64,000 nucleotides of DNA. Origin: Brachybacterium vulturis. GTDB taxonomy: Bacteria > Actinomycetota > Actinomycetes > Actinomycetales > Dermabacteraceae. Positions 1-64,000 of this stretch are shown here, one piece after another (position 1 is the first letter of the stretch; each line of letters opens with the position of its first letter). The notes under the pieces were generated by a model, which was not told where the DNA came from, searched no databases, and saw only the letters and a program-made list of their open reading frames with translations. A program made the translations under genes and the position numbers. The DNA lies in the NCBI RefSeq assembly GCF_002407185.1, contig NZ_CP023563.1, positions 992,001-1,056,000 of the forward strand. The letters run 5' to 3'.

Positions 1-58
1 CGACGCCGGACCCGGCTCCGGACCGGGTGCTCGTCGGCGCTCCGTCTACGATGAGCCC

Positions 59-1363
59 ATGACGTCCTCGGCCACTTCCTCGCCCGGGCCGGGGCGCGGG
101 AGCCGCCGGGCGGCACCCGTCGGCCACGCCGCGATGCGCTCGGCCAACCTGAGCCTGCTGCTGCGCCACCTGCACACCCGCGGCGGTCGCTCCCGCGCGA
201 CCCTCGCCCAGGAGACGGGACTGTCCAAGGCCTCGGTCACCTCGCTGGTCAGCGATCTCGCCGAGCTCGGGCTGGTGCAGGAGGGCCAGGTCGAGCGCCG
301 GGGCACCGTGGGCCGGCCCGGCACCGAGGTGCGCATCTCGCCGCTGCATGTCGCCGGGATCGGGCTCGAGCTGAACGTCGACTACCTCGCCGTCTGCTTG
401 CGCGACCTCGCGGGGGAGGTCCGCTTCACCTCGTCGGTCCCGATGCCCTACGTGCTGGACGCGACGGTGGCGGACGGCCGGGCATACCCTCCCGGCCTGG
501 TCCTGGACCGTGTCGCGCAGCAGCTGGCCGAGAGCCTCGAGGTCGCCTCCCGGGAGGGGCTCTGGGTCGCCGGGGTCACCATCGCCCCGCCCGGACCCAT
601 CGACTACGAGGGGGGCAGCGTGCGCGTCGCCGCGAACCTGGGCTGGACGGACGTGCCGCTCGGGGAGGAGCTCGCCGCCCGCCTCGGCCCCGAGCACCCG
701 GCGCTCTCACTGGAGAACGATGCGAAGCTCTCGGCGCTCGCGGAGGCGCCGCGGCTGGCCCGGCGCGGCATCACGGACCTGGTCTATCTCACCGGCGACA
801 TGGGCGTCGGCGCGGGGATCCTCGCCGAGGGCAGGCTGATCCGCGGCTGGTCCGGGTTCTCCGGCGAGGTGGGGCACATCGGCCTGGACCCGGCGGGGGT
901 GCGCTGCCGCTGCGGGCGCCGTGGCTGCTGGGAGACGATGGTCGGCTTCGACACCGTGCTCGCGGTCCTCGACGAGGATGACCCCGCCCGGTCCGGACGC
1001 CTGCCGATGCTGGACCGGCTCGAGCATCTGCGGGTGCTGCTGGAGGCGGGCGATCCGCGCCTGCACGAGCGCTTCACGCTCCTGGTGGACGACCTGGTGC
1101 GCGGCATCGGCGTGCTGGTGGACGTGCTGAACCCGCAGGCGATCGTGCTCGGAGGCTACTTCGGATACTTCGCGGACCTGCTGGTGGGCCGGGTGCAGTC
1201 CGCGCTGGATGCGCGCCTGCTCGCCGCCGACGGACGGGTCGAGGTCAGCGGGTCCGCGCTCGGCCTGGACGCCGCGGCCATCGGCGGTGCCGCAGCGGCG
1301 CTGGAGCGGGTCCTCGAGGATCCCCTCCTCGCCCCGCCCCTGAGCGCCGACGCCTCGGCCTGA
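59..1363 (+). CDS. ROK-family transcriptional regulator
   Basis: Predicted sugar-responsive DNA-binding protein of the ROK family (NagC/XylR type), 434 residues, the usual length for ROK repressors rather than ROK kinases. A winged-helix segment lies at about residues 26-80, with the helix-turn-helix around TLAQETGLSKASVTSLVSDL. The ROK fold follows: a glycine-rich GDMGVGAGIL stretch near residue 246 and the zinc motif CRCGRRGCWE near 281-290. The ATG at 59 is the first in frame. It precedes the mutase/nucleotidyltransferase/kinase operon on the same strand with a 137-base gap holding a promoter and palindrome, so it is the obvious candidate regulator of that operon. The family is certain; the ligand is unknown. 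Confidence 0.93.
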   Translation: MTSSATSSPGPGRGSRRAAPVGHAAMRSANLSLLLRHLHTRGGRSRATLAQETGLSKASVTSLVSDLAELGLVQEGQVERRGTVGRPGTEVRISPLHVAGIGLELNVDYLAVCLRDLAGEVRFTSSVPMPYVLDATVADGRAYPPGLVLDRVAQQLAESLEVASREGLWVAGVTIAPPGPIDYEGGSVRVAANLGWTDVPLGEELAARLGPEHPALSLENDAKLSALAEAPRLARRGITDLVYLTGDMGVGAGILAEGRLIRGWSGFSGEVGHIGLDPAGVRCRCGRRGCWETMVGFDTVLAVLDEDDPARSGRLPMLDRLEHLRVLLEAGDPRLHERFTLLVDDLVRGIGVLVDVLNPQAIVLGGYFGYFADLLVGRVQSALDARLLAADGRVEVSGSALGLDAAAIGGAAAALERVLEDPLLAPPLSADASA

Positions 1364-1392
1364 TCCGCGCACCGATTCCTCGCCCCGATCCC

Positions 1393-1439
1393 TTGACACC
1401 GGGCACCGCTGCCCCTAGTTTGTTCTGAACGTGAACGTT
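1393..1439 (+). promoter_or_regulatory. Promoter with overlapping palindromic operator
   Basis: TTGACA at 1393-1398 and TAGTTT at 1416-1421 are separated by exactly 17 bases, a good sigma-70-like promoter. Immediately downstream, AACGT (1428-1432) and ACGTT (1435-1439) form a perfect inverted repeat with a 2-base spacer, placed at the likely transcription start, where a bound repressor would block initiation. The ROK regulator just upstream is the natural candidate to bind it. The match is seen directly; the regulator assignment is inference. Confidence 0.6.
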
Positions 1440-1500
1440 TTAGGTGTCGGGGCTCCCGCGCGATGAGCGCACCCCTGCCGCCCTCGACGAAGGAGCGAGC

Positions 1501-2919
1501 ATGATCAAGTTCGGCACCGGTGGCTGGAGGGCCATCATCGGGGACGAGTACACCCGGGAGAACGTGCGCCTGCTCGCCCAGGCGCTCGCCGATCGGATGC
1601 ACGCCGAGGGCGTCGTCGAGCGGGGACTGGTGATCAGCTACGACCGCCGCTTCCTCTCCGACGTCTCCGCCTGGTGGGCGATCGAGGTGCTCGCCGGCAA
1701 CGGCATCCCGGTGCGGGTGATCACCCGCCCGGTGCCCACCCCGATGTGCATGTGGACGGTGCAGCAGACCGGCGCCGCCTACGGCATCGCCGTCACCGCC
1801 TCCCACAACCCGGCCCTGTACAACGGGCTGAAGATCTTCACCGAGGGCGGGCGCGACGCCGACCTCGGGGTGACCGACGAGCTCACCGCGCACGTGGCGA
1901 CCCTGAGCGCGAAGGACGTGCGCTCCCTGGCCCCGCACGAGGTGCACGACAGCGAGCTGGTGACCGAGCAGAACTCGATCAACTGGTACCTCGATGCGAT
2001 CATCGACCAGCTGGACCTCGAGGCGATCCGCCACGCGCACCTGAACATCGTGCTGGACCCGATGTTCGGCGTGGCCCAGACCAGCCTGCAGACCATCCTG
2101 GTCAGCGCCCGCTGCCAGGTCGAGGTGATCAACGCCCGCCACGATCCCCTGTTCGGCGGTCGCATGCCCTCCCCGGCCGAGGGCAGCATGACCCCGCTGC
2201 GCCAGGCCGTCCTGGAGCACGGTGCGGACCTCGGCATCGCCACCGACGGCGACGCGGACCGCCTGGGCATCATCGACGACCAGGGCGCCTACCTCAGCCC
2301 GAACCAGGTACTGGTGCTGCTGTACGAATACCTGCTGACCGGGAAGGGCTGGACCGGACCGGTGGTCCGCAACCTCTCCACCACCCACCTGCTGGACCGG
2401 GTCGCGGCCGCGCACGGCGAGGTCTGCCACGAGGTGCCCGTCGGCTTCAAGTGGATCAGCGCGAAGATGCTCGAGACCGATGCGGTCATCGGCGGCGAGT
2501 CCTCCGGCGGCCTGACGGTGCGCGGTCACATCCCCGGCAAGGACGGCATCCAGGCGGCCGGCCTGCTGGTGGAGATGGTCGCCCGCTCCGGTAAGAAGCT
2601 CTCCCAGCTCTATGCGGAGCTGGTGGAGCGCCACGGCTCGCTGGTGATGGAGGAGGCGGCCTACGGCTACACCCCCGAACGCCGCGAGGAGCTGCAGAAG
2701 CGGATCTTCGTCGAGCACGAGCTGCCGGCCTTCGACCGCGAGATCGACCGGATCTCCTGGGAGGACGGCTGCAAGGTCTACTTCGCCGACGATTCCTGGC
2801 TGACCATCCGCTTCTCCGGCACCGAGCCCGTGATCCGGGTGTTCTCCGAGGCGGAGACCGCCGAGGAGGCCCAGCAGCTCTCCCGCACCATCGCCGACCA
2901 CTACGACCTGGGAGCATGA
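1501..2919 (+). CDS. Phosphoglucomutase/phosphomannomutase-family phosphohexomutase
   Basis: Alpha-D-phosphohexomutase, 472 residues, interconverting hexose 6-phosphate and 1-phosphate in the cytoplasm. The phosphoserine loop TASHNP is at residues 99-104 (Ser101 is the phosphorylated residue), the metal loop DGDADR follows near 250, and the sugar-specificity loop GGESSGG is near 330. The N-terminal GTGGWR motif is typical. The start at 1501 is chosen because an AAGGAG ribosome site precedes it by a few bases; an upstream in-frame start at 1444 would overlap the promoter and operator. Its stop overlaps the next start (ATGA), so it heads a translationally coupled operon. Substrate (glucose, mannose or other) cannot be read from sequence alone. 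Confidence 0.92.
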   Translation: MIKFGTGGWRAIIGDEYTRENVRLLAQALADRMHAEGVVERGLVISYDRRFLSDVSAWWAIEVLAGNGIPVRVITRPVPTPMCMWTVQQTGAAYGIAVTASHNPALYNGLKIFTEGGRDADLGVTDELTAHVATLSAKDVRSLAPHEVHDSELVTEQNSINWYLDAIIDQLDLEAIRHAHLNIVLDPMFGVAQTSLQTILVSARCQVEVINARHDPLFGGRMPSPAEGSMTPLRQAVLEHGADLGIATDGDADRLGIIDDQGAYLSPNQVLVLLYEYLLTGKGWTGPVVRNLSTTHLLDRVAAAHGEVCHEVPVGFKWISAKMLETDAVIGGESSGGLTVRGHIPGKDGIQAAGLLVEMVARSGKKLSQLYAELVERHGSLVMEEAAYGYTPERREELQKRIFVEHELPAFDREIDRISWEDGCKVYFADDSWLTIRFSGTEPVIRVFSEAETAEEAQQLSRTIADHYDLGA

Positions 2920-3719
2920 TGACCCCCACCATCACCACTGCAGTCGTCCTCGCCCGTGGCCTCGGGACCCGCATGCGGGCCGAGGGCCAGAGCAGTCTGA
3001 GCGCCGAGCAGGCCGCCGCCGCGGCCTCGGGCCACAAGGCGCTGATGCCGATCGGCGAGCACCGCCTGATCGACTACTCGCTCAGCGCCCTGGCCGATGC
3101 CGGGATCCGCAGGGCGGTGCTCGTCGTCGCCCCCGAGCACGAGGACTTCACCCGTCACCTCGCCGAGCTCGCCCCGTCCCGGCTGGAGGTGGTCCTCGCC
3201 GTCCAGGAGGAGCCGCGGGGCACGGCAGACGCCGTCTCCTCCGCCCGCGAGGCCGTGGGCCAGGAGCCGTTCATCATGGTCAACGGCGACAATCTCTACC
3301 CCGGCGAGGGGATCGGCCACCTGCTGCAGGCGGAGGGCAACGCCCTGCTCGGCTTCGAGCGCTCCGCCCTGGTCACGGACAGCAACATCGCCGCCGACCG
3401 CATCGCCGCCTTCGCCCTCATCGAGCAGACCGACGGCCTCCTCGAGCAGATCCTGGAGAAGCCCGACGCCGAGGCCATCGCGGCCGCGGGTCCGGACGCC
3501 CTGGTGAGCATGAACTGCTTCGCCTTCACCTCGGAGATCTTCGAGGCCTGCGCCCGGATCGAGCCCTCCTCCCGCGGGGAGCTGGAGATCGTCGACGCCG
3601 TGCGGGAGCTGGGGACGGTGCGGGTGCTGCCCTTCGCCGGCGGTGTCCTGGACCTCTCTCGCCGTGACGACATCGATGAGGTGCAGCGCCGCCTGGCCGG
3701 CGTCGAGGTCTCCCTGTGA
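2916..3719 (+). CDS. Sugar nucleotidyltransferase (NTP-transferase family)
   Basis: Predicted nucleotidyltransferase of 267 residues that would join a sugar 1-phosphate to NTP, giving a nucleotide sugar and pyrophosphate. The N terminus shows a variant of the glycine-rich loop (LARGLGTRM at residues 12-20, consensus LAGGxGTRL) and a lysine after it (HKALMPIG), with the metal-binding VNGDN near residue 125. Residues 25-39 insert an unusual Ala/Ser-rich stretch between the loop and the lysine. The gene overlaps the mutase stop (ATGA) and its own stop overlaps the kinase start (GTGA). It lacks the C-terminal beta-helix of GlmU/GlgC-type enzymes. The nucleotide and sugar are not determinable here. 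Confidence 0.85.
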   Translation: MMTPTITTAVVLARGLGTRMRAEGQSSLSAEQAAAAASGHKALMPIGEHRLIDYSLSALADAGIRRAVLVVAPEHEDFTRHLAELAPSRLEVVLAVQEEPRGTADAVSSAREAVGQEPFIMVNGDNLYPGEGIGHLLQAEGNALLGFERSALVTDSNIAADRIAAFALIEQTDGLLEQILEKPDAEAIAAAGPDALVSMNCFAFTSEIFEACARIEPSSRGELEIVDAVRELGTVRVLPFAGGVLDLSRRDDIDEVQRRLAGVEVSL

Positions 3720-5032
3720 CGCCCACCCCCATCACCTGGGCGATGCCCGGGCGGATCGAGGTGCTCGGCAAGCACACCGACTACGGGGGCGGGCGGGTGC
3801 TGGTCTGCGCGGTGGACCGCGGGATCACCGTCCGCGTGGAGGAGACCACCGGCCTTCCCGGCACCCTCGAGGCGGTCAGCGACGCCTACCCGGGCGCGCT
3901 CCACCTGGAGGCCGAGGCGCTGCCGACGCTCCCGGCGGGGCACTGGGGGCGCTACGTCCACACCGTCCTGGCCCGGCTCACCGACAACTTCGGCCCGCTG
4001 CGCCCGGCCCGGCTCACCGTCTCCTCCGATCTGCCGCCGGCCTCGGGCATGTCCAGCTCCTCGGCGATGATCACCGGTGCCGCGATGGCGCTCGCGGATC
4101 TCAACGGCCTGCCGGAGACCGCGGCCTGGTCCTCCCAGCTGCCGGACCGGATGGCACTGGCCGGGTACGCCGCCTCGATCGAGAACGGCAAGAGCTTCGG
4201 CACCCTGGCGGGCCGGCCCGGTGTGGGCACCAGCGGCGGCTCCCTGGACCACACCGGGATGCTCGCGAGCGAGGAGGGGCTGATCTCCTACGCGGAGTTC
4301 GACCCGATGCGCGTCATCGACCGGGTCGCGCTGCCGAGCGAGTGGTCCTTCGTGGTCGCCGTCAGCGGGGTGCTCGCGGAGAAGACCGGCGGCGCCCAGG
4401 AGCTCTACAACCGGGGGCCGGCACTGCTGGCCGACCTCACCGCACGATGGAACCGCATGACCGGCCGGAGCGATGCCACCCTGCAGGGGGCGCTGCGCTC
4501 CCTGGTCGGGCCGGACCTGGAGAACCCGCTGCTGCCGGGAGCGGAGCTGACTGCTCCGCTGCCCACGGGCGGGGCTCTGGAGGCCTCGCCGCTGGCGCGC
4601 GATGAGCGGCTCGCCCCGCTGCGCCGCCTCGCGGCCGAGGGCGTGGAGCGGGACCGGCTGGACCAGTTCCTGCTCGAATCCGCGGTGCTGGTGCCGCGCG
4701 CCCACGCGGCGCTGCGGGCCGGGGACCTCGAGGCCTTCGCCGCCGCGACGACCACCTCACAGCAGCTGGCCGAGACGCACCTGCGCAATCAGGTCCCGCA
4801 GACCATCGCACTGTCGCGCAGCGCCGAGGAGCTCGGTGCCCGCACCGCCTCCGCCTTCGGCGCGGGTTTCGGCGGCAGCGTCTGGGCACTGGTCCCGACG
4901 GCCGACGCGGACGGCTTCGCCGCCGCCTGGCGGGAGCGCTACCTGCGCACCGAGGGCGCGCCGGAGACGGCCAGCACCCTGGTGACCCGGCCGGGAGCGC
5001 CGGGCCGGAGGGTGGACCCGGCCACGGTCTGA
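3716..5032 (+). CDS. Galactokinase-like GHMP-family sugar kinase
   Basis: GHMP-superfamily kinase, 438 residues, predicted to phosphorylate a sugar at C1. All three GHMP motifs are visible: GRIEVLGKHTDYGGG (residues 12-26), the ATP loop PPASGMSSSSAM near 107-118, and FGAGFGGSVWAL near the C terminus. The aspartate in SGGSLDH near residue 180 corresponds to the catalytic base of galactokinases. Two features depart from true GalK: the signature glutamate (GEHTDY) is lysine (GKHTDY), and there is an insertion around residues 260-310. The GTG start overlaps the preceding TGA. Because the glutamate contacts the sugar in known galactokinases, the substrate may not be galactose; this is inference. 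Confidence 0.85.
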   Translation: MTPTPITWAMPGRIEVLGKHTDYGGGRVLVCAVDRGITVRVEETTGLPGTLEAVSDAYPGALHLEAEALPTLPAGHWGRYVHTVLARLTDNFGPLRPARLTVSSDLPPASGMSSSSAMITGAAMALADLNGLPETAAWSSQLPDRMALAGYAASIENGKSFGTLAGRPGVGTSGGSLDHTGMLASEEGLISYAEFDPMRVIDRVALPSEWSFVVAVSGVLAEKTGGAQELYNRGPALLADLTARWNRMTGRSDATLQGALRSLVGPDLENPLLPGAELTAPLPTGGALEASPLARDERLAPLRRLAAEGVERDRLDQFLLESAVLVPRAHAALRAGDLEAFAAATTTSQQLAETHLRNQVPQTIALSRSAEELGARTASAFGAGFGGSVWALVPTADADGFAAAWRERYLRTEGAPETASTLVTRPGAPGRRVDPATV

Positions 5033-5122
5033 GCGCTCAGTCGGGGGAACCGGGTCGACGGTCCGCGCGGGCCCGGGCCGGTCCGGGGCCGGGCGTCCTG
5101 CTCGATCCGGCCCCCGGCGCGG

Positions 5123-6340
5123 TCAGATCTCCAGGTTCTCCTCCGGGTCCGGGCCAGGGGCCCGACCCGGGCGCTCGTCCAGGTGCTGATCCGCCTCGCG
5201 CACCGCACGGAAGGCCGGCGCCACCACCTCGTCCCGCAGCGCCTGGCGCTGGTCCGCCGGTGCAAAGCCCGCCTCGAGCCCGGTGAGCACGACCTGCTCG
5301 AGGTCCGCCAGCGACCAGTCGAAGGTCTGCGCCACCAGCAGCATCTCCCGGGAGGTGCGGGTGCGGCTCATCAGGCGGTTGTCGCTGCTGAGCGCGATCG
5401 CGAAGCCCAGGCGGTGCAAGGAGCCGACGGGGTGGGAGGGGTAGTCGGCGGCGGCACCGGTCTGCAGGTTCGAGCTGGGGCACACCTCCAGGCAGATCTG
5501 TGCGTCGTGCACGCGCGCGGCGGTGGGCCCGAGCTGCAGGGAGGCCGGATCCGCCCCGTCACCGAGGTCCTCCAGCAGCCGTACGCCGTGCCCGATCCGC
5601 TCGGCGCCGCAGTCCAGCGCGTCGGCGATCGAGGAGGGGCCCTCGGCCTCCCCGGCGTGGATCGTCACCCGCACGCCGTGCTCGCGGGCACGCTCGAACT
5701 GGGCCCGGAACCCTGAGGCCGGGAACCCGGCCTCGGGACCGGCGAGATCCAGGCCCAGCACCCCGGTGCCGCGGCGGGCGATGGCGATGTCCACCAGGTC
5801 GTCGGTGGGCTCGAGGTGGCGCAGGTAGCACAGCAGCTGGCCCACCACGATGCGCCTGCCGGATTCGGCGGCCGCGGCGACGCCCTCGTCGAGCCCGTCC
5901 TGGACGGCCTGCACGGCCTCGTCCAGGGTGAGCCCGCCGGCGGTGTGCTGGTGCGGATCCCAGCGGGTCTCGGCGTAGACCACCCCGTCGGCGACCATGT
6001 CCTCGACGAACTCACGGGCGATGCGCCGCAGCTGCGGGGCGGTCTGCATGAGCGCGACCGTGTGCTCGAAGGTGGAGAGGTACTCGGGCAGCGAGCCGGA
6101 GTCCGCGGCGGTGTGGAACCAGTCCGCGACCGCCCGGGCCTCCGCGGCATCGTCGGCCGGCGGAGCACCGTCGGGCCCGGCGGGCGCCTGAGCCGTGCTG
6201 GCCGCGTCCCCGATTCCGGGCACCGCGAGGCCCAGCTCGCGGCTCAGCTCGAGCACGGTGCCGGGGCGCAGCCCCCCATCGAGGTGATCATGGAGCGCGA
6301 CCTTGGGCAGCGCCGCGACGAGGGCAGGAGTGAGTTCCAT
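5123..6340 (-). CDS. add: Adenosine deaminase
   Basis: Purine-salvage enzyme deaminating adenosine (and deoxyadenosine) to inosine; amidohydrolase superfamily, 405 residues. The metal-binding HxH motif is LHDHLDGG near residues 17-24; the catalytic glutamate follows a histidine in IHAGEAEG near residue 225; and the C-terminal metal aspartate lies in LSSDNRLMS near residue 320, the form common in actinobacterial Add. It runs convergently to the kinase operon with a 90-base GC-rich gap. The ATG at 6340 gives the standard family N terminus. A short Ala/Pro-rich insertion near residues 45-65 is not in every homologue. Confidence 0.93.
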   Translation of the reverse strand: MELTPALVAALPKVALHDHLDGGLRPGTVLELSRELGLAVPGIGDAASTAQAPAGPDGAPPADDAAEARAVADWFHTAADSGSLPEYLSTFEHTVALMQTAPQLRRIAREFVEDMVADGVVYAETRWDPHQHTAGGLTLDEAVQAVQDGLDEGVAAAAESGRRIVVGQLLCYLRHLEPTDDLVDIAIARRGTGVLGLDLAGPEAGFPASGFRAQFERAREHGVRVTIHAGEAEGPSSIADALDCGAERIGHGVRLLEDLGDGADPASLQLGPTAARVHDAQICLEVCPSSNLQTGAAADYPSHPVGSLHRLGFAIALSSDNRLMSRTRTSREMLLVAQTFDWSLADLEQVVLTGLEAGFAPADQRQALRDEVVAPAFRAVREADQHLDERPGRAPGPDPEENLEI

Positions 6341-6403
6341 CCATGCAGGATACGCGGGGTGGGCGCTCGGTTGCAGAGCCCGGCGGGCGGGACCGTACGG
6401 GAC

Positions 6404-6763
6404 TCAGCTCAGTCCTGACCCGAGCGCCTGGCAGCGGCTGGCAGGAGACTGGCTCACGTCTCGAACGACAGACTCCTGGAATCCTTCGGCTGCACGACCT
6501 GATAGGTGCCGATCTGGGCGAGGATATCCGTGAGGGGGAGTGCACGATCGATGGTTCCGACCGCGTGTGCACCGGCGGGCCCTCTGACCGAACAGGTTGA
6601 ACCGGCCCGGAAACGATGAGAAGAACCAGGGGCCGCGGTGGTCATGGGTCCGCCAACAGTCGCGGGACGGGCGCCACGTCAGTCTGGGGAAGGTCGCGAG
6701 CACGGAGGTGGGCGGGGGTGGCCCGACAGTGCTGAGCCAGCGCGCATCAGCGTCGGATGTCAT
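6404..6763 (-). pseudogene. Degenerate RES-domain toxin
   Basis: The reading frame starts with an ATG overlapping the antitoxin stop (ATGA at 6760-6763), exactly where a toxin partner is expected. Its N-terminal part keeps RES-like sequence: an Arg/Trp-rich stretch, then RGPWFFSSFPGRFNLFG, resembling the RES region before the active-site glutamate. After this the frame turns into low-complexity Arg-rich sequence, while a neighbouring frame (about 6454-6590) carries more protein-like sequence (VGTIDRALPLTDILAQIG), so at least one frameshift is likely. RES toxins degrade NAD; this copy looks inactive. The family call rests on context and a short motif. Confidence 0.45.
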
Positions 6764-7311
6764 CCGGCAGCCCAACCGGAGGCGTCGTCCTGCGCCATTC
6801 CCTTCAGCAGCTTGATCTCCGTCCAGTCGCCGTCATCGACGACCTCCACGGCGGTTCGCCCGCCGAACTCCTCCAGGGGACTGGTCATCCAGTACAGGAC
6901 CCCCCAAGGGTCCGGTGCCGCTGGCAACAGGGTCTGGAAGAGCTTCTTCATCGGTCCGGGAACGTCGCCTGCACGGATTTGGAAGGACGGAAAGGCCGAG
7001 ACATCATCGCTCGTGGTCACCCTGAGGAGCGTGGACTTCTGCACGCGAGCTGAGACGGCTTGGCGGCTGATCCCTCCGAGCTTCTCCCCGATCTTCTGGG
7101 AGGTGTAGAAGGTGCCGAACCGGTCCCGATTCCTGGCAATCTCCCGGAGACGTTCAGAGCTCGCGCTGACGGCTTCGGAGGCGGTCTGCTCGGTGAACTC
7201 CGTGATCTCGTGATCTTCGATCATCGTGTCGAGCTCGCGTCTGAAACCGGCCAGGACCTGGTCGCGCCATGCATGTGCAGGCTGTGCTGGCTGCGGAGTG
7301 ACAGTGCTCAT
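6760..7311 (-). CDS. Antitoxin with MbcA/ParS/Xre-type toxin-binding domain
   Basis: Predicted antitoxin of a RES-type toxin-antitoxin pair, 183 residues. A helix-turn-helix-like segment (IGEKLGGISRQAVSARVQKS) lies near residues 75-95, and the C-terminal region (FPSFQIRAGDVPGPMKKLF, then WGVLYWMTSP) has the pattern of the DUF2384/MbcA-type toxin-binding domain. The ATG at 7311 is preferred over an upstream in-frame ATG at 7350 because AGGAGGA sits just before it. The stop overlaps the start of the degenerate toxin. With a broken toxin it may persist as an orphan antitoxin or repressor. Confidence 0.7.
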   Translation of the reverse strand: MSTVTPQPAQPAHAWRDQVLAGFRRELDTMIEDHEITEFTEQTASEAVSASSERLREIARNRDRFGTFYTSQKIGEKLGGISRQAVSARVQKSTLLRVTTSDDVSAFPSFQIRAGDVPGPMKKLFQTLLPAAPDPWGVLYWMTSPLEEFGGRTAVEVVDDGDWTEIKLLKGMAQDDASGWAAG

Positions 7312-7431
7312 CGGGTCCTCCTGTCGGTGTGGGGTGTCCACCGATGTCAAGGTGCGTCAATGCTACAGCAGGACCTCAGTGCTGTTCGAGCGGCTCGTCG
7401 TGCGCACTCTCGGTGCCTTCAACCACCGACC

Positions 7432-7950
7432 TCAGCCCGCACTCGCGGCCCGGTGCTTGGCGGCGAGGTCGACGTAGACGCGGGCGTTCTCCCGCAGCGC
7501 CTCGAGCCCTTCCTCGTCCAGCTGCCTGCGGACCTTCGCCGGCACCCCGGCCACCAGCGAGCCGGGCGGGATCTGCATGCCCTCGGTGACCACGGCGCCC
7601 GCGGCGACCAGGCTGCCGGCCCCGACCACGGCGCCGTTGAGCACCACGGCGCCCATGCCGATCAGAGAGTCGTCCTCGACGGTGCAGCCGTGCAGCACGG
7701 CGCGGTGGCCCACGGAGACCCCGGCACCCACCACCGCCGGGAATCCCTGGTCGGTGTGGACGACGCAGCCGTCCTGGATGTTCGAGCGCTCGCCGATCGT
7801 GATCGAGTCCATGTCCCCGCGCAGCACGGCGCTGTAGAACACGCTCGAGCTCTCGGAGAGCGTCACCGTCCCGATCAGGGTGGCGTTCGGCGCCACCCAG
7901 GCGGTCTCGGGCACCTGGGGCGCAGCGCCCTCGAATTCGATGATGGTCAC
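7432..7950 (-). CDS. Gamma-class carbonic anhydrase-family protein
   Basis: Left-handed beta-helix protein of 172 residues in the gamma-carbonic anhydrase/PaaY/CaiE group. Hexapeptide repeats run through almost the whole chain (for example VFYSAVLRGDMDSITIG, MGAVVLNGAVVGAGSLVAAG). Candidate zinc ligands are the histidines in CVVHTDQG near residue 65 and VGHRAVLHG near 83-88. The start is a GTG at 7950 preceded by GAAGGAG; an upstream extension would be Arg/Pro-rich and unlike the family. It follows the thiolase/CoA-transferase genes on the same strand, but a 222-base gap with a large hairpin separates them, so it is probably transcribed alone. Whether it has carbonic anhydrase activity is unknown. 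Confidence 0.9.
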   Translation of the reverse strand: MTIIEFEGAAPQVPETAWVAPNATLIGTVTLSESSSVFYSAVLRGDMDSITIGERSNIQDGCVVHTDQGFPAVVGAGVSVGHRAVLHGCTVEDDSLIGMGAVVLNGAVVGAGSLVAAGAVVTEGMQIPPGSLVAGVPAKVRRQLDEEGLEALRENARVYVDLAAKHRAASAG

Positions 7951-8068
7951 GGGGTGCTCCTTCGTCCGACGGGTGGGTCCTCGACAATGACGGTACGTGG
8001 AGGCGCCGTTCCGCGTGCCGCCGTCCGGCAGGGCGCCGGGGTGCGCGGCGCTGCGCCGCCCTGGCGGT

Positions 8069-8125
8069 CGAGTGCGACCCACGGCACCACTCAGTCGCTG
8101 AATGGGGTGCCGTGCGTTGCACTCG
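8069..8125. terminator. Long imperfect hairpin downstream of the thiolase gene
   Basis: Arms of about 26-28 bases (CGAGTGC at 8069 pairing with GCACTCG ending at 8125) are nearly complementary across their full length with a TCG loop at 8095-8097. It lies downstream of the thiolase stop and upstream of the carbonic-anhydrase gene. There is no T-run, so it may be a terminator or a processing/regulatory hairpin. Confidence 0.45.
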
Positions 8126-8172
8126 ATGCCGAACGCTCGGGTGAGAAGCGCCTGGCAGCGCTCAGCCGCGCC

Positions 8173-9360
8173 TCACAGCGCCCGCCAGAGGCTGGCCACG
8201 GCCTGCCCGCCGCCGATGCACATGGTCGCCAGGCCCAGCTCCCGACCGGTCACCCGGAGGTTCTCGATGGTGCGGGCGGAGATGATCGCACCGGTCGCAC
8301 CGATCGGGTGGCCCCAGGCGATCGCGCCGCCCAGCGGGTTCACCAGCGCCGGGTCCAGGCCCAGATCGCGCACGATCGGCACGGCCTGCGCGGCGAAGGC
8401 CTCGTTCAGCTCGATCCAGCCCAGATCCGCCGTGCTGAGCCGGTGGCGGTCCAGGATCTTCTCGATCGCGGGCTTGGGGGCGTAGCCCATCACTGCCGGG
8501 TCGATGCCCACCTTGGTGAAGTCGACCAGCTCTGCGAGCGGGGTCAGGCCGCGCCGCTTCGCGACTGAGGCGCGGGTGAGGACCATCGCTGCGCCGGCGT
8601 CGTTGATGCCCGAGGCGTTGCCGGCGGTGACGGTGCCGCCCTCGCGCTGGAACACCGTGCGCATCGCGGCGAGCTTCTCCGGCGTCACCGCGCGGGGATG
8701 CTCATCGGTGTCCACCACCGTGTCCCCGCGTCGGCCGCTGATCGTGACCGGAGTGATCTCCGCCGCGACGGCGCCGGAGGTCAGCGCCTCCTGGGCGCGG
8801 CGCTGGGACTCCAGCGCAAAGGCGTCCTGCTGCTGCCGGGTGACGCCGTACCTGGCGGCGACGTTCTCCGCCGTCACCCCCATCGGCACCTCGTCGAAGG
8901 GGTCGGTGATCAGCGCGGAGGTGCCGTCCATCAGCACCCGATCCCCGAGCGAGTAGCCCTGCTTCGCGGAATAGTCCAGGAACGGCTGGGCGGACATGTT
9001 CTCCGTGCCGCCGGCGACCACGAGGTCCGACTCGCCGCTCCTCAGCTCCGCGGCGCCGAGGGCGATCGCCTGCATCCCGGAGCCGCACAGCCGGTTCACG
9101 GTCATCGCGGTCGAGGTGACCGCGGCGCCGGCCTCGATCGCGACGCGTCGGGAGATGTAGGCGTCGCGCCCGGTCGCGCCGACGCAGCCGATCACCCACT
9201 CCTGGACCTCGTCGGCCGCGACCCCCGCTCGCTCGAGGGCCGCCGTCGCGGCGGTCGCCCCGAGGACGTGCGCGGGCACGACGGCGAGGGACTTCCCGTA
9301 GGAGCCGACGGGGGTGCGGGCATGACCGAGGACGACGATCGGGTCATCGCTGGGACGCAT
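8173..9360 (-). CDS. Acetyl-CoA acetyltransferase (thiolase)
   Basis: Thiolase of 395 residues, the standard length. The acyl-accepting cysteine is Cys92 in NRLCGSGMQA; the catalytic histidine is in AIAWGHPIGATGA near residue 350; the second cysteine is in ATMCIGGGQA near the C terminus. The ATG at 9360 gives the normal thiolase N terminus. It is downstream of both CoA-transferase subunit genes on the same strand with a 104-base gap. Together the three genes fit acetoacetate (or a related 3-oxoacid) activation and cleavage to two acetyl-CoA. The biosynthetic direction is also possible. Confidence 0.93.
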   Translation of the reverse strand: MRPSDDPIVVLGHARTPVGSYGKSLAVVPAHVLGATAATAALERAGVAADEVQEWVIGCVGATGRDAYISRRVAIEAGAAVTSTAMTVNRLCGSGMQAIALGAAELRSGESDLVVAGGTENMSAQPFLDYSAKQGYSLGDRVLMDGTSALITDPFDEVPMGVTAENVAARYGVTRQQQDAFALESQRRAQEALTSGAVAAEITPVTISGRRGDTVVDTDEHPRAVTPEKLAAMRTVFQREGGTVTAGNASGINDAGAAMVLTRASVAKRRGLTPLAELVDFTKVGIDPAVMGYAPKPAIEKILDRHRLSTADLGWIELNEAFAAQAVPIVRDLGLDPALVNPLGGAIAWGHPIGATGAIISARTIENLRVTGRELGLATMCIGGGQAVASLWRAL

Positions 9361-9464
9361 AGGGAGCCTTTCGGAGGGGGAACAGGCGTGCGGGAGCGCG
9401 GACCCGCCCGTCGACGGGGCCGGCCGGGCCCGGAGGCTGGACCTCCGGGCCGCGGAGCCGCGGG

Positions 9465-10106
9465 TCAGCTGGTGAGGGAGACGGTGAAGTCGGGCTCGGT
9501 GAGCTCGCGGATCTGCTCCTCGGTGACCTCTGGGGCGAGCTGGGTGAGCACCAGCCCGTCTCCCGTGACGTCGAAGACGGCCAGCTCGGTGATGATCCGG
9601 CCCACCACGCCCACACCGGTCAGCGGCAGGGAGCATTCGTGGACGATCTTCGCCGAGCCGTCCTTGGCGGCGTGCTGCATCATCACCACCACCCGCCTCG
9701 CACCGGCGACCAGATCCATCGCCCCGCCCATGCCCTTGACGAGCTTGCCGGGGATCTGCCAGTTGGCGATGTCGCCGGTGCCGGTGACCTGCATGGCGCC
9801 CAGGATCGCGATGCCCATCTTCCCGCCGCGGATCATGCCGAAGCTGGTGGCGGAGTCGAAGATGGTCGCACCGGGCAGCAGCGTGATGGTCTGCTTGCCG
9901 GCGTTGATGAGGTCCGGGTCCTCCTCGCCCTCGTACGGCCAGGGACCCATCCCCGTCACGCCGTTCTCGGACTGCAGGGTGATGTTCACGCCTGCGGGCA
10001 GGTTGTTGGCGACCAGGGTCGGCATGCCGATGCCGAGGTTCACGTAGTCGCCGTCGCGCAGCTCGGCCGCCGCGATCGCGGCCATCTCGTCACGGGTCCA
10101 GGCCAT
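9465..10106 (-). CDS. scoB: 3-oxoacid CoA-transferase, subunit B
   Basis: Beta subunit of a family I CoA-transferase, 213 residues. The catalytic glutamate is in SENGVTGMG near residue 54, the family hallmark, preceded by the typical N terminus ([20 protein letters not shown], then NLGIG). The start is one base after the stop of subunit A, so the two are translationally coupled. It would move CoA from succinyl-CoA (or acetyl-CoA) to a 3-oxoacid such as acetoacetate, feeding the neighbouring thiolase. The exact acid is inferred from the thiolase neighbour. Confidence 0.92.
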
Positions 10107-10107
10107 T

Positions 10108-10839
10108 TCAGGCCACCTCCTGCGTCTGGGAATGCGGCGTCTCGGGTCGGGGGTGCACGGTGCGCTGCTCGATGTCCTTCTCGGCAGTGGCCTGCATCAG
10201 GTGGTGCACGAACACGCCCGGGGTGTGGATGTCGTCGGGTGCGATGCCGCCGGGTGCCACGATGTGCTCGGCCTCGGCGAAGGTGACCTCGCCGCACATC
10301 GCTGCCAGCGGGTTGAAGTTGCGGGCGGTGAGTCGGTATCGGAGGTTCCCGTAGTGATCGGCGGTGTGGGCGTGGACCAGCGCGAGGTCGGCGTTGATCG
10401 CCCGCTCGAGCACATAGGTGCGGCCGTCGAACTCGGCGGTGGGCTTGCCCTCGGCGATCGGGGTGCCGTACCCGGTGGGCGTATAGAAGGCGGGGATGCC
10501 GGAGCCGCCGGCGCGCATCCGCTCGGCGAGGGTGCCCTGGGGGACGAACTCGACGTCCAGCTGCTCGTCGATGTACTGCTTCATGAACAGCTTGTTCTCC
10601 CCGACGTAGCTGGAGAGCACCTTGGTGATCTGCCCGTTCTCCAGCAGGATCCCCAGGCCCTTGCCGTCCACCCCGAGATTGTTCGAGGCGACAGTGAGGT
10701 CCTTGACCCCGCTGTCGCGCACGATGGTGATCAGATCGGTGGGGATCCCGCACAGGCCGAACCCTCCCACCGCGATGGTCATGCCGTCGCGCAGCACCGC
10801 GGTGAGCTGGGCGGCGGCGTCGTCCGTGACCTTGGACAT
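10108..10839 (-). CDS. scoA: 3-oxoacid CoA-transferase, subunit A
   Basis: Alpha subunit of the same heteromeric CoA-transferase, 243 residues. The glycine-rich CoA-binding segment GGFGLCGIP lies near residues 25-33, and the rest matches the family ([16 protein letters not shown]). The ATG at 10839 is preceded by GGAGGGA; a longer in-frame extension lacks family sequence. It is the first gene of the minus-strand scoA-scoB-thiolase group; no promoter motif was confidently recognised upstream. Confidence 0.92.
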
Positions 10840-11289
10840 CGCTGTCCCTCCTGTCAGTGGGTCAGCCCTTCGTGCGGTCCCGCGGCAGGCTGGACGCATC
10901 GAGGGCGTGTCACCCCCGACCATAGAGGGTCCGCGGTGACCGGTGCCACAGAGGGGTGGACAGCATTCCCGTGCCGGATTTGTAGATTCCTACAGCCGCG
11001 GAGCACCTCCGGCCGTGCAGGGTCGGCGATCCGCCGCCCAGATCGGCCAGTGCCTGGGGCGAGGTGGCGGCGCGGCGGATGTCCTGGGCGTGTTCCTCGC
11101 AGCCTCCGTCGCCGTGCCAGGGCTGCTGTGCGCTCCTGCGACCTCCACGGCCGCGCCATCTCGACCGCCGAGAGCGTCGACATGGAGCACTGCACGATGG
11201 GACCGTAGCCGGCCACCCGCCGGTGGTGAGTGCTGCTGGATGGAGTGATGAGCCGGAGGCTCGCCGAGGAGCAGCTGTTTCCGCGCGGG
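10840..11289. other. Intergenic region with no recognised feature
   Basis: About 450 bases between the CoA-transferase operon and the permease gene. Short open frames occur on both strands, but none has a plausible ribosome site together with protein-like composition. Presumably it contains the promoter of the scoAB operon; no convincing -35/-10 pair was identified. Confidence 0.4.
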
Positions 11290-12615
11290 TCACGGGGCGT
11301 CGGAGGAGTCCGGACGGTGCTCGGCAGGGTCGTCGGCAACGCGGGGCCGCACACCTCGTCGCGACGCTGCGGCGCTCCCCCCGTCCTCGGGGTCGCCCGT
11401 GGCCGGGGAGACGGTGGCGCCGTCGTCCTGCCGGCGACGACCGAGCCGCAGGAGCTGATACTTTACGCGCTGGGACGCGGTGGCGCGGTCGGCCACGCGG
11501 TGTCGCGGATCCAGGGGGTCCTTCCCCAGGACCGGGTCGTCCCCGGTCTGATACCGATCGGACCAGATCTGGATCAGCAGCCATGCCAGTGCCGTGTACG
11601 GCACGGCCAGGATCGCGCCGATGATCCCACCGACGATCGTGCCGATCGTGAGGGCGAGCAGCACGATCAGCGGGTGCAGGCTCAGCGCGCGACCCATGAC
11701 GAGGGGCTGGAGCAGGTTGCTCTCGAGCTGGTTGACGACGAGGACGATGACGATCACGATCACGGCATCGAGGGGCCCGTTGGTCACCGCCGTGACCGTG
11801 GCGGCCAGCACCCCGGTCACCGTGGCACCGAGCACGGGGATGAATGCGCCGATGAACACGATCACCGCGAGCGGGATCGTCAGCGGCACCTGGAGAATGG
11901 CCAGTCCGAGCCCGATCAGCACGGCATCGACCAGGGCGACGGTGGCGGTGCCGCGCATATATCCGCCGAGCACGGAGGAGGCGCGATCGATGGACTCGGC
12001 GAGCTTCGCCCGCGTCTCGCCGCGGAACCATCGCAGGGTGAAATCGGCGATCCGCGTGCCGTCCTTCACGAAGAAGAACAGCAGCACGGCGATCAGCAGC
12101 AGACCGGTGAGGATCTCGGTCAGGGCCGAGACCCCGGTGAGGGTGCTGCTGGCGAGGTCGTTGCTGGAGACGTAGTCGCTGAGCCCCTGGATCGCGCCTT
12201 CGAGATCCGGGACCTCGATCGGCAGCGGGCCCGAGGAGAGCCAGTCCCTCAGCTCCGCCCAGCTGTCCCCGGCGGAGTCCACGAGCGTGTCCCACTCGGC
12301 GCGGATGGCGAGCACCACGGCGCCGATCACCGCGGCGACCATGATCACGATCCCGAGGAAGGCGACGGCGGCCGCGGCGAGCGGGGGCCACCCTTTATGC
12401 AGCAACCAGCGCACCAGCGGCGCGACGGCGGCGGCGAGGATCCATGCGACGAGCACGGCGACCGCCACGACCATCACCCGCTGGAGCAGCCAGACGGCAC
12501 CGACGACCACCGTGGCGATCAGGAGCAGCTGCGCGGCACGCGCTCCGGCCCTGCCCAGCGGACCGGCCCAGACGCCGGGCGGAGGCGGGGGATCGCTGCT
12601 CGGAGTTGCTGTCAT
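11290..12615 (-). CDS. AI-2E family transporter (PerM-like permease)
   Basis: Polytopic inner-membrane protein of 441 residues. Hydrophobic segments occur near residues 26-70 (two close helices), 80-108, and then a cluster from about 190 to 345, the arrangement of the AI-2E transporter family. The soluble stretch with amphipathic helices between helices 3 and 4 (about 110-185) is also typical. The last 70 residues are charged and cytoplasmic. Despite the family name, few members are shown to export autoinducer-2; others are sodium/proton antiporters or of unknown role, so no substrate is assigned. It is monocistronic, divergent from the gene at 12801. Confidence 0.88.
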   Translation of the reverse strand: MTATPSSDPPPPPGVWAGPLGRAGARAAQLLLIATVVVGAVWLLQRVMVVAVAVLVAWILAAAVAPLVRWLLHKGWPPLAAAAVAFLGIVIMVAAVIGAVVLAIRAEWDTLVDSAGDSWAELRDWLSSGPLPIEVPDLEGAIQGLSDYVSSNDLASSTLTGVSALTEILTGLLLIAVLLFFFVKDGTRIADFTLRWFRGETRAKLAESIDRASSVLGGYMRGTATVALVDAVLIGLGLAILQVPLTIPLAVIVFIGAFIPVLGATVTGVLAATVTAVTNGPLDAVIVIVIVLVVNQLESNLLQPLVMGRALSLHPLIVLLALTIGTIVGGIIGAILAVPYTALAWLLIQIWSDRYQTGDDPVLGKDPLDPRHRVADRATASQRVKYQLLRLGRRRQDDGATVSPATGDPEDGGSAAASRRGVRPRVADDPAEHRPDSSDAP

Positions 12616-12800
12616 GATGTCCTTCCTCAGGAGCGGTCCGCTCGCACGACGGACGGCGTCGGATGCGCCTCACCCTAGGACGCCTCCTCACCTCTCCGCC
12701 GCCCGCCGACCCACCGGCGCAGGAGGCGCTCGCGCGACCGTCCGGTCGGTCTCGACAATCGGGTGCGCCCTGGACCCGCTGGTCTGGAAGGGTGGGCACC

Positions 12801-13889
12801 ATGGACGACACGCACGGCGCCTCGGACGCAGCGGACCCTGCGACGGGCGCCAGGGTGCTGCTGGTGGCCGATCCCGGGCTGCCCACGGCGAGGGCCCGAG
12901 CCATCGAGGGTCAGCTGCAGCAGCTGCTCGATGAGGCCTACAGCCCGCCGATCAGCCTCGAGGTGAGCACGGCGATGCTGCGACTGCGGGCGGACGAGAC
13001 GCTGGACCTCTCCCAGGCGGTGGAGCTGTCGGAGTCCTTCGGCGATCCGGATGTGGTGCTGCTGCTGACCGAGATCCCGCGCCTGCAGGACGGCCACCCG
13101 CTGATCGCGGAGATCTTCCCCGAGCAGAACATCGCGGTGATCTCCTGTCCCACCCTGGGGGTGGTCACCACAGGCCGCCGGATCCTCGACGTGATGATGA
13201 GCTGCACGGTGCGGATGAAGCCGCTGCACGACGCCCGCGACACCTCCCGCTACGAGCGCTGGTGGACGACGTGGCGGGAGGGGGACGGCACCGAGGCGCA
13301 TCCGCTCCTGCTGGCGTCACGGTTCCTCGGGGGTGCCCGGACGGTGACCGGCATGGTGATGGGCAACGAGCCGCTGCGCACCGCGCCGAGGCTCTCCAGC
13401 GCTCTGGCGGCCGCCGCCGCGACCGGGGCGTTCGGCATCTTCTACAGCTCGATCTGGTCGATGTCGATGTACCTGTCCACCCAGCGCCTGGTGGGCATCG
13501 GGGTGCTCGCCATGCTCGCGATCACCGCCTGGCTGATCATCGGCAACAAGCTGTGGGATGCGCCGAAGAACCAGGGCCTCGCGAGGGTGGTGCTGCTCTA
13601 CAACCTCTCCACCGCCCTCACCCTGCTGATGATCGTGGGCCTGTTGTATCTCGCCCTCGTGGTGCTGATCTTCACCGGGGCGCTGATCGTGATCGCGCCG
13701 GAGTACCTCTCCGAGGTCATCGGGCGTGACGCCGAGGTGGTGCGGTACCTGGACATCGCGTGGCTGAGCGCAGCGATGGGGATCGTCGCCGGGGCGCTGG
13801 GGTCGAGCTTCGACAAGGAGACCGATCTGCGCAGCCTCACCCATGGTCAGCGGGAGCGGCAGCGGATGTACACCGAGGAGAAGGCATGA
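12801..13889 (+). CDS. Membrane protein of unknown function
   Basis: No family recognised. The 362-residue protein has a soluble N-terminal half (about residues 18-170) beginning with an alternating beta/alpha pattern (RVLLVADPGLPTARARAIEG) that suggests a Rossmann-like or receptor-like fold, then four to five membrane helices at roughly 198-220, 232-252, 266-297 and 320-338. The start at 12801 is the ATG following the GGTGGGC stretch. Its stop overlaps the start of the next gene (ATGA), so it is coupled to a nucleotide-sugar-epimerase-like protein. Confidence 0.75.
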   Translation: MDDTHGASDAADPATGARVLLVADPGLPTARARAIEGQLQQLLDEAYSPPISLEVSTAMLRLRADETLDLSQAVELSESFGDPDVVLLLTEIPRLQDGHPLIAEIFPEQNIAVISCPTLGVVTTGRRILDVMMSCTVRMKPLHDARDTSRYERWWTTWREGDGTEAHPLLLASRFLGGARTVTGMVMGNEPLRTAPRLSSALAAAAATGAFGIFYSSIWSMSMYLSTQRLVGIGVLAMLAITAWLIIGNKLWDAPKNQGLARVVLLYNLSTALTLLMIVGLLYLALVVLIFTGALIVIAPEYLSEVIGRDAEVVRYLDIAWLSAAMGIVAGALGSSFDKETDLRSLTHGQRERQRMYTEEKA

Positions 13890-14716
13890 GCGGCGAGAGC
13901 ACACCGGCCCGCACCCTGTGGGCGGGTTGTGGCCGGCTCGGCCTGCGAGCCGGGGCGGCGTTGGTGGCGGCCGGGGGAGAGGTGCACGCACTGCGCCGCG
14001 ACGTGAGCGGCCTGCCCGAGGGGTTCGGTGCCGTGCCGGCGGATCTGGCGCACCCCGTGGAGGGGATGCTCCCCCCGGCCGACGCGATGGTCATCACCCT
14101 GCCGCCACCGGAGACCCCCGGCGGGTACGAGACGGTGCTGCGCCACCTGGCCGCCGCCCTCCCGCAGCTCCCGGCGCGCACCGTCTTCGTCTCCTCCACC
14201 CGGGTGTTCGAGGGGTACGCGGCGCGTGCAGACCCCGCCCCCGTGCTCACCGAGGAGGATGCTCCGCAGCCGCTCGGCGACCGGGCCCGCAATCTCCTGG
14301 ACGGCGAGCGGGCGGCGCGGGAGCTGTTCGACGCGATCGTGGTGCGACCGGCCGGGATCTACGGTCCGGGCCGGGACCGGCTGCTGCGCACGGTGCGCGC
14401 AGGACGGCCCGTCGCGCACCGGCGGCGCACCAACCGGATCCACGAGGAGGACCTCGCCCGACTCCTGGTCGCCCTGCTCGAGCACCCGGACCCGCCGCAG
14501 CTGTTGCACGCCGTCGACGATGCACCTGCCCGTCTCGGCGAGGTGGTCACCCATATCGCCGATCGGCTCGCACTGCCGGTGCCGCCCGCCGCCGAGCCCG
14601 ATCCCGGCCACGGCACCGTGCTGAGCGGGGCGCTGAGGAAGCAGCTGCTCGGCCCCCTGCGCCATCCGGACTTCCGCTCCGGATACGACGCGATGCTGGT
14701 GGACCAGCGGCACTGA
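13886..14716 (+). CDS. NAD(P)-binding SDR/epimerase-family protein
   Basis: Extended short-chain dehydrogenase/epimerase-like protein, 276 residues, of the YeeZ type. The N-terminal nucleotide loop is GCGRLG near residues 12-17 and the downstream motif VVRPAGIYGPGRDRLL near 152-167 is typical of extended SDRs. The usual YxxxK catalytic pair is not obvious, so it may bind nucleotide without classical dehydrogenase activity. Coupled to the preceding membrane-protein gene by an ATGA overlap. A diverged partial copy of its 5' end lies at about 22762-22905. Confidence 0.82.
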   Translation: MSGESTPARTLWAGCGRLGLRAGAALVAAGGEVHALRRDVSGLPEGFGAVPADLAHPVEGMLPPADAMVITLPPPETPGGYETVLRHLAAALPQLPARTVFVSSTRVFEGYAARADPAPVLTEEDAPQPLGDRARNLLDGERAARELFDAIVVRPAGIYGPGRDRLLRTVRAGRPVAHRRRTNRIHEEDLARLLVALLEHPDPPQLLHAVDDAPARLGEVVTHIADRLALPVPPAAEPDPGHGTVLSGALRKQLLGPLRHPDFRSGYDAMLVDQRH

Positions 14717-14838
14717 GTGTGTCGATCGGATGCGGCGGCGCGAGACCGCGGCACATCGCCCACGTATCCGCGTGCGCCAGGCCAGGCTGGTCCTCGAGGA
14801 CGCCACGCGAATCACGCCCGGAGTCCGTTGCGTTTTTG

Positions 14839-14855
14839 GTGTTTAGGTACAACAC
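14839..14855. promoter_or_regulatory. Candidate operator of the HTH/nucleotidyltransferase pair
   Basis: GTGTT (14839-14843) and AACAC (14851-14855) form a perfect inverted repeat with a 7-base spacer, only 7 bases before the HTH gene start. The position suits autoregulation by the HTH protein, as is usual for antitoxins. Binding is inferred. Confidence 0.4.
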
Positions 14856-14862
14856 TGAGGAC

Positions 14863-15363
14863 ATGGAGAGCGACTGGTTGACCACGGGTGAGACGGCGAG
14901 CATGCTCGGTGTCTCCCGTCAGCACGTCGTAGATCTCTGTGACCGTGGCGAACTCAGCTTCTCCCGCGTGGGTACGCATCGGCGGATCCGCCGCAGCGAC
15001 GCCCAGCAGGTGCTCGAGCCCGAGCTCACCCGTGAGCAGGAGAAGAGCCTGTGGCTGCACCGGGCGTTGCTGGGGCCGCTGATGATCGACCCGAGCACAG
15101 TCCTGGATCAGGCGCAGCAGAACATCGAGAGGTGGCTGCCGAAGCACCGTGCGGACGGCATGGCGGCGGGCTACCTCCGCCAGTGGAAACAGATCCTGGA
15201 CAGCGGAGTCGACGACGTCGTCGCAGTGCTCGTGGGCACCGATGAGCACTCCAGCGAGCTGCGGCAGAACAGCCCGTTCGCGGGTGTGCTCCCAGAGGAC
15301 GATCGCCGTCGAGTGCTCTCGTCGTTCCGGGAGCACTGGGGCCAGGAGCACACCGCGGCGTGA
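14863..15363 (+). CDS. Excisionase-type HTH protein (probable antitoxin)
   Basis: A 166-residue protein whose first 50 residues are a MerR/excisionase-type DNA-binding domain (TTGETASMLGVSRQHVVDLC, then RVGTHRRIR). The remainder is charged and helical (about residues 60-160) with no recognised family. The ATG at 14863 gives the DNA-binding domain at the very N terminus; there is no strong ribosome site, so the transcript may be nearly leaderless. Its TGA overlaps the GTG of the next gene. The order HTH protein then nucleotidyltransferase resembles toxin-antitoxin pairs with nucleotidyltransferase toxins; the antitoxin role is inferred. Confidence 0.75.
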   Translation: MESDWLTTGETASMLGVSRQHVVDLCDRGELSFSRVGTHRRIRRSDAQQVLEPELTREQEKSLWLHRALLGPLMIDPSTVLDQAQQNIERWLPKHRADGMAAGYLRQWKQILDSGVDDVVAVLVGTDEHSSELRQNSPFAGVLPEDDRRRVLSSFREHWGQEHTAA

Positions 15364-15911
15364 AGCGACAGGAGCTCGCTCATATTCTGCGCGCCGCCTG
15401 CGATATCGCTGGCGATCGGCGCATCCTCGTCCTCGGTTCTCAGGCCATCCTGGGGACCTTCGACGAGGACGCTCTGCCTCCTGCGGCCACCGCCTCCCTC
15501 GAAGCCGACATCGCCTTCCTCGACGATCCAGAGCGGATCAAGGCGGACGAGGTCGAAGGCGCGATCGGAGAGATGTCCGGGTTCCACCTGTCCTACGGGG
15601 TCTACGCGGAGGGCGTCCACATCGAGACGGCTATCTACCTGCCAAGCGGCTGGCGCGGCCGCTTGATCAGCTGGCAGCTTCGCTCCTCAGAGCCCGCAGA
15701 TCCGCACTTCCTGGAGCCCCACGATCTCGCGATCTCCAAGCTCGGAGCGCGCCGGGCGAAGGACCTTGACTTCGTGGACGCACTCATCACGGCTCGACTG
15801 CTCGATCTCGGGACCCTGCGCGAGCGCTGCGCGATGATTCCGGACGAGCACGCCGTCGTCCGGCGCCGTGTCGACAGCTTCCTGGCCAGCTACGACGATC
15901 GACCCTGTTGA
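15360..15911 (+). CDS. DUF6036-like nucleotidyltransferase (probable toxin)
   Basis: Predicted minimal nucleotidyltransferase of 183 residues. The N-terminal GSQA motif (VLGSQAIL near residues 24-31) followed about 20 residues later by EADIAFL (near 50) corresponds to the GS...DxD metal-binding pattern of the superfamily. The central EPHDLAISKL and RAKDLDFVDALI segments are characteristic of the nucleotidyltransferase-like families adjacent to HTH antitoxins. The GTG start overlaps the antitoxin stop (GTGA). If it is a toxin, expected activities include nucleotide or tRNA modification, but none can be assigned. Confidence 0.72.
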   Translation: MKRQELAHILRAACDIAGDRRILVLGSQAILGTFDEDALPPAATASLEADIAFLDDPERIKADEVEGAIGEMSGFHLSYGVYAEGVHIETAIYLPSGWRGRLISWQLRSSEPADPHFLEPHDLAISKLGARRAKDLDFVDALITARLLDLGTLRERCAMIPDEHAVVRRRVDSFLASYDDRPC

Positions 15912-16175
15912 GAACAGGGAGCGCGACTGCTATCGCTGAGAGAAGCCGCGCCGCACCTCCGTGGGCGAATCGAGGCCCCACCCGAGGAAGTCGACGTCGG
16001 TCCCGTGACGTGCGCTCGCGGGTGTTGTGTGCGCTGGCGGTGAGGGCCCTGCATCGATGTCGAGCACCTTCTGCGTTCATCGGGGCTTCCGCCACCAGGT
16101 GATCGAGTCAGGCGCCGACTGTTCCTCGGCGGCGCGCTCACCGCGCCGGCTCAGGAGCTGCGCAGGCGGGACGGC

Positions 16176-16619
16176 TCAGCGCCGCGGAAGGAACGACAGT
16201 CCGATCATGGCCAGCGCGAGGGCGAAGTGCAGCCAGTCGTCGGCGGAGTTCAGCGGTACGAAGTTCGCCGTGGAGTCCTTGTCGACGAGCAGGCCGTAGA
16301 TCCACAGCACCGCGTAGATGATCCCGCCGACCAGCAGATACCCCCGCGCTGTGCGAGAGACCCTCGACAGTCCGAGGCCGGCGAGGCCGAAGATCAGGTG
16401 GATGATGTTGTGCAGGAAGGACACCTGGAAGATGCCCAGCAGCATCGCCTCGGAGCGAGCGGCCATCTCTATCGAATCGAAGTCGGCGGTCACGCCGGGT
16501 ACGAAACCGGCGATGCCGACGACCAGGAAGACGAGCCCGAACAACAGCGCGGCCAGCTGCACCGGAGAGCGTGTCCTGGCCCGAGCCGAGGTGGGAGGGG
16601 CGGAATGGGTGGCGTTCAT
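16176..16619 (-). CDS. DUF4383 membrane protein
   Basis: Small integral membrane protein, 147 residues, of the DUF4383 family. After a hydrophilic N terminus there are four hydrophobic segments (about 22-42, 62-85, 95-115, 125-143), and the family signature HNIIHLIFGLAGL is near residues 72-84. The ATG at 16619 is chosen because the protein then begins a few residues before the first helix as in the family. It is a single gene with 264 featureless bases downstream. Function is unknown; such proteins are often stress-associated in actinobacteria. Confidence 0.85.
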   Translation of the reverse strand: MNATHSAPPTSARARTRSPVQLAALLFGLVFLVVGIAGFVPGVTADFDSIEMAARSEAMLLGIFQVSFLHNIIHLIFGLAGLGLSRVSRTARGYLLVGGIIYAVLWIYGLLVDKDSTANFVPLNSADDWLHFALALAMIGLSFLPRR

Positions 16620-16841
16620 CGTCGAGCCTCCGATCGTGGGCTCCGCTGAGGAGCGTCGAGGGCACGCCCGGCACGGCGCTCGCACCGAGCGGATTCACCA
16701 CGGAGCGGGGCGCTCCGCTCACGATCCAGACTATGCCGGTGGGAGAAACCCGCAAGCGGGCCGACCGAACGGATGGGCTCCGCCGGCCGCGTCGCCGCAC
16801 CGATGAATGGCGCTGACTGGCACGAGCGCGAGCGGGCGGGA

Positions 16842-17681
16842 TTAGCGCCAGCTGTGCTGCGGGTCGTACCCCAGCACGCGGCGGGCCTTCTCGATCGACA
16901 GCAGGGTCCCGTGGCCGGAGATGTCCCCGTGCACAGGGACATCCGGGAACACCTCGGCGACGAGCTCGGTGTTGTCGCGGGACATGACGGTGTCCGCGGC
17001 GGCGATGATGAAGCGGTCGAAGCCGGTCTCCCGATGCTCGAGCGCCAGCCGCACCGCTTCGGCACCGTCGCGACCGTCGAGGTAGCCCCAGAGGTTCCAG
17101 CGCCGCAGCTGCGCATCGGCGTCGAAGGACGGGAAGGCGGCGTAATCCTCCTGGTCCATGACGTTCGAGAACCGCAGCGCGATGATCTTCAGCTCCGGAT
17201 GCCACCGCGTGAGCTCGATCGCCAGCTGCTCCTCGAGATGCTTGGACAGGGAATAGGTGGACTCCGGGCGGGCGGGATACTCCTCGTCCACCGGGATGTA
17301 CGGCGGCGGGGTGTCGAAGGGGAGCCCGAGGACGGTCTCGCTGGAGGCCGTGACGATGTTCCGGATCCCCGCCCTGAGCGCGGCGGTGAACACGTTAAAG
17401 GTGCCCAGCAGGTTGTTGTGGAACGTCGCGGTGTTGGTCGCCAGGCCCGGGGCGGGGATGGCGCTGAGATGCACGACGGCGTCGAAGCCCTGCGGTGCCT
17501 GCTCGTCGATGCCTGTGAGCGCATCGAGCACCTGGCCGGCATCGGTCAGGTCTATCTGCACGAAGCCCGGGCCGCGCTCGCCGGCGCGGTCGAGGTTCAC
17601 CACCTGGTGCTCGTGGGCCTGCAGATGCCGGACCACCGTTCGTCCGAGCTTTCCCGAGCCACCTGTCACTGCGATTCTCAT
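16842..17681 (-). CDS. NAD(P)-dependent epimerase/dehydrogenase (uronate dehydrogenase-like)
   Basis: Extended SDR protein of 279 residues. The dinucleotide-binding loop TGGSGKLG is at residues 6-13; the YSLSK catalytic motif (YxxxK) is near residue 140; and ASSETVLG near 110-117 supplies the catalytic serine region. The layout and length resemble uronate dehydrogenase-like enzymes, but substrate is uncertain. The ATG at 17681 (MRIAV) is preferred over one five codons upstream because family members begin just before the first strand. Confidence 0.86.
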   Translation of the reverse strand: MRIAVTGGSGKLGRTVVRHLQAHEHQVVNLDRAGERGPGFVQIDLTDAGQVLDALTGIDEQAPQGFDAVVHLSAIPAPGLATNTATFHNNLLGTFNVFTAALRAGIRNIVTASSETVLGLPFDTPPPYIPVDEEYPARPESTYSLSKHLEEQLAIELTRWHPELKIIALRFSNVMDQEDYAAFPSFDADAQLRRWNLWGYLDGRDGAEAVRLALEHRETGFDRFIIAAADTVMSRDNTELVAEVFPDVPVHGDISGHGTLLSIEKARRVLGYDPQHSWR

Positions 17682-17859
17682 CGGGCCATCGTGCACCCTG
17701 GCGCGGCATGACGCACCCAGTGGACCGACCGACTGTGCGGCACGGGTGCTTCTCGATGCCCGCCTGCTGGTCGGTCGGATCCGGGCTCTCGTGGCATGTC
17801 CGGAGCTCGCCGCCGATAAATCGCTGTGACCGGCCGGGACTCTTCGCTACGGTGCCAGC

Positions 17860-18903
17860 ATGACCACCGACATCACGGACGATCCCGCCCCCAGCGCGGC
17901 GCCCCGCTCTGCTGCCGAGCTCGCCGCCACCCTCCACACCGCCGCCGAGGACAGCGCCTTCAGCGGCGTGATCCGCGTGGACCACGGCGCCACCACCGTG
18001 CTCGAGAAGGGCTACGGCCTCGCCGATCGCGCATATGGCATCGCGATGACTTCCGGGCACCGCCTGGGGGTCGCCAGCATCTCCAAGGGCTTCACGGCCC
18101 TCGCGATCGGCGCGCTGATCGATGACGGCGCCCTCACCCTCGACACCCCGGTGCGCCCGCTGCTCGGCGAGGACCTGCCCGAGGTCGACGACGCGGTCAC
18201 GGTGGGGCACCTGCTGGCCCACACCTCGGGGATCGGGGACTACCTCGACGAGAGCGCCGTGGAGATCACCGACCACGTGCTCGAGGTCCCCGTCCACACC
18301 CTCGTGGATGCGGAGGACTTCCTGCGCGTCCTGGACGGCCACCCGCAGGTGAGGACCCCCGGGGACCACTTCGAGTACAACAACGCCGGGTACGTGCTGC
18401 TCGCCCTGCTCGCCCAGCGGATCGCGGGCTGCGGCTTCCACGAGCTCGTCCGCGCCCGCGTGCTCGCCCCGGCCGGCATGATCGCGACGGACTTCCCGCG
18501 GATGGATGAGCTCGGCGGGGACGTGGCGCGCAGCTATCTCGACGAGGAGGGTCTGCGCACCAATGCGCTGCACCTCCCGGTGCGGGGCAGCGGCGACGGC
18601 GGCGCGGTCACCACCGTCGCCGATCTCGCCGGCTTCTGGCCCGCGCTGCTGGAGGGGCGCATCGTCTCCCCGTCCACGCTCGAGGCCCTCACGGCCCCGC
18701 GCGTCGTGGTCGAGGACGAGGAGATGCGCTACGGGCGCGGCTTCTGGCGCGGCCTGGACTCCGAGCTGCTGATCCTCGAGGGCTATGACGCCGGGGTCTC
18801 CGCGCGCACCTGGCACGATCCCGCCACCGGGATCACCGCCTCGGTGCTGGCGAACCACTCCGACGGGGCGTGGCCCGTGCTGGTGGCGATCGACGGGGTG
18901 TGA
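17860..18903 (+). CDS. Serine hydrolase (class C beta-lactamase-like)
   Basis: Beta-lactamase/penicillin-binding-protein-fold hydrolase, 347 residues. The nucleophile motif SxxK is SISK at residues 73-76 and the YxN motif is YNN near 171-173. No signal peptide or membrane anchor is visible, so the protein is probably cytoplasmic, unlike true penicillin-binding proteins; esterase or peptidase activity is more likely than beta-lactam resistance. It has its own transcription unit and ends before a strong hairpin terminator. Confidence 0.87.
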   Translation: MTTDITDDPAPSAAPRSAAELAATLHTAAEDSAFSGVIRVDHGATTVLEKGYGLADRAYGIAMTSGHRLGVASISKGFTALAIGALIDDGALTLDTPVRPLLGEDLPEVDDAVTVGHLLAHTSGIGDYLDESAVEITDHVLEVPVHTLVDAEDFLRVLDGHPQVRTPGDHFEYNNAGYVLLALLAQRIAGCGFHELVRARVLAPAGMIATDFPRMDELGGDVARSYLDEEGLRTNALHLPVRGSGDGGAVTTVADLAGFWPALLEGRIVSPSTLEALTAPRVVVEDEEMRYGRGFWRGLDSELLILEGYDAGVSARTWHDPATGITASVLANHSDGAWPVLVAIDGV

Positions 18904-18951
18904 GGCATCGCAGCATCGATGCCGCTGCCGCGTGAGGCTCACCCAATACGT

Positions 18952-18987
18952 GAGGGGCTCGCCGGAACAGATCCCGGCGAGCCCCTC
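18952..18987. terminator. Bidirectional hairpin terminator
   Basis: A perfect 14-base stem (GAGGGGCTCGCCGG at 18952-18965 pairing with 18974-18987) with an 8-base loop, between the convergent serine hydrolase and Ltp-lipoprotein genes. It would end both transcripts. Confidence 0.8.
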
Positions 18988-19005
18988 GTGCTGCGTGCAG
19001 GAGCC

Positions 19006-19833
19006 TCAGCTGCCCAGGTTCTCGATCGCGTAGTCGGCCTGCTCCTGGGTGAACTGGCCGCCGTACTCGGAGGTCAGCTGGTCATGGATGGCATCGGGGG
19101 ACATCGCCATCTCCTCCTGGAAGACTCGGGCTGACTCCAGGGCGTTCTCGTTCCAGTCCGCGTCGATGGTGTCGACCGCGTACTGGGCCTCCTCCTCGGT
19201 GAACTGATCGCCGTGCTCGGAGGTGAGCTGATCGAAGATGCCCTGCTTCGACATGTTCAGGGTGTCGGAGTAGCTCTCCGCGGACTTCAGCGCGTTCGCG
19301 TTCCAGTCCGCCTCGAGGTTGTCGATGGCGTACTGCGCGGCCTCGTCGGAGAACTGGCCGCCGTAATCGGAGGTGAGCTGGTCGAAGATGCCCTTCTTCG
19401 ACATACCCATGGTGTCGGAGTAGGACTCGGCCTGCGTCAGCGCCGAGGTGTGATCGGCCGGGACATCGGCCTCCTCGCCCGGCGCCTCCTCCGCCGCTGC
19501 CTCCTCGGCGGGTGCCTCCTCGGCGGGAGCGACTTCCGCAGCCTCCCCCTCGGTGGAGGCCTCGGCCTGCTCGGAGGACTCCGGGGCCGAGGCGGCCTCG
19601 TCGGAGTCGCCGCCGCTGGTGGCGACGAGCGCGGCGCAGCCTCCGAACAGGATGATGACGAGCAGGGCGAGGATGCCGCAGCCCAGGGCGATGAACTTGC
19701 CCTTGCCGCGCTTCTTCGGGGCGGCGGGCGCGGGCTGTCCCGGCACGGCGCCGTAGGGGGCGCCGCCCTGGGGCTGGCCGAACGAGGGGTCGTACTGGGG
19801 CTGGTTCTGCCCCTGCGGATCCATGGAGGACAC
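19006..19833 (-). CDS. Ltp-family surface protein with three C-terminal repeats
   Basis: Membrane-anchored surface protein of 275 residues. A Pro/Gln-rich cytoplasmic N terminus (about 1-45) leads into one membrane helix (IALGCGILALLVIILFGGCA near 48-67), an acidic Glu/Ala/Pro-rich spacer (about 75-135), and three tandem repeats of about 47 residues (starting near 140, 187 and 234) of the Ltp/PF07553 type, each with a variant of SKKGIFDQLTS then YGGQF. Characterised Ltp proteins from phage TP-J34 block superinfection; most chromosomal copies are unstudied. An eroded copy is at 24602-24814. Confidence 0.85.
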   Translation of the reverse strand: MSSMDPQGQNQPQYDPSFGQPQGGAPYGAVPGQPAPAAPKKRGKGKFIALGCGILALLVIILFGGCAALVATSGGDSDEAASAPESSEQAEASTEGEAAEVAPAEEAPAEEAAAEEAPGEEADVPADHTSALTQAESYSDTMGMSKKGIFDQLTSDYGGQFSDEAAQYAIDNLEADWNANALKSAESYSDTLNMSKQGIFDQLTSEHGDQFTEEEAQYAVDTIDADWNENALESARVFQEEMAMSPDAIHDQLTSEYGGQFTQEQADYAIENLGS

Positions 19834-20125
19834 AGGCTGCTCCTGATGCTGATTTCGGGCGCGTTGGAATCACCCGACGTGGGAAGGGATGTGCCCATGT
19901 CGCCACGGCGTGGGCTCTGTCGTTCCGATGAGCTGTGCAGTGGTTCTCGGGCGTCGGCGCCCCGGTCATGAGGAGGAGTGCCGAGTACTCTTATCATCAA
20001 CTACCGGTCGGACAGTTGACGCCCGCATCGACTGTGTCCCTGCTGACATGTGTAACTTTTCTGTATCGGGTGCCCGTCGAACGGGACCGATGTCCCGTCG
20101 GCTCCGGGAGTCGAGTGGGCTGTGG

Positions 20126-20279
20126 ATCCTCAGCGGCTCCCCGGTGATGGCGGGGTGTCGGTCGCTGCTGGCCGGCATCCTCGCCGCCGCCATGTCCGCG
20201 CCGTCCTCCCCGCTGTCCGTGCTGGGCTCCTCGACCGTCACGTTCGTGGCCAATGGGCTGCGGTCGCTTCGGCACCGGG
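20126..20279 (+). pseudogene. Possible remnant of a P1B-type ATPase C terminus
   Basis: One frame reads MAGCRSLLAGILAAAMSAP and then LSVLGSSTVTFVANGLRSLR, resembling the last membrane helix and the SSxxVxxNALRLRR tail of metal-translocating P-type ATPases. There is no start or upstream domain, so at most a fragment remains. The match is short and made by eye. The rest of 19834-20426 shows no recognised gene. Confidence 0.28.
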
Positions 20280-20426
20280 AGCCTGCCTCGGCCGCGTCCA
20301 GCGAGCCGCTGGAATCCGGTGGTAGGTGGCGACCGGCGGTCGGACGGAGAACGCGACTCTGCAGCACGCGATCTGGATGAGGATGTGCCGGCAGAAGTAT
20401 GGGGAGGTCGTGCGGAACGAGTCAAC

Positions 20427-20503
20427 CATACTTTGGAGGGCAAGAAAGTATGAACATCTCCCGGATGGCGCTGTCTGTATACTTTCATGCAGGGAAAAGT
20501 ATG
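20427..20503 (+). promoter_or_regulatory. Duplicated inverted-repeat operator with overlapping -10 box
   Basis: Two copies of the same architecture precede the ATPase gene: CATACTTT (20427-20434), 10 bases, AAAGTATG (20445-20452); and TATACTTT (20478-20485), 10 bases, AAAGTATG (20496-20503). A further single AAGTATG lies at 20395-20401. TATACT at 20478-20483 could itself be the -10 hexamer, so a protein bound there would block transcription. The arms and spacers are seen directly; the DNA-binding protein is not identified, though the ATPase's own C-terminal winged-helix-like region is a candidate. Confidence 0.6.
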
Positions 20504-20526
20504 ACTGACGGAGAGGGCGCCACCTC

Positions 20527-22275
20527 ATGACACTTTTCGGGATCGATCCGGTCGCCGACGCCGTCCATGATGCTCTCCGAGCTCTCGAGCGAGGTGAGAA
20601 CCCCGGTGAGCGTCGCCTGTTCGACTTCAAGGAGGAGGCGGGACGACGAGACGCGGAAGGAGCTCTCCGTCCAGGAGGGCCTCGCAACGAGTCCGCAGCG
20701 AAGAAACTTGCAGGCGAGGTCGCATGCATGGCGAACTCCCCCGGCGGCGGAGCGCTGATCGTCGGGGTCGCCGCCGATGCGAACCCGATCGGTGCGGAAC
20801 TCGACGTCGACTGGCTGCAGGTCCGTCTCTACCAACTGCTCCAGCAGGCTTACACGACGGTCGTCACGGAAGCACAGGTGCGTGGTGCGCGCGTACTCAT
20901 CATCCGCTGCCCGCCGGCCGTCGAACCGATCCGATGGCAGAACAGGATCACCTGGCGCGTCGGCGACCAGTGCCAAGACGTCGACCCTGCCACATGGCAC
21001 GAACGACGTTCGCGCGCCTGGGGCTACGACTGGTCGGCGCAGAGCAGTGGCCTGCGGCCCTCTCAGGTCCGTGCTCAGGCGGTGCAGATCGCGCGCGACT
21101 TCCTTCAGCTCTCGGGAGACCCCCGCGCGGAGGACCTCGCCGAGGCCTCGGACGATGACCTGCTGCGGCGGTTGGCCGTGATCAAGGATGACGGCACGCT
21201 CACCAATGCCGGTGCGCTGCTCTTCGCGGGGCGCCGGACTACGGCACTGGATCTCATCCGACGTCCTGGCGCAGGTGCGGACAGCGAGGAACGGATCCAC
21301 GAACCGGGACGGTCGGTGCTCGAGGAGCTCGCGGAGGTCTTCGCCGTGGTGCGGGCATACAACCCCGAAGTGCATGTCGAACGGGGACTGGTGATCGGGC
21401 GCGTTCGAGCGCTCCCGGAACGCGCCGTGCGAGAAGCGATCGTCAATGGCGTCGCCCATCGGGAATGGACGGACGAGAGACCGACGACGGTGGAGCACAT
21501 CGGCAGGACGCTGCGGGTCACGAGCCCTGGCGGGTTCTATGGTGGCGTGCGCAGCGACAACATCATCAACCACCCACCGGTCTCCCGGAACAAGGACCTC
21601 AGTCAGTTGCTGGCCACGTTGAGGATCGCCGAACGGCAGGGGATCGGGGTGGACCGCATGTTCGCAGACATGATCCGCCATGGACACCCGTCGCCCGTGA
21701 TCGAAGAGCTCGACGGGGTTGCCGTACGAACGGTGCTTGCGGGTGAGCGCCCGGATCTGGGGTGGATCGAGTGGATCTCGAGCATCGAGCCCGACCCGCG
21801 TCGAGACCTCAGGGTCCTGATGGCTCTCCATCACCTGTCTGCGCAGAGGTGGACTGATCCGGTGGATCTCCACCCGCTGCTTCAGCTGACGGTCGCGGAG
21901 TCTCGCCAGGCGGTGGAGAGGCTCTTGGATCACCGCCGTGCCGGGCGGCCGGTGTGTCACGAGATCGACGGCATCCCGCCGTCGGCGCCAGTGCCGTCCG
22001 TCGCGATGGAGGTGGAGAGCGTCGAGGCGCTCGCTGCTCTCCGCCGGTCGTCGGGAGTCACGAGCCGGGCCTCCTCGCGCGAACAGATCGCGCGCTCGTA
22101 TGCGCGGGCGCGGGGGCGCATCAGCACGACGGAGCTCGGGAGCATCGTGGGTGCTGCGCGCACGAACGTGGGCGGCGTGCTGCGAGCACTGGAGCAGCAG
22201 GGTGATCTCGCGCCATCTCGAGAGAGCCGTCGTGGTCCTGGTTTCTACTATCGCTTCAGGGGAGACTCACAGTGA
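20527..22275 (+). CDS. Schlafen/AlbA_2-domain ATP-binding protein (RecG-like, COG2865 type)
   Basis: A 582-residue protein with an N-terminal AlbA_2/Schlafen divergent domain at about residues 25-150 (FDFKEEAG, then CMANSPGGGALIVGV), a GHKL-like ATPase segment near 290-390 (AVREAIVNGVAHREW supplies the N-box asparagine; AERQGIGVDRMF supplies a G-box-like motif), and a C-terminal winged-helix-like region near 515-575 (ISTTELGSIVGAARTNVGGV). COG2865 members are regulators or components of mobile and defence regions; none has a settled function. It is monocistronic behind a duplicated inverted-repeat operator and surrounded by gene fragments, so an accessory origin is likely. Confidence 0.82.
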   Translation: MTLFGIDPVADAVHDALRALERGENPGERRLFDFKEEAGRRDAEGALRPGGPRNESAAKKLAGEVACMANSPGGGALIVGVAADANPIGAELDVDWLQVRLYQLLQQAYTTVVTEAQVRGARVLIIRCPPAVEPIRWQNRITWRVGDQCQDVDPATWHERRSRAWGYDWSAQSSGLRPSQVRAQAVQIARDFLQLSGDPRAEDLAEASDDDLLRRLAVIKDDGTLTNAGALLFAGRRTTALDLIRRPGAGADSEERIHEPGRSVLEELAEVFAVVRAYNPEVHVERGLVIGRVRALPERAVREAIVNGVAHREWTDERPTTVEHIGRTLRVTSPGGFYGGVRSDNIINHPPVSRNKDLSQLLATLRIAERQGIGVDRMFADMIRHGHPSPVIEELDGVAVRTVLAGERPDLGWIEWISSIEPDPRRDLRVLMALHHLSAQRWTDPVDLHPLLQLTVAESRQAVERLLDHRRAGRPVCHEIDGIPPSAPVPSVAMEVESVEALAALRRSSGVTSRASSREQIARSYARARGRISTTELGSIVGAARTNVGGVLRALEQQGDLAPSRESRRGPGFYYRFRGDSQ

Positions 22276-22284
22276 CGTCGGGAA

Positions 22285-22446
22285 CGCCTGGGCAGTGCTC
22301 CACCGGGCCCAGCCGGCATAGCTGCCGTCGATCTCGATGATGTCAGAGCTGGTGCGGCGCAGGGCAGGGGCCGCCACCGAGTTGCGCAGCCCGGACTGAC
22401 AGAAGGTCACGATCGTTCCAGCGCCCGGGTCGAAGAGCCAGGCGAT
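22285..22446 (-). pseudogene. Rhodanese-domain fragment
   Basis: The minus strand encodes IAWLFDPGAGTIVTFCQSGL followed by sequence closely matching the C terminus of the metallo-beta-lactamase/rhodanese protein at 25341-26768. The part before TIVTFCQ corresponds to the first rhodanese domain of the intact protein (IAWAFDP), so an internal in-frame deletion has joined two distant parts. It has no start or metallo-beta-lactamase domain and is a decayed copy. Confidence 0.7.
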
Positions 22447-22499
22447 ACCCGCGCGCGCCCGCACTGGGAACAGTGCGGGGCGGCGCAGGCACGCTGGGT

Positions 22500-22618
22500 T
22501 CAGGATTCGCTCGCCGCGCGGTCATAGGAGTCGGAGCCCTCGGTGAATGCCTCCCGTCCCTGGCAGATCACATCCTCGATACGCCGTTCGATCTTCATCA
22601 GCTCGTCGCGCAGGCTCT
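22500..22618 (-). pseudogene. Truncated gene fragment at the IS1380 remnant (possibly HepT-like)
   Basis: The minus strand reads LRDELMKIERRIEDVICQGR and then EAFTEGSDSYDRAASES before a stop. It is protein-like and vaguely resembles the N-terminal helix of HepT/DUF86 proteins, but too short for certainty. It is cut by the IS1380 remnant on one side and a stop on the other. Confidence 0.25.
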
Positions 22619-22761
22619 GGAACAAGGTCGGGTGGGACCCCTGAGAGGTGCTCCTTCCTGCGGATCGATACGAGTCTGAACAACTCGTATAATCCCAGGT
22701 CAGGAGCGCTTTTCTCGATATCGTCCACCGGCAGAGACCCCACCCCGATGACACCTCGAGG
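22619..22761. mobile_element. Remnant of an IS1380-family element end
   Basis: About 143 bases align with the right end of the complete IS1380-family element at 43687-43829, including the AGGTGCTCC/GGAGC hairpin, the GATCGATACGAG stretch and the terminal CGAGG (22757-22761), exactly where the intact element ends. The transposase gene is missing. Divergence (roughly one difference in six) shows this is an old insertion or a different family member, not a recent hop of the intact copy. Confidence 0.75.
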
Positions 22762-22905
22762 TGAGCGCTCCCGCAGCCCTGTGGGTGGGCTGCGGTCGGC
22801 TCGGCCTGCGAGCCGGGGCGGCGTTGGTGGGGGTCGGGGGGAGAGGTGCACGCTCTGCGCCGTGATGTGAGCGGCCCACCGGAGGGGTCCCGTGCCGGCG
22901 GGGTG
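22762..22905 (+). pseudogene. Partial copy of the SDR/epimerase gene 5' end
   Basis: Starting right after the IS1380 remnant, this stretch aligns with 13887-14040 (start of the SDR gene), keeping GGCTCGGCCTGCGAGCCGGG and GGAGAGGTGCACGC. It has small deletions and an extra G that shift the frame. No full-length product is possible. It lies in the same orientation as the intact gene. Confidence 0.75.
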
Positions 22906-23036
22906 GATCAGTTTCCGTCACCTGCGGAATGTGGAGCGTTGACCGGTCTGTCCCGGCCGGGGGATGACGTCACCGGACCAGACCACCAGAGGTTCGTGGT
23001 GCAAGACGTTGCGCGGGCGCACAAGGAGGTTTAGGA

Positions 23037-23542
23037 TTGGCTAAAGTCGAGAGGGGGCTCGTAGCCGAGGGCGAGTGCTTCACCATCGAGTTCGCCGTGC
23101 GCACGAACGGTCGTTCCCCGGCCGCCGAGTTCCTGCGGGGCCTTCAGGACGGGGAGCCTGGTGCGAAGGGAGAAGCCCCACTGGCTCCCGATGAGCAGGT
23201 CGACATCTGGGCGTGGTTCCTCGAGGCGTGCGATCGCATCGCGCGGCGAGGGACCCGCCTCCGGGGCGGTCGTACAACCAGCTTCAGGACGGCGTCTGGG
23301 AGCTGAAGCATCGGGCGGCTCGGGTGACGTTCTTCGACACCGACGGATCCGGAGCGGATGATCCCACCATCGACTACGACTCCTACGCCGGTTTCCAGAG
23401 GCCGCGACCCTGGCCGGACGATTTCGAGGACATCTTGAGGCTCAGCACGGGCTTCATGAAGAGAGCACAGAAGACCCCTCCCAAGGAGATCGGCTTCGCG
23501 AGACTTGTGAGACAGGAGGACCTGCGCCATGACAAGCACTGA
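23037..23542 (+). pseudogene. HigB/RelE-like toxin gene, frameshifted
   Basis: A TTG start at 23037 follows a strong AAGGAGG. The first frame encodes a protein through FLEACDRIARRG and then loses sense and stops at 23306. An overlapping frame continues the expected protein from about 23265: PPPGRSYNQLQDGVWELKHR, VTFFDTDGSG, and the C-terminal GFMKRAQKTPPKEI typical of HigB-like toxins (QKTP-x-xEI). A single-base indel near 23255-23270 explains it. The 3' end overlaps the antitoxin start, as in toxin-antitoxin operons. Either the toxin is inactivated, expressed by frameshifting, or the base is a sequencing error. Confidence 0.7.
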
Positions 23543-24119
23543 ACCGCGCCGCTCGCTGATCGAGCAGCTGCGAAGGGAGCGCCGTCAGGATGCCGCCGCT
23601 GCTCGCGCGGCGGTGCGTGCCGTGGGCCTGATGAACGAAGCGCACGCGATGAGCGAGCTATCCACTCGACGTGACCTCGCGGAGGCTATGGGAGTCTCCG
23701 AGGGCCGGATCTCGCAACTCCTGAATGGTGACGGAAACGTTCGGGTGTCCACACTGGCTCGACTGCTCAAGGCGTCAGGGTTCGACCTCGAACTCGCTCT
23801 CGCCGGCGTGCCGGACGCGCCCCGCAAGAAGCCGCGACGGTCACGCCGGCAGACCTCTGCCGGCGACGATCCGACGTACCTCACCGTGCGCATGGAGACG
23901 GCGGTGAGCGAGGGATCGGAGGGCCCAGGTGTCCAGCGACATCGCACCGTAGAGCTTTCCAGCCGCGATCCGCGGCACGAGACGATCGAGAGCGTCGTCG
24001 AGTGGACAGGGATCGTCGCTCCCGCGGGGGAGGAAGGCATGATGGCGATCCGTTACGTCGGAGAGGACTCGGCGCCCGCCGATTCCTCCGCACGGACCCG
24101 GGGTGATGCGCGTGTCTGA
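23529..24119 (+). CDS. HigA-like XRE antitoxin with long C-terminal extension
   Basis: A 196-residue protein with an XRE helix-turn-helix at about residues 44-90 (RRDLAEAMGVSEGRISQLLN), normally repressing its own operon and neutralising the toxin. Unlike simple HigA proteins it has about 100 more residues, a basic linker (RKKPRRSRRQ near 100-109) then an acidic/hydrophobic tail to the C terminus. In toxin-antitoxin-chaperone systems the antitoxin carries such a chaperone-addiction tail; the next gene encodes a SecB-like protein, so the extension probably serves that role. The ATG overlaps the toxin 3' end, and the stop overlaps the next start. Confidence 0.8.
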   Translation: MTSTEPRRSLIEQLRRERRQDAAAARAAVRAVGLMNEAHAMSELSTRRDLAEAMGVSEGRISQLLNGDGNVRVSTLARLLKASGFDLELALAGVPDAPRKKPRRSRRQTSAGDDPTYLTVRMETAVSEGSEGPGVQRHRTVELSSRDPRHETIESVVEWTGIVAPAGEEGMMAIRYVGEDSAPADSSARTRGDARV

Positions 24120-24582
24120 CGGGGGTGCTGCAGTGGAAGACATCCAGCTCATCGCACTCGACGGTGAGCGCATCTACGACGACCTCCCGGCCGTGCGCGA
24201 GGTGGCGATCCGCGTGAAGGTGAACGTCCTGAACGACCCGGAGGCCCGGCTCACCCCTGTCCTGGCGACGCTTCTGCTGGACGTTTTCGCCGTTCACGAC
24301 GGCGGGGCCGACGACGGATCCACTACCGGTGGCAGTGCGGGCCCCGCCGAGGACGCCTCGGAGCGCGGCCCGGTCTTCTCGGGGCGGGTCACTTTCCGTA
24401 TCGATGCGGAGCGCCGGTCGGACGGTGACGAGGAATGGGTCCCCGCCGTCTTCGCTGAGGCATGGCCGTATCTGCGATCCCAGCTCATCGCACATGCGCA
24501 GATTCTGGGGATGGGGCGGATCCCCGTCCCACTCCGGGCTCCCGAGAACCTGGCGCGAGAACCGCGCGCCGACGACGAGTGA
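24106..24582 (+). CDS. SecB-like chaperone of a toxin-antitoxin-chaperone module
   Basis: A 158-residue acidic protein. The first third has the alternating beta pattern of SecB (VREVAIRVKVNVLN near 30-43; LATLLLDVFAVHD near 53-65), the middle has an Asp/Ser-rich loop, and the C-terminal helix (AWPYLRSQLIAHAQILGMGR near 125-144) then IPVPLR matches the SecB FPYAR...L...G.FP.L pattern by eye. In Mycobacterium tuberculosis, Rv1957 is a SecB-like chaperone dedicated to HigA1. Gene order here (toxin, antitoxin, SecB-like) is the same. GTG codons at 24103 and 24112 are alternative starts; ATG at 24106 is used. Family identity is inferred from pattern and context. Confidence 0.62.
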   Translation: MRVSDGGAAVEDIQLIALDGERIYDDLPAVREVAIRVKVNVLNDPEARLTPVLATLLLDVFAVHDGGADDGSTTGGSAGPAEDASERGPVFSGRVTFRIDAERRSDGDEEWVPAVFAEAWPYLRSQLIAHAQILGMGRIPVPLRAPENLAREPRADDE

Positions 24583-24601
24583 GGACCTCGCCCGCGCCCA
24601 C

Positions 24602-24814
24602 GTTGCCCTGCTCCTGGGTGAACGGGCCGCCGTACGCGGAGGTCAGCTGATCGAAGATGCCCTTCTTCGACATGTTCATGGTGGAGGAGAAGGACTCGTC
24701 CTGCGTCGACGCAGACGTGTGATCGGCCGGGACCTCGGAGCCCTCCACCGGTGCGTCCTCGGCAGGCGCGCCCTCCTCGGCCGGTGCGTCCTGCTCGGCT
24801 GCTGCGCCGGCAGC
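24602..24814 (-). pseudogene. Truncated Ltp-family copy
   Basis: The minus strand encodes an acidic Ala/Glu/Pro-rich spacer then VPADHTSASTQDESFSSTMN and MSKKGIFDQLTSAYGGPFTQ, clearly the spacer and first repeat of the Ltp protein at 19006-19833. The other two repeats and the membrane anchor are missing. Confidence 0.72.
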
Positions 24815-24922
24815 CCGGCGAACCTCTCCTACCAGCAACCGGGCTCGACTCATGCATCATGGTGCTCGCCCTCGGCGTCGCGGGCATCCGCGAGATCGGC
24901 TATCGCGCCGATCGGGCCCGGC

Positions 24923-25165
24923 TCACCAGCTCCTCGAGCGGCGTCGCTGCCCGGTCGCGTCCGAGAGCGGCAGGGTGGGTTCCTCGGCGCGGGAGACGAT
25001 TGCACGGGGCGCGTATTCTGCCACGAGCCGACGCATCGCCTCGACCAGAGCCGGGACCTCGGAGGGAACGATGTCCTCCCGGACCGTGCCGCTGAGCAAC
25101 ACGGTCCTGGCGCCCATGCCGGCTTCGAGAGAGGTGCCGTAGAGGGCGCAGCGGAACTGGGCCAC
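24923..25165 (-). CDS. Small hypothetical open frame, possibly broken
   Basis: Eighty codons with protein-like sequence (AQFRCALYGTSLEAGMGART, then VPSEVPALVEAMRRLVAEYA and a hydrophobic/acidic pattern) starting 10 bases after the Cys-rich gene. The frame ends in RRRSRSW, while a neighbouring frame continues with ATPLEELVSRARSAR, so a frameshift is likely. No family recognised and no good ribosome site. Confidence 0.28.
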   Translation of the reverse strand: MAQFRCALYGTSLEAGMGARTVLLSGTVREDIVPSEVPALVEAMRRLVAEYAPRAIVSRAEEPTLPLSDATGQRRRSRSW

Positions 25166-25174
25166 TGCGCAGCG

Positions 25175-25339
25175 TCACCGGCCCAGCAGCTGCGCGAAGA
25201 ATCCCTTCGTCGGTGCGACCTCGGGATGGCCCGGGCAGCGCTGCGCGGTGGGCACGCCCTCGAGGGCCTGCTCGATGTGCTCACCGCAGCCGGCCCAGGT
25301 GGTCTTTTTGCAGGTGGAACAGGTGATGGGTCGGCACAT
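25175..25339 (-). CDS. 54-residue Cys-rich (zinc-ribbon-like) small protein
   Basis: Short gene starting one base after the metallo-beta-lactamase/rhodanese stop (TGA-C-ATG), so almost certainly cotranslated. Cysteines at positions 2, 7, 10, 18 and 35 (MCRPITCSTCKKTTWAGCG near the start; RCPGH near 34-38) suggest a metal- or sulfur-binding knuckle. Similar very short CxxCxKxTWxGCGxH proteins are widespread in actinobacteria, with no known function. The tight coupling suggests a role with sulfane-sulfur handling, which is inference. Confidence 0.75.
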   Translation of the reverse strand: MCRPITCSTCKKTTWAGCGEHIEQALEGVPTAQRCPGHPEVAPTKGFFAQLLGR

Positions 25340-25340
25340 G

Positions 25341-26768
25341 TCAGGCGGTCCTCTCGGCGGGGGCGGTCCGGGACTGCTCAGCGCTCCAGCGGGCCCACCC
25401 GGCGAAGCTGCCGTCGAGCTCGATGATGTCGAAGCCGGCGCGGCGCAGGGTCGAGGCGGCCACGGTGTTGCGCAGCCCGGACTGGCAGAAGGTCACGATC
25501 GGTCCGGAGTCCGGTTCCGGCAGCTCGCTCTGGTGGAACAGCACCTTCCCGCAGGAGAGCTGCTGGGCACCGGGGATGGTGCCGCCGGCGAACTCGTTGC
25601 GGGTGCGCACATCCACCAGCGGCACGTCACCCAGTCCCTCGAGCTCGGCGGGGGAGATGACCGACGGGACGGTGCTGGGCAGGCCCTCGAGCGAGGGGAC
25701 GTACCCGATCAGGGAGTCGATGCCCACGCGCACGAAGTGGTCGCCATACACAGCCGCGTGCTCGGCGTCCCGGGCGAGCACCACCAGCTGCGCCTCATCG
25801 GTGTCCGGGTCGAAGGCCCAGGCGATGTGGCCGGCGGCCTTGGAGAGCATCGGGATGTTCAGCGCCCCGGGCACGGTGCCGGCGTGGACCTCGGCGAGGG
25901 GTCGGGTGTCGATCAGGGCCAGGTCGCCGCTGTCGAGTCCGCGCATCAGCTCCTCGGCCGAGACCTCGCGGGGCAGCACGCGCTCGCCGAGCAGGGCGGG
26001 GCCCTCCTGGTTCTGCCGCTTCATCCTCGCGAAGTAGGCGTGGGCGTCGGGCTGGCCGTCCAGCAGCTCATCGATGAAGCCCTGCTCGTCGTCGTTCTTC
26101 AGGTGCGGGGCCCACCAGGCGAAGCTGCGCTCATAGCCCACGGTGGTCGAGGGCAGGGAACCGATCGCCTTGCCGCAGGCGGAGCCGGCGCCGTGGCCGG
26201 GGAACACCTGGACATGATCGGGCAGGGTGAGGAACACGTCCTGCAGCGAGGCGAACAGCTGTTTCGCGCCGGCGAAGCGGGTGTTCTCCATGCCCACGGC
26301 CTCGTCCAGCAGATCCGGCCGGCCCAGGTCCCCGGAGAACACGAAGTCGCCGGTGAGGATGTAGCCGGGCTCGTCCGCGAAGGCGCCGTCGGTGACCAGG
26401 TAGCTCAGGTGCTCCGGGGTGTGGCCCGGGGTGTGGCGGGCAGTGATCGTGATGTTGCCGAGCTCGATCGTGTCGTGGTCACCCAGGCGCTCGGCCTCGA
26501 AGCCGTACTGCCAGTCCTCGCCACCGGTGCCGGGCACAAAGGCGGTCGCGCCGGTGGCGGCGGCCAGCTCCCGCACGCCGGAGAGGAAGTCCGCGTGCAG
26601 GTGGGTCTCGGTGACTGCGGTGATCGTGAGGCCGTGCTGCGCGGCGAGGTCCAGGTACACCTGGATGTCGCGCCGCGGGTCCACCACGATCGCCTCGCCG
26701 CTGGCCTGGCAGGCGATCAGGTAGCTGGTCTGGGACAGGTCCTCGTCATAGATCCGTTCGAGAAGCAT
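25341..26768 (-). CDS. Metallo-beta-lactamase/double-rhodanese protein (persulfide dioxygenase-like)
   Basis: A 475-residue cytoplasmic enzyme: an ETHE1-type metallo-beta-lactamase domain (about 1-250), metal motif THLHAD at residues 55-60, further ligand histidines in ARHTPGHTPEHL and PGHGAG; then two rhodanese domains (about 265-360 and 375-470). The second has the active cysteine (VTFCQSGLRN); the first lacks it (LVVLARDAEH). The family oxidises glutathione or mycothiol persulfide and transfers sulfane sulfur. The ATG at 26768 follows AGGAGG. It is coupled to the Cys-rich small protein. A decayed fragment of its 3' part lies at 22285-22446. Confidence 0.9.
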   Translation of the reverse strand: MLLERIYDEDLSQTSYLIACQASGEAIVVDPRRDIQVYLDLAAQHGLTITAVTETHLHADFLSGVRELAAATGATAFVPGTGGEDWQYGFEAERLGDHDTIELGNITITARHTPGHTPEHLSYLVTDGAFADEPGYILTGDFVFSGDLGRPDLLDEAVGMENTRFAGAKQLFASLQDVFLTLPDHVQVFPGHGAGSACGKAIGSLPSTTVGYERSFAWWAPHLKNDDEQGFIDELLDGQPDAHAYFARMKRQNQEGPALLGERVLPREVSAEELMRGLDSGDLALIDTRPLAEVHAGTVPGALNIPMLSKAAGHIAWAFDPDTDEAQLVVLARDAEHAAVYGDHFVRVGIDSLIGYVPSLEGLPSTVPSVISPAELEGLGDVPLVDVRTRNEFAGGTIPGAQQLSCGKVLFHQSELPEPDSGPIVTFCQSGLRNTVAASTLRRAGFDIIELDGSFAGWARWSAEQSRTAPAERTA

Positions 26769-26922
26769 GATTCCTCCTGGTCGCAGGGCGCACACGGCAG
26801 TGGATGCAGATGCTTCGAGGGTAGATCCTGCGCCCGAGAAGCGGGAGGGTTGCGCGTAGCGTGGAGATGGCCAGCGGGTGGCGGCGGCGCCATTCGCGCA
26901 GGATGCGAGGGGAGAGAACGCG

Positions 26923-27348
26923 ATGACCGAGCCCGAGCCCTTCGAGGTCTACGAGGAGGGGGTCTACCTCCACGGCACCAAGGCACAGCTGGTGCCGGGG
27001 GAGCTGCTCACCCCGGCCCAGCCCTCGAACTTCCGGGAGGACGCTCCGCTGCGGCACGTCTACGTCACCGCGACCCTGCACGCCGCGGCCTGGGGAGCCC
27101 AGCTCGCCCGCGGCGCTGCCGAGCCCCGCATCTACGTGGTGGAGCCGACGGGGGAGCTCGAGGACGACCCGAACGTCACCGACACGAGGTTCCCCGGGAA
27201 CCCGACCCGGTCCTATCGCACGCTCGAGCCGGTGCGGGTGGTGCGCAAGCTCGAGGACTGGCCGCGGCACAGCGAGCAGAGCGTGCGGGCCATGCAGGAA
27301 GGGCTGGCCGAACTGCGGCGGGCGGGGAAGGACGAGATCATCGACTGA
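26923..27348 (+). CDS. arr: NAD(+)-rifampin ADP-ribosyltransferase
   Basis: Arr enzyme of 141 residues (family 140-150) that ADP-ribosylates rifamycins at C23, conferring rifampin resistance. Family motifs are all visible: VYEEGVYLHGTKA (His17), SNFRED, HVYVTATLHAAAWGA, IYVVEPTG, and DDPNVTDTRFPGNPTRSYRT. The ATG at 26923 matches the family start. It is intact, unlike a second copy at 30885. It runs divergently from the metallo-beta-lactamase gene. Arr is common in environmental actinobacteria, so this is probably intrinsic. Confidence 0.95.
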   Translation: MTEPEPFEVYEEGVYLHGTKAQLVPGELLTPAQPSNFREDAPLRHVYVTATLHAAAWGAQLARGAAEPRIYVVEPTGELEDDPNVTDTRFPGNPTRSYRTLEPVRVVRKLEDWPRHSEQSVRAMQEGLAELRRAGKDEIID

Positions 27349-27431
27349 CGGCCCCGTGGGCCCTGCCGATCGGTCAATGGCCCACCACCAGCGCCTCGCC
27401 GCCGCTCACAGCATCTGGCCCCACACGGATC

Positions 27432-27863
27432 TCACTGCGCGCGCACGGTCAGCACGGGGCAGTGAGCATGGGTGATGCACTCCAGGCTGACCGACCCCAG
27501 GATCAGCGCCGCGAACTCTCCGTGACCACGGGTGCCGAGCACGAGCAGCTGCGCGTCCTCGGAGGCGGCGATCAGCGCGGGCGCCGGGCGACCGTGGGTG
27601 AGGCGGCGCGTGGCGGTGACCGGGCAGCCGCCGGGGAACGCCCGCTCGATCGCTGCCTCCTGCTGCTGTCCGGCCTCGGTCCGGAAGATCTCGGCGTCAC
27701 CGGCGATGGCTCCGGTATAGAAATCCGGGGCCTTCCAGCAGGTGATGATGAGCAGCTCTGTCTGCAGGGTCGCGGCGTACTCGGCAGCGGTGCGCAGCGC
27801 CAGGAGGGACGACTCGGAGCCGTCGACGGCGGCGATCACGCGGGCAGGTGCGGTGGAGGTCAT
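27432..27863 (-). CDS. Universal stress protein (UspA family)
   Basis: UspA-domain protein, 143 residues. The N-terminal strand and loop (RVIAAVDGSESSLLALRTAA) and the ATP-binding motif GTRGHG followed by nine residues and GS (GTRGHGEFAALILGS near 115-129) are clear, so it is of the ATP-binding type. The ATG at 27863 is preceded by AAGGA. It follows the YeiH-type transporter gene on the same strand with a 67-base gap and could be cotranscribed. The role is general stress or dormancy. Confidence 0.9.
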   Translation of the reverse strand: MTSTAPARVIAAVDGSESSLLALRTAAEYAATLQTELLIITCWKAPDFYTGAIAGDAEIFRTEAGQQQEAAIERAFPGGCPVTATRRLTHGRPAPALIAASEDAQLLVLGTRGHGEFAALILGSVSLECITHAHCPVLTVRAQ

Positions 27864-27930
27864 GGGGATGTCCTTGCGTCTGTCGTGTGTGGTGGGCTCG
27901 GGTGCGGGACCCGGCGTGGGAGCGGCGTGC

Positions 27931-28971
27931 TCAGGCCAGGAGGCCGCTGATCTGGACGCCGGTGAAAGCGATCCCGGCGACCAGCACCGTCGACATCGCG
28001 GCCAGGATGAACGGGCGGGCCCCGACATGCACGAGGTTGCGGATCTTCACCCCGCAGCCGAGGCCGAACATCGCCGCGGACAGCAGCGCCGTCTGCAGCA
28101 GGCCGCCGATGTCGAGCACGACGGAGGGCAGGGGGAGGGTGGAGCGCAGGATGACCATGAGCAGGAAGCCGAGGATGAACACCGGCACGATCGGCGGCTT
28201 CTTGCCCTCGGTCGAGGAGTGCCCGAGCCGGCGCTGACGGACGCTGAGGATCGCGACGATCGGGGCCAGCATGAGCACGCGCGCGAGCTTCACGATGACC
28301 GCGACTCCCAGCGCGCCGCCGCCGATGATGCCTCCGGCGGCGACCACCTGGGCGATCTCGTGGATCGAGCCACCGGCCCACATCCCGTTGAGATAGGGGT
28401 CCATGCCGAGCATCTGGCCGGCGAAGGGGATGAGCGGGATCATCAGCGTCCCGAAGATGACCACGAGCGCGACCGCGGTGACCACGTCCTCCTCGTCGGA
28501 GTCGGTCACCCCTTCGACGCCGGCGACCGCAGCGGCCCCGCAGATCGAGAACCCGCAGGCGATGAGCAGCGCCTGCCCGGAGCGCATCTTCAGCAGCCGG
28601 CCCATCGCCACCGTGCCGAGCAGACCGCCGCCGACGATGCACACGATGACCACCAGCATCGGTGCGCCGAGCGAGAGGATGTCGGAGATCACCAGCTGCA
28701 GGCCGAGGAAGACGATGCCCAGACGCAGCAGCTTCTTGGCCGCCAGCGTGATCCCGGGAGAGGTCGAAGCGGGCAGACGGACCACGTTCGTCAGCGCGAT
28801 CCCGGCGACGATCGCGACGATCAGCGGGCTCACGCCGGGCAGGACGGCGTTGACGGTCATCGCGATGAGGGTCGCGCCGGCGCAGAGCAGGAGGCCGGGG
28901 ACGTACTTCTGCACCTTCCCGGCACGGACGGGAGCGGTGGTGGAGGGTGGGGCGGGGGTGCGTTGGAGCAT
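27931..28971 (-). CDS. YeiH-family putative sulfate/inorganic anion exporter
   Basis: Polytopic membrane protein, 346 residues, UPF0324/PF03601. About ten hydrophobic segments are spread across the chain; family hallmarks include FLGLQLVISDI near residue 92-102, CGFSICGAAAV near 140-150 and GMWAGGSIHEIAQVVAAGG near 196-214. It is divergent from a LysR-type regulator gene with a 72-base gap, the standard arrangement for YeiE/YeiH-type systems. Sulfate or sulfite export is proposed for relatives; the nearby persulfide-dioxygenase-like enzyme would produce sulfite, which fits. Confidence 0.88.
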   Translation of the reverse strand: MLQRTPAPPSTTAPVRAGKVQKYVPGLLLCAGATLIAMTVNAVLPGVSPLIVAIVAGIALTNVVRLPASTSPGITLAAKKLLRLGIVFLGLQLVISDILSLGAPMLVVIVCIVGGGLLGTVAMGRLLKMRSGQALLIACGFSICGAAAVAGVEGVTDSDEEDVVTAVALVVIFGTLMIPLIPFAGQMLGMDPYLNGMWAGGSIHEIAQVVAAGGIIGGGALGVAVIVKLARVLMLAPIVAILSVRQRRLGHSSTEGKKPPIVPVFILGFLLMVILRSTLPLPSVVLDIGGLLQTALLSAAMFGLGCGVKIRNLVHVGARPFILAAMSTVLVAGIAFTGVQISGLLA

Positions 28972-29043
28972 GCGAGGAGTCTTTCAGCGGCCAGGGCGTG
29001 GCCGGCAGTTGTCAATCACCATGCCGGGGCATACGGTTTCGAT

Positions 29044-29946
29044 ATGGGAGTGACGAAGGACTGGTGGCCGAACCTCCGCACGCTCGCGCTGTTCGTCGCG
29101 GTGGTGGAGGAGGGCAGCGTCGGTGCGGGCGCGCGTCGGGTGGGCATGGCGCAATCCAATGCGAGCCGGACCCTTGCGGAGCTCGAGGCGTCCGTCGGGC
29201 TCGCCCTGCTCGAGAGACGCCCGGCCGGAGCGGTGCCCACACCGTCCGGCCGGGCGCTCGCCGGGCACGCGCGCGAGGTGCTCGAGTCGGTCGAAGGATT
29301 GCGGGACTGGGCGATCCAGACGGGCGACGCACCGCCCACCCGGCTGCGGGTGGGGGCCAGCATGACGATCGCGGAGACCCTGTTGCCGGCGTGGCTGGCC
29401 GCGGTCCGTGCACGGGTGCCGGGCACGCGGATCGACGTCTCCGTGCTGAACTCGTCACAGGTCATCGACCAGGTGCAGCAGGGCCACCTCCAGCTCGGCT
29501 TCGTCGAGACGCCGCACGTGCCCGTCCGTCTGCACGTGCGGGTGGTGCAGGAGGACGAGCTCCTCGTCGCGATCGGCCCGCACCACGAGTGGGCCTCGCG
29601 CACGGGCCAGATCTCCCTGCGCGAGCTGGCCGCGACGCCGCTGGTGGTGCGCGAGCCGGGCTCGGGGACCCGGGAGGCGCTGCAGGAGCTGCTGGCCGAG
29701 CACGTGCCCGTCGAGCCGGCGCAGGTGCTCAGCAGCAATGCCGCGGTGCGGGTCGCGGTGGCGGCGGGCGTGGGACCGGCCGTGCTGAGCGAGCTGGCCC
29801 TGCGTGATCACCTCGCGCGAGGTCATCTGCTGCGGGTGCCCTTCGAGGGTCGCGGCATCACGCGGCCGCTGACCGCGGTGTGGTCCGGGCCGCGGCGGCT
29901 GACGGGCCTCGCCGGTGAGCTGGTCGCGGTGGCCGCCGCGTCCTGA
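29044..29946 (+). CDS. LysR-family transcriptional regulator
   Basis: LTTR of 300 residues. The N-terminal winged helix (about 10-70) contains TLALFVAVVEEGSVGAGARR and AQSNASRTLAELEASVGLAL, and the effector domain spans about 95-290 (RLRVGASMTIAETLLPAW; GIGPHHEWA-type segment near 175). It lies divergent to the yeiH-like gene, whose promoter it likely controls from the 72-base spacer. The nearest functional relatives by context are YeiE/CysB-like sulfur regulators; ligand unknown. Confidence 0.92.
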   Translation: MGVTKDWWPNLRTLALFVAVVEEGSVGAGARRVGMAQSNASRTLAELEASVGLALLERRPAGAVPTPSGRALAGHAREVLESVEGLRDWAIQTGDAPPTRLRVGASMTIAETLLPAWLAAVRARVPGTRIDVSVLNSSQVIDQVQQGHLQLGFVETPHVPVRLHVRVVQEDELLVAIGPHHEWASRTGQISLRELAATPLVVREPGSGTREALQELLAEHVPVEPAQVLSSNAAVRVAVAAGVGPAVLSELALRDHLARGHLLRVPFEGRGITRPLTAVWSGPRRLTGLAGELVAVAAAS

Positions 29947-30017
29947 GCGAGCAGGGACGGTGCGGGGTGGCCGCGCCGTGCGGTGTCCCGGGCGCGGGTG
30001 CGCTCCGCAGGGCCGGC

Positions 30018-30737
30018 TCACCGCAGCAGGAGCAGCTGGCGCAGCCACGGCACATGCTCGCCGAGCACCGCGAGAAGGCCGTCGCCGAGCACGGCGAGAC
30101 CTGCGAGGGCGAGCAGGACGGCGAGCGCCGTCTGCAGGGCGCGGCGGTGGGGACCGAACACCTCCACCACCCGCGTGACGAGCAGCTCGTGCTTGCCGAA
30201 CAGTGCCGTGCCGAGCACGGCGCACAGTGGTGCCTGGTAGAGCAGGTTCCACAGCACCAGCAGCGCCACCTGCAGGGGGAGGCGCGGCTCCTGGGAGGCC
30301 ATGCCGACGGCGATCGTGAACCCGGGATCGGCCAGCGCGGTCGCGGAGAATCCGACGCCCGCGAGGATCAGCGGGGCGGTGGCCAGACGCTTCGGCGTGG
30401 AGCGCCGCTCGAGCCGGTTGTGCGGCAGCGGCGGGCGGGAGGCGGCCCGGAACTGGTGGACGCTGAAGCCGACCAGGGCGAGCCCCACCACGATCTCCAC
30501 CGCGCCGATCGCGTTGTTCGAATCCAGCACGGGGCGCAGCCAGCGGTTCAGCAGCGCGAGCAGGGGGCGCAGGATCAGTGTCGCCGCGATGATGACCACC
30601 GTGTACCCGGCCACGAAGGCCAGCAGATGCCGCACCGTGCCGCCGCGCAGCAGCACGCTGATGGCTATGGCGCCGCCCAGTACGTCCATCGTCACCACCG
30701 CGAGCCCGAAGAAGGCGAGGATCCCGACGAACGTCAT
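30018..30737 (-). CDS. GAP/SfLAP-family membrane protein
   Basis: A 239-residue integral membrane protein with six hydrophobic segments and long loops, matching the actinobacterial GAP (sulfolipid-1-addressing protein, PF11139) family, a LysE-like transporter fold. Early features include FVGILAFFGLAVVTMDVLGG and later APLILAGVGFSATALADPGF. The ATG at 30737 starts the first membrane helix; upstream in-frame sequence is Arg-rich and unlike a membrane protein. Members are linked to export of lipids or peptidoglycolipids in mycobacteria; function here is unknown. Confidence 0.8.
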   Translation of the reverse strand: MTFVGILAFFGLAVVTMDVLGGAIAISVLLRGGTVRHLLAFVAGYTVVIIAATLILRPLLALLNRWLRPVLDSNNAIGAVEIVVGLALVGFSVHQFRAASRPPLPHNRLERRSTPKRLATAPLILAGVGFSATALADPGFTIAVGMASQEPRLPLQVALLVLWNLLYQAPLCAVLGTALFGKHELLVTRVVEVFGPHRRALQTALAVLLALAGLAVLGDGLLAVLGEHVPWLRQLLLLR

Positions 30738-30884
30738 GACCGAAGGGTGCCAGATGCCGGGGTGGCGATACGACGGGGCGAACCCCCTCCCGAGGCGCGG
30801 GATTCCTGTACCTGCTGCGTGGAGGATCCGCATGCGGGAGGATGAGCACCGGTAGGAGAGGGCCCGACGGAAAGTGAGGACGCG

Positions 30885-31067
30885 ATGACCGAACCGGTCC
30901 CCTTCGAGATCTACGAGGAGGGCGTCTACCTTCACGGCACCCGGGCCGTGAACCACACCGACCAGCGCCTGCCCGGCAACCCGACGCGGTCCTACCGCAC
31001 CCTGGACCCGGTGCGCGAGCGAAGGCGGGTCGGTCCTGATCCTGTGTGCGATCCGGTACTTTGTTGA
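30885..31067 (+). pseudogene. Internally deleted second arr copy
   Basis: The frame begins MTEPVPFEIYEEGVYLHGTR, like Arr, then jumps directly to the C-terminal part of the family (NHTDQRLPGNPTRSYRTLDP), skipping about 60 residues that include the NAD-binding core. The deletion keeps the frame; after PVR the sequence diverges and stops. The product would be inactive. It is in the same orientation as the intact arr 4 kb upstream and diverged from it. Confidence 0.82.
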
Positions 31068-31138
31068 TGATTGACTGAAAGTGACGGGTAGAATCCCGCG
31101 GAGCCATCGTTCCGACGCTCACGTGGAGAAGGAGGACT

Positions 31139-32935
31139 GTGCCGAGCCCGTACCGGATCGTGCGTAACGCGCGCCTCCTCCTGCAATCAGCCGCGCAACA
31201 CCTGGTGGACGACCCCGCCCTGCTCGTTGTGCAGGTCAGTCGGAGGCTCCCCCTCCGGGCTCGCGTACTGGCCGGCGACATGGTGCGCGCCCTGGCCGGC
31301 AGACTCCCTGGATGTGCAGGTGCCGCCGCTCTGGGTGCGTTCATGGCAGGAGACGACGAGGCTGCGCATCGTCACGTCAGGCGTTCGGTGGGCTCCGGCT
31401 CGCGATTGGGCGGCGAAGTGGCAGTGCTGCTCGATCGATCGGATCTGCTGACTCCGGAGGCCGCGCCCGCGACCCGCGCGCGAGCAGCGTGGGCCCGTGG
31501 CGACCTCACCTCTTCTCTGCAGATCCTGCGCGGCTCCGGACGTGGAGAATCCCGGTATGCGCGACGGCTTCTCAGCGAGATCCGGCTCCTGAGCCCAGGT
31601 CACCGACTTTCCGTTCCACGTGGGGACGCATCCTGGGCCACTACTCGTGAAGAGGGCGCTCTGCGTGTCCTGCATCTGCTGACGAACTCCTTGCCGCACA
31701 CGCAGTCGGGGTACTCATTGCGTTCCCACCGAATCCTCACCACGCTGCGGGATCAGAACATCGAGTCCGTGGCACTGACCCGGACGGGGTACCCGGTGAT
31801 GGTGGGGCTGCTCGGGGCGGCAGAGGAGGATGCTGTCGACGGTATCCGGTATGTCCGGACGCTCCCCGCACGATTGCCGCAGACGCAGGAAGAACGTCTG
31901 GAGGCGGAAGCGAAACGGGCGATCGAACTGGTGGCCGAGTTCCGGCCCCATGTCATCCATGCGACTACGAACTACTACAACGCGCTCGTTGCTCAGGCAG
32001 TCTCCGCGGCAACAGGCATCCCCTGGGTGCTGGAGGTCCGCGGCCTGATGGAGAAGACGTGGGCGGCGTCGCACAGCTCACCCCGAGGCAGGCGGGCGGC
32101 GCTGAACTCGGAGAAGGCCCGATTGGTTGCGGCACGCGAGCGAGAGCTGGCATCCGATGCGAGCGCAGTCGTCACTCTCAGCGACACGATGCGAGCTGAG
32201 CTCGTCGACCGCGGCGTCGACGGGGCGGCCATCACCGTGGTGCCGAACGGGGTCGAGGAATCCTTGCTCACCACCCGCCGAACGCCGGCGGAAGCGCGAG
32301 CACTGCTCGGGGTCGGGATGGACGAGGCGTTCATCATCGGCGCAGTGAGCGCGCTCGTCGACTACGAGGGCTTGGATGTGCTCATCCGGGCGGTCGCCCG
32401 TCTCGTCGCCGACGCTTCGGTGCCGCAGTCTCTGCGTGACCGGCTGCGGGTGATAATCGTCGGAGACGGTCAGGCCGCACCCGGCCTGCGCGTTCTGGCC
32501 GAAGAACTCGGTATCGGAGAGCGTTTGATCATGCCGGGTCGGGTCTCCCGGCACGCTGCGCCGAACTGGGTGCAGGCATTGGACGTCGTGGCGATCCCTC
32601 GTCGTGACGTGGAGGTGGCGCGAACCGTCACTCCTCAGAAGCCGGTCGAGGCCATGGCGCTGGGGAGGCCCGTGATCGTCTCGGATCTCCCGGCGCTGAT
32701 GGAGACCGTCACCGGAACCGGCGGAGAGATCTGCGCCTTGATTCATGAGGCCGACTCCGTCGAAGGCCTGGCTGATGCGATCATTGCTCTCGCGGTGGAC
32801 CGGACCCGGGCGAATATCTTGGTCGAACGAGGGCTGAGCGCGGCAGCGGAGAGAACGTGGCCGGCGCTGATCCAGCGATACCGCACGATGTATGACGAAG
32901 TCATCACACAGGAGGAGAGCGCGCGTGGCCGATGA
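31139..32935 (+). CDS. Family 4-like glycosyltransferase
   Basis: A 598-residue GT-B glycosyltransferase. The N-terminal about 170 residues are extra; the acceptor domain begins near residue 178 (VLHLLTNSLPHTQSGYSLRS) and the donor domain holds the VVPNGVEES motif near 370 and the EAMALGRPVIVSD nucleotide-sugar motif near 505. The GTG start is preceded by GGAGAAGGAGG. It is paralogous to the glycosyltransferase at 48618-50759, sharing HNSLPH-like and EVRGLxE motifs. The gene overlaps the ABC permease by 11 bases, so it is the first gene of the export operon. Substrate unknown. Confidence 0.86.
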   Translation: MPSPYRIVRNARLLLQSAAQHLVDDPALLVVQVSRRLPLRARVLAGDMVRALAGRLPGCAGAAALGAFMAGDDEAAHRHVRRSVGSGSRLGGEVAVLLDRSDLLTPEAAPATRARAAWARGDLTSSLQILRGSGRGESRYARRLLSEIRLLSPGHRLSVPRGDASWATTREEGALRVLHLLTNSLPHTQSGYSLRSHRILTTLRDQNIESVALTRTGYPVMVGLLGAAEEDAVDGIRYVRTLPARLPQTQEERLEAEAKRAIELVAEFRPHVIHATTNYYNALVAQAVSAATGIPWVLEVRGLMEKTWAASHSSPRGRRAALNSEKARLVAARERELASDASAVVTLSDTMRAELVDRGVDGAAITVVPNGVEESLLTTRRTPAEARALLGVGMDEAFIIGAVSALVDYEGLDVLIRAVARLVADASVPQSLRDRLRVIIVGDGQAAPGLRVLAEELGIGERLIMPGRVSRHAAPNWVQALDVVAIPRRDVEVARTVTPQKPVEAMALGRPVIVSDLPALMETVTGTGGEICALIHEADSVEGLADAIIALAVDRTRANILVERGLSAAAERTWPALIQRYRTMYDEVITQEESARGR

Positions 32936-33821
32936 TGCCAAGTCGCCGGCGACCATTGTGCAGGCGCTCCGCGACCAGGGGATGGACCCGACCGGTCTGA
33001 CTCCGATCGGGGTGCGCCCACGCCTCGGTGAGTACATCGGTGAGCTGTGGAATCGGCGGCACTTCATCTGGATGGATGCGCGGCACCGCGTGGCCACACA
33101 GAACAGCCGCAATCGCCTGGGCAGCCTCTGGCTTCTGCTCAGACCACTGCTCGATGCCGCGATGTACTTCATCATCTTCGCAGTCATCCTCAAGGTGGAC
33201 CGCGGGATGGAGAACTTCCCGGGCTTCATCATCATCGGCGTGCTGATGTTCCGTTCCACCATGCGGGCGATCAGCCAAGGGCCCAGCCAGCTGCACTCGG
33301 GAAAGGCGATGATCAGAGCTTTCGTCTTCCCTCGTGCAGCGTTGCCGATCTCCGCGGAGATCCGCGAAGCACTGCAGATGATCTTCACAATCGGAATCAT
33401 GCTCGTGATGATCATCGTGGTCCCGCACCACGAGCAGCCCGAGTGGACGTGGTTCCTGGTGCCGGTGGTGTATGTCTTCCAGTTCGTGCTCAATCTCGGC
33501 CTGTCGCTGACCTTTGCACGCATCGGCTTCATCTTCCCGGACACCGTGCAGTTCATGTCCTTCGTGGCACGTTTCCTCATGTACGGCTCAGGGGTGATCT
33601 TCCCGATCGAGAAATTTGTGGATCGCCCTGCTCTGACGGCGATCATCGAGGCGAATCCGATCTATCACCTGATCCTGATGTACCGCGAGATCCTGATGGA
33701 CGGGTCCATCCCGTCCGCAGAGCATTGGATGATCCTGGGTGCCTGGGCGGCAGGGCTGGCATTGTTCGGGTTCATCTTCTTCTGGCAGGGGGAGGAGACG
33801 TATGGCGCAGAACAGCGATGA
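32925..33821 (+). CDS. Polysaccharide/teichoic-acid ABC transporter permease (Wzm/TagG-like)
   Basis: ABC-2 type permease, 298 residues, with six predicted membrane helices from about residue 58 to 285 and the conserved RNRLGSLWLLLRPLLDAAMY approach to helix 1 seen in Wzm/TagG. The GTG at 32925 follows GGAGGAG within the end of the previous gene; an earlier in-frame start is less likely. Its stop overlaps the ATPase start at 33802. It exports the lipid-linked glycopolymer across the membrane together with the next gene product. Confidence 0.88.
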   Translation: MADDAKSPATIVQALRDQGMDPTGLTPIGVRPRLGEYIGELWNRRHFIWMDARHRVATQNSRNRLGSLWLLLRPLLDAAMYFIIFAVILKVDRGMENFPGFIIIGVLMFRSTMRAISQGPSQLHSGKAMIRAFVFPRAALPISAEIREALQMIFTIGIMLVMIIVVPHHEQPEWTWFLVPVVYVFQFVLNLGLSLTFARIGFIFPDTVQFMSFVARFLMYGSGVIFPIEKFVDRPALTAIIEANPIYHLILMYREILMDGSIPSAEHWMILGAWAAGLALFGFIFFWQGEETYGAEQR

Positions 33822-34833
33822 CAGCGAACGCTGGACAGCACCGGAGGAGTCGCCGCTGACTGTCGTGGCACACAATGTGCGGGTCCGCTACAAGGTGATG
33901 CGAACCGACAGGACGCGGCGTGACGACCTGCTCGGCAAGCTGCGACGCAAACGTATGGTTGCGGTCGCCGCTCTACGCGGCGTCACGTTCACTGCCCGTT
34001 CCGGTGAGTTCATCGGCATCATCGGCCGCAACGGATCGGGGAAGTCGACACTTCTGCGCGTGCTCGCAGGACTGGAGCCTCCCAGTTCGGGAACCGTGAT
34101 GACGTCTGCAAACCCCATGCTGCTGGGTGTCAACGCGGCACTGATCCCCGATCTCACGGGAGCCGAGAACATCAAACTGGGCGCTCTCGCCATGGGACTC
34201 ACCCCGCAGCAGTCCAAAGAAGTGTTCGACGACGTCGTGGAGCTCTCCGCGTTGGGAGATGCGATCGATCTGCCAATGCGTACGTACTCCTCCGGGATGG
34301 GCTCGCGGCTGAAGTTCGCGATCTCGCTCGCGGCGAACCCCTCGATACTGATGATCGACGAAGCGCTCTCCACGGGTGACGCCACGTTCGCCGAACGCTC
34401 CAAGAAGGCGATGGACTCCATGCTCGAGAAGGCCGGCACGGTCTTCCTGGTCAATCACGCAGCACAGACGATCGAGAACATGTGCTCCCGCGCTATCTGG
34501 ATGGAGCGCGGGCAGGTTGTGCTGGACGGTGATGCCGTCGAGGTGGCACGGAAGTATCGATGGTTCGCCCACAACCTCGCACAGGGCGACGAGGAGAAGG
34601 CGGCGAGTCTGCTGCGGGACGCGATCGAGGAGGGTGCCGAGCAGCGCCGCGCCTCCGAGTTCGCCCTCGCGCCGCCAAGCGCCATCAGCGCGCCGTCTCC
34701 CCGCAACGGACGGCGCAGACGCCCCACGCCCGAGCTCGAGCCCGACCCATTCATGAAGATCTTCGCCGAAGACTCCGAAGCGAGGCCCTTCCCAGCCAAC
34801 CTCGAGCCCACCGACAAGGGACGCACCGACTAG
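33802..34833 (+). CDS. Polysaccharide/teichoic-acid ABC transporter ATPase (Wzt/TagH-like)
   Basis: ATP-binding subunit of 343 residues. Walker A GRNGSGKST is at residues 75-83, the signature is YSSGMGSRLKF near 165-175, and Walker B is ILMIDEAL near 186-193. The nucleotide domain is followed by about 100 hydrophilic residues ending in a Pro/Arg/Glu-rich tail, with no recognisable sugar-binding domain like those of long Wzt proteins. The ATG at 33802 lies within the end of the permease gene, so the pair is translationally coupled. Confidence 0.9.
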   Translation: MAQNSDDSERWTAPEESPLTVVAHNVRVRYKVMRTDRTRRDDLLGKLRRKRMVAVAALRGVTFTARSGEFIGIIGRNGSGKSTLLRVLAGLEPPSSGTVMTSANPMLLGVNAALIPDLTGAENIKLGALAMGLTPQQSKEVFDDVVELSALGDAIDLPMRTYSSGMGSRLKFAISLAANPSILMIDEALSTGDATFAERSKKAMDSMLEKAGTVFLVNHAAQTIENMCSRAIWMERGQVVLDGDAVEVARKYRWFAHNLAQGDEEKAASLLRDAIEEGAEQRRASEFALAPPSAISAPSPRNGRRRRPTPELEPDPFMKIFAEDSEARPFPANLEPTDKGRTD

Positions 34834-34878
34834 GACCGCCAGGTTTCCTGCACACCAACACATCGAGAAGGAGCTTTC

Positions 34879-36036
34879 GTGGCACTTCGCATTATGACCA
34901 TCTACGGCACTCGGCCAGAGGCCATCAAAGTCGCCCCTATCATCAAGGCAATCGAGCGGGCGGACGGCCTCGAAAATGTCATCGTGGTCACTGGCCAGCA
35001 TCGGGAAATGCTTGACCAAGTTAATACCATCTTCCGCATCGTCCCGGACCACGATCTGAGCATTATGAGTGCAGGCCAGAGCCTTAATGGCATTGTGGCT
35101 AAGGTGATCTCCGGTGTCGACCAGATTTTGGCAACCGAGAAGCCGGACGTCGTGATAGTCCAAGGAGATACCTCCACAGTAATGGGTGCGGCAATCGCGA
35201 CCTTCAATCGACAGATTCCCGTCGTCCACCTGGAGGCGGGGCTTCGTTCAGGTGACATAAATTCGCCTTTCCCTGAGGAAGCGAATCGGAAACTAACAAG
35301 TCAGATTGCGGCGCTTCACCTTGCGCCCACCTCGACCAGTAAGGCAAATCTGACGCGGGAAGATGTCAGCGAGAATGACATCGTCGTCACGGGAAACAGT
35401 GTGATCGATACGTTAATGTTCACGTCGAAGACTCTCGACGTACACTTCGATGACACGCGTTTGGAGGCGTTGCAGGAAGCCAAAGAGAGTGGCAACCTCA
35501 CCAGCGTCCTTCTTGTGACGGCACACCGCCGTGAGAATTTGGGATCTGCCATGGAGCGGATCGGTGCTGCCATCGCTGACCTCGCGCGAAAGTACCCCGA
35601 CCTCGCCATCGTTTTCCCCATCCACCTGAACCCTAAGGTGCGATCAGCAATTAGGCCAGCTGTCGAAGGGCTCGAGAACGTTCTCCTTGTAGAGCCACTT
35701 GCGTACGCACAATTCACTCGGATGCTCAGCATCGCAGATGTGGTTCTCACGGATTCGGGAGGGGTGCAGGAGGAAGCTCCCAGCCTCGGGAAACCAGTTC
35801 TCGTGATGCGCGAGAACACAGAGCGCCCCGAAGCCGTGGTCGCCGGAACCGTGAAACTAATTGGCACCCATCAGAATCGACTTGTCGACGAGGTTTCACT
35901 GCTGTTGGACTCGAAGGAGGCTTACAGCGGCATGGCTAACGCCGTCAATCCATACGGCGATGGAGGCGCAGCAAAGCGCACCATTGACGCGCTCAGGTGG
36001 AAGTTTTCGAACGGGCCTCGACCGATCGATTTCTAA
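34879..36036 (+). CDS. wecB: UDP-N-acetylglucosamine 2-epimerase (non-hydrolysing)
   Basis: A 385-residue cytosolic enzyme that interconverts UDP-GlcNAc and UDP-ManNAc. Typical motifs: GTRPEAIKVAPI at residues 8-19, VVQGDTSTVMGA near 93-104, HLEAGLRSGD near 117-126, VTAHRRENLG near 215-224, and LTDSGGVQEEAPSLGKP near 292-308. The GTG start is preceded by GAAGGAG. With the UDP-ManNAc dehydrogenase at 50756-52009 it would produce UDP-ManNAcA. It begins a segment of noticeably lower GC content, so it may be more recently acquired than the ABC transporter genes. Confidence 0.94.
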   Translation: MALRIMTIYGTRPEAIKVAPIIKAIERADGLENVIVVTGQHREMLDQVNTIFRIVPDHDLSIMSAGQSLNGIVAKVISGVDQILATEKPDVVIVQGDTSTVMGAAIATFNRQIPVVHLEAGLRSGDINSPFPEEANRKLTSQIAALHLAPTSTSKANLTREDVSENDIVVTGNSVIDTLMFTSKTLDVHFDDTRLEALQEAKESGNLTSVLLVTAHRRENLGSAMERIGAAIADLARKYPDLAIVFPIHLNPKVRSAIRPAVEGLENVLLVEPLAYAQFTRMLSIADVVLTDSGGVQEEAPSLGKPVLVMRENTERPEAVVAGTVKLIGTHQNRLVDEVSLLLDSKEAYSGMANAVNPYGDGGAAKRTIDALRWKFSNGPRPIDF

Positions 36037-36104
36037 GGACGATAGCTTGCAACCTGAACGAGGTTCGCTGAAGATTCCTACACTGCGAAAACGAGAAAAA
36101 GCAA

Positions 36105-36983
36105 ATGCCTTCAAAAGCTATAAGCATTAGCGAGCTCGATGATCGGGGCGCAAACGCTTCAACCCTCCGCTCCTTAGACGAAATTGACGACCTTCCCGAT
36201 CGAAGTGCCGTTGGAATCGAGATACCCATCGGACGAGGGCTTCAGCTTCAAGCACTCGTACTAAAAAAAGCTCGGGGGTTGCCCGTTGTCGCGCAGTTTC
36301 ACGGCGCTTTAGATAAATCCAAGTACGCCCCCCCGCGTTTTGAGCGCCTCGCGACTTTAAGGGACCTGGAAGTCAACTCAATTTTTTTCGCCGATCCCAC
36401 GATCATGTTGCACAGCGGTCTGCAGTTGGCGTGGTATACAGCTTGGATCGAGTTTGACTTACATGCCCTCATTGGAAGGGTAGTGAGCAAGATCGCCGCA
36501 AAACTCGGCGGGGGGAGAGTGATAACAGCCGGGTCTTCGGGCGGGGGCTTCGCGGCACTGCAGGTAGCCCCGCACGTTCGAGGTTCAATTGCTGTACCCA
36601 TGAATCCCCAGACCGCTATCCCTCGTTACCGAGTGGAGGGAGTCCACATGGGTCCTCAGAGAACCTATCGTCGCCACGTGATGCCCGAGCTTGGAAACCC
36701 GGACGAGGACTCATCAACGTTATCTGACTGGTGGCTCCCCATGGCCCACCGACTAAGCGCAGTCGAAAGATATCGTCTGGGACAGCGCACAACTGTGAAC
36801 TTTTGGCAGAACGTTAACGATGCACACCATGTGGATGAACACTATCGACCTTTCATTCAAGCTTGCGCGAGCTCTGGAATCCCCAATTTAAAATGCTTTG
36901 AATACGAGGGGCCGGCAGCTCATGTGCAACCAACTACTGCAACCTACTTGAAAGCCTTGACGATTGCTATTGAGGCATCGTAG
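36105..36983 (+). CDS. Alpha/beta-hydrolase-like protein of the polysaccharide locus
   Basis: A 292-residue protein without a signal peptide. The nucleophile elbow AGSSGGGFAALQ is near residues 141-152, with a downstream PMNPQTAIPRYR motif near 165-176 and a candidate catalytic histidine in AHHVDEHY near 246-253 or AHVQPTT near 275. The same elbow and N/S-x-QT-x-x-x-x-Y motif recur in the C-terminal parts of the proteins at 40033 and 45704. Catalysis (acyl transfer, esterase or lyase) is unknown. It is low-GC with TTA leucine codons, and a start ATG overlaps no other gene. Confidence 0.72.
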   Translation: MPSKAISISELDDRGANASTLRSLDEIDDLPDRSAVGIEIPIGRGLQLQALVLKKARGLPVVAQFHGALDKSKYAPPRFERLATLRDLEVNSIFFADPTIMLHSGLQLAWYTAWIEFDLHALIGRVVSKIAAKLGGGRVITAGSSGGGFAALQVAPHVRGSIAVPMNPQTAIPRYRVEGVHMGPQRTYRRHVMPELGNPDEDSSTLSDWWLPMAHRLSAVERYRLGQRTTVNFWQNVNDAHHVDEHYRPFIQACASSGIPNLKCFEYEGPAAHVQPTTATYLKALTIAIEAS

Positions 36984-37143
36984 CTTCGAGCTACATGTTG
37001 CGAGGCGCTGATTCGCGTAAGGTCGGGCCCTGTACCCTTGGGGGTAGGACTTTGTGTGGATGAGAAAGCGCCGGATAGACTCGGCTTGACTTCCTCAGTT
37101 AGTTGACCGATAGCAGACTCAACAGAGTCGCGAGGAGACCACG

Positions 37144-39081
37144 ATGACAGAATCACCTAGTAGTGCTGAGCAGCAAGGCCCGACCGAAGAGCAAAGACAT
37201 GGTAGGCAGACAAGCTCGATTCAGACGACGGCGATCGAGGACCTACACGAAACGGTCCAGGTGCACTCCGGACAAACCGTCCATTTCGCCATTGAATCGT
37301 ACTCCGACACTATGGAGTACGCGAATCCTGCCTTGCTACAAGTGATCGCTTCCGACGAGAGCGGGAAGAGGATACCAATTCCTGGTTGGCCCCGCGTCTC
37401 AGCACGTGTAGATGAGTACATCTATCTTCCGCCGAGCGACCCGTCAGATCCAATGTTGACGCGCTTTAGTGTCGAAGTACCAGAGGGCACGGCCACGGTT
37501 GAACTTGTGGGGCATCAGTGGCGTGCTCGAGCGCAGACGACTATTGTCGGGAAGCTCGAAATTTTTGGCGGAAGGTCAGAGGTCCCTCCGTTTCGCACCG
37601 AACTTGGTACGCGCCTCGAGTGGCCGGTCGAGCTCTACAACGAGCTTGTCGACGTACCCTCCGGCGTGGATTCGCTTGAGATCGACATTCTGGTTGCCGG
37701 TACGAAGACCGAAGCGAAGTCGCCACTCGTCTTTGAATTCTACGGTAACCACCATGAAGTGCTTCTTCCTCCGGCGGAGCTGCCGCAGAGTCCTCGCCTA
37801 GGTGCTTATCTCTACCTTGTCGCGCCACCCGCCGCGCAAGAACGCAACAAGCTAAAAGTGAGCATCCCTGATGGGGTTGCGAAGATTCGCGTTCACGGAG
37901 TGAAGTGGGCCAAGAACCAGGCCAATATTGCCGAGAAGCCTCAATTCCAATTCGAGTCGTCAAGCGGAAGGGAAGCCGTCCTCGAATGTCTACTGAATGG
38001 ATTTGAGGATTCAGATCTAGTCGTCATTGATACGACAGCTCCGCCACTCGGTCACGAGACTTTGTCACTGCGTCCGAACAACCTATCTATCGAGTACAAC
38101 AGGGCGGGGTCGAGTGTTCTCTTCGTTCCCTTTGGTGAGCTCAAGGGTTTCCCTCCAATCGTGAAGCCGGGACTTGCACAGGTCGGTCGGCAGAGTGTTT
38201 CCTCGCTCGTAGAGGAACTGGTCGAACGTAGAGCCGGTAAATCTAACATCTATATTTGCAGCTCATTCCCCTCACTGGAGTGCGTGACGCGCGCAGAGTA
38301 TTTGAGGCGGCAAGGCTGGCGCGTGGTCTACGAAGTCCGCGACGACATGGAAGAGTTCAATAGGGTGGGCTACTCCAAGTGGTATCATCCGCTCCTGGAA
38401 CGTAAGATGCTTTCCATCGCAGACGTTCGCGTTACCGTCTCAGATGCCCTCACACGAAAGATGCGGGCGATGTCGCGTGAAGATTCTACCGTTTCAACAG
38501 TACCTAATGGTGTCGCGGCTATGACGCTACGAATGTCGACATCGCTGCGATCCGAAGCGCAGCTCGAGCATCGCAATGCTTCGAACATTATCGGCTATGT
38601 GGGGCACCTCACCCCGTCATGGTTCGATTGGGAACTCTTGATTGCCGCAGCGAGGCGTCTTCCCCAATTCAACTTCGAGATCATCGGACACGGGAAGCCT
38701 TCGCACCTCGAACTCCCTTTCAATGCTCGCTTCCTTGGATCGATGTCGCACGACGAGCTCCTTCCGCATGCTGCGACCTGGCGAACTGGCATAATTCCAT
38801 TTATATCGTCGCCTCTAACTCGCGGCGTGGATCCGAATAAGATTTACGAATACTTCGCCTGGGGAATGCGAGTTGTGACGGCCCCTATGGGCTCAGTCCA
38901 GCACTATCCGTCGACCTGGGTTTACAGTAGCGCCGAGGAGTTTATTAAATCCATTCAGGAATCAATGGCCACACCAATGGATTCAAGCGAACTTGCCCGC
39001 ATTGCCGATTTCGCAGAACACTCTTCGTGGCGCAACCGGGCAGACAAAATGATGGAGCTCATTAAGGAAGGCGCATCATGA
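37144..39081 (+). CDS. Glycosyltransferase with duplicated N-terminal beta domain
   Basis: A 645-residue protein. Residues about 38-126 and 159-255 are two diverged copies of one beta-rich module, ending VPEGTATVELVGHQW and IPDGVAKIRVHGVKW. The C-terminal half is GT-B-like: a Rossmann region (YICSSFPSLECVTRAEYLRR near 374), VSTVPNGVAAM near 450-460, YVGHLTPSWFDWELLIAAAR near 482, and the nucleotide-sugar end PNKIYEYFAWG near 573-583. The function of the repeats (possibly polymer binding) is inferred only. The stop overlaps the next start (ATGA), so this and the next two genes are coupled. Confidence 0.78.
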   Translation: MTESPSSAEQQGPTEEQRHGRQTSSIQTTAIEDLHETVQVHSGQTVHFAIESYSDTMEYANPALLQVIASDESGKRIPIPGWPRVSARVDEYIYLPPSDPSDPMLTRFSVEVPEGTATVELVGHQWRARAQTTIVGKLEIFGGRSEVPPFRTELGTRLEWPVELYNELVDVPSGVDSLEIDILVAGTKTEAKSPLVFEFYGNHHEVLLPPAELPQSPRLGAYLYLVAPPAAQERNKLKVSIPDGVAKIRVHGVKWAKNQANIAEKPQFQFESSSGREAVLECLLNGFEDSDLVVIDTTAPPLGHETLSLRPNNLSIEYNRAGSSVLFVPFGELKGFPPIVKPGLAQVGRQSVSSLVEELVERRAGKSNIYICSSFPSLECVTRAEYLRRQGWRVVYEVRDDMEEFNRVGYSKWYHPLLERKMLSIADVRVTVSDALTRKMRAMSREDSTVSTVPNGVAAMTLRMSTSLRSEAQLEHRNASNIIGYVGHLTPSWFDWELLIAAARRLPQFNFEIIGHGKPSHLELPFNARFLGSMSHDELLPHAATWRTGIIPFISSPLTRGVDPNKIYEYFAWGMRVVTAPMGSVQHYPSTWVYSSAEEFIKSIQESMATPMDSSELARIADFAEHSSWRNRADKMMELIKEGAS

Positions 39082-40040
39082 AGAAGCTTATCGTATACCC
39101 GAACGCATCCAGGGGTGGAGTCGCGGCGGTGATCAGAGGACGAGCCGTCGCTGAACCGCAAACGGAGTTTCACTGCATCTTTTTTAACGATCGTGGGGGA
39201 CGGGATGCGTACAGTGATCTCCCAAACGTTCATGTGCGTGTTGTCCAGAAAGTACGCTCACACAACTATATTTCATACAGCGCTCGTGAGCACAATTATG
39301 TGCAGGTGTCCGTTATTGCGTCTCCCGAGACGGTCGAAAAAACCGAACTTCCAGAGATGACTCCGCTAGTGTACGAGTTTCACAGTTCGAACATGGAGAT
39401 TATTGCTCGCGAGATCGACGCTTTGGCATTCAATAAATTGGACCGTATCGTCGCACCGACTCGCTTCATGGCCCAAAAGATTGCCTCGAGTTTGCCTGCC
39501 AGGTCAAAAGTTCAGACGGATGTTCAGCCAAACTTAGTTGATTCGACATCTTTCTACGCCGGGCCTGCAAGGTTGCATCAGTTGGACCCGGTTAGGATTC
39601 CGCTGATATGGATTGGGCGCTTCGATAAGGGCAAGGGTTTTACTTCCTTCCTTCGGTTGCTTTCGCTTCTCCCAGATAGCTATGTCGGCGTTGCAGTCAC
39701 AAGTATCGAAAATGATCCGGCAAGGGCTGCGGAATTCTTAGGCGAGGCTGGCGCGGCTGGGGTATCTGCGCGAGTAAGCCTGCTCTTAAATCTGCCGCAG
39801 TTTAAACTGGGCGAGATGTATCGTGAAGCTGTCAGTCTCGGAGGGGCTCTGATATCGACGTCGTTGATGGAATCGTTTGGGTACGCGGTAGCGGAAGCTT
39901 TAGCTTGCGAATTGCCTATCCATGCATTTGAGCTCCCGGTGTTTGCGGAGCACGACGATCCTGCCGGCCGCTTGCATCAGGTGCCGATCGGCGATGTGAT
40001 CGCACTCGCGGATTCTGTCCAGGGGGTTGCACGTGGTTGA
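39078..40040 (+). CDS. Family 4-like glycosyltransferase
   Basis: A 320-residue glycosyltransferase. The first residues (KKLIVYPNASRGGVAAVIRG) form the acceptor domain, VAPTRFMAQKIASSL near 130-144 is typical, and the donor domain has IWIGRFDKGKGF near 176-187 and ESFGYAVAEALACELPIHAF near 263-282, the GT4 EX7E region. It is compact, lacking the extra N-terminal domains of its neighbours. Start and stop overlap the neighbouring genes. Sugar specificity unknown. Confidence 0.82.
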   Translation: MKKLIVYPNASRGGVAAVIRGRAVAEPQTEFHCIFFNDRGGRDAYSDLPNVHVRVVQKVRSHNYISYSAREHNYVQVSVIASPETVEKTELPEMTPLVYEFHSSNMEIIAREIDALAFNKLDRIVAPTRFMAQKIASSLPARSKVQTDVQPNLVDSTSFYAGPARLHQLDPVRIPLIWIGRFDKGKGFTSFLRLLSLLPDSYVGVAVTSIENDPARAAEFLGEAGAAGVSARVSLLLNLPQFKLGEMYREAVSLGGALISTSLMESFGYAVAEALACELPIHAFELPVFAEHDDPAGRLHQVPIGDVIALADSVQGVARG

Positions 40041-41922
40041 CGGTGACCCGGGTTCTTACAGCGAATACTTGGACTTAATTAGGTCCCGTGGTTCCATTCC
40101 GTTGGATCTATTGCCTCCGATCAAGGACGATAAGCTCGTCGGAAAACGGTTCGTCGAGGAGTTGGGTTTCCGGTCGGCGCGCATACTGCGCCAGTTCGAG
40201 CGTATCGAGGATATTGATATCGAGGGCATTTCGGAGCCATTCGTTCTAAAGCCGACCTTCTCTTCGTCGAATCACGGCGTGTTTCTCCTCAGAGGCACCG
40301 AGAAAAGCGGTGTGTTCTGGGATGACCAGCACCAGTGCGAGAGGTCTATCGCAGAAATCCTCCAGGTGCTTACGCAGCGATCTGAATCATCTCAGTATGA
40401 AGATAAGAGATGGATCGCAGAAGAACGAATTAGAGGCACGAACGACGATTTAGTTCCGCATGACGTCAAGTTTTTTGCTTTCCATGGGCAAATTGGTCTT
40501 GTGCAACTCACGGAGCATCGGCGCCCGCGCAATCGTGTTGCTTTCTTCGATGGTGAATTCCGAAGGCTGCCTTTCACGCCGGAGGAGTCGGGTATTCGAG
40601 TTAACCCCGCAATTCTTGAACTCCATGAACTGCCTCTCCCGGTGCACGCTTCAGAATTGATCGAAATGGCCAAAGAGATTTCTTCGGCAATGCCGACTCC
40701 GTTTGTTCGGATAGACCTCTATGATACTCCTGACGGCCCGGTGTTTGGAGAGTTCACGTTTACACCGGGCACGTTCTATTACGAGGATCGCGAAGTAATG
40801 TCGGCTGCGCTATCCAAGCAACTTGGTAGCCTTTGGTTGCAGGCTGAAACATCGCTCTGCGACCGGGATCGTGGGTCTCATAGTGCGAGGGAACTTCTCG
40901 GCGTGTTGTCCGCCGGGACGCCGAGAAGGCAAGTTTCTGTCGCTTTGCGGACCGGATCCTTTGCCTTGGAAGATCGGAGTGCGATGGCGCCCGAAATTAG
41001 TGCTTTCCGTGGCTCAGCGTCGGATGTCGTTCGGGACGCAATGCACGATGTGCCGATCAGACGATTCACCTCCCTTAGTGATGTAGAAATAGACACTGAG
41101 AGCCCTGCAAGATATATTGTTTCGGAGCGGCACGACCCACTCCCGTTGGACTTCCTTGTCTATCCCAGAGATTCAGACCGAGTTCTCGTCGGGCTTCATG
41201 GCGCCGAGTTTCGCAAGACTGCGGACCTGCCAAAGTTTCAGTTTGTCCGGTCGTTCTTAACGAGAAGCGAATCTCTGCTATTTCTAGCGGATTCCACGCT
41301 ACTGCAGAACGACCAGCTCAATTTGGGTTGGATGGCGGGAACTGAAGGGAATCATCTTCTTCCGAGGTATGCCCGGGTAGTAGATCTGGTTCAAGACTCG
41401 TTGGCTGCGAAACAGAGCGTGCTTGTTGGGCACTCCGCTGGCGGATTTATGTCAATTGCAATTGGCTCGATGATAGCTGGATCGATCGCTATTTCGGTTA
41501 ATGGGCAGACGGTACTTGAGAAGTATGAGCCCTGGACTCTGCGGCAGCTGCGGGATGCTGTCTTCTCGGGGACGGAGACTGTTGAGAGTATGATAGAGCG
41601 TTACCGCAGTAGGCTTGACCTGCGAGAAATTCTCAGTAACCGATTGGAAGGCACGCGCTTTGCCTACTTCGCGCACGCAGAGGATCCGAACACTATGACC
41701 AGATTGCCGATGTTTCCTGCGCTCGCAGAGTACCTGGGCGTAGACCCTTCAGTTGGGGGGCGTACTGAGGCCGGTGACGTGATGTCAGTGTGCCGTTGGC
41801 CGACGGCGGAGAATGTGCCGGTCCACGCACTCCCCGGAACTGTGTTGCCCTTTATCGACGCCGTCTTGGGTCAGTCGACGAGCTTTGAGTTTGGTACAAC
41901 CACCCGCTTGAGCCTTGTTTGA
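40033..41922 (+). CDS. TupA-like ATP-grasp protein fused to an alpha/beta-hydrolase-like domain
   Basis: A 629-residue fusion. Residues about 20-270 match the TupA/teichuronopeptide ATP-grasp pattern (DDKLVGKRFVEELGF near 33; FVLKPTFSSSNHGV near 70; DVKFFAFHGQIGL near 146; FGEFTFTPGTFYYEDRE near 237-253). Residues about 370-600 form a hydrolase-like module with elbow GHSAGGFMS near 463-471 and a NGQTVLEKYEPW motif following. ATP-grasp enzymes ligate carboxylates and amines, so it could attach an amino acid or peptide to the glycan and process an acyl link. The GTG at 40033 is chosen for its AGGGGG; a TTG at 40027 is an alternative. Confidence 0.72.
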   Translation: MVDGDPGSYSEYLDLIRSRGSIPLDLLPPIKDDKLVGKRFVEELGFRSARILRQFERIEDIDIEGISEPFVLKPTFSSSNHGVFLLRGTEKSGVFWDDQHQCERSIAEILQVLTQRSESSQYEDKRWIAEERIRGTNDDLVPHDVKFFAFHGQIGLVQLTEHRRPRNRVAFFDGEFRRLPFTPEESGIRVNPAILELHELPLPVHASELIEMAKEISSAMPTPFVRIDLYDTPDGPVFGEFTFTPGTFYYEDREVMSAALSKQLGSLWLQAETSLCDRDRGSHSARELLGVLSAGTPRRQVSVALRTGSFALEDRSAMAPEISAFRGSASDVVRDAMHDVPIRRFTSLSDVEIDTESPARYIVSERHDPLPLDFLVYPRDSDRVLVGLHGAEFRKTADLPKFQFVRSFLTRSESLLFLADSTLLQNDQLNLGWMAGTEGNHLLPRYARVVDLVQDSLAAKQSVLVGHSAGGFMSIAIGSMIAGSIAISVNGQTVLEKYEPWTLRQLRDAVFSGTETVESMIERYRSRLDLREILSNRLEGTRFAYFAHAEDPNTMTRLPMFPALAEYLGVDPSVGGRTEAGDVMSVCRWPTAENVPVHALPGTVLPFIDAVLGQSTSFEFGTTTRLSLV

Positions 41923-42121
41923 GCATAACTTCTGGGACCGGGGCTGGGTAGTCGCACAGAAAGGGAATGTTGGATTCTGCCTAAGTTTATTCGCCGCCAC
42001 TCATCATTACCGGCGGGCTTGTCGCCCCATCCAAACTCAATTCTGAAAGCCCACAGATTCCACGCCACATCTCCGAGATTGTCGCCACGCTCATCGAACA
42101 GGTCGCCGAAGAACCGAAACG

Positions 42122-42125
42122 CTAA
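42122..42125. repeat. IS1380 target-site duplication, left copy (CTAA)
   Basis: CTAA immediately abuts the left inverted-repeat end at 42126 and is repeated at 43830-43833 on the right, as expected for a 4-bp duplication. Confidence 0.85.
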
Positions 42126-43829
42126 CCTCGATGTTTCATCGGGTTGGTGAGCGGGGGCGGTCGGCGTCGTTGCCGATGCTCAGCTGCTGATTCTGGCATC
42201 TGGGTGTGACAGATTGTCGCAGTGTCCGTTGCGGGCGGTCGGGTTCCACTCCCGAGAAGGTGCTGGGGGCCGTAGGGACAGGTGGAGCCGCCTGGTCAGG
42301 TCTGCGCGACGGCGGTGCGGAGCCGGTTGACGCCGGTCAGGACCTTAATGGCTTCGGGAGCGTGCTGGGCGAGGTGGAGGATCTTGCGCCGGGCACGGCG
42401 CACGAGGATCGCGGGGACCTCGAACAGCCGCGCGCGAAGTCGTTTGGGCTCCCACTTCCTCGCATCAGTACTGGTCAGCGCGATGGTCTGCATCCAGGCG
42501 ACCAGCTCGGAGGCGAGCTGGATGATCTGGCACCAGATCTGGTTCTGCGCGAATCCCTGCAGCGGGAACTTCTCAAGGCCCATGTCCTTGGCGTTACGGA
42601 TCCGATCTTCGCAGCGCGCTCGGCGACGGTGTCTCAGCTCCAGGGTCGGCAGCTGGCCGCGCGGGGTGTTGGTCGCGAACGCGGTGATCCGCATTCCTTC
42701 GTGGTCGGTGATCCGCAGCTGCGCTCCGGGGTGGGGGCGCTCCTTCCGCACGATCACCCGCATCCCCGCAGGCCAGCCGGTCAGGTCCAGCAGTCCGGTC
42801 AGCTCCGCCACGAATGCCCCATCGCGGACGCCATCGTCGTCACTGTCATAGGCGGGGGTCCACGCCGCGGCCTCGTCGATGCGTTTCAGCAGGTCAGGCG
42901 TGTTTGCGGGGAGGGTGAACCCGACGGAGTAAGCCAGCCGCCGTCTGGTCAGCCACTGGAGGAAGTCCTTGGTGCCGCCGGCTCCATCGGTGCGGATCAG
43001 GACCTTCTTCGATCCCTGCCCACCCCGGACAAGCGGGCCCGCAGGCAGCTGAGCGAGAGCCTGACGGGTGACGGTGATGTGATCGGCAGCCGTGTTGGAC
43101 CCGGCGTTGCCGGGACGGAGCTGGATCGCCAACGGCTCCCCGGTCCCGTCGCTGCCGTGGTCCAGGAACGCGCACAGGGGGTGAAAGCCGTAGCCACGTT
43201 TGAAGTTGGGTGCGGCCTGCTCCTTCTCGCTGTGGGCGGTGATCAAGGTGGCGTCGAGGTCGATGACCAGCGGCTTCTTTGCGCTGGCCGCCGCAGCCGG
43301 GGAATGGTCGCCGGCCAGGACCCATGCCCGCTCTCGCGCAACCCGGCGGGCCTGGGAGATCGCTTCGATCACGGCAGGAGCGTCCTGGGCGAGCGCGGTG
43401 AGTATGCGGGAGATCGTCGGAGCCGAGGCGACGTCACCGAACACTCCCGGCTCGCACCGCAGCAGATCGGTATCCGAGGCGACCTCCCCGCCCACCGCGA
43501 GAGTCATCGCCAGGTCCAGCAAGACCTTCGCCGCGTGGTGCTCTGCCAGCGGTTTCGTCCACGGATCCAGTGCTTCGCGCAGCGAGCGGGCGAGGCCGGT
43601 GGCACCGATCGTGTCGGTCAGTAGCACCGCGCCGGCATGCGACACCGCCGGGACCTCGGCGATGTCCACTCGCGGTCGGGGGTAGAAGAACAAGGTAGGG
43701 TGGGACACCTGAAAGGTGCTCCTTCCGCCAGATCGATACGAGCTTCAACACCCCGTATCATTCCAGGTCAGGAGCACCTTTCTCTATGCCGTCCGCCGGT
43801 CGGGACCACACCACCATGAAATACCGAGG
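42126..43829 (-). mobile_element. Complete IS1380-family insertion sequence
   Basis: An element of 1704 bases. Its ends are imperfect inverted repeats: CCTCGATGTTTCATCGGG at 42126 and, on the other strand, CCTCGGTATTTCATGGTG reading inwards from 43829. CTAA flanks both ends. It holds one transposase gene spanning most of its length and a 12-base hairpin near the right end (AAAGGTGCTCCT at 43712-43723 with 43770-43781). Intact gene and duplication suggest a fairly recent insertion. It sits between two polysaccharide-locus genes without interrupting a recognisable one. Confidence 0.92.
42296..43708 (-). CDS. IS1380-family transposase
   Basis: A full-length DDE transposase of 470 residues. Visible family features include the N-terminal PRPRVDIAEVPAVSHAGAVL region, the first catalytic aspartate region LVIDLDATLITAHSEKEQA near residue 149-167, LIRTDGAGGTKDFL near 231 (second aspartate), and CEDRIRNAKDMGLEKFP near 375 (glutamate region). 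No frameshift or truncation is visible, so it may be active. It is the only gene in the element. Confidence 0.94.
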   Translation of the reverse strand: MSHPTLFFYPRPRVDIAEVPAVSHAGAVLLTDTIGATGLARSLREALDPWTKPLAEHHAAKVLLDLAMTLAVGGEVASDTDLLRCEPGVFGDVASAPTISRILTALAQDAPAVIEAISQARRVARERAWVLAGDHSPAAAASAKKPLVIDLDATLITAHSEKEQAAPNFKRGYGFHPLCAFLDHGSDGTGEPLAIQLRPGNAGSNTAADHITVTRQALAQLPAGPLVRGGQGSKKVLIRTDGAGGTKDFLQWLTRRRLAYSVGFTLPANTPDLLKRIDEAAAWTPAYDSDDDGVRDGAFVAELTGLLDLTGWPAGMRVIVRKERPHPGAQLRITDHEGMRITAFATNTPRGQLPTLELRHRRRARCEDRIRNAKDMGLEKFPLQGFAQNQIWCQIIQLASELVAWMQTIALTSTDARKWEPKRLRARLFEVPAILVRRARRKILHLAQHAPEAIKVLTGVNRLRTAVAQT

Positions 43830-43833
43830 CTAA
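43830..43833. repeat. IS1380 target-site duplication, right copy (CTAA)
   Basis: CTAA directly follows the right inverted-repeat end at 43829 and matches the copy at 42122-42125. Confidence 0.85.
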
Positions 43834-43904
43834 GCAAATGCGTCAACTCAGGGCGCGGCGGTTCCGTACAGGTCCGTTGCCCTTGCGGGAGGATTGAAGG
43901 AGCG

Positions 43905-44948
43905 ATGGGCACGACGCCGAAGGATCGACCACCACGGCCAAAGCCGTGGTGGGTCTTCAGTGTGGTCACCGTGGCGGTGATCCTCGTGGTGACCTCCGTG
44001 GTGGTCTCCCGTCCAGGACCGGATCGATCGGAACCGGACGGTTCCGAATCAGCGACTGCGGTCCCAGACGTCTCGAAGGAACCGGTTACCTTTCAAGAAT
44101 CAACCTCCCTCTCTGTGCCCGACACCATGCGCCTCCCTGGACGCACCTTCGAGGCGGAGGGCGGAAGCACCTACCTCGTGGAATTCGAGGCGACCGCATT
44201 GAAGCCGGAGGGATCCCCCGGCTCCGCCATGTACTTCGGTGCCAGCCTCGCCTGCGGCGGGCCGGACGGTGGGACGATCCGATCCGTCGGGGGCACCCAG
44301 AACGTCCGCTCGGGAGAGCGCGTGACGATCCGGAACCAATTCCTCCTCGACGCGGATCGCAGCGGCAACTATGCATGCCGAGTCTCGTTCAGCTCGCCGA
44401 GCGACGAGGCGGCCGCTGCGGGGACCACGGCGACGATCGACAGCACGTGGAGCGTCGCTCCGGCGCGCTCCGAGGCAGTCGAGGTTCCCGCGGACGAGCG
44501 CCTGCCGCGCTTGGTGCAGCCAGGGGAGCGTGCCGCCGTCTTCCGGGCGGAGCGCGAGACCAGCGACGCCTGGGGAGACCATTCCGACCTGTTGAGCACA
44601 GTCCATGTGACGTCGTGCACGATGGTCAACGGATCGACCGAGGATGGACGCACGTGGTGCCCCGAGGACCAGGTCGATCCGGCCGGAAGTGCCGTGGAGC
44701 TCACCTACCGGCTCGTCTCGATCGACGGGAACGGCGAGGTCTGTGACAGCCGGACCATCGATGTCGAGGACGCGCGGATCGAGAGGCTCACGCACCATCT
44801 GGTCCTGCACGGCGATGCCCCGATCGCGCACCCAGCCGATGCTTGCGGGACCAGGCTACGATTCGTCGTGGCGCTGGAGAACGAAGGCCCGGCACCGCTG
44901 GTTATCCATCGGAGCAATTCGACGTTCGTCATGAACACCGGTGAATGA
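43905..44948 (+). CDS. Membrane-anchored exported protein of unknown function
   Basis: A 347-residue protein with a short basic N terminus, one membrane helix (WWVFSVVTVAVILVVTSVVV near 15-34), and an extracytoplasmic region with four to six cysteines that could form disulfides (CGG near 112, ACR near 154, SCT and WCP near 235-250, VCD and ACG near 275-312). The composition is beta-rich; no family recognised. The ATG at 43905 follows GAAGGA. High GC resumes here, so it appears to be outside the low-GC insert. Confidence 0.7.
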   Translation: MGTTPKDRPPRPKPWWVFSVVTVAVILVVTSVVVSRPGPDRSEPDGSESATAVPDVSKEPVTFQESTSLSVPDTMRLPGRTFEAEGGSTYLVEFEATALKPEGSPGSAMYFGASLACGGPDGGTIRSVGGTQNVRSGERVTIRNQFLLDADRSGNYACRVSFSSPSDEAAAAGTTATIDSTWSVAPARSEAVEVPADERLPRLVQPGERAAVFRAERETSDAWGDHSDLLSTVHVTSCTMVNGSTEDGRTWCPEDQVDPAGSAVELTYRLVSIDGNGEVCDSRTIDVEDARIERLTHHLVLHGDAPIAHPADACGTRLRFVVALENEGPAPLVIHRSNSTFVMNTGE

Positions 44949-45069
44949 CCAGAGCGCTGCTCGGCTCTTCGTCTGCGCAACAGCTCTCGACCATCAGGGC
45001 TGGGACCGTTGCCTCGGGGGCATCCTGCACCTCGCTCGATACCTCGATACCTAGAAAGGCCTACCGCCC

Positions 45070-45600
45070 ATGGCGCATCTGCGGGACTTCCGGCGGGGAT
45101 TCATCTGCACCGAAAGGGGCCATCGGTTCGTGGACCCGGGACCGCTGAGCGGCTGGAATCGAGTGCTGACGTCACGATACAAGATCTTCATCCACCCCGA
45201 AGCTGATGTCGTGCGGAACGAAGACGATGAGGGTCGACTCGTCCTTGCTATCGGGGACATCTTCAGCACGAGCGTCAGTGCGAGTACTCCCGAGCTGCTC
45301 CTGCAGATTGCGGGTGGGGATCGTCGATCGCTGGATGATCTGTCGGGGCGGTATGCCCTGATCGTGATTGAGGGGGAGTCGGCGACGGTACTCCACGATC
45401 CGCTGGGGTCTCAGTCAGTCTTCTATACCCTCGGTGAGCCGTCGATTGCGGCTTCGCATTCCACATTGATTGCGGAGTGCGCGGGGATCGAGCTTTCGCC
45501 GCGGCTCAAGGAATATGTCCATGGGCCCACCCATGGCGTGGAGGAACAAGGTCTGCAACATGCTGTGTTGGACAGACGGGTCCGGTCCAGCACCCACTGA
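45070..45600 (+). pseudogene. Truncated asparagine-synthase-like gene
   Basis: The frame encodes the N-terminal glutaminase-like domain of asparagine-synthase-like proteins: LSGRYALIVIEGESATVLHD then PLGSQSVFYT near residues 95-125, and the family's LSPRLKEYV near 142. After this it degenerates into unrelated sequence and stops at 176 residues, well short of the usual 500-600, with no synthase domain. Genes of this kind occur in peptide- and glycan-modifying clusters. The N-terminal Cys that would be catalytic is absent at position 2, so even the intact ancestor may have lacked glutaminase activity. Confidence 0.6.
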
Positions 45601-45703
45601 TCCGGGAGAGTTGAGCTGTGTCGTCATCGGTCCTCTTCGCGGGGCGGGGTACAGAGCTGAGCACGCGGTTTCATGCGTCGCGACCCAGCGTAGATGCAGA
45701 CGG

Positions 45704-48550
45704 TCACGGCAGTGTCGAATAGACCTCGGTCAGCACCCGTGTATACGTTTCGTTGTCCACGGACCTGTGGCCCTGCCCCAGATCTATGTCCAGGGTCAAA
45801 AGGGACTCTGCCTGACCTGCTGACGCGTAGTGCTCGCGAAGCGGTGATTCGTGCTCTGTCACGTGGTGGGAGTCCCCAGAGTTGGAGACGATCCAGGCCC
45901 GGGGGTAGTGCCGCGTGTTCTGCATTCGTTCGGCGACGTTGATCCGCTTGATCAGATATCCGTCGGTCGGTGCCTTCCGTAGCCCGAAGGCGGGTTCTGT
46001 GGCAGCACCGACGAGGCGAGGCGGATAGCGGCGGAGATCGGTCTGAGGGCTCATCGCCACGACCGTCGAGCCGGGTATATGTGCACCCATCTGGAGCGCT
46101 GCGAATCCGCCACCGGAGCTGCCTACCAGGACGATGTTCTGCGCTCCGAGCGACCGCGCGGTGCTCTTGACGAGCTCCGCGAGCCTAGGTGCCAGATCGA
46201 GCTTCTCGGTCCCGAGGTACCAGCCGAGACGCAACGACGTGGAGAGATCGAGTGTCGGATCCGCGATCGCCATGGTCGGACCAGCGTTCAGCTCCAGCTG
46301 GTGTCGCCAGCGGAGGAAGATGGGAATCCGAACCTTGGCACGGTCGACGGCTCCCTGGAAGAGGACGGTGAGCGTTGTGCCTGCGCGTGGGTCGATCGCG
46401 AACGGCACGACGAACGGCCCTTCGATGATGCTGTGGATCGCCGGGCCAGCAGGAGCGATGTTGATCGAACCGGAGTTCCGGTGCGACACGACGGGCAGCG
46501 GGTAAAACGTCGGTCGCCAGTCCGAGACACCATCCCAGTTCACCAGAGACGTTCTCTTGGGCTCGATGAGCTTGGGATTGCTGTGTCCCCGTTCGAGCGA
46601 TCGCAGGTCGGCGATCCCAGCCGCGAGTCCGAGGTCGACGGGCTCGTGCAGTCCTTTTCGCAGTTGTTCCTCATTGAGCTCATTCGCGAGCTCCTCGCGC
46701 CGAGTCACGGGCGCATCCCAAGCCTCGAGGCGCGATGCCTCCAGCTTCTCGAACACCTCACGCCGGCTCGCCTTCTCCTGGAAGTGCGGTTTCCCGCTCG
46801 CAGTGGGGAACGTGGGTGCTTTTTCCGTGTCCGCCCCGATTGATCCGGAAGTCGGCGGTGACGTCGGAAAGGTTACGGCGTCACGACCGACCAGGATCAT
46901 CTCAGTGACTTTGCCCGTGCTCACCCGTAGGCAGAAGTATCCTCTCTCGGTGCCGGGCACATTCTCCACGGCCGGCGAGGAGGTGTTCCCGGAGGCCAGG
47001 ACCGTGATGAACCGGAAGTTCTTCCCGCGCTTAGACGCGTTGACGACGGTCGCCTCAGTCTTCTGCTTCCAGCCGGTGGCCACCCACCCGTCGAAGGGGC
47101 TGTTCTGTCCTCGGAGTTGGGACAGTTGCGTCGCCGTTCCCACGTAACTCAAAGAGGCCCTGCATTCGCCGGACGCGAGCTCGGCGCGGTGGCGCGTGAT
47201 CGAGGCGTCGACGTCCGGGCCCAGCTGCCAACGCTGAATGGCGGTGACGTCATCCCGTGATCGCACGTGGTCGACGATGACGAGATACTCGCCGGCGGTC
47301 GAGTAGATGACGCGTCGGGTGAGGGTGACCCCCTCGAAGCTGCTATCGGAGAACAGGAAGTCGTAGGCTCGATCGGTGATCGCGCGCCGACTGAGCTCCA
47401 CGACGGCATCCTTACGAGGAGTTCTACCCTCGATGGATACCAGGCTGTGCGAGGCCCGGGAGACGAGATGCTTCCGAGGGATGCTGTAGCCGTACTGGAA
47501 CTTCCCGGGATCGACAAGCCAATTGACGGTGTCGGCGCTGAACGTGATCGACCCGCCATCAGGATGTCCGTGGACACGATTCGCGGCCCCAAAACTGACG
47601 GAAAAGAACGTCTCCTCGTCGAGATTCTTCTCGGTCTCTCCCCAGCCGCTCCGCGCGAAGAGATAGCCGCGGTCATAGATCTTCAGGAGATCTGCGGGCG
47701 GTTCGCCTTTCGCGCCACCGCTGGTGACGTAGTCCGTGAACGGTGATCGCACATTCTGGGCCGTGCCGCCATCGGTGTCACCGATCGAGACGAAGGTGCC
47801 GTCAGGACGGGTGGCATGGGCGATCTCTTCGGGTGCCCGCGCATGACGTTCCGCAGCGGCGGGGCGAGGGGCTCCCTCGGCGTCGAAACGCTTCAGTGCG
47901 CGCTCGTACCAGAGGTAGTTGTTGTAGTGGTAGGCGATGGCACCCTCGCCGTTGACGCCCTGCTCATCGTATTCCTCATTGAGCAGCTGATCGAAGCGCT
48001 TTATGGCGAGGTCCGTGAACTTCTGGTCGCGGAGGATGCGCCCGCACACAAAGAGCGCCTCGTGCTGATGCATGGCGTGGTTAGCCTTGCCGAGATTCGC
48101 CGGATCCGCCATGAATTCGGCATGTTCGCGGATGGTGGCCTCGAGCCATCCGAGATCCTCGGGGGAGCGATTGCGGACGAGCGGCGCAGCCAGACAGAAC
48201 TGGATAACCCGGATGCCTTCGACCATGTCGCGCCAAACCCACTGGTGTGCAGGGTTCGAGCGCGGGTTGTTCTGCACCCAATCGCGGACGTAGCGGATCC
48301 ACATATCGTAGGCGGCGTCGTCCCCCTTCATCGCAGCCCGACGCAGAGGATCGAGCCAGCGGAGCATGTGGTACTGGTTCTGCCAATTGACGTCCTCGAA
48401 GGGATCGGCAGTCCAATCAATTACATCCGGCAGGGTCCATTCCGGATGCGGTGTCATCGTCAGCTTGCCAGCGAGCAGCTTCTTCACTGTCGGCGCATGG
48501 AACGTCGTGCCGAACGACTGGCGTTCGGCGACGGTGAAATCAAGACTCAT
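45704..48550 (-). CDS. Heparinase II/III-like lyase fused to an alpha/beta-hydrolase-like domain
   Basis: A 948-residue fusion. The N-terminal about 330 residues form the alpha/alpha toroid of heparinase II/III-type lyases (HQWVWRDMVEGIRVIQFC near 112; HAMHQHEALF near 160), followed by the beta-sandwich with the histidine motif VHGHPDGGSITFSADTVNWL near 327-346. Residues about 660-940 are an alpha/beta-hydrolase module with elbow VGSSGGGFAALQM near 811-823 and SPQTDLRRYPPR, like the proteins at 36105 and 40033. No signal peptide is visible. The ATG at 48550 is preferred over an upstream TTG. It may act on the polymer's own uronic-acid chain. Confidence 0.75.
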   Translation of the reverse strand: MSLDFTVAERQSFGTTFHAPTVKKLLAGKLTMTPHPEWTLPDVIDWTADPFEDVNWQNQYHMLRWLDPLRRAAMKGDDAAYDMWIRYVRDWVQNNPRSNPAHQWVWRDMVEGIRVIQFCLAAPLVRNRSPEDLGWLEATIREHAEFMADPANLGKANHAMHQHEALFVCGRILRDQKFTDLAIKRFDQLLNEEYDEQGVNGEGAIAYHYNNYLWYERALKRFDAEGAPRPAAAERHARAPEEIAHATRPDGTFVSIGDTDGGTAQNVRSPFTDYVTSGGAKGEPPADLLKIYDRGYLFARSGWGETEKNLDEETFFSVSFGAANRVHGHPDGGSITFSADTVNWLVDPGKFQYGYSIPRKHLVSRASHSLVSIEGRTPRKDAVVELSRRAITDRAYDFLFSDSSFEGVTLTRRVIYSTAGEYLVIVDHVRSRDDVTAIQRWQLGPDVDASITRHRAELASGECRASLSYVGTATQLSQLRGQNSPFDGWVATGWKQKTEATVVNASKRGKNFRFITVLASGNTSSPAVENVPGTERGYFCLRVSTGKVTEMILVGRDAVTFPTSPPTSGSIGADTEKAPTFPTASGKPHFQEKASRREVFEKLEASRLEAWDAPVTRREELANELNEEQLRKGLHEPVDLGLAAGIADLRSLERGHSNPKLIEPKRTSLVNWDGVSDWRPTFYPLPVVSHRNSGSINIAPAGPAIHSIIEGPFVVPFAIDPRAGTTLTVLFQGAVDRAKVRIPIFLRWRHQLELNAGPTMAIADPTLDLSTSLRLGWYLGTEKLDLAPRLAELVKSTARSLGAQNIVLVGSSGGGFAALQMGAHIPGSTVVAMSPQTDLRRYPPRLVGAATEPAFGLRKAPTDGYLIKRINVAERMQNTRHYPRAWIVSNSGDSHHVTEHESPLREHYASAGQAESLLTLDIDLGQGHRSVDNETYTRVLTEVYSTLP

Positions 48551-48575
48551 CGGAGTCGGGCCTCTCAAAGGTTAC

Positions 48576-48609
48576 GACGATGCGCCCGCGGCTTTGCGGG
48601 CGCATCGTC
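48576..48609 (-). terminator. Hairpin terminator
   Basis: A perfect 14-base stem (GACGATGCGCCCGC at 48576-48589 with 48596-48609) and a 6-base loop, just downstream of the glycosyltransferase stop at 48618. It would end the wecC-glycosyltransferase transcript before the lyase gene. Confidence 0.75.
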
Positions 48610-48617
48610 CAGGGTAT

Positions 48618-50759
48618 TCAGTTACTCAGCTCTGAGTACGTTTCCGAGATGAGTTGGGCGAGCTGCTTCCAATCACGGTGCTCGACGACCCAGGCCCGTG
48701 CCTGGTCGCCGATACGGCGAGTGTGCTCCTTGTCGTTCAACAGCGTGGTCAGCTGTTCGATGAGCGACTCGGAGCTGCCCTTCTCGTGGAGGTAGCCATT
48801 CACACCCGGGGTGACGATCTCCTTGAGCGCGGCGACATCGGAGGCAATGACAGCCTTGCCCATCGCCATCGCCTCGAAAGGCTTCAGCGGGGAGACCATC
48901 TCGCACACCGGTAGCGGCAGGCGCGGGAACGGCGTGATGTCCACGAGGGAGTAGTAGCGCTCGACCTCCTCATGCGGCACCCGGCCGGTGAACGTCACCA
49001 CGTGCTCGAGTTCATGCTCCTGCACGTGGTTCTGGAAGCGTTCGAGCTCGGCACCGTCGCCGACTATCAGCACGTGGAAGTCGTCGCGTGAACGGTTCAG
49101 CACCTCCGCTGCCTCGAGGATCAGCTCGATGCCCTCATAGTCGAGGACCGAGCCGACATAGCCGATGACCGTCTTGCCCGAGACTCCGAGCCGCGAAGCG
49201 AGCTCCTCGTCCCGGGCGATCGGAGTGAAGCGTGAGGTGTCCACACCGTTCGGGACGACACTGATCTTCTCTTCGTCGACGCCGCGGTTGATCATCTCCT
49301 CGCGGAGCGCCTCGGTGATCGCGAAGACTCGCGTGGCACCCTTGGCCGCGTCGGCCTCCATGCGAGCGATGTACTTGTACATATTGCTCTTGGCCCATTC
49401 GGGGTTGCGGGACCCGCGGGTGACCTCCCAGAGACCGCGCACTTCGTAGATCGAGGGGATCCCGAGCTGGCGAGCGGTCTTCACCGCTGTCAGCCCGTTC
49501 CAGTGGTTCGAGGCCGCGTGGATGATCGCCGGTCGCTGTTCCTTCGCGAGATCCAGCAGGACGCTGGAGTACCGCTCGGTGTAGTTGAAGAGCGGATTCT
49601 TCTTCTCGATGTCACGGCCCTTGAGCAGGCGGCGGTAGTCGACGTTGCCGATGACCTCGTGCATCGGCACATCAGGCAGGTCCGCTTTCCCTGGCATGTC
49701 GTAGGGGTATCCCAGCCGCGTGACCCCGTCGACGTCCCACCCGATACGGTTCAGCTCCGAAAGCAAGCCGTGGGTACGCGTGGCGTATCCGGCAGAGTTA
49801 TGCGGCAAGGAGTTGTGCAGCAGGTAGAAGACGTGATCCCGCTGGGCCTCGTAGGCGGGCGTCGGCTTCATCTTCGGGAACGGGAAGCCGGTCTTGCCCA
49901 GCTGATAATTGCTGACCGCATTCCGCTGGACATCGGCCTGAAGACGCTTCGCCCACGCATCCTCCGGCTTGAGCGCGCGGTACCGCTCCAGATACTCGAC
50001 GAGCTGCTTCTGCTTGCCAGCCGTACGCGCACGACGAATTGCGCGACGCAGGGCATTGAGCGGGACTGCCTTCATATCGGCGGACTTCAGGAGGTCTGAA
50101 GCCACCCCGCGATTCCCGCGCGCGAGAGCAACGGTGATGTGAGCGCGCACCAGATCGTTCTCGCCGATTCCGGCTCCGGAGCCGATCGCCGTGAGCGTTT
50201 CCGTGGAGACAGCCTGGTCGAGATAGGCCTGGTTGATCTGCACGATCGCGCGGCTGACCGGATCCCCGGCGGTGCTGATGGTGTCGAGCACTCGGGTGAG
50301 CCGGTGCGGGATCGCGTAGTCGAGCGCTGCGCGGTGCTCTGCCGGGTGGGCGCTGATATCTGCTGAGAGGCGATCGAGAGCCCATGAGTTCCGCTCGGCA
50401 GGAAGATCCAGCTCGCGCACGAGCTCCAGATAGAGTTCGAGGGCGTCGACCTGGGCGCCGTTCTGCGCAAGCGACAGCGCGAGGACCTCCTCGGCAGTGC
50501 TGCCGCGAGAGATGCGGATCAGGAATCGCGCGTACTCAAGCAGAACCTTGGTGTCGAAGCCTGACGCTGCGACGGCCTCGCGGTAGCGCGGGAGGGCCTT
50601 CTCTGCTCCCGGGGCATCCAGAGTGAGCTGGCGAAGTTCGGCGAGGATGGCCTTGATGGCGTCGCTCCGCTCCTGCTGAGAGGCTCGCGCGCGGTCGTCC
50701 GCTGCCTTCCCGCCACGGAGCCAGGATCTCCCAGCCCCGGAGTTGTTGGCCTGCGTCAT
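48618..50759 (-). CDS. Glycosyltransferase with helical N-terminal extension
   Basis: A 713-residue protein. The first about 290 residues are alpha-helical and repeat-like (possibly TPR-like), and the GT-B domain starts near residue 310 (HVFYLLHNSLPHNSAGYATR). Donor-domain features are VVPNGVDTSRFTP near 510, IGYVGSVLDYEGIELILEAA near 537 and EAMAMGKAVIASDVAALKEI near 628. It is paralogous to the protein at 31139. The ATG at 50759 overlaps the wecC stop (ATGA), so it is coupled to UDP-ManNAcA synthesis and may transfer that sugar; this is inference. Confidence 0.84.
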   Translation of the reverse strand: MTQANNSGAGRSWLRGGKAADDRARASQQERSDAIKAILAELRQLTLDAPGAEKALPRYREAVAASGFDTKVLLEYARFLIRISRGSTAEEVLALSLAQNGAQVDALELYLELVRELDLPAERNSWALDRLSADISAHPAEHRAALDYAIPHRLTRVLDTISTAGDPVSRAIVQINQAYLDQAVSTETLTAIGSGAGIGENDLVRAHITVALARGNRGVASDLLKSADMKAVPLNALRRAIRRARTAGKQKQLVEYLERYRALKPEDAWAKRLQADVQRNAVSNYQLGKTGFPFPKMKPTPAYEAQRDHVFYLLHNSLPHNSAGYATRTHGLLSELNRIGWDVDGVTRLGYPYDMPGKADLPDVPMHEVIGNVDYRRLLKGRDIEKKNPLFNYTERYSSVLLDLAKEQRPAIIHAASNHWNGLTAVKTARQLGIPSIYEVRGLWEVTRGSRNPEWAKSNMYKYIARMEADAAKGATRVFAITEALREEMINRGVDEEKISVVPNGVDTSRFTPIARDEELASRLGVSGKTVIGYVGSVLDYEGIELILEAAEVLNRSRDDFHVLIVGDGAELERFQNHVQEHELEHVVTFTGRVPHEEVERYYSLVDITPFPRLPLPVCEMVSPLKPFEAMAMGKAVIASDVAALKEIVTPGVNGYLHEKGSSESLIEQLTTLLNDKEHTRRIGDQARAWVVEHRDWKQLAQLISETYSELSN

Positions 50760-52009
50760 CGCCACAGCCCCTTGGTGTCGATGACGATCTTCTCGTTGAG
50801 GAGCTCACGGTCGAGCTCCTTGAAGGGGTCGTGATCGACCATCAGCAGCACGATGTCGGCGCGCTCGAGAGCGGAGCCGAGCTCGGCCAGCTCGACGTTC
50901 TCGCGCTCTGCGAGTTCCCTCGGGAGCTCGTCGACATTGGGCTCCACGACGAGCACGGCACCGTCGGTGAGCTTCTCCGCCAGGGCGCCGGCGATGTTGC
51001 GGCTGGGAGACTCGCGCAAGTCATCGATGTTTGCCTTGAAGGCGATGCCGAGGGCGGCGACCGTCGGATTCTTGAAACGATCCGCCTTCTGCATCACCTT
51101 CTCGACCACGAGCTCGGGCTTGGAGTCATTGACCTCGCGCGCGGTGCGGATCAGGTTGGAGTGCTCGCGCTCTGCGGAGACGATGAACCACGGGTCCACA
51201 GCGATGCAGTGGCCGCCCACGCCCGGGCCGGGCTGAAGAATGTCCACTCGGGGGTGGTGGTTGGCGAGCTCGATCAGCTCCCACACGTCGATGCCCTGGC
51301 GATCAGCGATGATCGACAGCTCGTTGGCGAACGCGATGTTCACGTCCCGGAAGGCGTTCTCGGTCAGCTTGGCCATCTCGGCGGTCTTCGCGTCGGTCAG
51401 GAGCAGCTCTCCGGAGCAGAAACTCGCGTACAGGTCGCGGTTCAGCTCCGCGGCTTCACGAGTGGTGCCGCCGATGATGCGGTCGTTCTCGACCATCTCG
51501 ATCATGATGCGACCCGGCAGCACGCGCTCGGGTGCGTGGGAGAAGTACAGGGAATTCGCGAGGTTCGGCTCCTCGGTGAACTCGGGACGGGCATCGAGGA
51601 TGACCTTCGCCATGCGCTCGGTGGCGCCGGGAGGTGCCGTGGACTCCAGGACGATCAGCTCGCCGCCCTTGAGCTTGGGCGCGATGCCACTGGCGGCTGT
51701 CTCGATGTAGGAGAGGTCGGCGTCGTGGTCGCCCTTGAACGGGGTCGGCACCGACACGATGTAGGCGTCGGCCTCGGGGGTCTCCAGCTGTGCGCTCAGC
51801 TTGCCCTTCGCGACCACTCCTGCCAGGACTGACTCGAGTCCGTCCTCGACGAAGGGCACCTCGCCGGCATTGATCGCATCCACGCTCGACTGCTTGACGT
51901 CGACACCGATCACGGTCTTGCCTGCCTGGGCCAGAACGGCTGCGGTGGGCAGGCCGATATAACCGAGGCCGATGACTCCGACCGTGTCGAGGGGGACATT
52001 CGGGCTCAT
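50756..52009 (-). CDS. wecC: UDP-N-acetyl-D-mannosamine dehydrogenase
   Basis: UDP-sugar dehydrogenase of 417 residues, oxidising UDP-ManNAc to UDP-ManNAcA with NAD. The Rossmann loop VGVIGLGYIGLPTA is at residues 9-22, SVPTPFKGDHDADLSY near 90, the catalytic-lysine region LTENAFRDVNIAFANEL near 225-241, and the active cysteine in GPGVGGHCIAVDPW near 268-281. GRIMIEMVENDRIIGG is the WecC-specific form. The ATG at 52009 follows GAGGAG. Together with WecB at 34879 it completes UDP-ManNAcA synthesis, though the two are far apart and on opposite strands. Confidence 0.95.
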   Translation of the reverse strand: MSPNVPLDTVGVIGLGYIGLPTAAVLAQAGKTVIGVDVKQSSVDAINAGEVPFVEDGLESVLAGVVAKGKLSAQLETPEADAYIVSVPTPFKGDHDADLSYIETAASGIAPKLKGGELIVLESTAPPGATERMAKVILDARPEFTEEPNLANSLYFSHAPERVLPGRIMIEMVENDRIIGGTTREAAELNRDLYASFCSGELLLTDAKTAEMAKLTENAFRDVNIAFANELSIIADRQGIDVWELIELANHHPRVDILQPGPGVGGHCIAVDPWFIVSAEREHSNLIRTAREVNDSKPELVVEKVMQKADRFKNPTVAALGIAFKANIDDLRESPSRNIAGALAEKLTDGAVLVVEPNVDELPRELAERENVELAELGSALERADIVLLMVDHDPFKELDRELLNEKIVIDTKGLWR

Positions 52010-52215
52010 CAAGGACTCCTCAAGTGGGGATTGCAGCCGGGGGGCGGGATGCCCATACCGTAACGCGGGAGCGAAGGATCGAGGAACGAAACCGCCGCCA
52101 GTTGTCACGTGTACAACAGTCCGGGGAGATGCTGGTACCGAGTTCCCCGACCTGTCACGTCGTGTTCATTTCGGGCTCACGTCCGGACCAGCGCACCAGA
52201 ATGCAGATCGGGCAC

Positions 52216-53901
52216 TCATGCCCGAGGTGCTGTCGACTCGCCACCACCGTCGGACGGGTCCGGCTCCCGGACCGGCTCGAAGCGCAGAAGAGCGACCGCG
52301 CCCGGATCACTGGTCACCGTCATCGGGGCGGCACGACCCAGAGTGGCGCCGGCGAACTCGCCCGTGATCGGTGCAGGAGCGGTGAGGGTGCTCTCCTGGG
52401 ATATCAGCGCCTCGCCCGAGAGGCGGCTGCCCTCGGTGAGCTCCCAGGAAGCAGCGGCCCCGGCCGGCAGTCCCGAGGGCGCGCTGATCTGTACAGGAGC
52501 TGCTTCCGCCGTGGTCGGATCGCGCAGGTCCACCACCATCAGGGCGAGCGAACCATCCTCGGCGAGCACACCGTGGACCATCACCATCCCGTCCCCGCTC
52601 ACTGCGGGGGAGAGAACCCGCCCATCCGGCAGCTGGCCGAGCAGCATGAGCGCAAGGTAGCTGGTGCGGCCCTCGACGATCAGGCCGGGGTCGGCGAGAT
52701 CGCCGGTGGCGCAGAGTGGACTCATCGGGGCACCACCCTGGCAGGCCTGCAACGTCGAATGGAAGGCCATGCGCTCCACGCCCAGCTCGGCAGCGGTCAT
52801 CACGAAGTCGACCGTCCACAGCGCCTGGGCGTGGGTTCGCGAGGTGTCATTGGTGCCGGGGCAGGAGGTCGGCCCGGTCTCCTCGATCCACAGCGGCAGG
52901 TCATTCTCGGAGGCGACGTCCGCCCCCATGCCGATGATGTGACGGGCTTGTTCGCGCAGCTCCGGAGACGTCAGATCATCCACCGTCGGATTCGCGATCG
53001 AGGAAGCCGGGCCTCCGCAGTCCCACAGCGGATACCAGTGCATGGACAGCGCCCGCTGATCAGGGATGCCCGAGTCCGCGAAGGCACGCCACCAGGTCGC
53101 GTCATAGGCGCCCGGCCCGGCGATCGGAAGGCCAGGCACCGTCTTCTGGAGGGCCTGCGAGTACTCACGCAGGGAGGCTTGATAGGCGTACGGACCCCAG
53201 GCTTCTCCCCGGACGGCGAGCTGTGGCTGGTTCGGATGGAAGTAGCCGTTCGGTTCATTGCCGATCGCCACTGCCAGCAGTCGGTCGCCGAAGGCCTGGT
53301 GGGCGTGGGCGGCCATGTCCGCGGCGCGAGCGGGGTCATCGTGGCCCAGATCCAGGGCGATCGTGACCTCGGCATCGACCTCGTCGGCGACAGCCGCCAC
53401 GCGCTCCAGATCCTTCGGCGTGACGGTCGCTTCGGCCCACTCGGGTGCCGGTTCCCCGCTCGAGGTCCACCACATGCGGCGGTCCACGCCGTTGCCGCCG
53501 AAGCGCAGCACCGGTCGGTCCAGCTCCTGCAGGGTCAGGGTCAGATTGGAGCGGTCGGAGTCCCACATCGGGTTCGCCAGCTCCGTCGCATCGAAGCTCA
53601 ACCCCACTTCGCCGCCGGTCGTGACCGCATCCGGCTCGAGGGCGAGAGAGACGGTGATCGCCTCTCCCTGCGCCTGATCGAGCGGCGTGAGCTCGAGCTC
53701 GCCGGGGTCCGGGTCATAGCCCGGCAGTGAGGTGGACTCCCATGGCGGGGGAGGGGGCGACGTGGTCGGTGAAGCGGTCGCGTCGGGCCCGAACGCAGGA
53801 TCAGGACCGGTCAGCAGCGGGCGCAGCGCGAAGGTCCCGGTGATGACCAGGGCGATCGCGATCAGGGCGGCGCCGAGCAGCAGCCAGCGCTGTCTCGTCA
53901 C
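52216..53901 (-). CDS. Membrane-anchored GH79-like glycoside hydrolase
   Basis: A 561-residue protein: one N-terminal membrane helix (WLLLGAALIAIALVITGTFA at 6-25), a Pro/Thr/Ser-rich linker (about 38-60), then a TIM-barrel of the heparanase/glucuronidase GH79 type. RFGGNGVDRRMWW near 130-142, the acid/base glutamate in AIGNEPNGYFHP near 210-221, and the nucleophile glutamate in WIEETGPTSCPG near 336-347 support this. The C-terminal 110 residues are a beta domain. Placed outside the membrane, it could trim uronic-acid-containing polymer. Substrate is inferred from the locus. Confidence 0.8.
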   Translation of the reverse strand: MTRQRWLLLGAALIAIALVITGTFALRPLLTGPDPAFGPDATASPTTSPPPPPWESTSLPGYDPDPGELELTPLDQAQGEAITVSLALEPDAVTTGGEVGLSFDATELANPMWDSDRSNLTLTLQELDRPVLRFGGNGVDRRMWWTSSGEPAPEWAEATVTPKDLERVAAVADEVDAEVTIALDLGHDDPARAADMAAHAHQAFGDRLLAVAIGNEPNGYFHPNQPQLAVRGEAWGPYAYQASLREYSQALQKTVPGLPIAGPGAYDATWWRAFADSGIPDQRALSMHWYPLWDCGGPASSIANPTVDDLTSPELREQARHIIGMGADVASENDLPLWIEETGPTSCPGTNDTSRTHAQALWTVDFVMTAAELGVERMAFHSTLQACQGGAPMSPLCATGDLADPGLIVEGRTSYLALMLLGQLPDGRVLSPAVSGDGMVMVHGVLAEDGSLALMVVDLRDPTTAEAAPVQISAPSGLPAGAAASWELTEGSRLSGEALISQESTLTAPAPITGEFAGATLGRAAPMTVTSDPGAVALLRFEPVREPDPSDGGGESTAPRA

Positions 53902-53939
53902 GGTGACTCCGTTCTGCTGGCGTCGTCGGCGTACACCGC

Positions 53940-55865
53940 TCAGATCATCACGTGGCCGTCATTGCGGCCGAACCATGAGACGTCTGCCGTCGACAGCAGC
54001 TCACGGTCGCTCGCCGACCAGGCATGGCCACCCACGTCGCCATGGCGCATCTGGGTGAAGTTGAATCGGTCCGCGGAGTAGATCCGGCCCTCGGCCTGCC
54101 CCACGGACTCCAGGAATGCGGAGTCCTCCCCGCGGTTGCGGTCCTCGAAGGGATGCGAACGGAACACGTCCCGGCCAGCGGTGATGGTCGGCCCCATCAC
54201 CCGGTCGGTGAAGCGGTGCTCCATCCACGGGAAGCGCAGCAGAGTGGCGTCGGCGCCGGCGAGGTACATGAAGTGAGCATGCTTGCCGACCACGTCCGCG
54301 CCCGAGAACTCTCGGGCGCGCAGCAGATCGTGCAGGTAGAACTCGCCGTAGAGGTCGTCGTCGTCCATCTTCGCGCACACCTCGCCGTCGGCCCGGTCGA
54401 CGGCGGCGTTCAGGCAGGTGCCGAGGCTCCAGCTGCTCGGTGCCTCCAGGACCACGACGTTCTCGACGCCGAGCTCGCGGGCGCGCTCCGCCGTCGCCGT
54501 CGGGGATTCGAAGCCGTGGGTGATCAGCAGCAGCTGCCGCTCCACCCCTGCCTGCCGGGCGACCTGATCCACGAGGTGGTCCAGCTGGCCAGGGCGGTTG
54601 GTCGCGGCCATGATGCTTACCGCCGGCAGCCCCGCCCCGCCCGCCAGGCCGGAGGAGCCGGCCTTCTCGCCGAGATCGACGGCGTCCAGCACCTGCCGAG
54701 CGCGATGGGTAAAGGTGTGCTCGTGCCAGATCCGGCGCTGGGCCAGGTGCACGGTCCGATCCCGCAGCTCCGAGGAGCGGACCAATGCCCGCACCAGGTG
54801 CGCCGCATCCTCGCGGGAGGCGGCCTGCGGGACCTCGTCGGCCGTGAAGAACTGCTCGATCGCCGGGGTGGGGGCTGAGACCACGGGCGTGCCCGAGGCG
54901 GTGATCTCGAAGATTCGCCTGGCGCACATCGACGGGCTCGTCACCACGGAGTTGACGTTGAGGAACACCTTGTACGCCTTGTAGGCGGTGAGCATCCGGT
55001 CGTAGGCCAGCGAACCCACCACGCGATCGGCCAGCTCGCCGGGGAACTGGTAGCGCTCGTCATCGCCGAGGAAGCGGGAGAAGATCTCCAGGCCCGTCTC
55101 CATGCGGGCCGAGGCGTCGAGCGCCCCGCCCAGCAGCATGTCCATCTGCTCGCGCCGCTCCGGGAACTTGTGCGCGAAGTACATGCCGGCGAACGCGACG
55201 TCCCGTACCTGGTGGCCGTGCTGGGGCCGGATCGGATTGTGCACCGCGGACTGCGCCGCGAACGGCAGCACCGCGACGCGGTCGTGGCCCAGCTCCTCCC
55301 GATAGCGGGGCAGCAGCGTGATGTCGGTGGTGAAGACCTGGTCGAACAGCTTCGCGGTGTCCAGGAAGTCCTCGAAGTGCGGGGGATCCTCCTTGTTCCA
55401 GAACACGGTGGGGATACCGCTGTCGCGGCAGTGCGCGACCAGCTCTCGCAAAGGCTCGCTCGGCGCTTTGGAGCCGGTCAGCTGGTACTGCCAGGCGTCC
55501 TGGTTCCCGTGCCACGCGGACTCCACCAGCAGCAGATCCACCGACTTCTCGGCCAGCTGCTCCCGCCACGCCCCGGGGGTGACAGCGACGGTCTCGAACT
55601 CGTAGGACCAGGCGAGCATCGAGAAGTCGTCCAGGATCACCGCGACTCGTAGACCAGGCACGTGAGGCGGGCGATCGGGTTGCTTCGCCGGCGGGAAGGA
55701 GAGCTGCCCCTTGCTGTCGAAGGAGCCGATCCCGTTCCCGACGCCGTAGTGCACGGTGCGGCGTCGACGCTGCCAGGTGCGCAGCTGCGCAAGGCCGCCC
55801 GTGCGCAGATGCCACAGGCCCGTGCGGAGGGTCTGGAGCGGGGACGACGAGGACTGCGCGGGCAT
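53940..55865 (-). CDS. Two-domain glycosyltransferase (CgeB-like plus GT2)
   Basis: A 641-residue protein. The first about 390 residues are a CgeB/DUF3880-like GT-B half (RVAVILDDFSMLAWSYEF near 71; VFWNKEDPPHFEDFLDTAK near 152; KAYKVFLNVNSVVTSPSMCA near 298-317). The C-terminal 230 residues are a family 2 GT-A domain (SIMAATNRPGQLDHLVDQVA near 419-438, with the metal motif KMDDDDLYGEFYL near 494). The ATG at 55865 follows GGAGGTG. Such tandem enzymes can add two sugars or alternate residues in a polymer backbone; specificity unknown. Confidence 0.82.
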   Translation of the reverse strand: MPAQSSSSPLQTLRTGLWHLRTGGLAQLRTWQRRRRTVHYGVGNGIGSFDSKGQLSFPPAKQPDRPPHVPGLRVAVILDDFSMLAWSYEFETVAVTPGAWREQLAEKSVDLLLVESAWHGNQDAWQYQLTGSKAPSEPLRELVAHCRDSGIPTVFWNKEDPPHFEDFLDTAKLFDQVFTTDITLLPRYREELGHDRVAVLPFAAQSAVHNPIRPQHGHQVRDVAFAGMYFAHKFPERREQMDMLLGGALDASARMETGLEIFSRFLGDDERYQFPGELADRVVGSLAYDRMLTAYKAYKVFLNVNSVVTSPSMCARRIFEITASGTPVVSAPTPAIEQFFTADEVPQAASREDAAHLVRALVRSSELRDRTVHLAQRRIWHEHTFTHRARQVLDAVDLGEKAGSSGLAGGAGLPAVSIMAATNRPGQLDHLVDQVARQAGVERQLLLITHGFESPTATAERARELGVENVVVLEAPSSWSLGTCLNAAVDRADGEVCAKMDDDDLYGEFYLHDLLRAREFSGADVVGKHAHFMYLAGADATLLRFPWMEHRFTDRVMGPTITAGRDVFRSHPFEDRNRGEDSAFLESVGQAEGRIYSADRFNFTQMRHGDVGGHAWSASDRELLSTADVSWFGRNDGHVMI

Positions 55866-56079
55866 CGGCACCTCCGGAAGCGGGACAGGACCGGGCCATC
55901 CTATGAGCCCGCACCTGCTCGTCGAAGACATGCCCTCCGCGTTGCGTTCCCCACCACAATCGCACCGCAGCGCAGTGCGTCAGCGGCACGCTGAGTATTG
56001 TGTCCGAAACCGTCCGTCTCGCGGCCCCGCTCAGAGGGCCACAGTCGGGCGAAGCCCAGACCCACTCCGGAGGAGACCC

Positions 56080-56862
56080 GTGACCGAGCAGCCCGCAGAT
56101 CCCGCGCCGAAGGTGCGCGCGACCGTCTACGGCAGCTGCGTCGCGCGGGACACGATGGACCTCGCCGGCTCCGCACGCTTCGACGTCGTCGCCTACATCG
56201 CCCGGCAGTCCCTGCTCTCCGCGGATCACGACGCCTCCGCGCAGTTCCCCGCCACCGTGGAGATCGACTCCGAGTTCCAGCGCCGCATGATGACCGGCGA
56301 CTTCGCGGGCAACCTCGAGGAGCGCCTCGCGGAGGCGGCTCCCGAGACCGACGTGCTCCTCTGGGATCTCGCTGATGAGCGCCACGGGGTGCATCTGTTC
56401 GAGGACGGCAGCGTCGTCACCCGCAGCATCGACATCGTGCGCACGCCCGAGGTGCTCTCCGTTGTCGAGGAAGCGCGCCACATCCCGTTCGGGACGGACG
56501 AGCACTTCGCGCTGTGGGCGCCCCAGGCCCAGCGGCTGCGCGACGTGCTCGAGAAGCTGGGGCTGTTCGCCAAGACCGTGGTGCTGCGGGTGCCGTGGGC
56601 GCTGGTGACCACCGAGGGCACGTCGACCCCCTGGAGCATGGGCACCTCCGCCCGGGAGGCGAACGCCGCCTACCACCGCTACTACGAGCTGCTCGGCGAA
56701 CTCGGCTTCCGCATCCTGGAGCTGCAGCCGCTCGGGGTGCTCGCCGACCCCGACCATCGTTGGGGTCTGGCGGCGTTCCACTACACGCAGGATGTGTACG
56801 AGGAGATCGTCGAGCGGGTGCTGGCGGATCTGCCCGGACCCGAGTCGGAGTCGAAGGTCTGA
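56080..56862 (+). CDS. DUF6270-like protein
   Basis: A 260-residue cytoplasmic protein with the GSCVARDTMDL motif near residues 15-25, similar to the GDS/SGNH-like nucleophile block of DUF6270 proteins, and an AFHYTQDVYEEIVERVLADL segment near 229-248 where the catalytic histidine would lie. The GTG start is preceded by GGAGGAGA. DUF6270 genes cluster with cell-surface polysaccharide genes and may be esterases or acyltransferases. It is divergent from the two-domain glycosyltransferase. Confidence 0.78.
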   Translation: MTEQPADPAPKVRATVYGSCVARDTMDLAGSARFDVVAYIARQSLLSADHDASAQFPATVEIDSEFQRRMMTGDFAGNLEERLAEAAPETDVLLWDLADERHGVHLFEDGSVVTRSIDIVRTPEVLSVVEEARHIPFGTDEHFALWAPQAQRLRDVLEKLGLFAKTVVLRVPWALVTTEGTSTPWSMGTSAREANAAYHRYYELLGELGFRILELQPLGVLADPDHRWGLAAFHYTQDVYEEIVERVLADLPGPESESKV

Positions 56863-56930
56863 CCCACAGCCCCTGAGCGGGCGGCGACGCCGCCAGGGCC
56901 CAGGTCACGAGGCAGGGCCGCGCCGCGCCG

Positions 56931-57000
56931 CCTCCGCGACTTCACCCACCTCTCCGATGTGCCCGGTGAAGATCTCCGAGTGCAGCGTCTCGGTGCTGGT
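56931..57000 (-). pseudogene. Remnant of the 3' end of the 150-residue protein gene
   Basis: Read on the minus strand, this stretch encodes STETLHSEIFTGHIGEVGEV then AE, matching TEALRSEIFEAYIEEMGEDA at the C terminus of the protein at 58750-59202 (bases 58773-58843). No upstream part survives. It lies on the far side of the GTPase cassette, in the same orientation. Confidence 0.7.
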
Positions 57001-57090
57001 AATCCGTACGTCATGAGACGTGGCCGGACTGGGGGAGCCTCGTCCCGGGAGAGAAGCGAGCTGACCGGCTCTCAACTCTCGTCGTTGTCA

Positions 57091-57435
57091 TCAGCCGCAG
57101 ACCGGAGGCGGTGACGATCCGTCCCAGATTCGCGCGTACTCCTCGGAGATCAGTGGCCAGATGACCGCCCGTCCCTCATCAAGCGATCTCACACCGTCCG
57201 CAATTTCGCCATCCAGGACGAATTCGTGGGGGATGAGCCTGCCGGCGGCATCTTTGCGTTCTTCCGGATCAGGAAAGCGCAGGGCGACCCTACCGCCCAC
57301 GCGACGGTATACCTGCGGCTCATCTTCGATGCCGGAGAACGCCTCTTCGTAGGCGAACAGCGGATCCGTTGTCCCACCGGAGCGGAGGAACCGGAATCCC
57401 CATGACCGTCCCCGGGTCGCCCAGATGAGGCTCAT
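57091..57435 (-). CDS. Small partner protein of the GTPase cassette
   Basis: A 114-residue hypothetical protein, mixed alpha/beta, acidic, no membrane segment or known motif (VYRRVGGRVALRFPDPEE near 41-58; RAVIWPLISEEYARIWDGS near 88-106). The ATG overlaps the stop of the upstream GTPase gene (ATGA), so it is translationally coupled and probably acts with it. No relative recognised. Confidence 0.6.
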   Translation of the reverse strand: MSLIWATRGRSWGFRFLRSGGTTDPLFAYEEAFSGIEDEPQVYRRVGGRVALRFPDPEERKDAAGRLIPHEFVLDGEIADGVRSLDEGRAVIWPLISEEYARIWDGSSPPPVCG

Positions 57436-58619
57436 CTCTGGCTCCGCAGGAGTACTTGATCCTCCTCGCCCTTCTCCAGGGCGAGGAGGAAACCGGTCAG
57501 AACAGCCGTCATCTTGTGATTCTTGGCCTTGGCTTCAGCGTTCATCTCTTCGAGCTTCTCGCCAGCAAGATCGGCCATCTTGGCCAGCGCGCCACCCGAG
57601 ATCAGGAAGACAGCGAAGTTCTTCACGACCCCGAACGAACCCGGAAGCTTCAACCTCTTCAATCCGTTGGCGAAGGGCGCGAGGATTGCCAGGGCAGTGA
57701 AGATCGACTGCGAATTATTGAGAATCTGCTGGGCGACCTTGACCGGTATCTCCTTCTTCTTCGCCCAGCTCATGTGCCGTTCAAAAGGCAGCATCGCCGC
57801 AAGAGGCAGGAGCAGATTGACGCCGATGCGATCAGAGACGTCGATCGTGCCCGGGGTGAACTTCGCGGAGGACAGCACGAGGAAGTCCTCGCCCACGGAG
57901 AGTGCCGCATCGGCTTCGACCATCAAGGCGATCGTGCGGCGGAGCTCCGCCATGTGCCCGCCGGCCTTCTCGATGAGAAGCGTGCTGAAATCGTGCGCCG
58001 ACATGTCGGACAGGAGGTCCGCCTTGGACAGAGCCACCACCCAGATCCTGGGGAATCGGACCAGGGGCTTCCCGTCCTCGAGGAGGTCGTCACGGAGATT
58101 CAGCAGGCCCGTGTTGAAGTTAGCGAAGAGCGCTTGCAGGTAGCGCTCCTCCTCGCCTGCATTCTCCAGCAGCTTCTGACCGTCGACCAGTAGAAGGGCG
58201 ACGTCGGACGTGAGCAAGGAGCGGAACGTGTCTACCCGTCGGCGCCCTTCTTCGGGGCTGCTCGGATCCTGCTCGAACCACTCGCCGGGATAGTCGTGCC
58301 AGACGATGCGGAGAGCGTCGAAGGGGACTTTCTCCTTGGCAGCAGCGCCAGCGGACTTCTTCAGCTTCACCGAGAAGGAGTACGGGTCGGCCTTGAATCG
58401 GTTGTGCCTCGGGGTCTCGGCGGAACTGCGCATCTTGTAATAGTTCTGCAGCAAGCGGTGACCTTGGCCGATGTCCTCCGCGACCACATTGAATTCGTTG
58501 TTCTTGATGAACTCGGGATCCTGTGTAGAGCCGTAGAACGAGGAGAGCAGAACCGTCTTGCCGCTCCCAGACTCGCCAAACACGGCGATGTGCTGCTCCA
58601 GCTCGCGTTTATGTGCCAT
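57432..58619 (-). CDS. P-loop GTPase-like protein (DO-GTPase type)
   Basis: A 395-residue soluble protein. The P-loop is GESGSGKT at residues 15-22; a DxPG switch II-like motif is WHDYPGEW near 107-114; and a guanine-specificity-like ALSKADLL is near 201-208. Together these place it with TRAFAC-like GTPases, resembling double-GTPase (DO-GTPase) families described in bacterial conflict systems, though the exact family is not certain. A hydrophobic stretch near 300-345 may bind membrane or partner. The ATG at 58619 gives the P-loop close to the N terminus. It is coupled to the 114-residue protein. Confidence 0.68.
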   Translation of the reverse strand: MAHKRELEQHIAVFGESGSGKTVLLSSFYGSTQDPEFIKNNEFNVVAEDIGQGHRLLQNYYKMRSSAETPRHNRFKADPYSFSVKLKKSAGAAAKEKVPFDALRIVWHDYPGEWFEQDPSSPEEGRRRVDTFRSLLTSDVALLLVDGQKLLENAGEEERYLQALFANFNTGLLNLRDDLLEDGKPLVRFPRIWVVALSKADLLSDMSAHDFSTLLIEKAGGHMAELRRTIALMVEADAALSVGEDFLVLSSAKFTPGTIDVSDRIGVNLLLPLAAMLPFERHMSWAKKKEIPVKVAQQILNNSQSIFTALAILAPFANGLKRLKLPGSFGVVKNFAVFLISGGALAKMADLAGEKLEEMNAEAKAKNHKMTAVLTGFLLALEKGEEDQVLLRSQR

Positions 58620-58749
58620 GTGCTCAGCATACGGGCGAGGTCGGACCGTCGGTGTCACGGAAACATCAGCTGCGCACGTATGTCGAATCGAACCGAGCCA
58701 TCGGGCAGCGGGGAAGCGATCTGCTCAACCGGGGCGGACACACCGGGAA

Positions 58750-59202
58750 TCACCCGACGCTGTGCTCCGCCACCTCCGCATCCTCACCCATCTCCTCGAT
58801 ATACGCCTCGAAGATCTCCGAGCGCAGCGCCTCGGTGCGCACCTTCAGCGTCTTGCGATCCTTGCGGGTCGCGCCGGGGGCCTTCAGCAGCTGGGCCGCG
58901 CGCTCACAGGAATCCAGCCGCTTCGCCCAGTCCTGCGCGCGCCGGGTCTCCCCGGCGTCGTCGGCGGAACCTTCGAGGTAGTCCACCTGCTCGCGGAGGA
59001 TCGCGACGGTCGCGAGCACCCCGTCTGGCCGGTTCGTGGTCGTCGTCTGCAGCCTCGTCGCCTGCTCCTTGACCGTCTCCCATACCTCGGGGTGCGTGGA
59101 GATCCAGCGGGCGCCGGCCGCCAACAGAGGCAGCGCCCAGCGCGCGGCGTTCAGTGCGGCGCCGGCTCGTCCTGAGCTCGGCACCAGTGCCTTTCGGGCC
59201 AT
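58750..59202 (-). CDS. Conserved-looking hypothetical protein, 150 residues
   Basis: A helical, basic N-terminal half (MARKALVPSSGRAGAALNAA, with a hydrophobic stretch WALPLLAAGARWI near 22-34 too short for a full membrane span) and an acidic C-terminal half (SEIFEAYIEEMGEDAEVAEH near 128-147) with coiled-coil-like spacing. No family recognised. The ATG at 59202 follows GGAGCACC. Its 3' end is duplicated at 56931-57000 on the other side of the GTPase cassette. Confidence 0.68.
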   Translation of the reverse strand: MARKALVPSSGRAGAALNAARWALPLLAAGARWISTHPEVWETVKEQATRLQTTTTNRPDGVLATVAILREQVDYLEGSADDAGETRRAQDWAKRLDSCERAAQLLKAPGATRKDRKTLKVRTEALRSEIFEAYIEEMGEDAEVAEHSVG

Positions 59203-59306
59203 GAGGGGTGCTCCTTCGGGTGGTCGGCGATGAGCGGGGGACGGTGGGTGCCGTGCTGGCACGATATCGGACCCAGGGGGCGGTGCCGCCCGCTCCTGGG
59301 TGCCGC

Positions 59307-61355
59307 TCACCCCACCAGCGGCTCGATCTCCTTCCACAGCGGCTCGGCCATCTGCCGGCTGAAGGTCTCGGTGAGGTGGTGCGTGTCGCGGAACACCACG
59401 GTGTTGCCGATGACGAGGGGGCAGGTCTGCGCATTGCAGAAGTACCGGGTGAGGTCCACCCGTGCCGCCTCGTCCCCGGCCTCCTCGATGGCCTGGTCCT
59501 CGGCCTCGACGAGGCTCTCCTTGAAGGCCTGCTCGCGCGGCACGGCACAGGCCTGCGCCTCCTCGAGATGCGTCGAGAGGCATTCATCGGGGTTGCGGGC
59601 CTGGGTGGGGACGTCCTTCATCACTGCCACCCGGGGGCCGTCGATCTGCTCGAGGGTCGCCGCGAGTCCCTGCTGCCACTGCGTGTGTGTGGGTGTGCCG
59701 GGCTCCTCCTGGAGTCGGTCCGGGCTGTCGTACATCGCCAGCAGCACCAGGTCGGGCTGCTCGTCGTCGATGCGTTCCAGCACCCCGTCCCGCCACTGCT
59801 CGCAGGAGGTGTACTCCTTCGCGAGGTACTGCTGCTCGGTATCCAGCGGCAGGCAGGAGCTTTTGCTATTGCTGTCCAGGCGGATCCTGCCCTCCTTCGC
59901 CAGCGTCTCCAGTGCCGGGAACCAGCTGGCGGCGTGGGAATCCCCGACCAGGAACACCAGCGGCGCCTCGGGGCTGTCCCCCACCCGGCAGCCGGCAGGA
60001 TCGGAGTCGTAGGTCGAGGTGTGGCAGCCCGTGCCGTAGACGGCCGGGTTGTCCTCGGCCACCGCATCGAGCGAGGGGGCGATATTGGCGGGCACGAAGC
60101 TGGTGCCGGCCGGATCGAGGGTCGCCGTGGCCGGGGCCGCGGTGCGGTCGGTGGACAGCGGCTGCTGCGCACTGACGGCGGCCACCGCGCCCGAGCTGAC
60201 CACCACCGCGAATGAGGCGCCCGCCGCGACCAATCCGGTGAGCCATTGCCGCCGCTGCCGCAGCACGCGCCAGCCGATCACGGGCCGCTCCACGCATCGG
60301 TACAGCAGCCATGCCAGCGGCACCGCCACCGCGCCGAGTGCCAGGCGCTGCTCCAGTGGCAGGGGAGCGTCGGAGAAGGTCGCGGCCTGCGGGATCACCT
60401 GCAGCGGCCAATGCACCAGGTACAGCGAGTAGGAGATCGCGCCCAGGAACTGCAGCGGGGCCAGCCCCAGCAGACGCGTGGCGTTCAGGGGCCCGGGCGC
60501 GGCGCCGCCGATGATCATCGCCGCAGTCGCCAGCACCGGGAGCGCAGCGACCCAGCCCGGGAAGACGGTGGCTCCGTCGAAGGTCAGGGCCACCATCGCC
60601 AGCCCGGCCAGTCCCGCCCAGGCGAGCAGGCCCGTGAACCGGCTGTGCAGCCACCGCGCCCCGGAGCGCAGCAGGAATGCGACCAGTCCGCCCGCGCCCA
60701 GCTCCCAGGCCCGGGTGGGCAGGGAGAAGAACGCCCACGGCTGGGAGATGTTCATCAGCACCACGCAGGCGAGGAACGAGAGAGCGGTGACCACGGCGAT
60801 CAGCGCCATCACCCGTTGCTCGCGGCGCCGGCAGAGCCAGAACCCCACCGCCAGCAGCGCCGGCCAGAACAGGTAGAACTGCTCCTCGATGCCGAGGGAC
60901 CAGTAGTGCTGGTACACCGAGGGCGTGGTCTCGGCGAGGTAGTCGGTGTCCTGGAGGGCGAAGAAGTAGTTCGGCCCGTACAGCGCGGTCGCGATCGCGC
61001 CGTCGACGACCTTGCGCATCAGCAGCGGGGACATCCAGATCCAGGCGGCGACCAGGGTGAGCGCGGCGACCAGCAGCGCCGCCGGCAGGATGCGGCGCGC
61101 GCGTTTGGCGTAGAAGCTGCTGAAGCTGATCCGCCCGTCCCGCTCGAGGGTCTCCAGCAGGTGGGTGGTGATGAGGAACCCGGAGATCACGAAGAAGACG
61201 TCCACGCCCACGTACCCGCCGGAGAGGGCCGCCACGCCGGAGTGGAACAGCACCACGAGCATCACCGCGATCGCCCGCAGCCCCTGGATGTCGGGGCGGA
61301 AGCCGGGCTTCGGGGAGGGTCCCGTGCGGGGCGCAGCCACGTCAGGGGCGGTCAC
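59307..61355 (-). CDS. OafA/YrhL-type acyltransferase with C-terminal SGNH domain
   Basis: A 682-residue membrane protein. Residues about 22-390 are an acyltransferase-3 domain of roughly ten membrane helices (RPDIQGLRAIAVMLVVLFHS near 20-39; YWSLGIEEQFYLFWPALL near 151-168). Residues about 440-680 are an extracytoplasmic SGNH domain with FLVGDSHAASWF near 465-476 (nucleophile Ser) and RDTHHLTETF near 658 (catalytic Asp/His). Such fusions O-acetylate cell-surface glycans, so it may modify the polymer of the nearby locus. The GTG start follows GAGGAG. Confidence 0.9.
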   Translation of the reverse strand: MTAPDVAAPRTGPSPKPGFRPDIQGLRAIAVMLVVLFHSGVAALSGGYVGVDVFFVISGFLITTHLLETLERDGRISFSSFYAKRARRILPAALLVAALTLVAAWIWMSPLLMRKVVDGAIATALYGPNYFFALQDTDYLAETTPSVYQHYWSLGIEEQFYLFWPALLAVGFWLCRRREQRVMALIAVVTALSFLACVVLMNISQPWAFFSLPTRAWELGAGGLVAFLLRSGARWLHSRFTGLLAWAGLAGLAMVALTFDGATVFPGWVAALPVLATAAMIIGGAAPGPLNATRLLGLAPLQFLGAISYSLYLVHWPLQVIPQAATFSDAPLPLEQRLALGAVAVPLAWLLYRCVERPVIGWRVLRQRRQWLTGLVAAGASFAVVVSSGAVAAVSAQQPLSTDRTAAPATATLDPAGTSFVPANIAPSLDAVAEDNPAVYGTGCHTSTYDSDPAGCRVGDSPEAPLVFLVGDSHAASWFPALETLAKEGRIRLDSNSKSSCLPLDTEQQYLAKEYTSCEQWRDGVLERIDDEQPDLVLLAMYDSPDRLQEEPGTPTHTQWQQGLAATLEQIDGPRVAVMKDVPTQARNPDECLSTHLEEAQACAVPREQAFKESLVEAEDQAIEEAGDEAARVDLTRYFCNAQTCPLVIGNTVVFRDTHHLTETFSRQMAEPLWKEIEPLVG

Positions 61356-61459
61356 GACAGATGCTCCTCGATGCCGGCGACAAGAACAGCATCCAGTATA
61401 ACGATCAGATAACGCCGCAGGTATATCGCGTGCACGCGCTCGAGACTGCCCGCCATGAC

Positions 61460-61493
61460 GAAGGCCCGCCGGGGATGTCCCCGGCGGGCCTTC
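61460..61493 (-). terminator. Strong hairpin terminator
   Basis: A perfect 15-base stem (GAAGGCCCGCCGGGG at 61460-61474 with 61479-61493) and a 4-base loop, immediately downstream of the SLH-like protein gene (stop 61512). Confidence 0.82.
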
Positions 61494-61511
61494 GCGTTCC
61501 TCGGAACTGCG

Positions 61512-62969
61512 TCAGAAGTTGGTGTCGAACCGGTGGAGGAAGGCGGCCATCGCGTCGCGCTTGACCGGAGTCAGCGGACGGTAGGTGCCGTCGGACCAGC
61601 CGGTGGAGAGCCCCTCGGACTTCATCCAGCACATCTCCTCGGCGAACAGCATGCCGGTGGGCACGTCCTCGAAGCACTGCGCACTGGGGACGGAGAGGTC
61701 CGGGGCGCCGGCGAAGCGGTGCATGAACGCGGCCATCGCGTCGCGGTTGATCGGCTCGACCGGACGGAACTGGTGGGTGCCGTCAGGCATCGTCCACCCG
61801 GTGGTGATGCCCTCCTGGTAGGCCCAGACGACCTCCTTGTAGTGCTGCTGGCCGGGGTGCATGTCGGTGAACGGGGAGGACTCCGGCAGGTCGACCGCCG
61901 GCTCATCCGCCATCCGGTACAGGAACGCGGCCATCGCGTCGCGGTTGACGGGACTCAGCGGGCGGTACTCGGGACCGTCCGGGGTCTGCCAGCCGTAGGA
62001 GATCTCGGACTCGGCCATCCACGCCATGTGGTCGAAGTGCTCGACACCGGGCTCGACGTCGATGAACGGCGTGGTGGCGTCGAACCCGTGGGTCCAGGTG
62101 GTGGTGCCGGTGAGTTCGTAGCCGGACAGGGCGCGCGCGGTGACGGTGACGGTGCCGGACGCGGCGTGATCGCCAGCCCCGACGACTTCGCCGTTCACCA
62201 GGTACTCGACGCCATCCGTCGCCGGGATCGTGACGGTGTCCTCCGCAGATCCACTGCGATCGTCGAAGGCAGGAGCGCCGGCGGTCACAGACTCTGCGGC
62301 GAACGTGTGGGTCCACTCCGACTCGCCGTCGAGGATGTAGCCGTCCAGCGCACTGGCCGTGATCTCGACCGTGCCGGTCGCGCTGTAGGTCCCGGCGTCG
62401 GCGACCTCGCCGTCCACCAGGTACTGGGCACCTTCGGCCGCCGGGATCGTGTAAGTGCGGGCATCGTCGTCGAAGGTGACCGCGGCTGGCGAGACCGGCG
62501 TGCCGTAGACGATGTCGACGACTCCCAGAGTGGCGAAGTAGGCGAACTCCCCTGGGTCGGTGCTGTTTCCGAGCGAATCGGACAGGGGATAGATCGTCAC
62601 CTCCCAGTCACCGGGAGCGTGCCCTTCGGGGATAGTGATGGTCCGCGCGTAGACGCCGTCGTGCGCATCGCCGGAGACCCGTTCCATCCGGCCGAAACCG
62701 ACGGACTGACCGGTGTCGACACTGCGCACTCTGACGATGGGACCATCGGACCCGGTCTCGTCGGTAACACGGACCGTGGCGGTGAAGGTCGCCGGCTCGT
62801 GCTCGACGAAGTACGTCAGATCATCATCGCCGTCATCGGACGTCACCGAATACTCGGCGATCTGGGGAGCTTGCGTATCGGGTCCATCGGCGTGGGCGGC
62901 GACAGCGCCGGTGAGAACGAGCGGTGCCGCCACGGACATGGCCGCGACTCGGCGTAGAGCGGTCTTCAC
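61512..62969 (-). CDS. Secreted protein with SLH-like repeats
   Basis: A 485-residue exported protein with a signal peptide (first 27 residues, ending AVAAHA). An N-terminal beta region (about 30-160) is followed by two repeats of about 65 residues (near 165-235 and 240-310), each ending WTH-x-F, then three SLH-like repeats (near 310-365, 366-425, 426-485), each with variants of F-x-D-x-x-P and a RDAMAAFLYR-like end. These would bind the wall polymer. The GTG start follows AGGTGA. This form of SLH domain is common in actinobacteria. Confidence 0.82.
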   Translation of the reverse strand: MKTALRRVAAMSVAAPLVLTGAVAAHADGPDTQAPQIAEYSVTSDDGDDDLTYFVEHEPATFTATVRVTDETGSDGPIVRVRSVDTGQSVGFGRMERVSGDAHDGVYARTITIPEGHAPGDWEVTIYPLSDSLGNSTDPGEFAYFATLGVVDIVYGTPVSPAAVTFDDDARTYTIPAAEGAQYLVDGEVADAGTYSATGTVEITASALDGYILDGESEWTHTFAAESVTAGAPAFDDRSGSAEDTVTIPATDGVEYLVNGEVVGAGDHAASGTVTVTARALSGYELTGTTTWTHGFDATTPFIDVEPGVEHFDHMAWMAESEISYGWQTPDGPEYRPLSPVNRDAMAAFLYRMADEPAVDLPESSPFTDMHPGQQHYKEVVWAYQEGITTGWTMPDGTHQFRPVEPINRDAMAAFMHRFAGAPDLSVPSAQCFEDVPTGMLFAEEMCWMKSEGLSTGWSDGTYRPLTPVKRDAMAAFLHRFDTNF

Positions 62970-63533
62970 GAATCACCTCAAGGTGTGCGAACTGAAAAGG
63001 ACCTCCTCAAATTAGACCGAGGTGCTGACGTGCGACGACAAATGCTCGAAAAATCCCACAAGCGAAGTTAAAACGTTATCTCCCATGGTGTGAGACGGGA
63101 TCCGAGTCCCTGTGTGCGCCCGGCGGCGCCCAGCGGCTCTATCCACCTCCATGGAGAATCGGCCATCTGGGCGCTGGAGGCCGCGAGGATGCCCGAGCGC
63201 AGGGCATCGACTCTCGCCTTCAGCGTTTACCTCCTCGGATTAGTGCGGTGATCCGCGATGCACGCTCCTCCGCACGCTTTCTCGAGGGGCCGACTTTGTC
63301 GTCGAAGGCCCGGGTGTATCTCCATGCCGGGACGTGCATTGAACCCCATGAACGAAAACGTGGCGTAAATCACGGGTCCGAAAGAATCCCAAAACGTCCG
63401 CCACGCACGCAGGATCGCCGCATCGCCCCCGCACAGTGCGGTGCGCGACCGTTGGCGCGCCGAGAGGTCCCAGCGCCGCGCCCCGCACCATCAGGGTGGT
63501 TGCGGACGACGCCGGGATCACCGGCCAGGGCTG
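62970..63533. other. Intergenic region with no recognised gene
   Basis: About 560 bases between the SLH-like gene and the small acidic protein. Base composition is mixed with a short A+T-rich stretch (63035-63080) that may hold the SLH gene promoter or a terminator. No convincing gene or RNA seen. Confidence 0.4.
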
Positions 63534-63743
63534 TCAGTGCCCGTAGCCGCCGGCGTCGCGCTTCTCGTCCTCCTGAGCCTCGATGATCCCGTCGTGCTGG
63601 GCGGCCTCGCGCTCAGAGAGCTCCTTGGTGCGCTCATCCACGAGGTCCTGCTGCTCCGAGGTGGAGTCCGGGCTCTTCTCGCCCTGATCCTCGGCATGCG
63701 GGTGGGCGTCGTCCTCGGGGTGATCCATCGGCGTGCTGGTCAT
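63534..63743 (-). CDS. Small acidic hypothetical protein
   Basis: A 69-residue protein, very acidic and hydrophilic (HPEDDAHPHAEDQGEKSPDS, a likely helix LVDERTKELSEREAAQHDG near 33-51, then a GGYGH end). The ATG at 63743 is preceded by AAAGG. No family recognised. Probably disordered except for the central helix. Confidence 0.6.
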   Translation of the reverse strand: MTSTPMDHPEDDAHPHAEDQGEKSPDSTSEQQDLVDERTKELSEREAAQHDGIIEAQEDEKRDAGGYGH

Positions 63744-63965
63744 GATGAGCCTTTCGTCCGGGAACGGGTCAACAGGAACACAGTGCCACCGATCGCTCCC
63801 GCAGGCCATGATCCTGACCGATCGCCCGGCCGTCACGGGCGGTGTCATGGTCAGTCCCTGCGGTGGCGGATCACGTCTCCGGGAACAGACCCTCCGGTCC
63901 CGGCGAGCTCGCACCGTCGCTCTATACCCTGGTACCAGGTGGACGAGCCGAACAGGGGGAATGGC

Positions 63966-64000
63966 ATGACGACAGCACTCGTGATCGAGGACGACGACGA
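63966..64000 (+). CDS. Start of a response-regulator-like gene (cut by window end)
   Basis: The first eleven codons read MTTALVIEDDD, the beta1 strand and acidic pocket of a receiver domain. AGGGGGA precedes the ATG by a few bases. The rest lies outside the window, so output domain and partner kinase are unknown. Confidence 0.6.
   Translation, partial: MTTALVIEDDD

Follow-up and report, generated by a model that had tools for sequence, protein, structure and literature searches.

The window, the whole 64,000-nucleotide stretch of the Brachybacterium vulturis genome analyzed here, carries three homologous modules within a polysaccharide locus: one that stands alone (36105), one in a gene where it follows a TupA ATP-grasp domain (40027), and one that follows a heparinase II/III lyase domain (45707). 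The features of the locus are as follows.

32892..34833, + strand: ABC export pair (permease, 32892-33821, ABC2_membrane 2.2e-8; ATPase, 33739-34833, ABC_tran 2.4e-20), which we take to be of the Wzm/Wzt type
34879..36036, + strand: UDP-GlcNAc 2-epimerase of the WecB type, adjoining the stand-alone module (Epimerase_2 1.5e-113)
36105..36983, + strand: stand-alone module (P0001), 292 aa, from sequence and AlphaFold2 model; W110, S144-S145 elbow, Q169, Y175, D239, H242, and H273; codons of S145 at 36537-36539 and of Q169 at 36609-36611
37144-39081 and 39078-40040, + strand: two glycosyltransferases between modules, the first weakly TuaH-like
40027..41922, + strand: fusion of a TupA-like ATP-grasp domain (residues 34-254) and a module (residues about 322-631), 631 aa from TTG (database version, 606 aa)
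40990..41919, + strand: module of the TupA fusion; W435, H469-S470 elbow, Q494 (codon 41506-41508), Y500, D553, and H600; Thr, not His, at Asp+3
45070..45600, + strand: short ORF resembling the N-terminal part of an asparagine-synthase-like protein (GATase_7 only 0.095)
45704..48568, - strand: fusion of a heparinase II/III-like lyase and a module, 954 aa (database version, 948 aa)
45707..46456, - strand: module of the heparinase fusion, residues 705-954; W783, S817-S818 elbow, Q842, Y848, D899, H902, and H934; codons of S818 at 46115-46117 and of Q842 at 46043-46045
48618..50765, - strand: GT4-type glycosyltransferase adjoining the lyase-module gene (Glycos_transf_1 3.1e-33)
50756..52108, - strand: UDP-sugar 6-dehydrogenase of the WecC type (UDPG_MGDP_dh_N 4.5e-50)
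56125..56784, + strand: free-standing DUF6270 domain, residues 124-343 of the ORF at 55756-56862 (DUF6270 6.1e-69)

The WecB-type epimerase would supply UDP-ManNAc, and the WecC-type dehydrogenase, given its presumed substrate, would supply UDP-ManNAcA. Both partner labels given in the earlier note, TupA-like and heparinase-like, are upheld by scores above the curated Pfam cutoffs, at 88 versus 25 bits for the TupA-like ATP-grasp domain (9.1e-25) and at 53.2 versus 24 bits and 47.5 versus 22 bits for Hepar_II_III_C (3.9e-14) and Hepar_II_III_N (2.1e-12), respectively; the heparinase partner also aligns weakly to HepC (4fnv). The short ORF at 45070..45600 matches P0161 with an E value of 0.003, and in five other genomes of the genus with a match, the frame at this gene is open over 472 to 507 aa. 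No Pfam, NCBIfam, or PDB family matched the N terminus of P0161, and an "AsnB-like" label for the short ORF and P0161/L154, drawn mainly from the look of a longer homolog, is weakly suggested. No RNA families were found in the window at gathering scores.

The kinship of the three modules goes beyond a likeness of motifs. In BLASTP comparisons, the stand-alone module matches the heparinase-fused module at an E value of 4e-26 (32% identity over 237 aligned positions) and the TupA-fused module at 7e-13, and the two fused modules match each other at 7e-19. A profile-against-profile comparison of the modules with hhalign gave a probability of 99.8% (E=1.6e-30, 251 columns). The earlier claim of one module at these three places is therefore confirmed, and mere coincidence of motifs is ruled out by this kinship together with the generic-hydrolase control described below. 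In the organism's own genome (3,796,663 bases), profile A1 found three places at E≤0.01, all within the 12.4 kb of the finding, and the broader profile A2 found the same three at E≤1e-75 plus two weak, elbow-only places (0.067 and 0.28). No other clear copy of the module turned up in this 3.8-Mb genome. An unrooted FastTree of 151 modules places the three in separate sets (14, 20, and 9 rows; local support of 99, 99, and 100), and they therefore do not look like local duplicates; local duplication as their source is not favored. The set holding the TupA-fused copy is joined in this tree by a long branch (L041).

Structure models of the stand-alone module (AlphaFold2; mean pLDDT, 94.5) and the TupA-fused module (mean pLDDT, 84.1) share one fold, and the lyase-fused copy is kin to them by sequence, which speaks against the unrelated folds that the earlier note had allowed for. 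When ranked by Z, CsaC and a Gap123 (Asp2-type) chain stand at the top for both models, in keeping with the hint in that note at Asp2-like acyltransferases; their lead over the next matches is 1.7 Z for the TupA-fused model, and they are tied in Z with esterases for the stand-alone model. Foldseek's own ranking places esterases and peptidases first for both models. For the stand-alone model, an acetyl xylan esterase comes first and CsaC first appears at rank 38; for the TupA-fused model, 6oyc_B, presumed from its length to be Gap2, is at rank 4 and CsaC first appears at rank 11. At the sequence level, profile A2 matches CsaC (6yuo) only marginally, at an E value of 0.0097 over profile positions 102-226, with two other hydrolases outscoring CsaC over the elbow only. 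Neither P0001 alone nor profile A1 gave a meaningful match in the PDB, and CsaC was absent from the A1 matches at E≤1. The modules score 16.0, 20.2, and 17.6 bits against Pfam Abhydrolase_6, under its cutoff of 26.3, and 18.1 bits was obtained for Pfam Esterase, under its cutoff of 22. The tie in Z, the leading Foldseek match, and these weak, sub-cutoff matches would also suit a carbohydrate esterase (deacetylase) that removes O-acetyl groups to let the fused lyase or another enzyme work on the polymer. The pairing of an esterase with a lyase is common in polymer degradation, which also favors this reading. In addition, CsaC itself slowly hydrolyzes acetyl-CoA (PMC7501274).

The Ser-His-Asp triad is present in all three modules (S145/D239/H273, S470/D553/H600, and S818/D899/H934), and each has a Gln at Ser+24 (Q169, Q494, and Q842), assigned by spacing. 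The W-35-S-24-Q-6-Y spacing, with W at Ser-35, Q at Ser+24, and Y at Ser+30, is exact in three of three modules and equals that of CsaC Y79-S114-Q138-Y144. Conservation was counted over 207 domains, with P0058 and P0167 left out as database entries for proteins of the window itself, and over a wider set of 133 domains from several phyla (157 kept and 133 unique after context domains under 60 bits were left out). Ser, Gln, Asp, and His are near-invariant in both sets. The Gln column of the alignment is filled by Gln in 202 of 207 domains, and the Gln lies exactly at Ser+24 in 196 of 207 and 119 of 133. Of the testable domains, 190 of 196 from the protein-search set have an aromatic residue exactly at Ser-35; in the wider set the count is only 70 of 119. 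By comparison, among 38 Abhydrolase_6 loci from seven genomes of the order, including that of this organism, 32 had an elbow findable with the loose pattern [GA]xSx[GA] (the six without one were dropped, and double matches in one locus were both counted); Q was at Ser+24 in 0 of these 32 and anywhere from Ser+22 to Ser+26 in 4. The Gln extension has been tied to acetyl transfer in CsaC (PMC7501274), and its absence at Ser+24 from these generic hydrolases counts against an esterase.

In CsaC, Tyr79 holds the Gln, Arg148 places the ManNAc-phosphate acceptor, and S113 contacts CoA (PMC7501274). The Tyr79 position is Trp in all three modules, at the same spacing, and in 206 of 207 aligned domains. 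No counterpart of Arg148 was found, as Gln+10 is G179 in P0001 and the column is gapped in 164 of 207 domains, which fits a different acceptor. CsaC H201 (Asp+3) has counterparts in H242 of the stand-alone module and H902 of the lyase-fused one. The TupA-fused copy has no equivalent of H201 (Thr) or of S113 (His), and because of the Thr at Asp+3, it is called CsaC-like in mechanism and not a member of the CsaC type. The stand-alone and lyase-fused modules retain the CoA-contacting Ser, which only 101 of the 207 domains have. This variation, and the fact that a donor cannot be read from sequence, would suit transfer of another acyl or aminoacyl group, or movement of an acyl group from one sugar to another or off a carrier, in place of acetyl transfer from CoA; we regard this as quite improbable, as the top structural matches, CsaC and the Asp2 type, are reported acetyltransferases (PMC7501274; PMC5578698).

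Relatives of the module are spread over several phyla, and most lie close to glycosyltransferases. In their sources they are named "hypothetical protein," "Esterase," or "ACP S-malonyltransferase." Some ten kinds of fusion partner are seen, including DUF6270, lyase, glycosyltransferases, C5-epimerase, TupA, and hexapeptide transferase, which makes the "three ways" of use in the earlier note far too few. With context domains under 60 bits left out, 12 of 41 longer module ORFs in the named loci carry DUF6270, more than any other assigned partner; heparinase accounts for 11. Neighbors were compared in a paired test on 19 of 40 fetched module loci, each matched with another region of its own contig, with ORFs from one simple caller for test and control alike. 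The Pfam scan took in 98 of 197 ORFs on the test side and, on the control side, the first 98 of 126 ORFs drawn from 269, and families are the best 25 of 99 and of 115, among which low counts may be hidden. The recurrence with glycan genes elsewhere on which the earlier proposal leaned was found, and it is strong. No such fusion is described in the titles and abstracts of the literature searched, although Supplementary Fig. 27 and Data 1 of the CsaC paper may list relatives; the same literature yielded no mention of DUF6270.

The range of partners bears on two of the alternatives. Builders and tailors are among them (glycosyltransferases, TupA, C5-epimerase, and hexapeptide transferase), heparinase is the one degrading kind, DUF6270 aside, no export signal was seen by eye on the three module proteins, and deacetylation within the cell while the polymer is being made would be a waste; we therefore consider an esterase unlikely. 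Alternatively, the module could serve chiefly as a scaffold on which polymer enzymes dock, as XcbB/CpsF-type proteins might, and its catalysis could be of lesser weight or lost in some copies. The ten or so partner kinds, the match of one relative to XcbB/CpsF, and the bifunctional Asp2, whose catalysis is dispensable for transport (PMC5578698), might suggest this. The near-invariance of Ser, Gln, Asp, and His argues for catalysis, however, and a scaffold seems very improbable to us.

We consider it probable that the module is a portable, CsaC-like sugar O-acyltransferase, probably an acetyltransferase, which here acts on a uronic acid polymer. It would be a cytoplasmic enzyme of the alpha/beta-hydrolase fold, most likely with acetyl-CoA as the donor. 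The Ser of a triad extended by Gln, and by a second His in two of three copies, would accept the acetyl group, and the acyl-enzyme would be resolved by a sugar hydroxyl and not by water. From the gene neighborhood, we infer that the acceptor is a polymer of the N-acetylmannosaminuronic acid type, made from WecB/WecC precursors, assembled by the glycosyltransferases of the locus, and exported through the Wzm/Wzt pair. The fusions may serve to unite acylation with C6-carboxylate amidation (TupA) or with polymer cutting (heparinase-like) in one protein. The shared step, perhaps acyl decoration, that the earlier note proposed is thus favored by the fold ranking, the Gln-extended site, and the recurrence with glycan genes, whereas peptidyl decoration by the module is not favored; forming an amide would instead suit its TupA partner domain. 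The word undescribed applies to the step only in part, as CsaC is already in print and so is the existence of unnamed relatives that have this Gln (PMC7501274).

A broader reading is a real possibility, though somewhat short of probable: a superfamily of Gln-extended alpha/beta-hydrolase sugar acyltransferases across several phyla may serve as a swappable module in two-step "acylate-and-tailor" machines, repeatedly joined to lyases, amide ligases, C5-epimerases, glycosyltransferases, and DUF6270. In the lyase fusion, acetylation might protect the chain while bare stretches are cut, so setting chain length. CsaC looked like an oddity when its structure was solved, having a glutamine-extended triad in a hydrolase fold; the triad was reported in 2020 with its generality posed as a question (PMC7501274). 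The many environmental members with diverse fusions make this question testable, and if the broader reading is true, the answer would be that extending the triad by Gln is a general way for such esterases to become transferases. The family would also give a likely function to the relatives now carrying the database names above, point to O-acylation of actinobacterial uronic acid polymers, and provide a functional lead for DUF6270.

Among known systems, Asp2/Gap2 is the GlcNAc O-acetyltransferase of the accessory Sec system, and it is reported only from adhesin/accessory Sec operons (PMC5578698), unlike the glycan loci of the module. XcbB/CpsF (NF033892) shows a weak match in the elbow region, far under its curated cutoff of 125 bits; relative L154 matches it at 3.7e-9 and the lyase-fused copy at 0.062. 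As the serogroup X polymer is said to be without O-acetylation (PMC7501274), the match of L154 indicates that not every relative need be an acetyltransferase. OatC/CssE and Escherichia coli K15 ORF5, the function of the latter being inferred, are alpha/beta-hydrolase-type capsule O-acetyltransferases (PMC7387560) that, set beside the module by description, share its fold class and a place in capsule loci; ORF5 is reported in Pfam UPF0227 (PMC7387560), which relative L159 also matches over the cutoff (24.1 versus 21 bits). CsaC (SacC/MynC; 6yuo, 6yuq, 6yus, and 6yuv), the capsule O-acetyltransferase of Neisseria meningitidis serogroup A (PMC7501274), resembles the modules in fold (two modeled), Ser-His-Asp triad, Gln at Ser+24, aromatic residue at Ser-35, Tyr at Gln+6, and polysaccharide locus, and in two of three copies also in the His at Asp+3 and the Ser before the nucleophile. 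The modules differ from it in the Trp for Tyr79, the missing Arg148 counterpart, the low sequence similarity (E=0.01), and the frequent fusion to other enzymes, and, whereas CsaC acts on a phosphodiester polymer, the acceptor of the modules here is probably a uronate polymer.

The claim of an earlier note that one alpha/beta-hydrolase module is shared by three proteins of the window was borne out, with pairwise E values of 4e-26, 7e-13, and 7e-19 over the domain and a profile comparison between modules giving 99.8% and E=1.6e-30. The three copies are as follows.

36105-36983 (+), stand-alone module
40027-41922 (+), module fused to a TupA-like domain
45704-48568 (-), module fused to a heparinase II/III lyase

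The modules are real, homologous, and recurrent, and none of the three reaches the Pfam hydrolase cutoff. Profile A1, built from 38 rows of the stand-alone type, matches three places in the own genome (a single contig of 3,796,663 bases, of which the window occupies 992001-1056000), every one in this cluster. A broader module profile (A2) finds the identical three at E<=1e-75, plus two weak places that match only the elbow, the motif around the nucleophile Ser (E=0.067 and 0.28). The former, lying in a 1104-aa open frame at G000:C1:1065847-1066032 (+) in own-genome coordinates, about 10 kb past the window end, may be a hydrolase elbow matched by chance or a distant relative.

All three copies carry W, S, Q, and Y at -35, 0, +24, and +30 relative to the nucleophile. 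Y79, S114, Q138, and Y144 of CsaC, the O-acetyltransferase of the serogroup A meningococcal capsule, are spaced exactly as these residues, and its H201, at D198+3, is matched by H242/D239 in the stand-alone copy and H902/D899 in the lyase-fused copy; the CoA-contacting S113 corresponds to S144 and S817 of these two copies, respectively. The modules differ from CsaC in having Trp in place of Tyr79 and in lacking Arg148. In the TupA-fused copy, His replaces S113 and Thr replaces H201, and this copy is called CsaC-like in mechanism and is not counted as a member. CsaC forms an acetyl-Ser intermediate, the Q138A exchange lowers transfer activity by 96.8%, and exchange of H201 costs >70% of it (PMC7501274). 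The motif singled out in the earlier note is, as judged from this residue comparison, an extended active site.

Among 207 aligned domains from protein searches, Ser is present in 207, Gln in 202, Trp in 206, Asp or Glu in 200, His273 in 200, Tyr175 in 185, and the second His in 165. Gln lies exactly at Ser+24 in 196, of which 179 have Tyr at Ser+30 and 190 have Trp at Ser-35. Among 133 unique domains from fetched contexts, alignment places Ser in 130, Gln in 128, Trp in 131, Asp or Glu in 117, and His273 in 127; this Gln count is not circular, because the contig-scan pattern contained the elbow without Gln. Gln is exactly at Ser+24 in 119 of the 133, and only 70 of these 119 have Trp or Tyr exactly at Ser-35, so the -35 spacing is not conserved across the wider family. 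None of 32 elbow-bearing generic hydrolases of the same order has Gln at Ser+24. The strongest rival reading is that the module is an esterase: the fold of the stand-alone copy fails to separate an esterase from a CsaC-like acyltransferase, and the Gln argument for a transferase depends on one characterized enzyme.

Profile A1 matches 5 of 396 genomes sampled from the phylum and 49 of 396 sampled from the order (21 of 110 genera), the own genome being included in both. Of the 49 genomes, 21 have more than one match, and 15 of those 21 carry two or more separate genes <=20 kb apart on a single contig. The pattern gave 161 matches in genomes of named species, 134 of which encode a relative; 78 distinct loci were retained, 28 of them, counted from titles, outside Actinomycetota (alpha-, beta-, and gammaproteobacteria, Desulfovibrio, a Chlorobiaceae MAG, and Firmicutes). 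A Ruminiclostridium MAG (L160, 4753-9083) has three module-bearing genes in a row, of about 470 aa each; the one scanned against Pfam matched no family.

The 78 loci hold 101 module ORFs at a score of 60 or more, 60 of <400 aa and 41 longer. In the longer ORFs, with several partner queries derived from Pfam-assigned fusions, the partners are DUF6270 (12), heparinase (11), GT4 (2), and GT2, GT2 plus GT4, hexapeptide transferase, methyltransferase, and an asparagine-synthase-like domain (1 each); 11 have no assigned partner, 2 of which are tandem modules. DUF6270, the commonest assigned partner, found no mention in the literature searched; a GSCVSRD motif in one relative (P0162) may, as judged by eye, be SGNH-like. 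Further TupA fusions are P0171, P0182, and P0184, with the module N-terminal in the latter two. A d-glucuronyl C5-epimerase (L041) and a PF11316 rhamnosyltransferase-like domain (P0159) are also fused to the module, and tandem modules recur outside the named loci, as in P0195 of a Neisseriaceae MAG, which has two and was reached via the TupA-fused type. The lyase-fused module retrieved 109 proteins, 102 of them carrying PF07940, in a search where the query restricted the length of candidates. The fewest label changes on a FastTree tree, in which single events may be off, are 10 for DUF6270, 5 for GT, 3 for heparinase, and 2 each for TupA and asparagine-synthase-like; fusions have therefore been gained, or lost, repeatedly.

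Neighboring genes were compared, outside module ORFs, between 19 of the 40 fetched module loci (20 kb) and 19 fixed-position loci of the same genomes. Glycosyltransferases occur in 16 versus 1, WecB in 12 versus 0, WecC in 13 versus 0, Wzm in 8 versus 0, Wzt in 11 versus 6, and heparinase and DUF6270 each in 6 versus 0. The 78 named loci show GT in 63, WecC in 38, and WecB in 30, and the 28 nonactinobacterial loci show 23, 13, and 6, respectively. In Pfam scans, 98 neighbor ORFs gave UDP-sugar dehydrogenase (7), WecB (4), DUF6270 (3), heparinase (3), and pyruvyl transferase (3), all five absent from the best 25 of 115 families in 98 control ORFs.

The cluster spans about 31-57 kb of the window and contains GT4-type glycosyltransferases, an ABC export pair of the Wzm/Wzt type, a WecB-type UDP-GlcNAc 2-epimerase, a WecC-type UDP-sugar 6-dehydrogenase, and, within or near it, the following features.

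42296-43708 (-), DDE transposase gene (DDE_Tnp_1_4, 1.1e-78), separating the TupA-module gene from the remaining cluster
45070-45600 (+), short ORF resembling the N-terminal third of an asparagine-synthase-like protein
52216-53901 (-), 561-aa protein with a hydrophobic N-terminal stretch, in the cluster
53940-55931, GT1/GT2-type protein, in the cluster
55756-56862 (+), free-standing DUF6270 protein (6.1e-69), in the cluster
59307-61355 (-), acyltransferase-3 domain (5.8e-34) fused to an SGNH domain (1.7e-33), near the cluster

The short ORF, which adjoins the lyase-module gene, looks cut short: among 38 genomes of the genus searched, five other matching genomes have open frames of 472-507 aa, and in one (L046), the counterpart is flanked by two module genes. 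The 561-aa protein gave no Pfam hit at E<=1 and matched NCBIfam only at chance level; by eye it looks like a candidate glycoside hydrolase. The protein at 59307-61355 is likely a second, different kind of surface-sugar O-acylation enzyme. Third-codon GC drops to 0.56-0.60 for genes in 37144-41922, other cluster genes ranging from 0.65 (WecB) to 0.91, which suggests that the cluster middle is acquired DNA.

The surrounding genes suggest that the product is a uronic-acid polymer, in the simplest case one that contains ManNAcA. C5-epimerase and heparinase also have uronates as substrates. Amidation of GlcA at its C6 carboxylate by a TupA-like domain has been demonstrated in a Campylobacter capsule, and ManNAcA is present in the teichuronic acid of Micrococcus luteus (PMC3005890); a protein of this species (P0024) is among the module relatives. 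The most economical reading, for which we infer acceptor and donor, is that the modules would O-acylate uronic-acid polymers by a CsaC-like mechanism, a function proposed with moderate confidence. The three window copies belong to different tree sets, a placement compatible with three distinct positions or steps, and they may acylate different positions. The CsaC study closes by pointing to Q138 in uncharacterized proteins and asks whether an extra Gln is a general way from esterases to transferases (PMC7501274). The family appears to be a novel version of the known kind of enzyme that CsaC represents, broader in range and modular.
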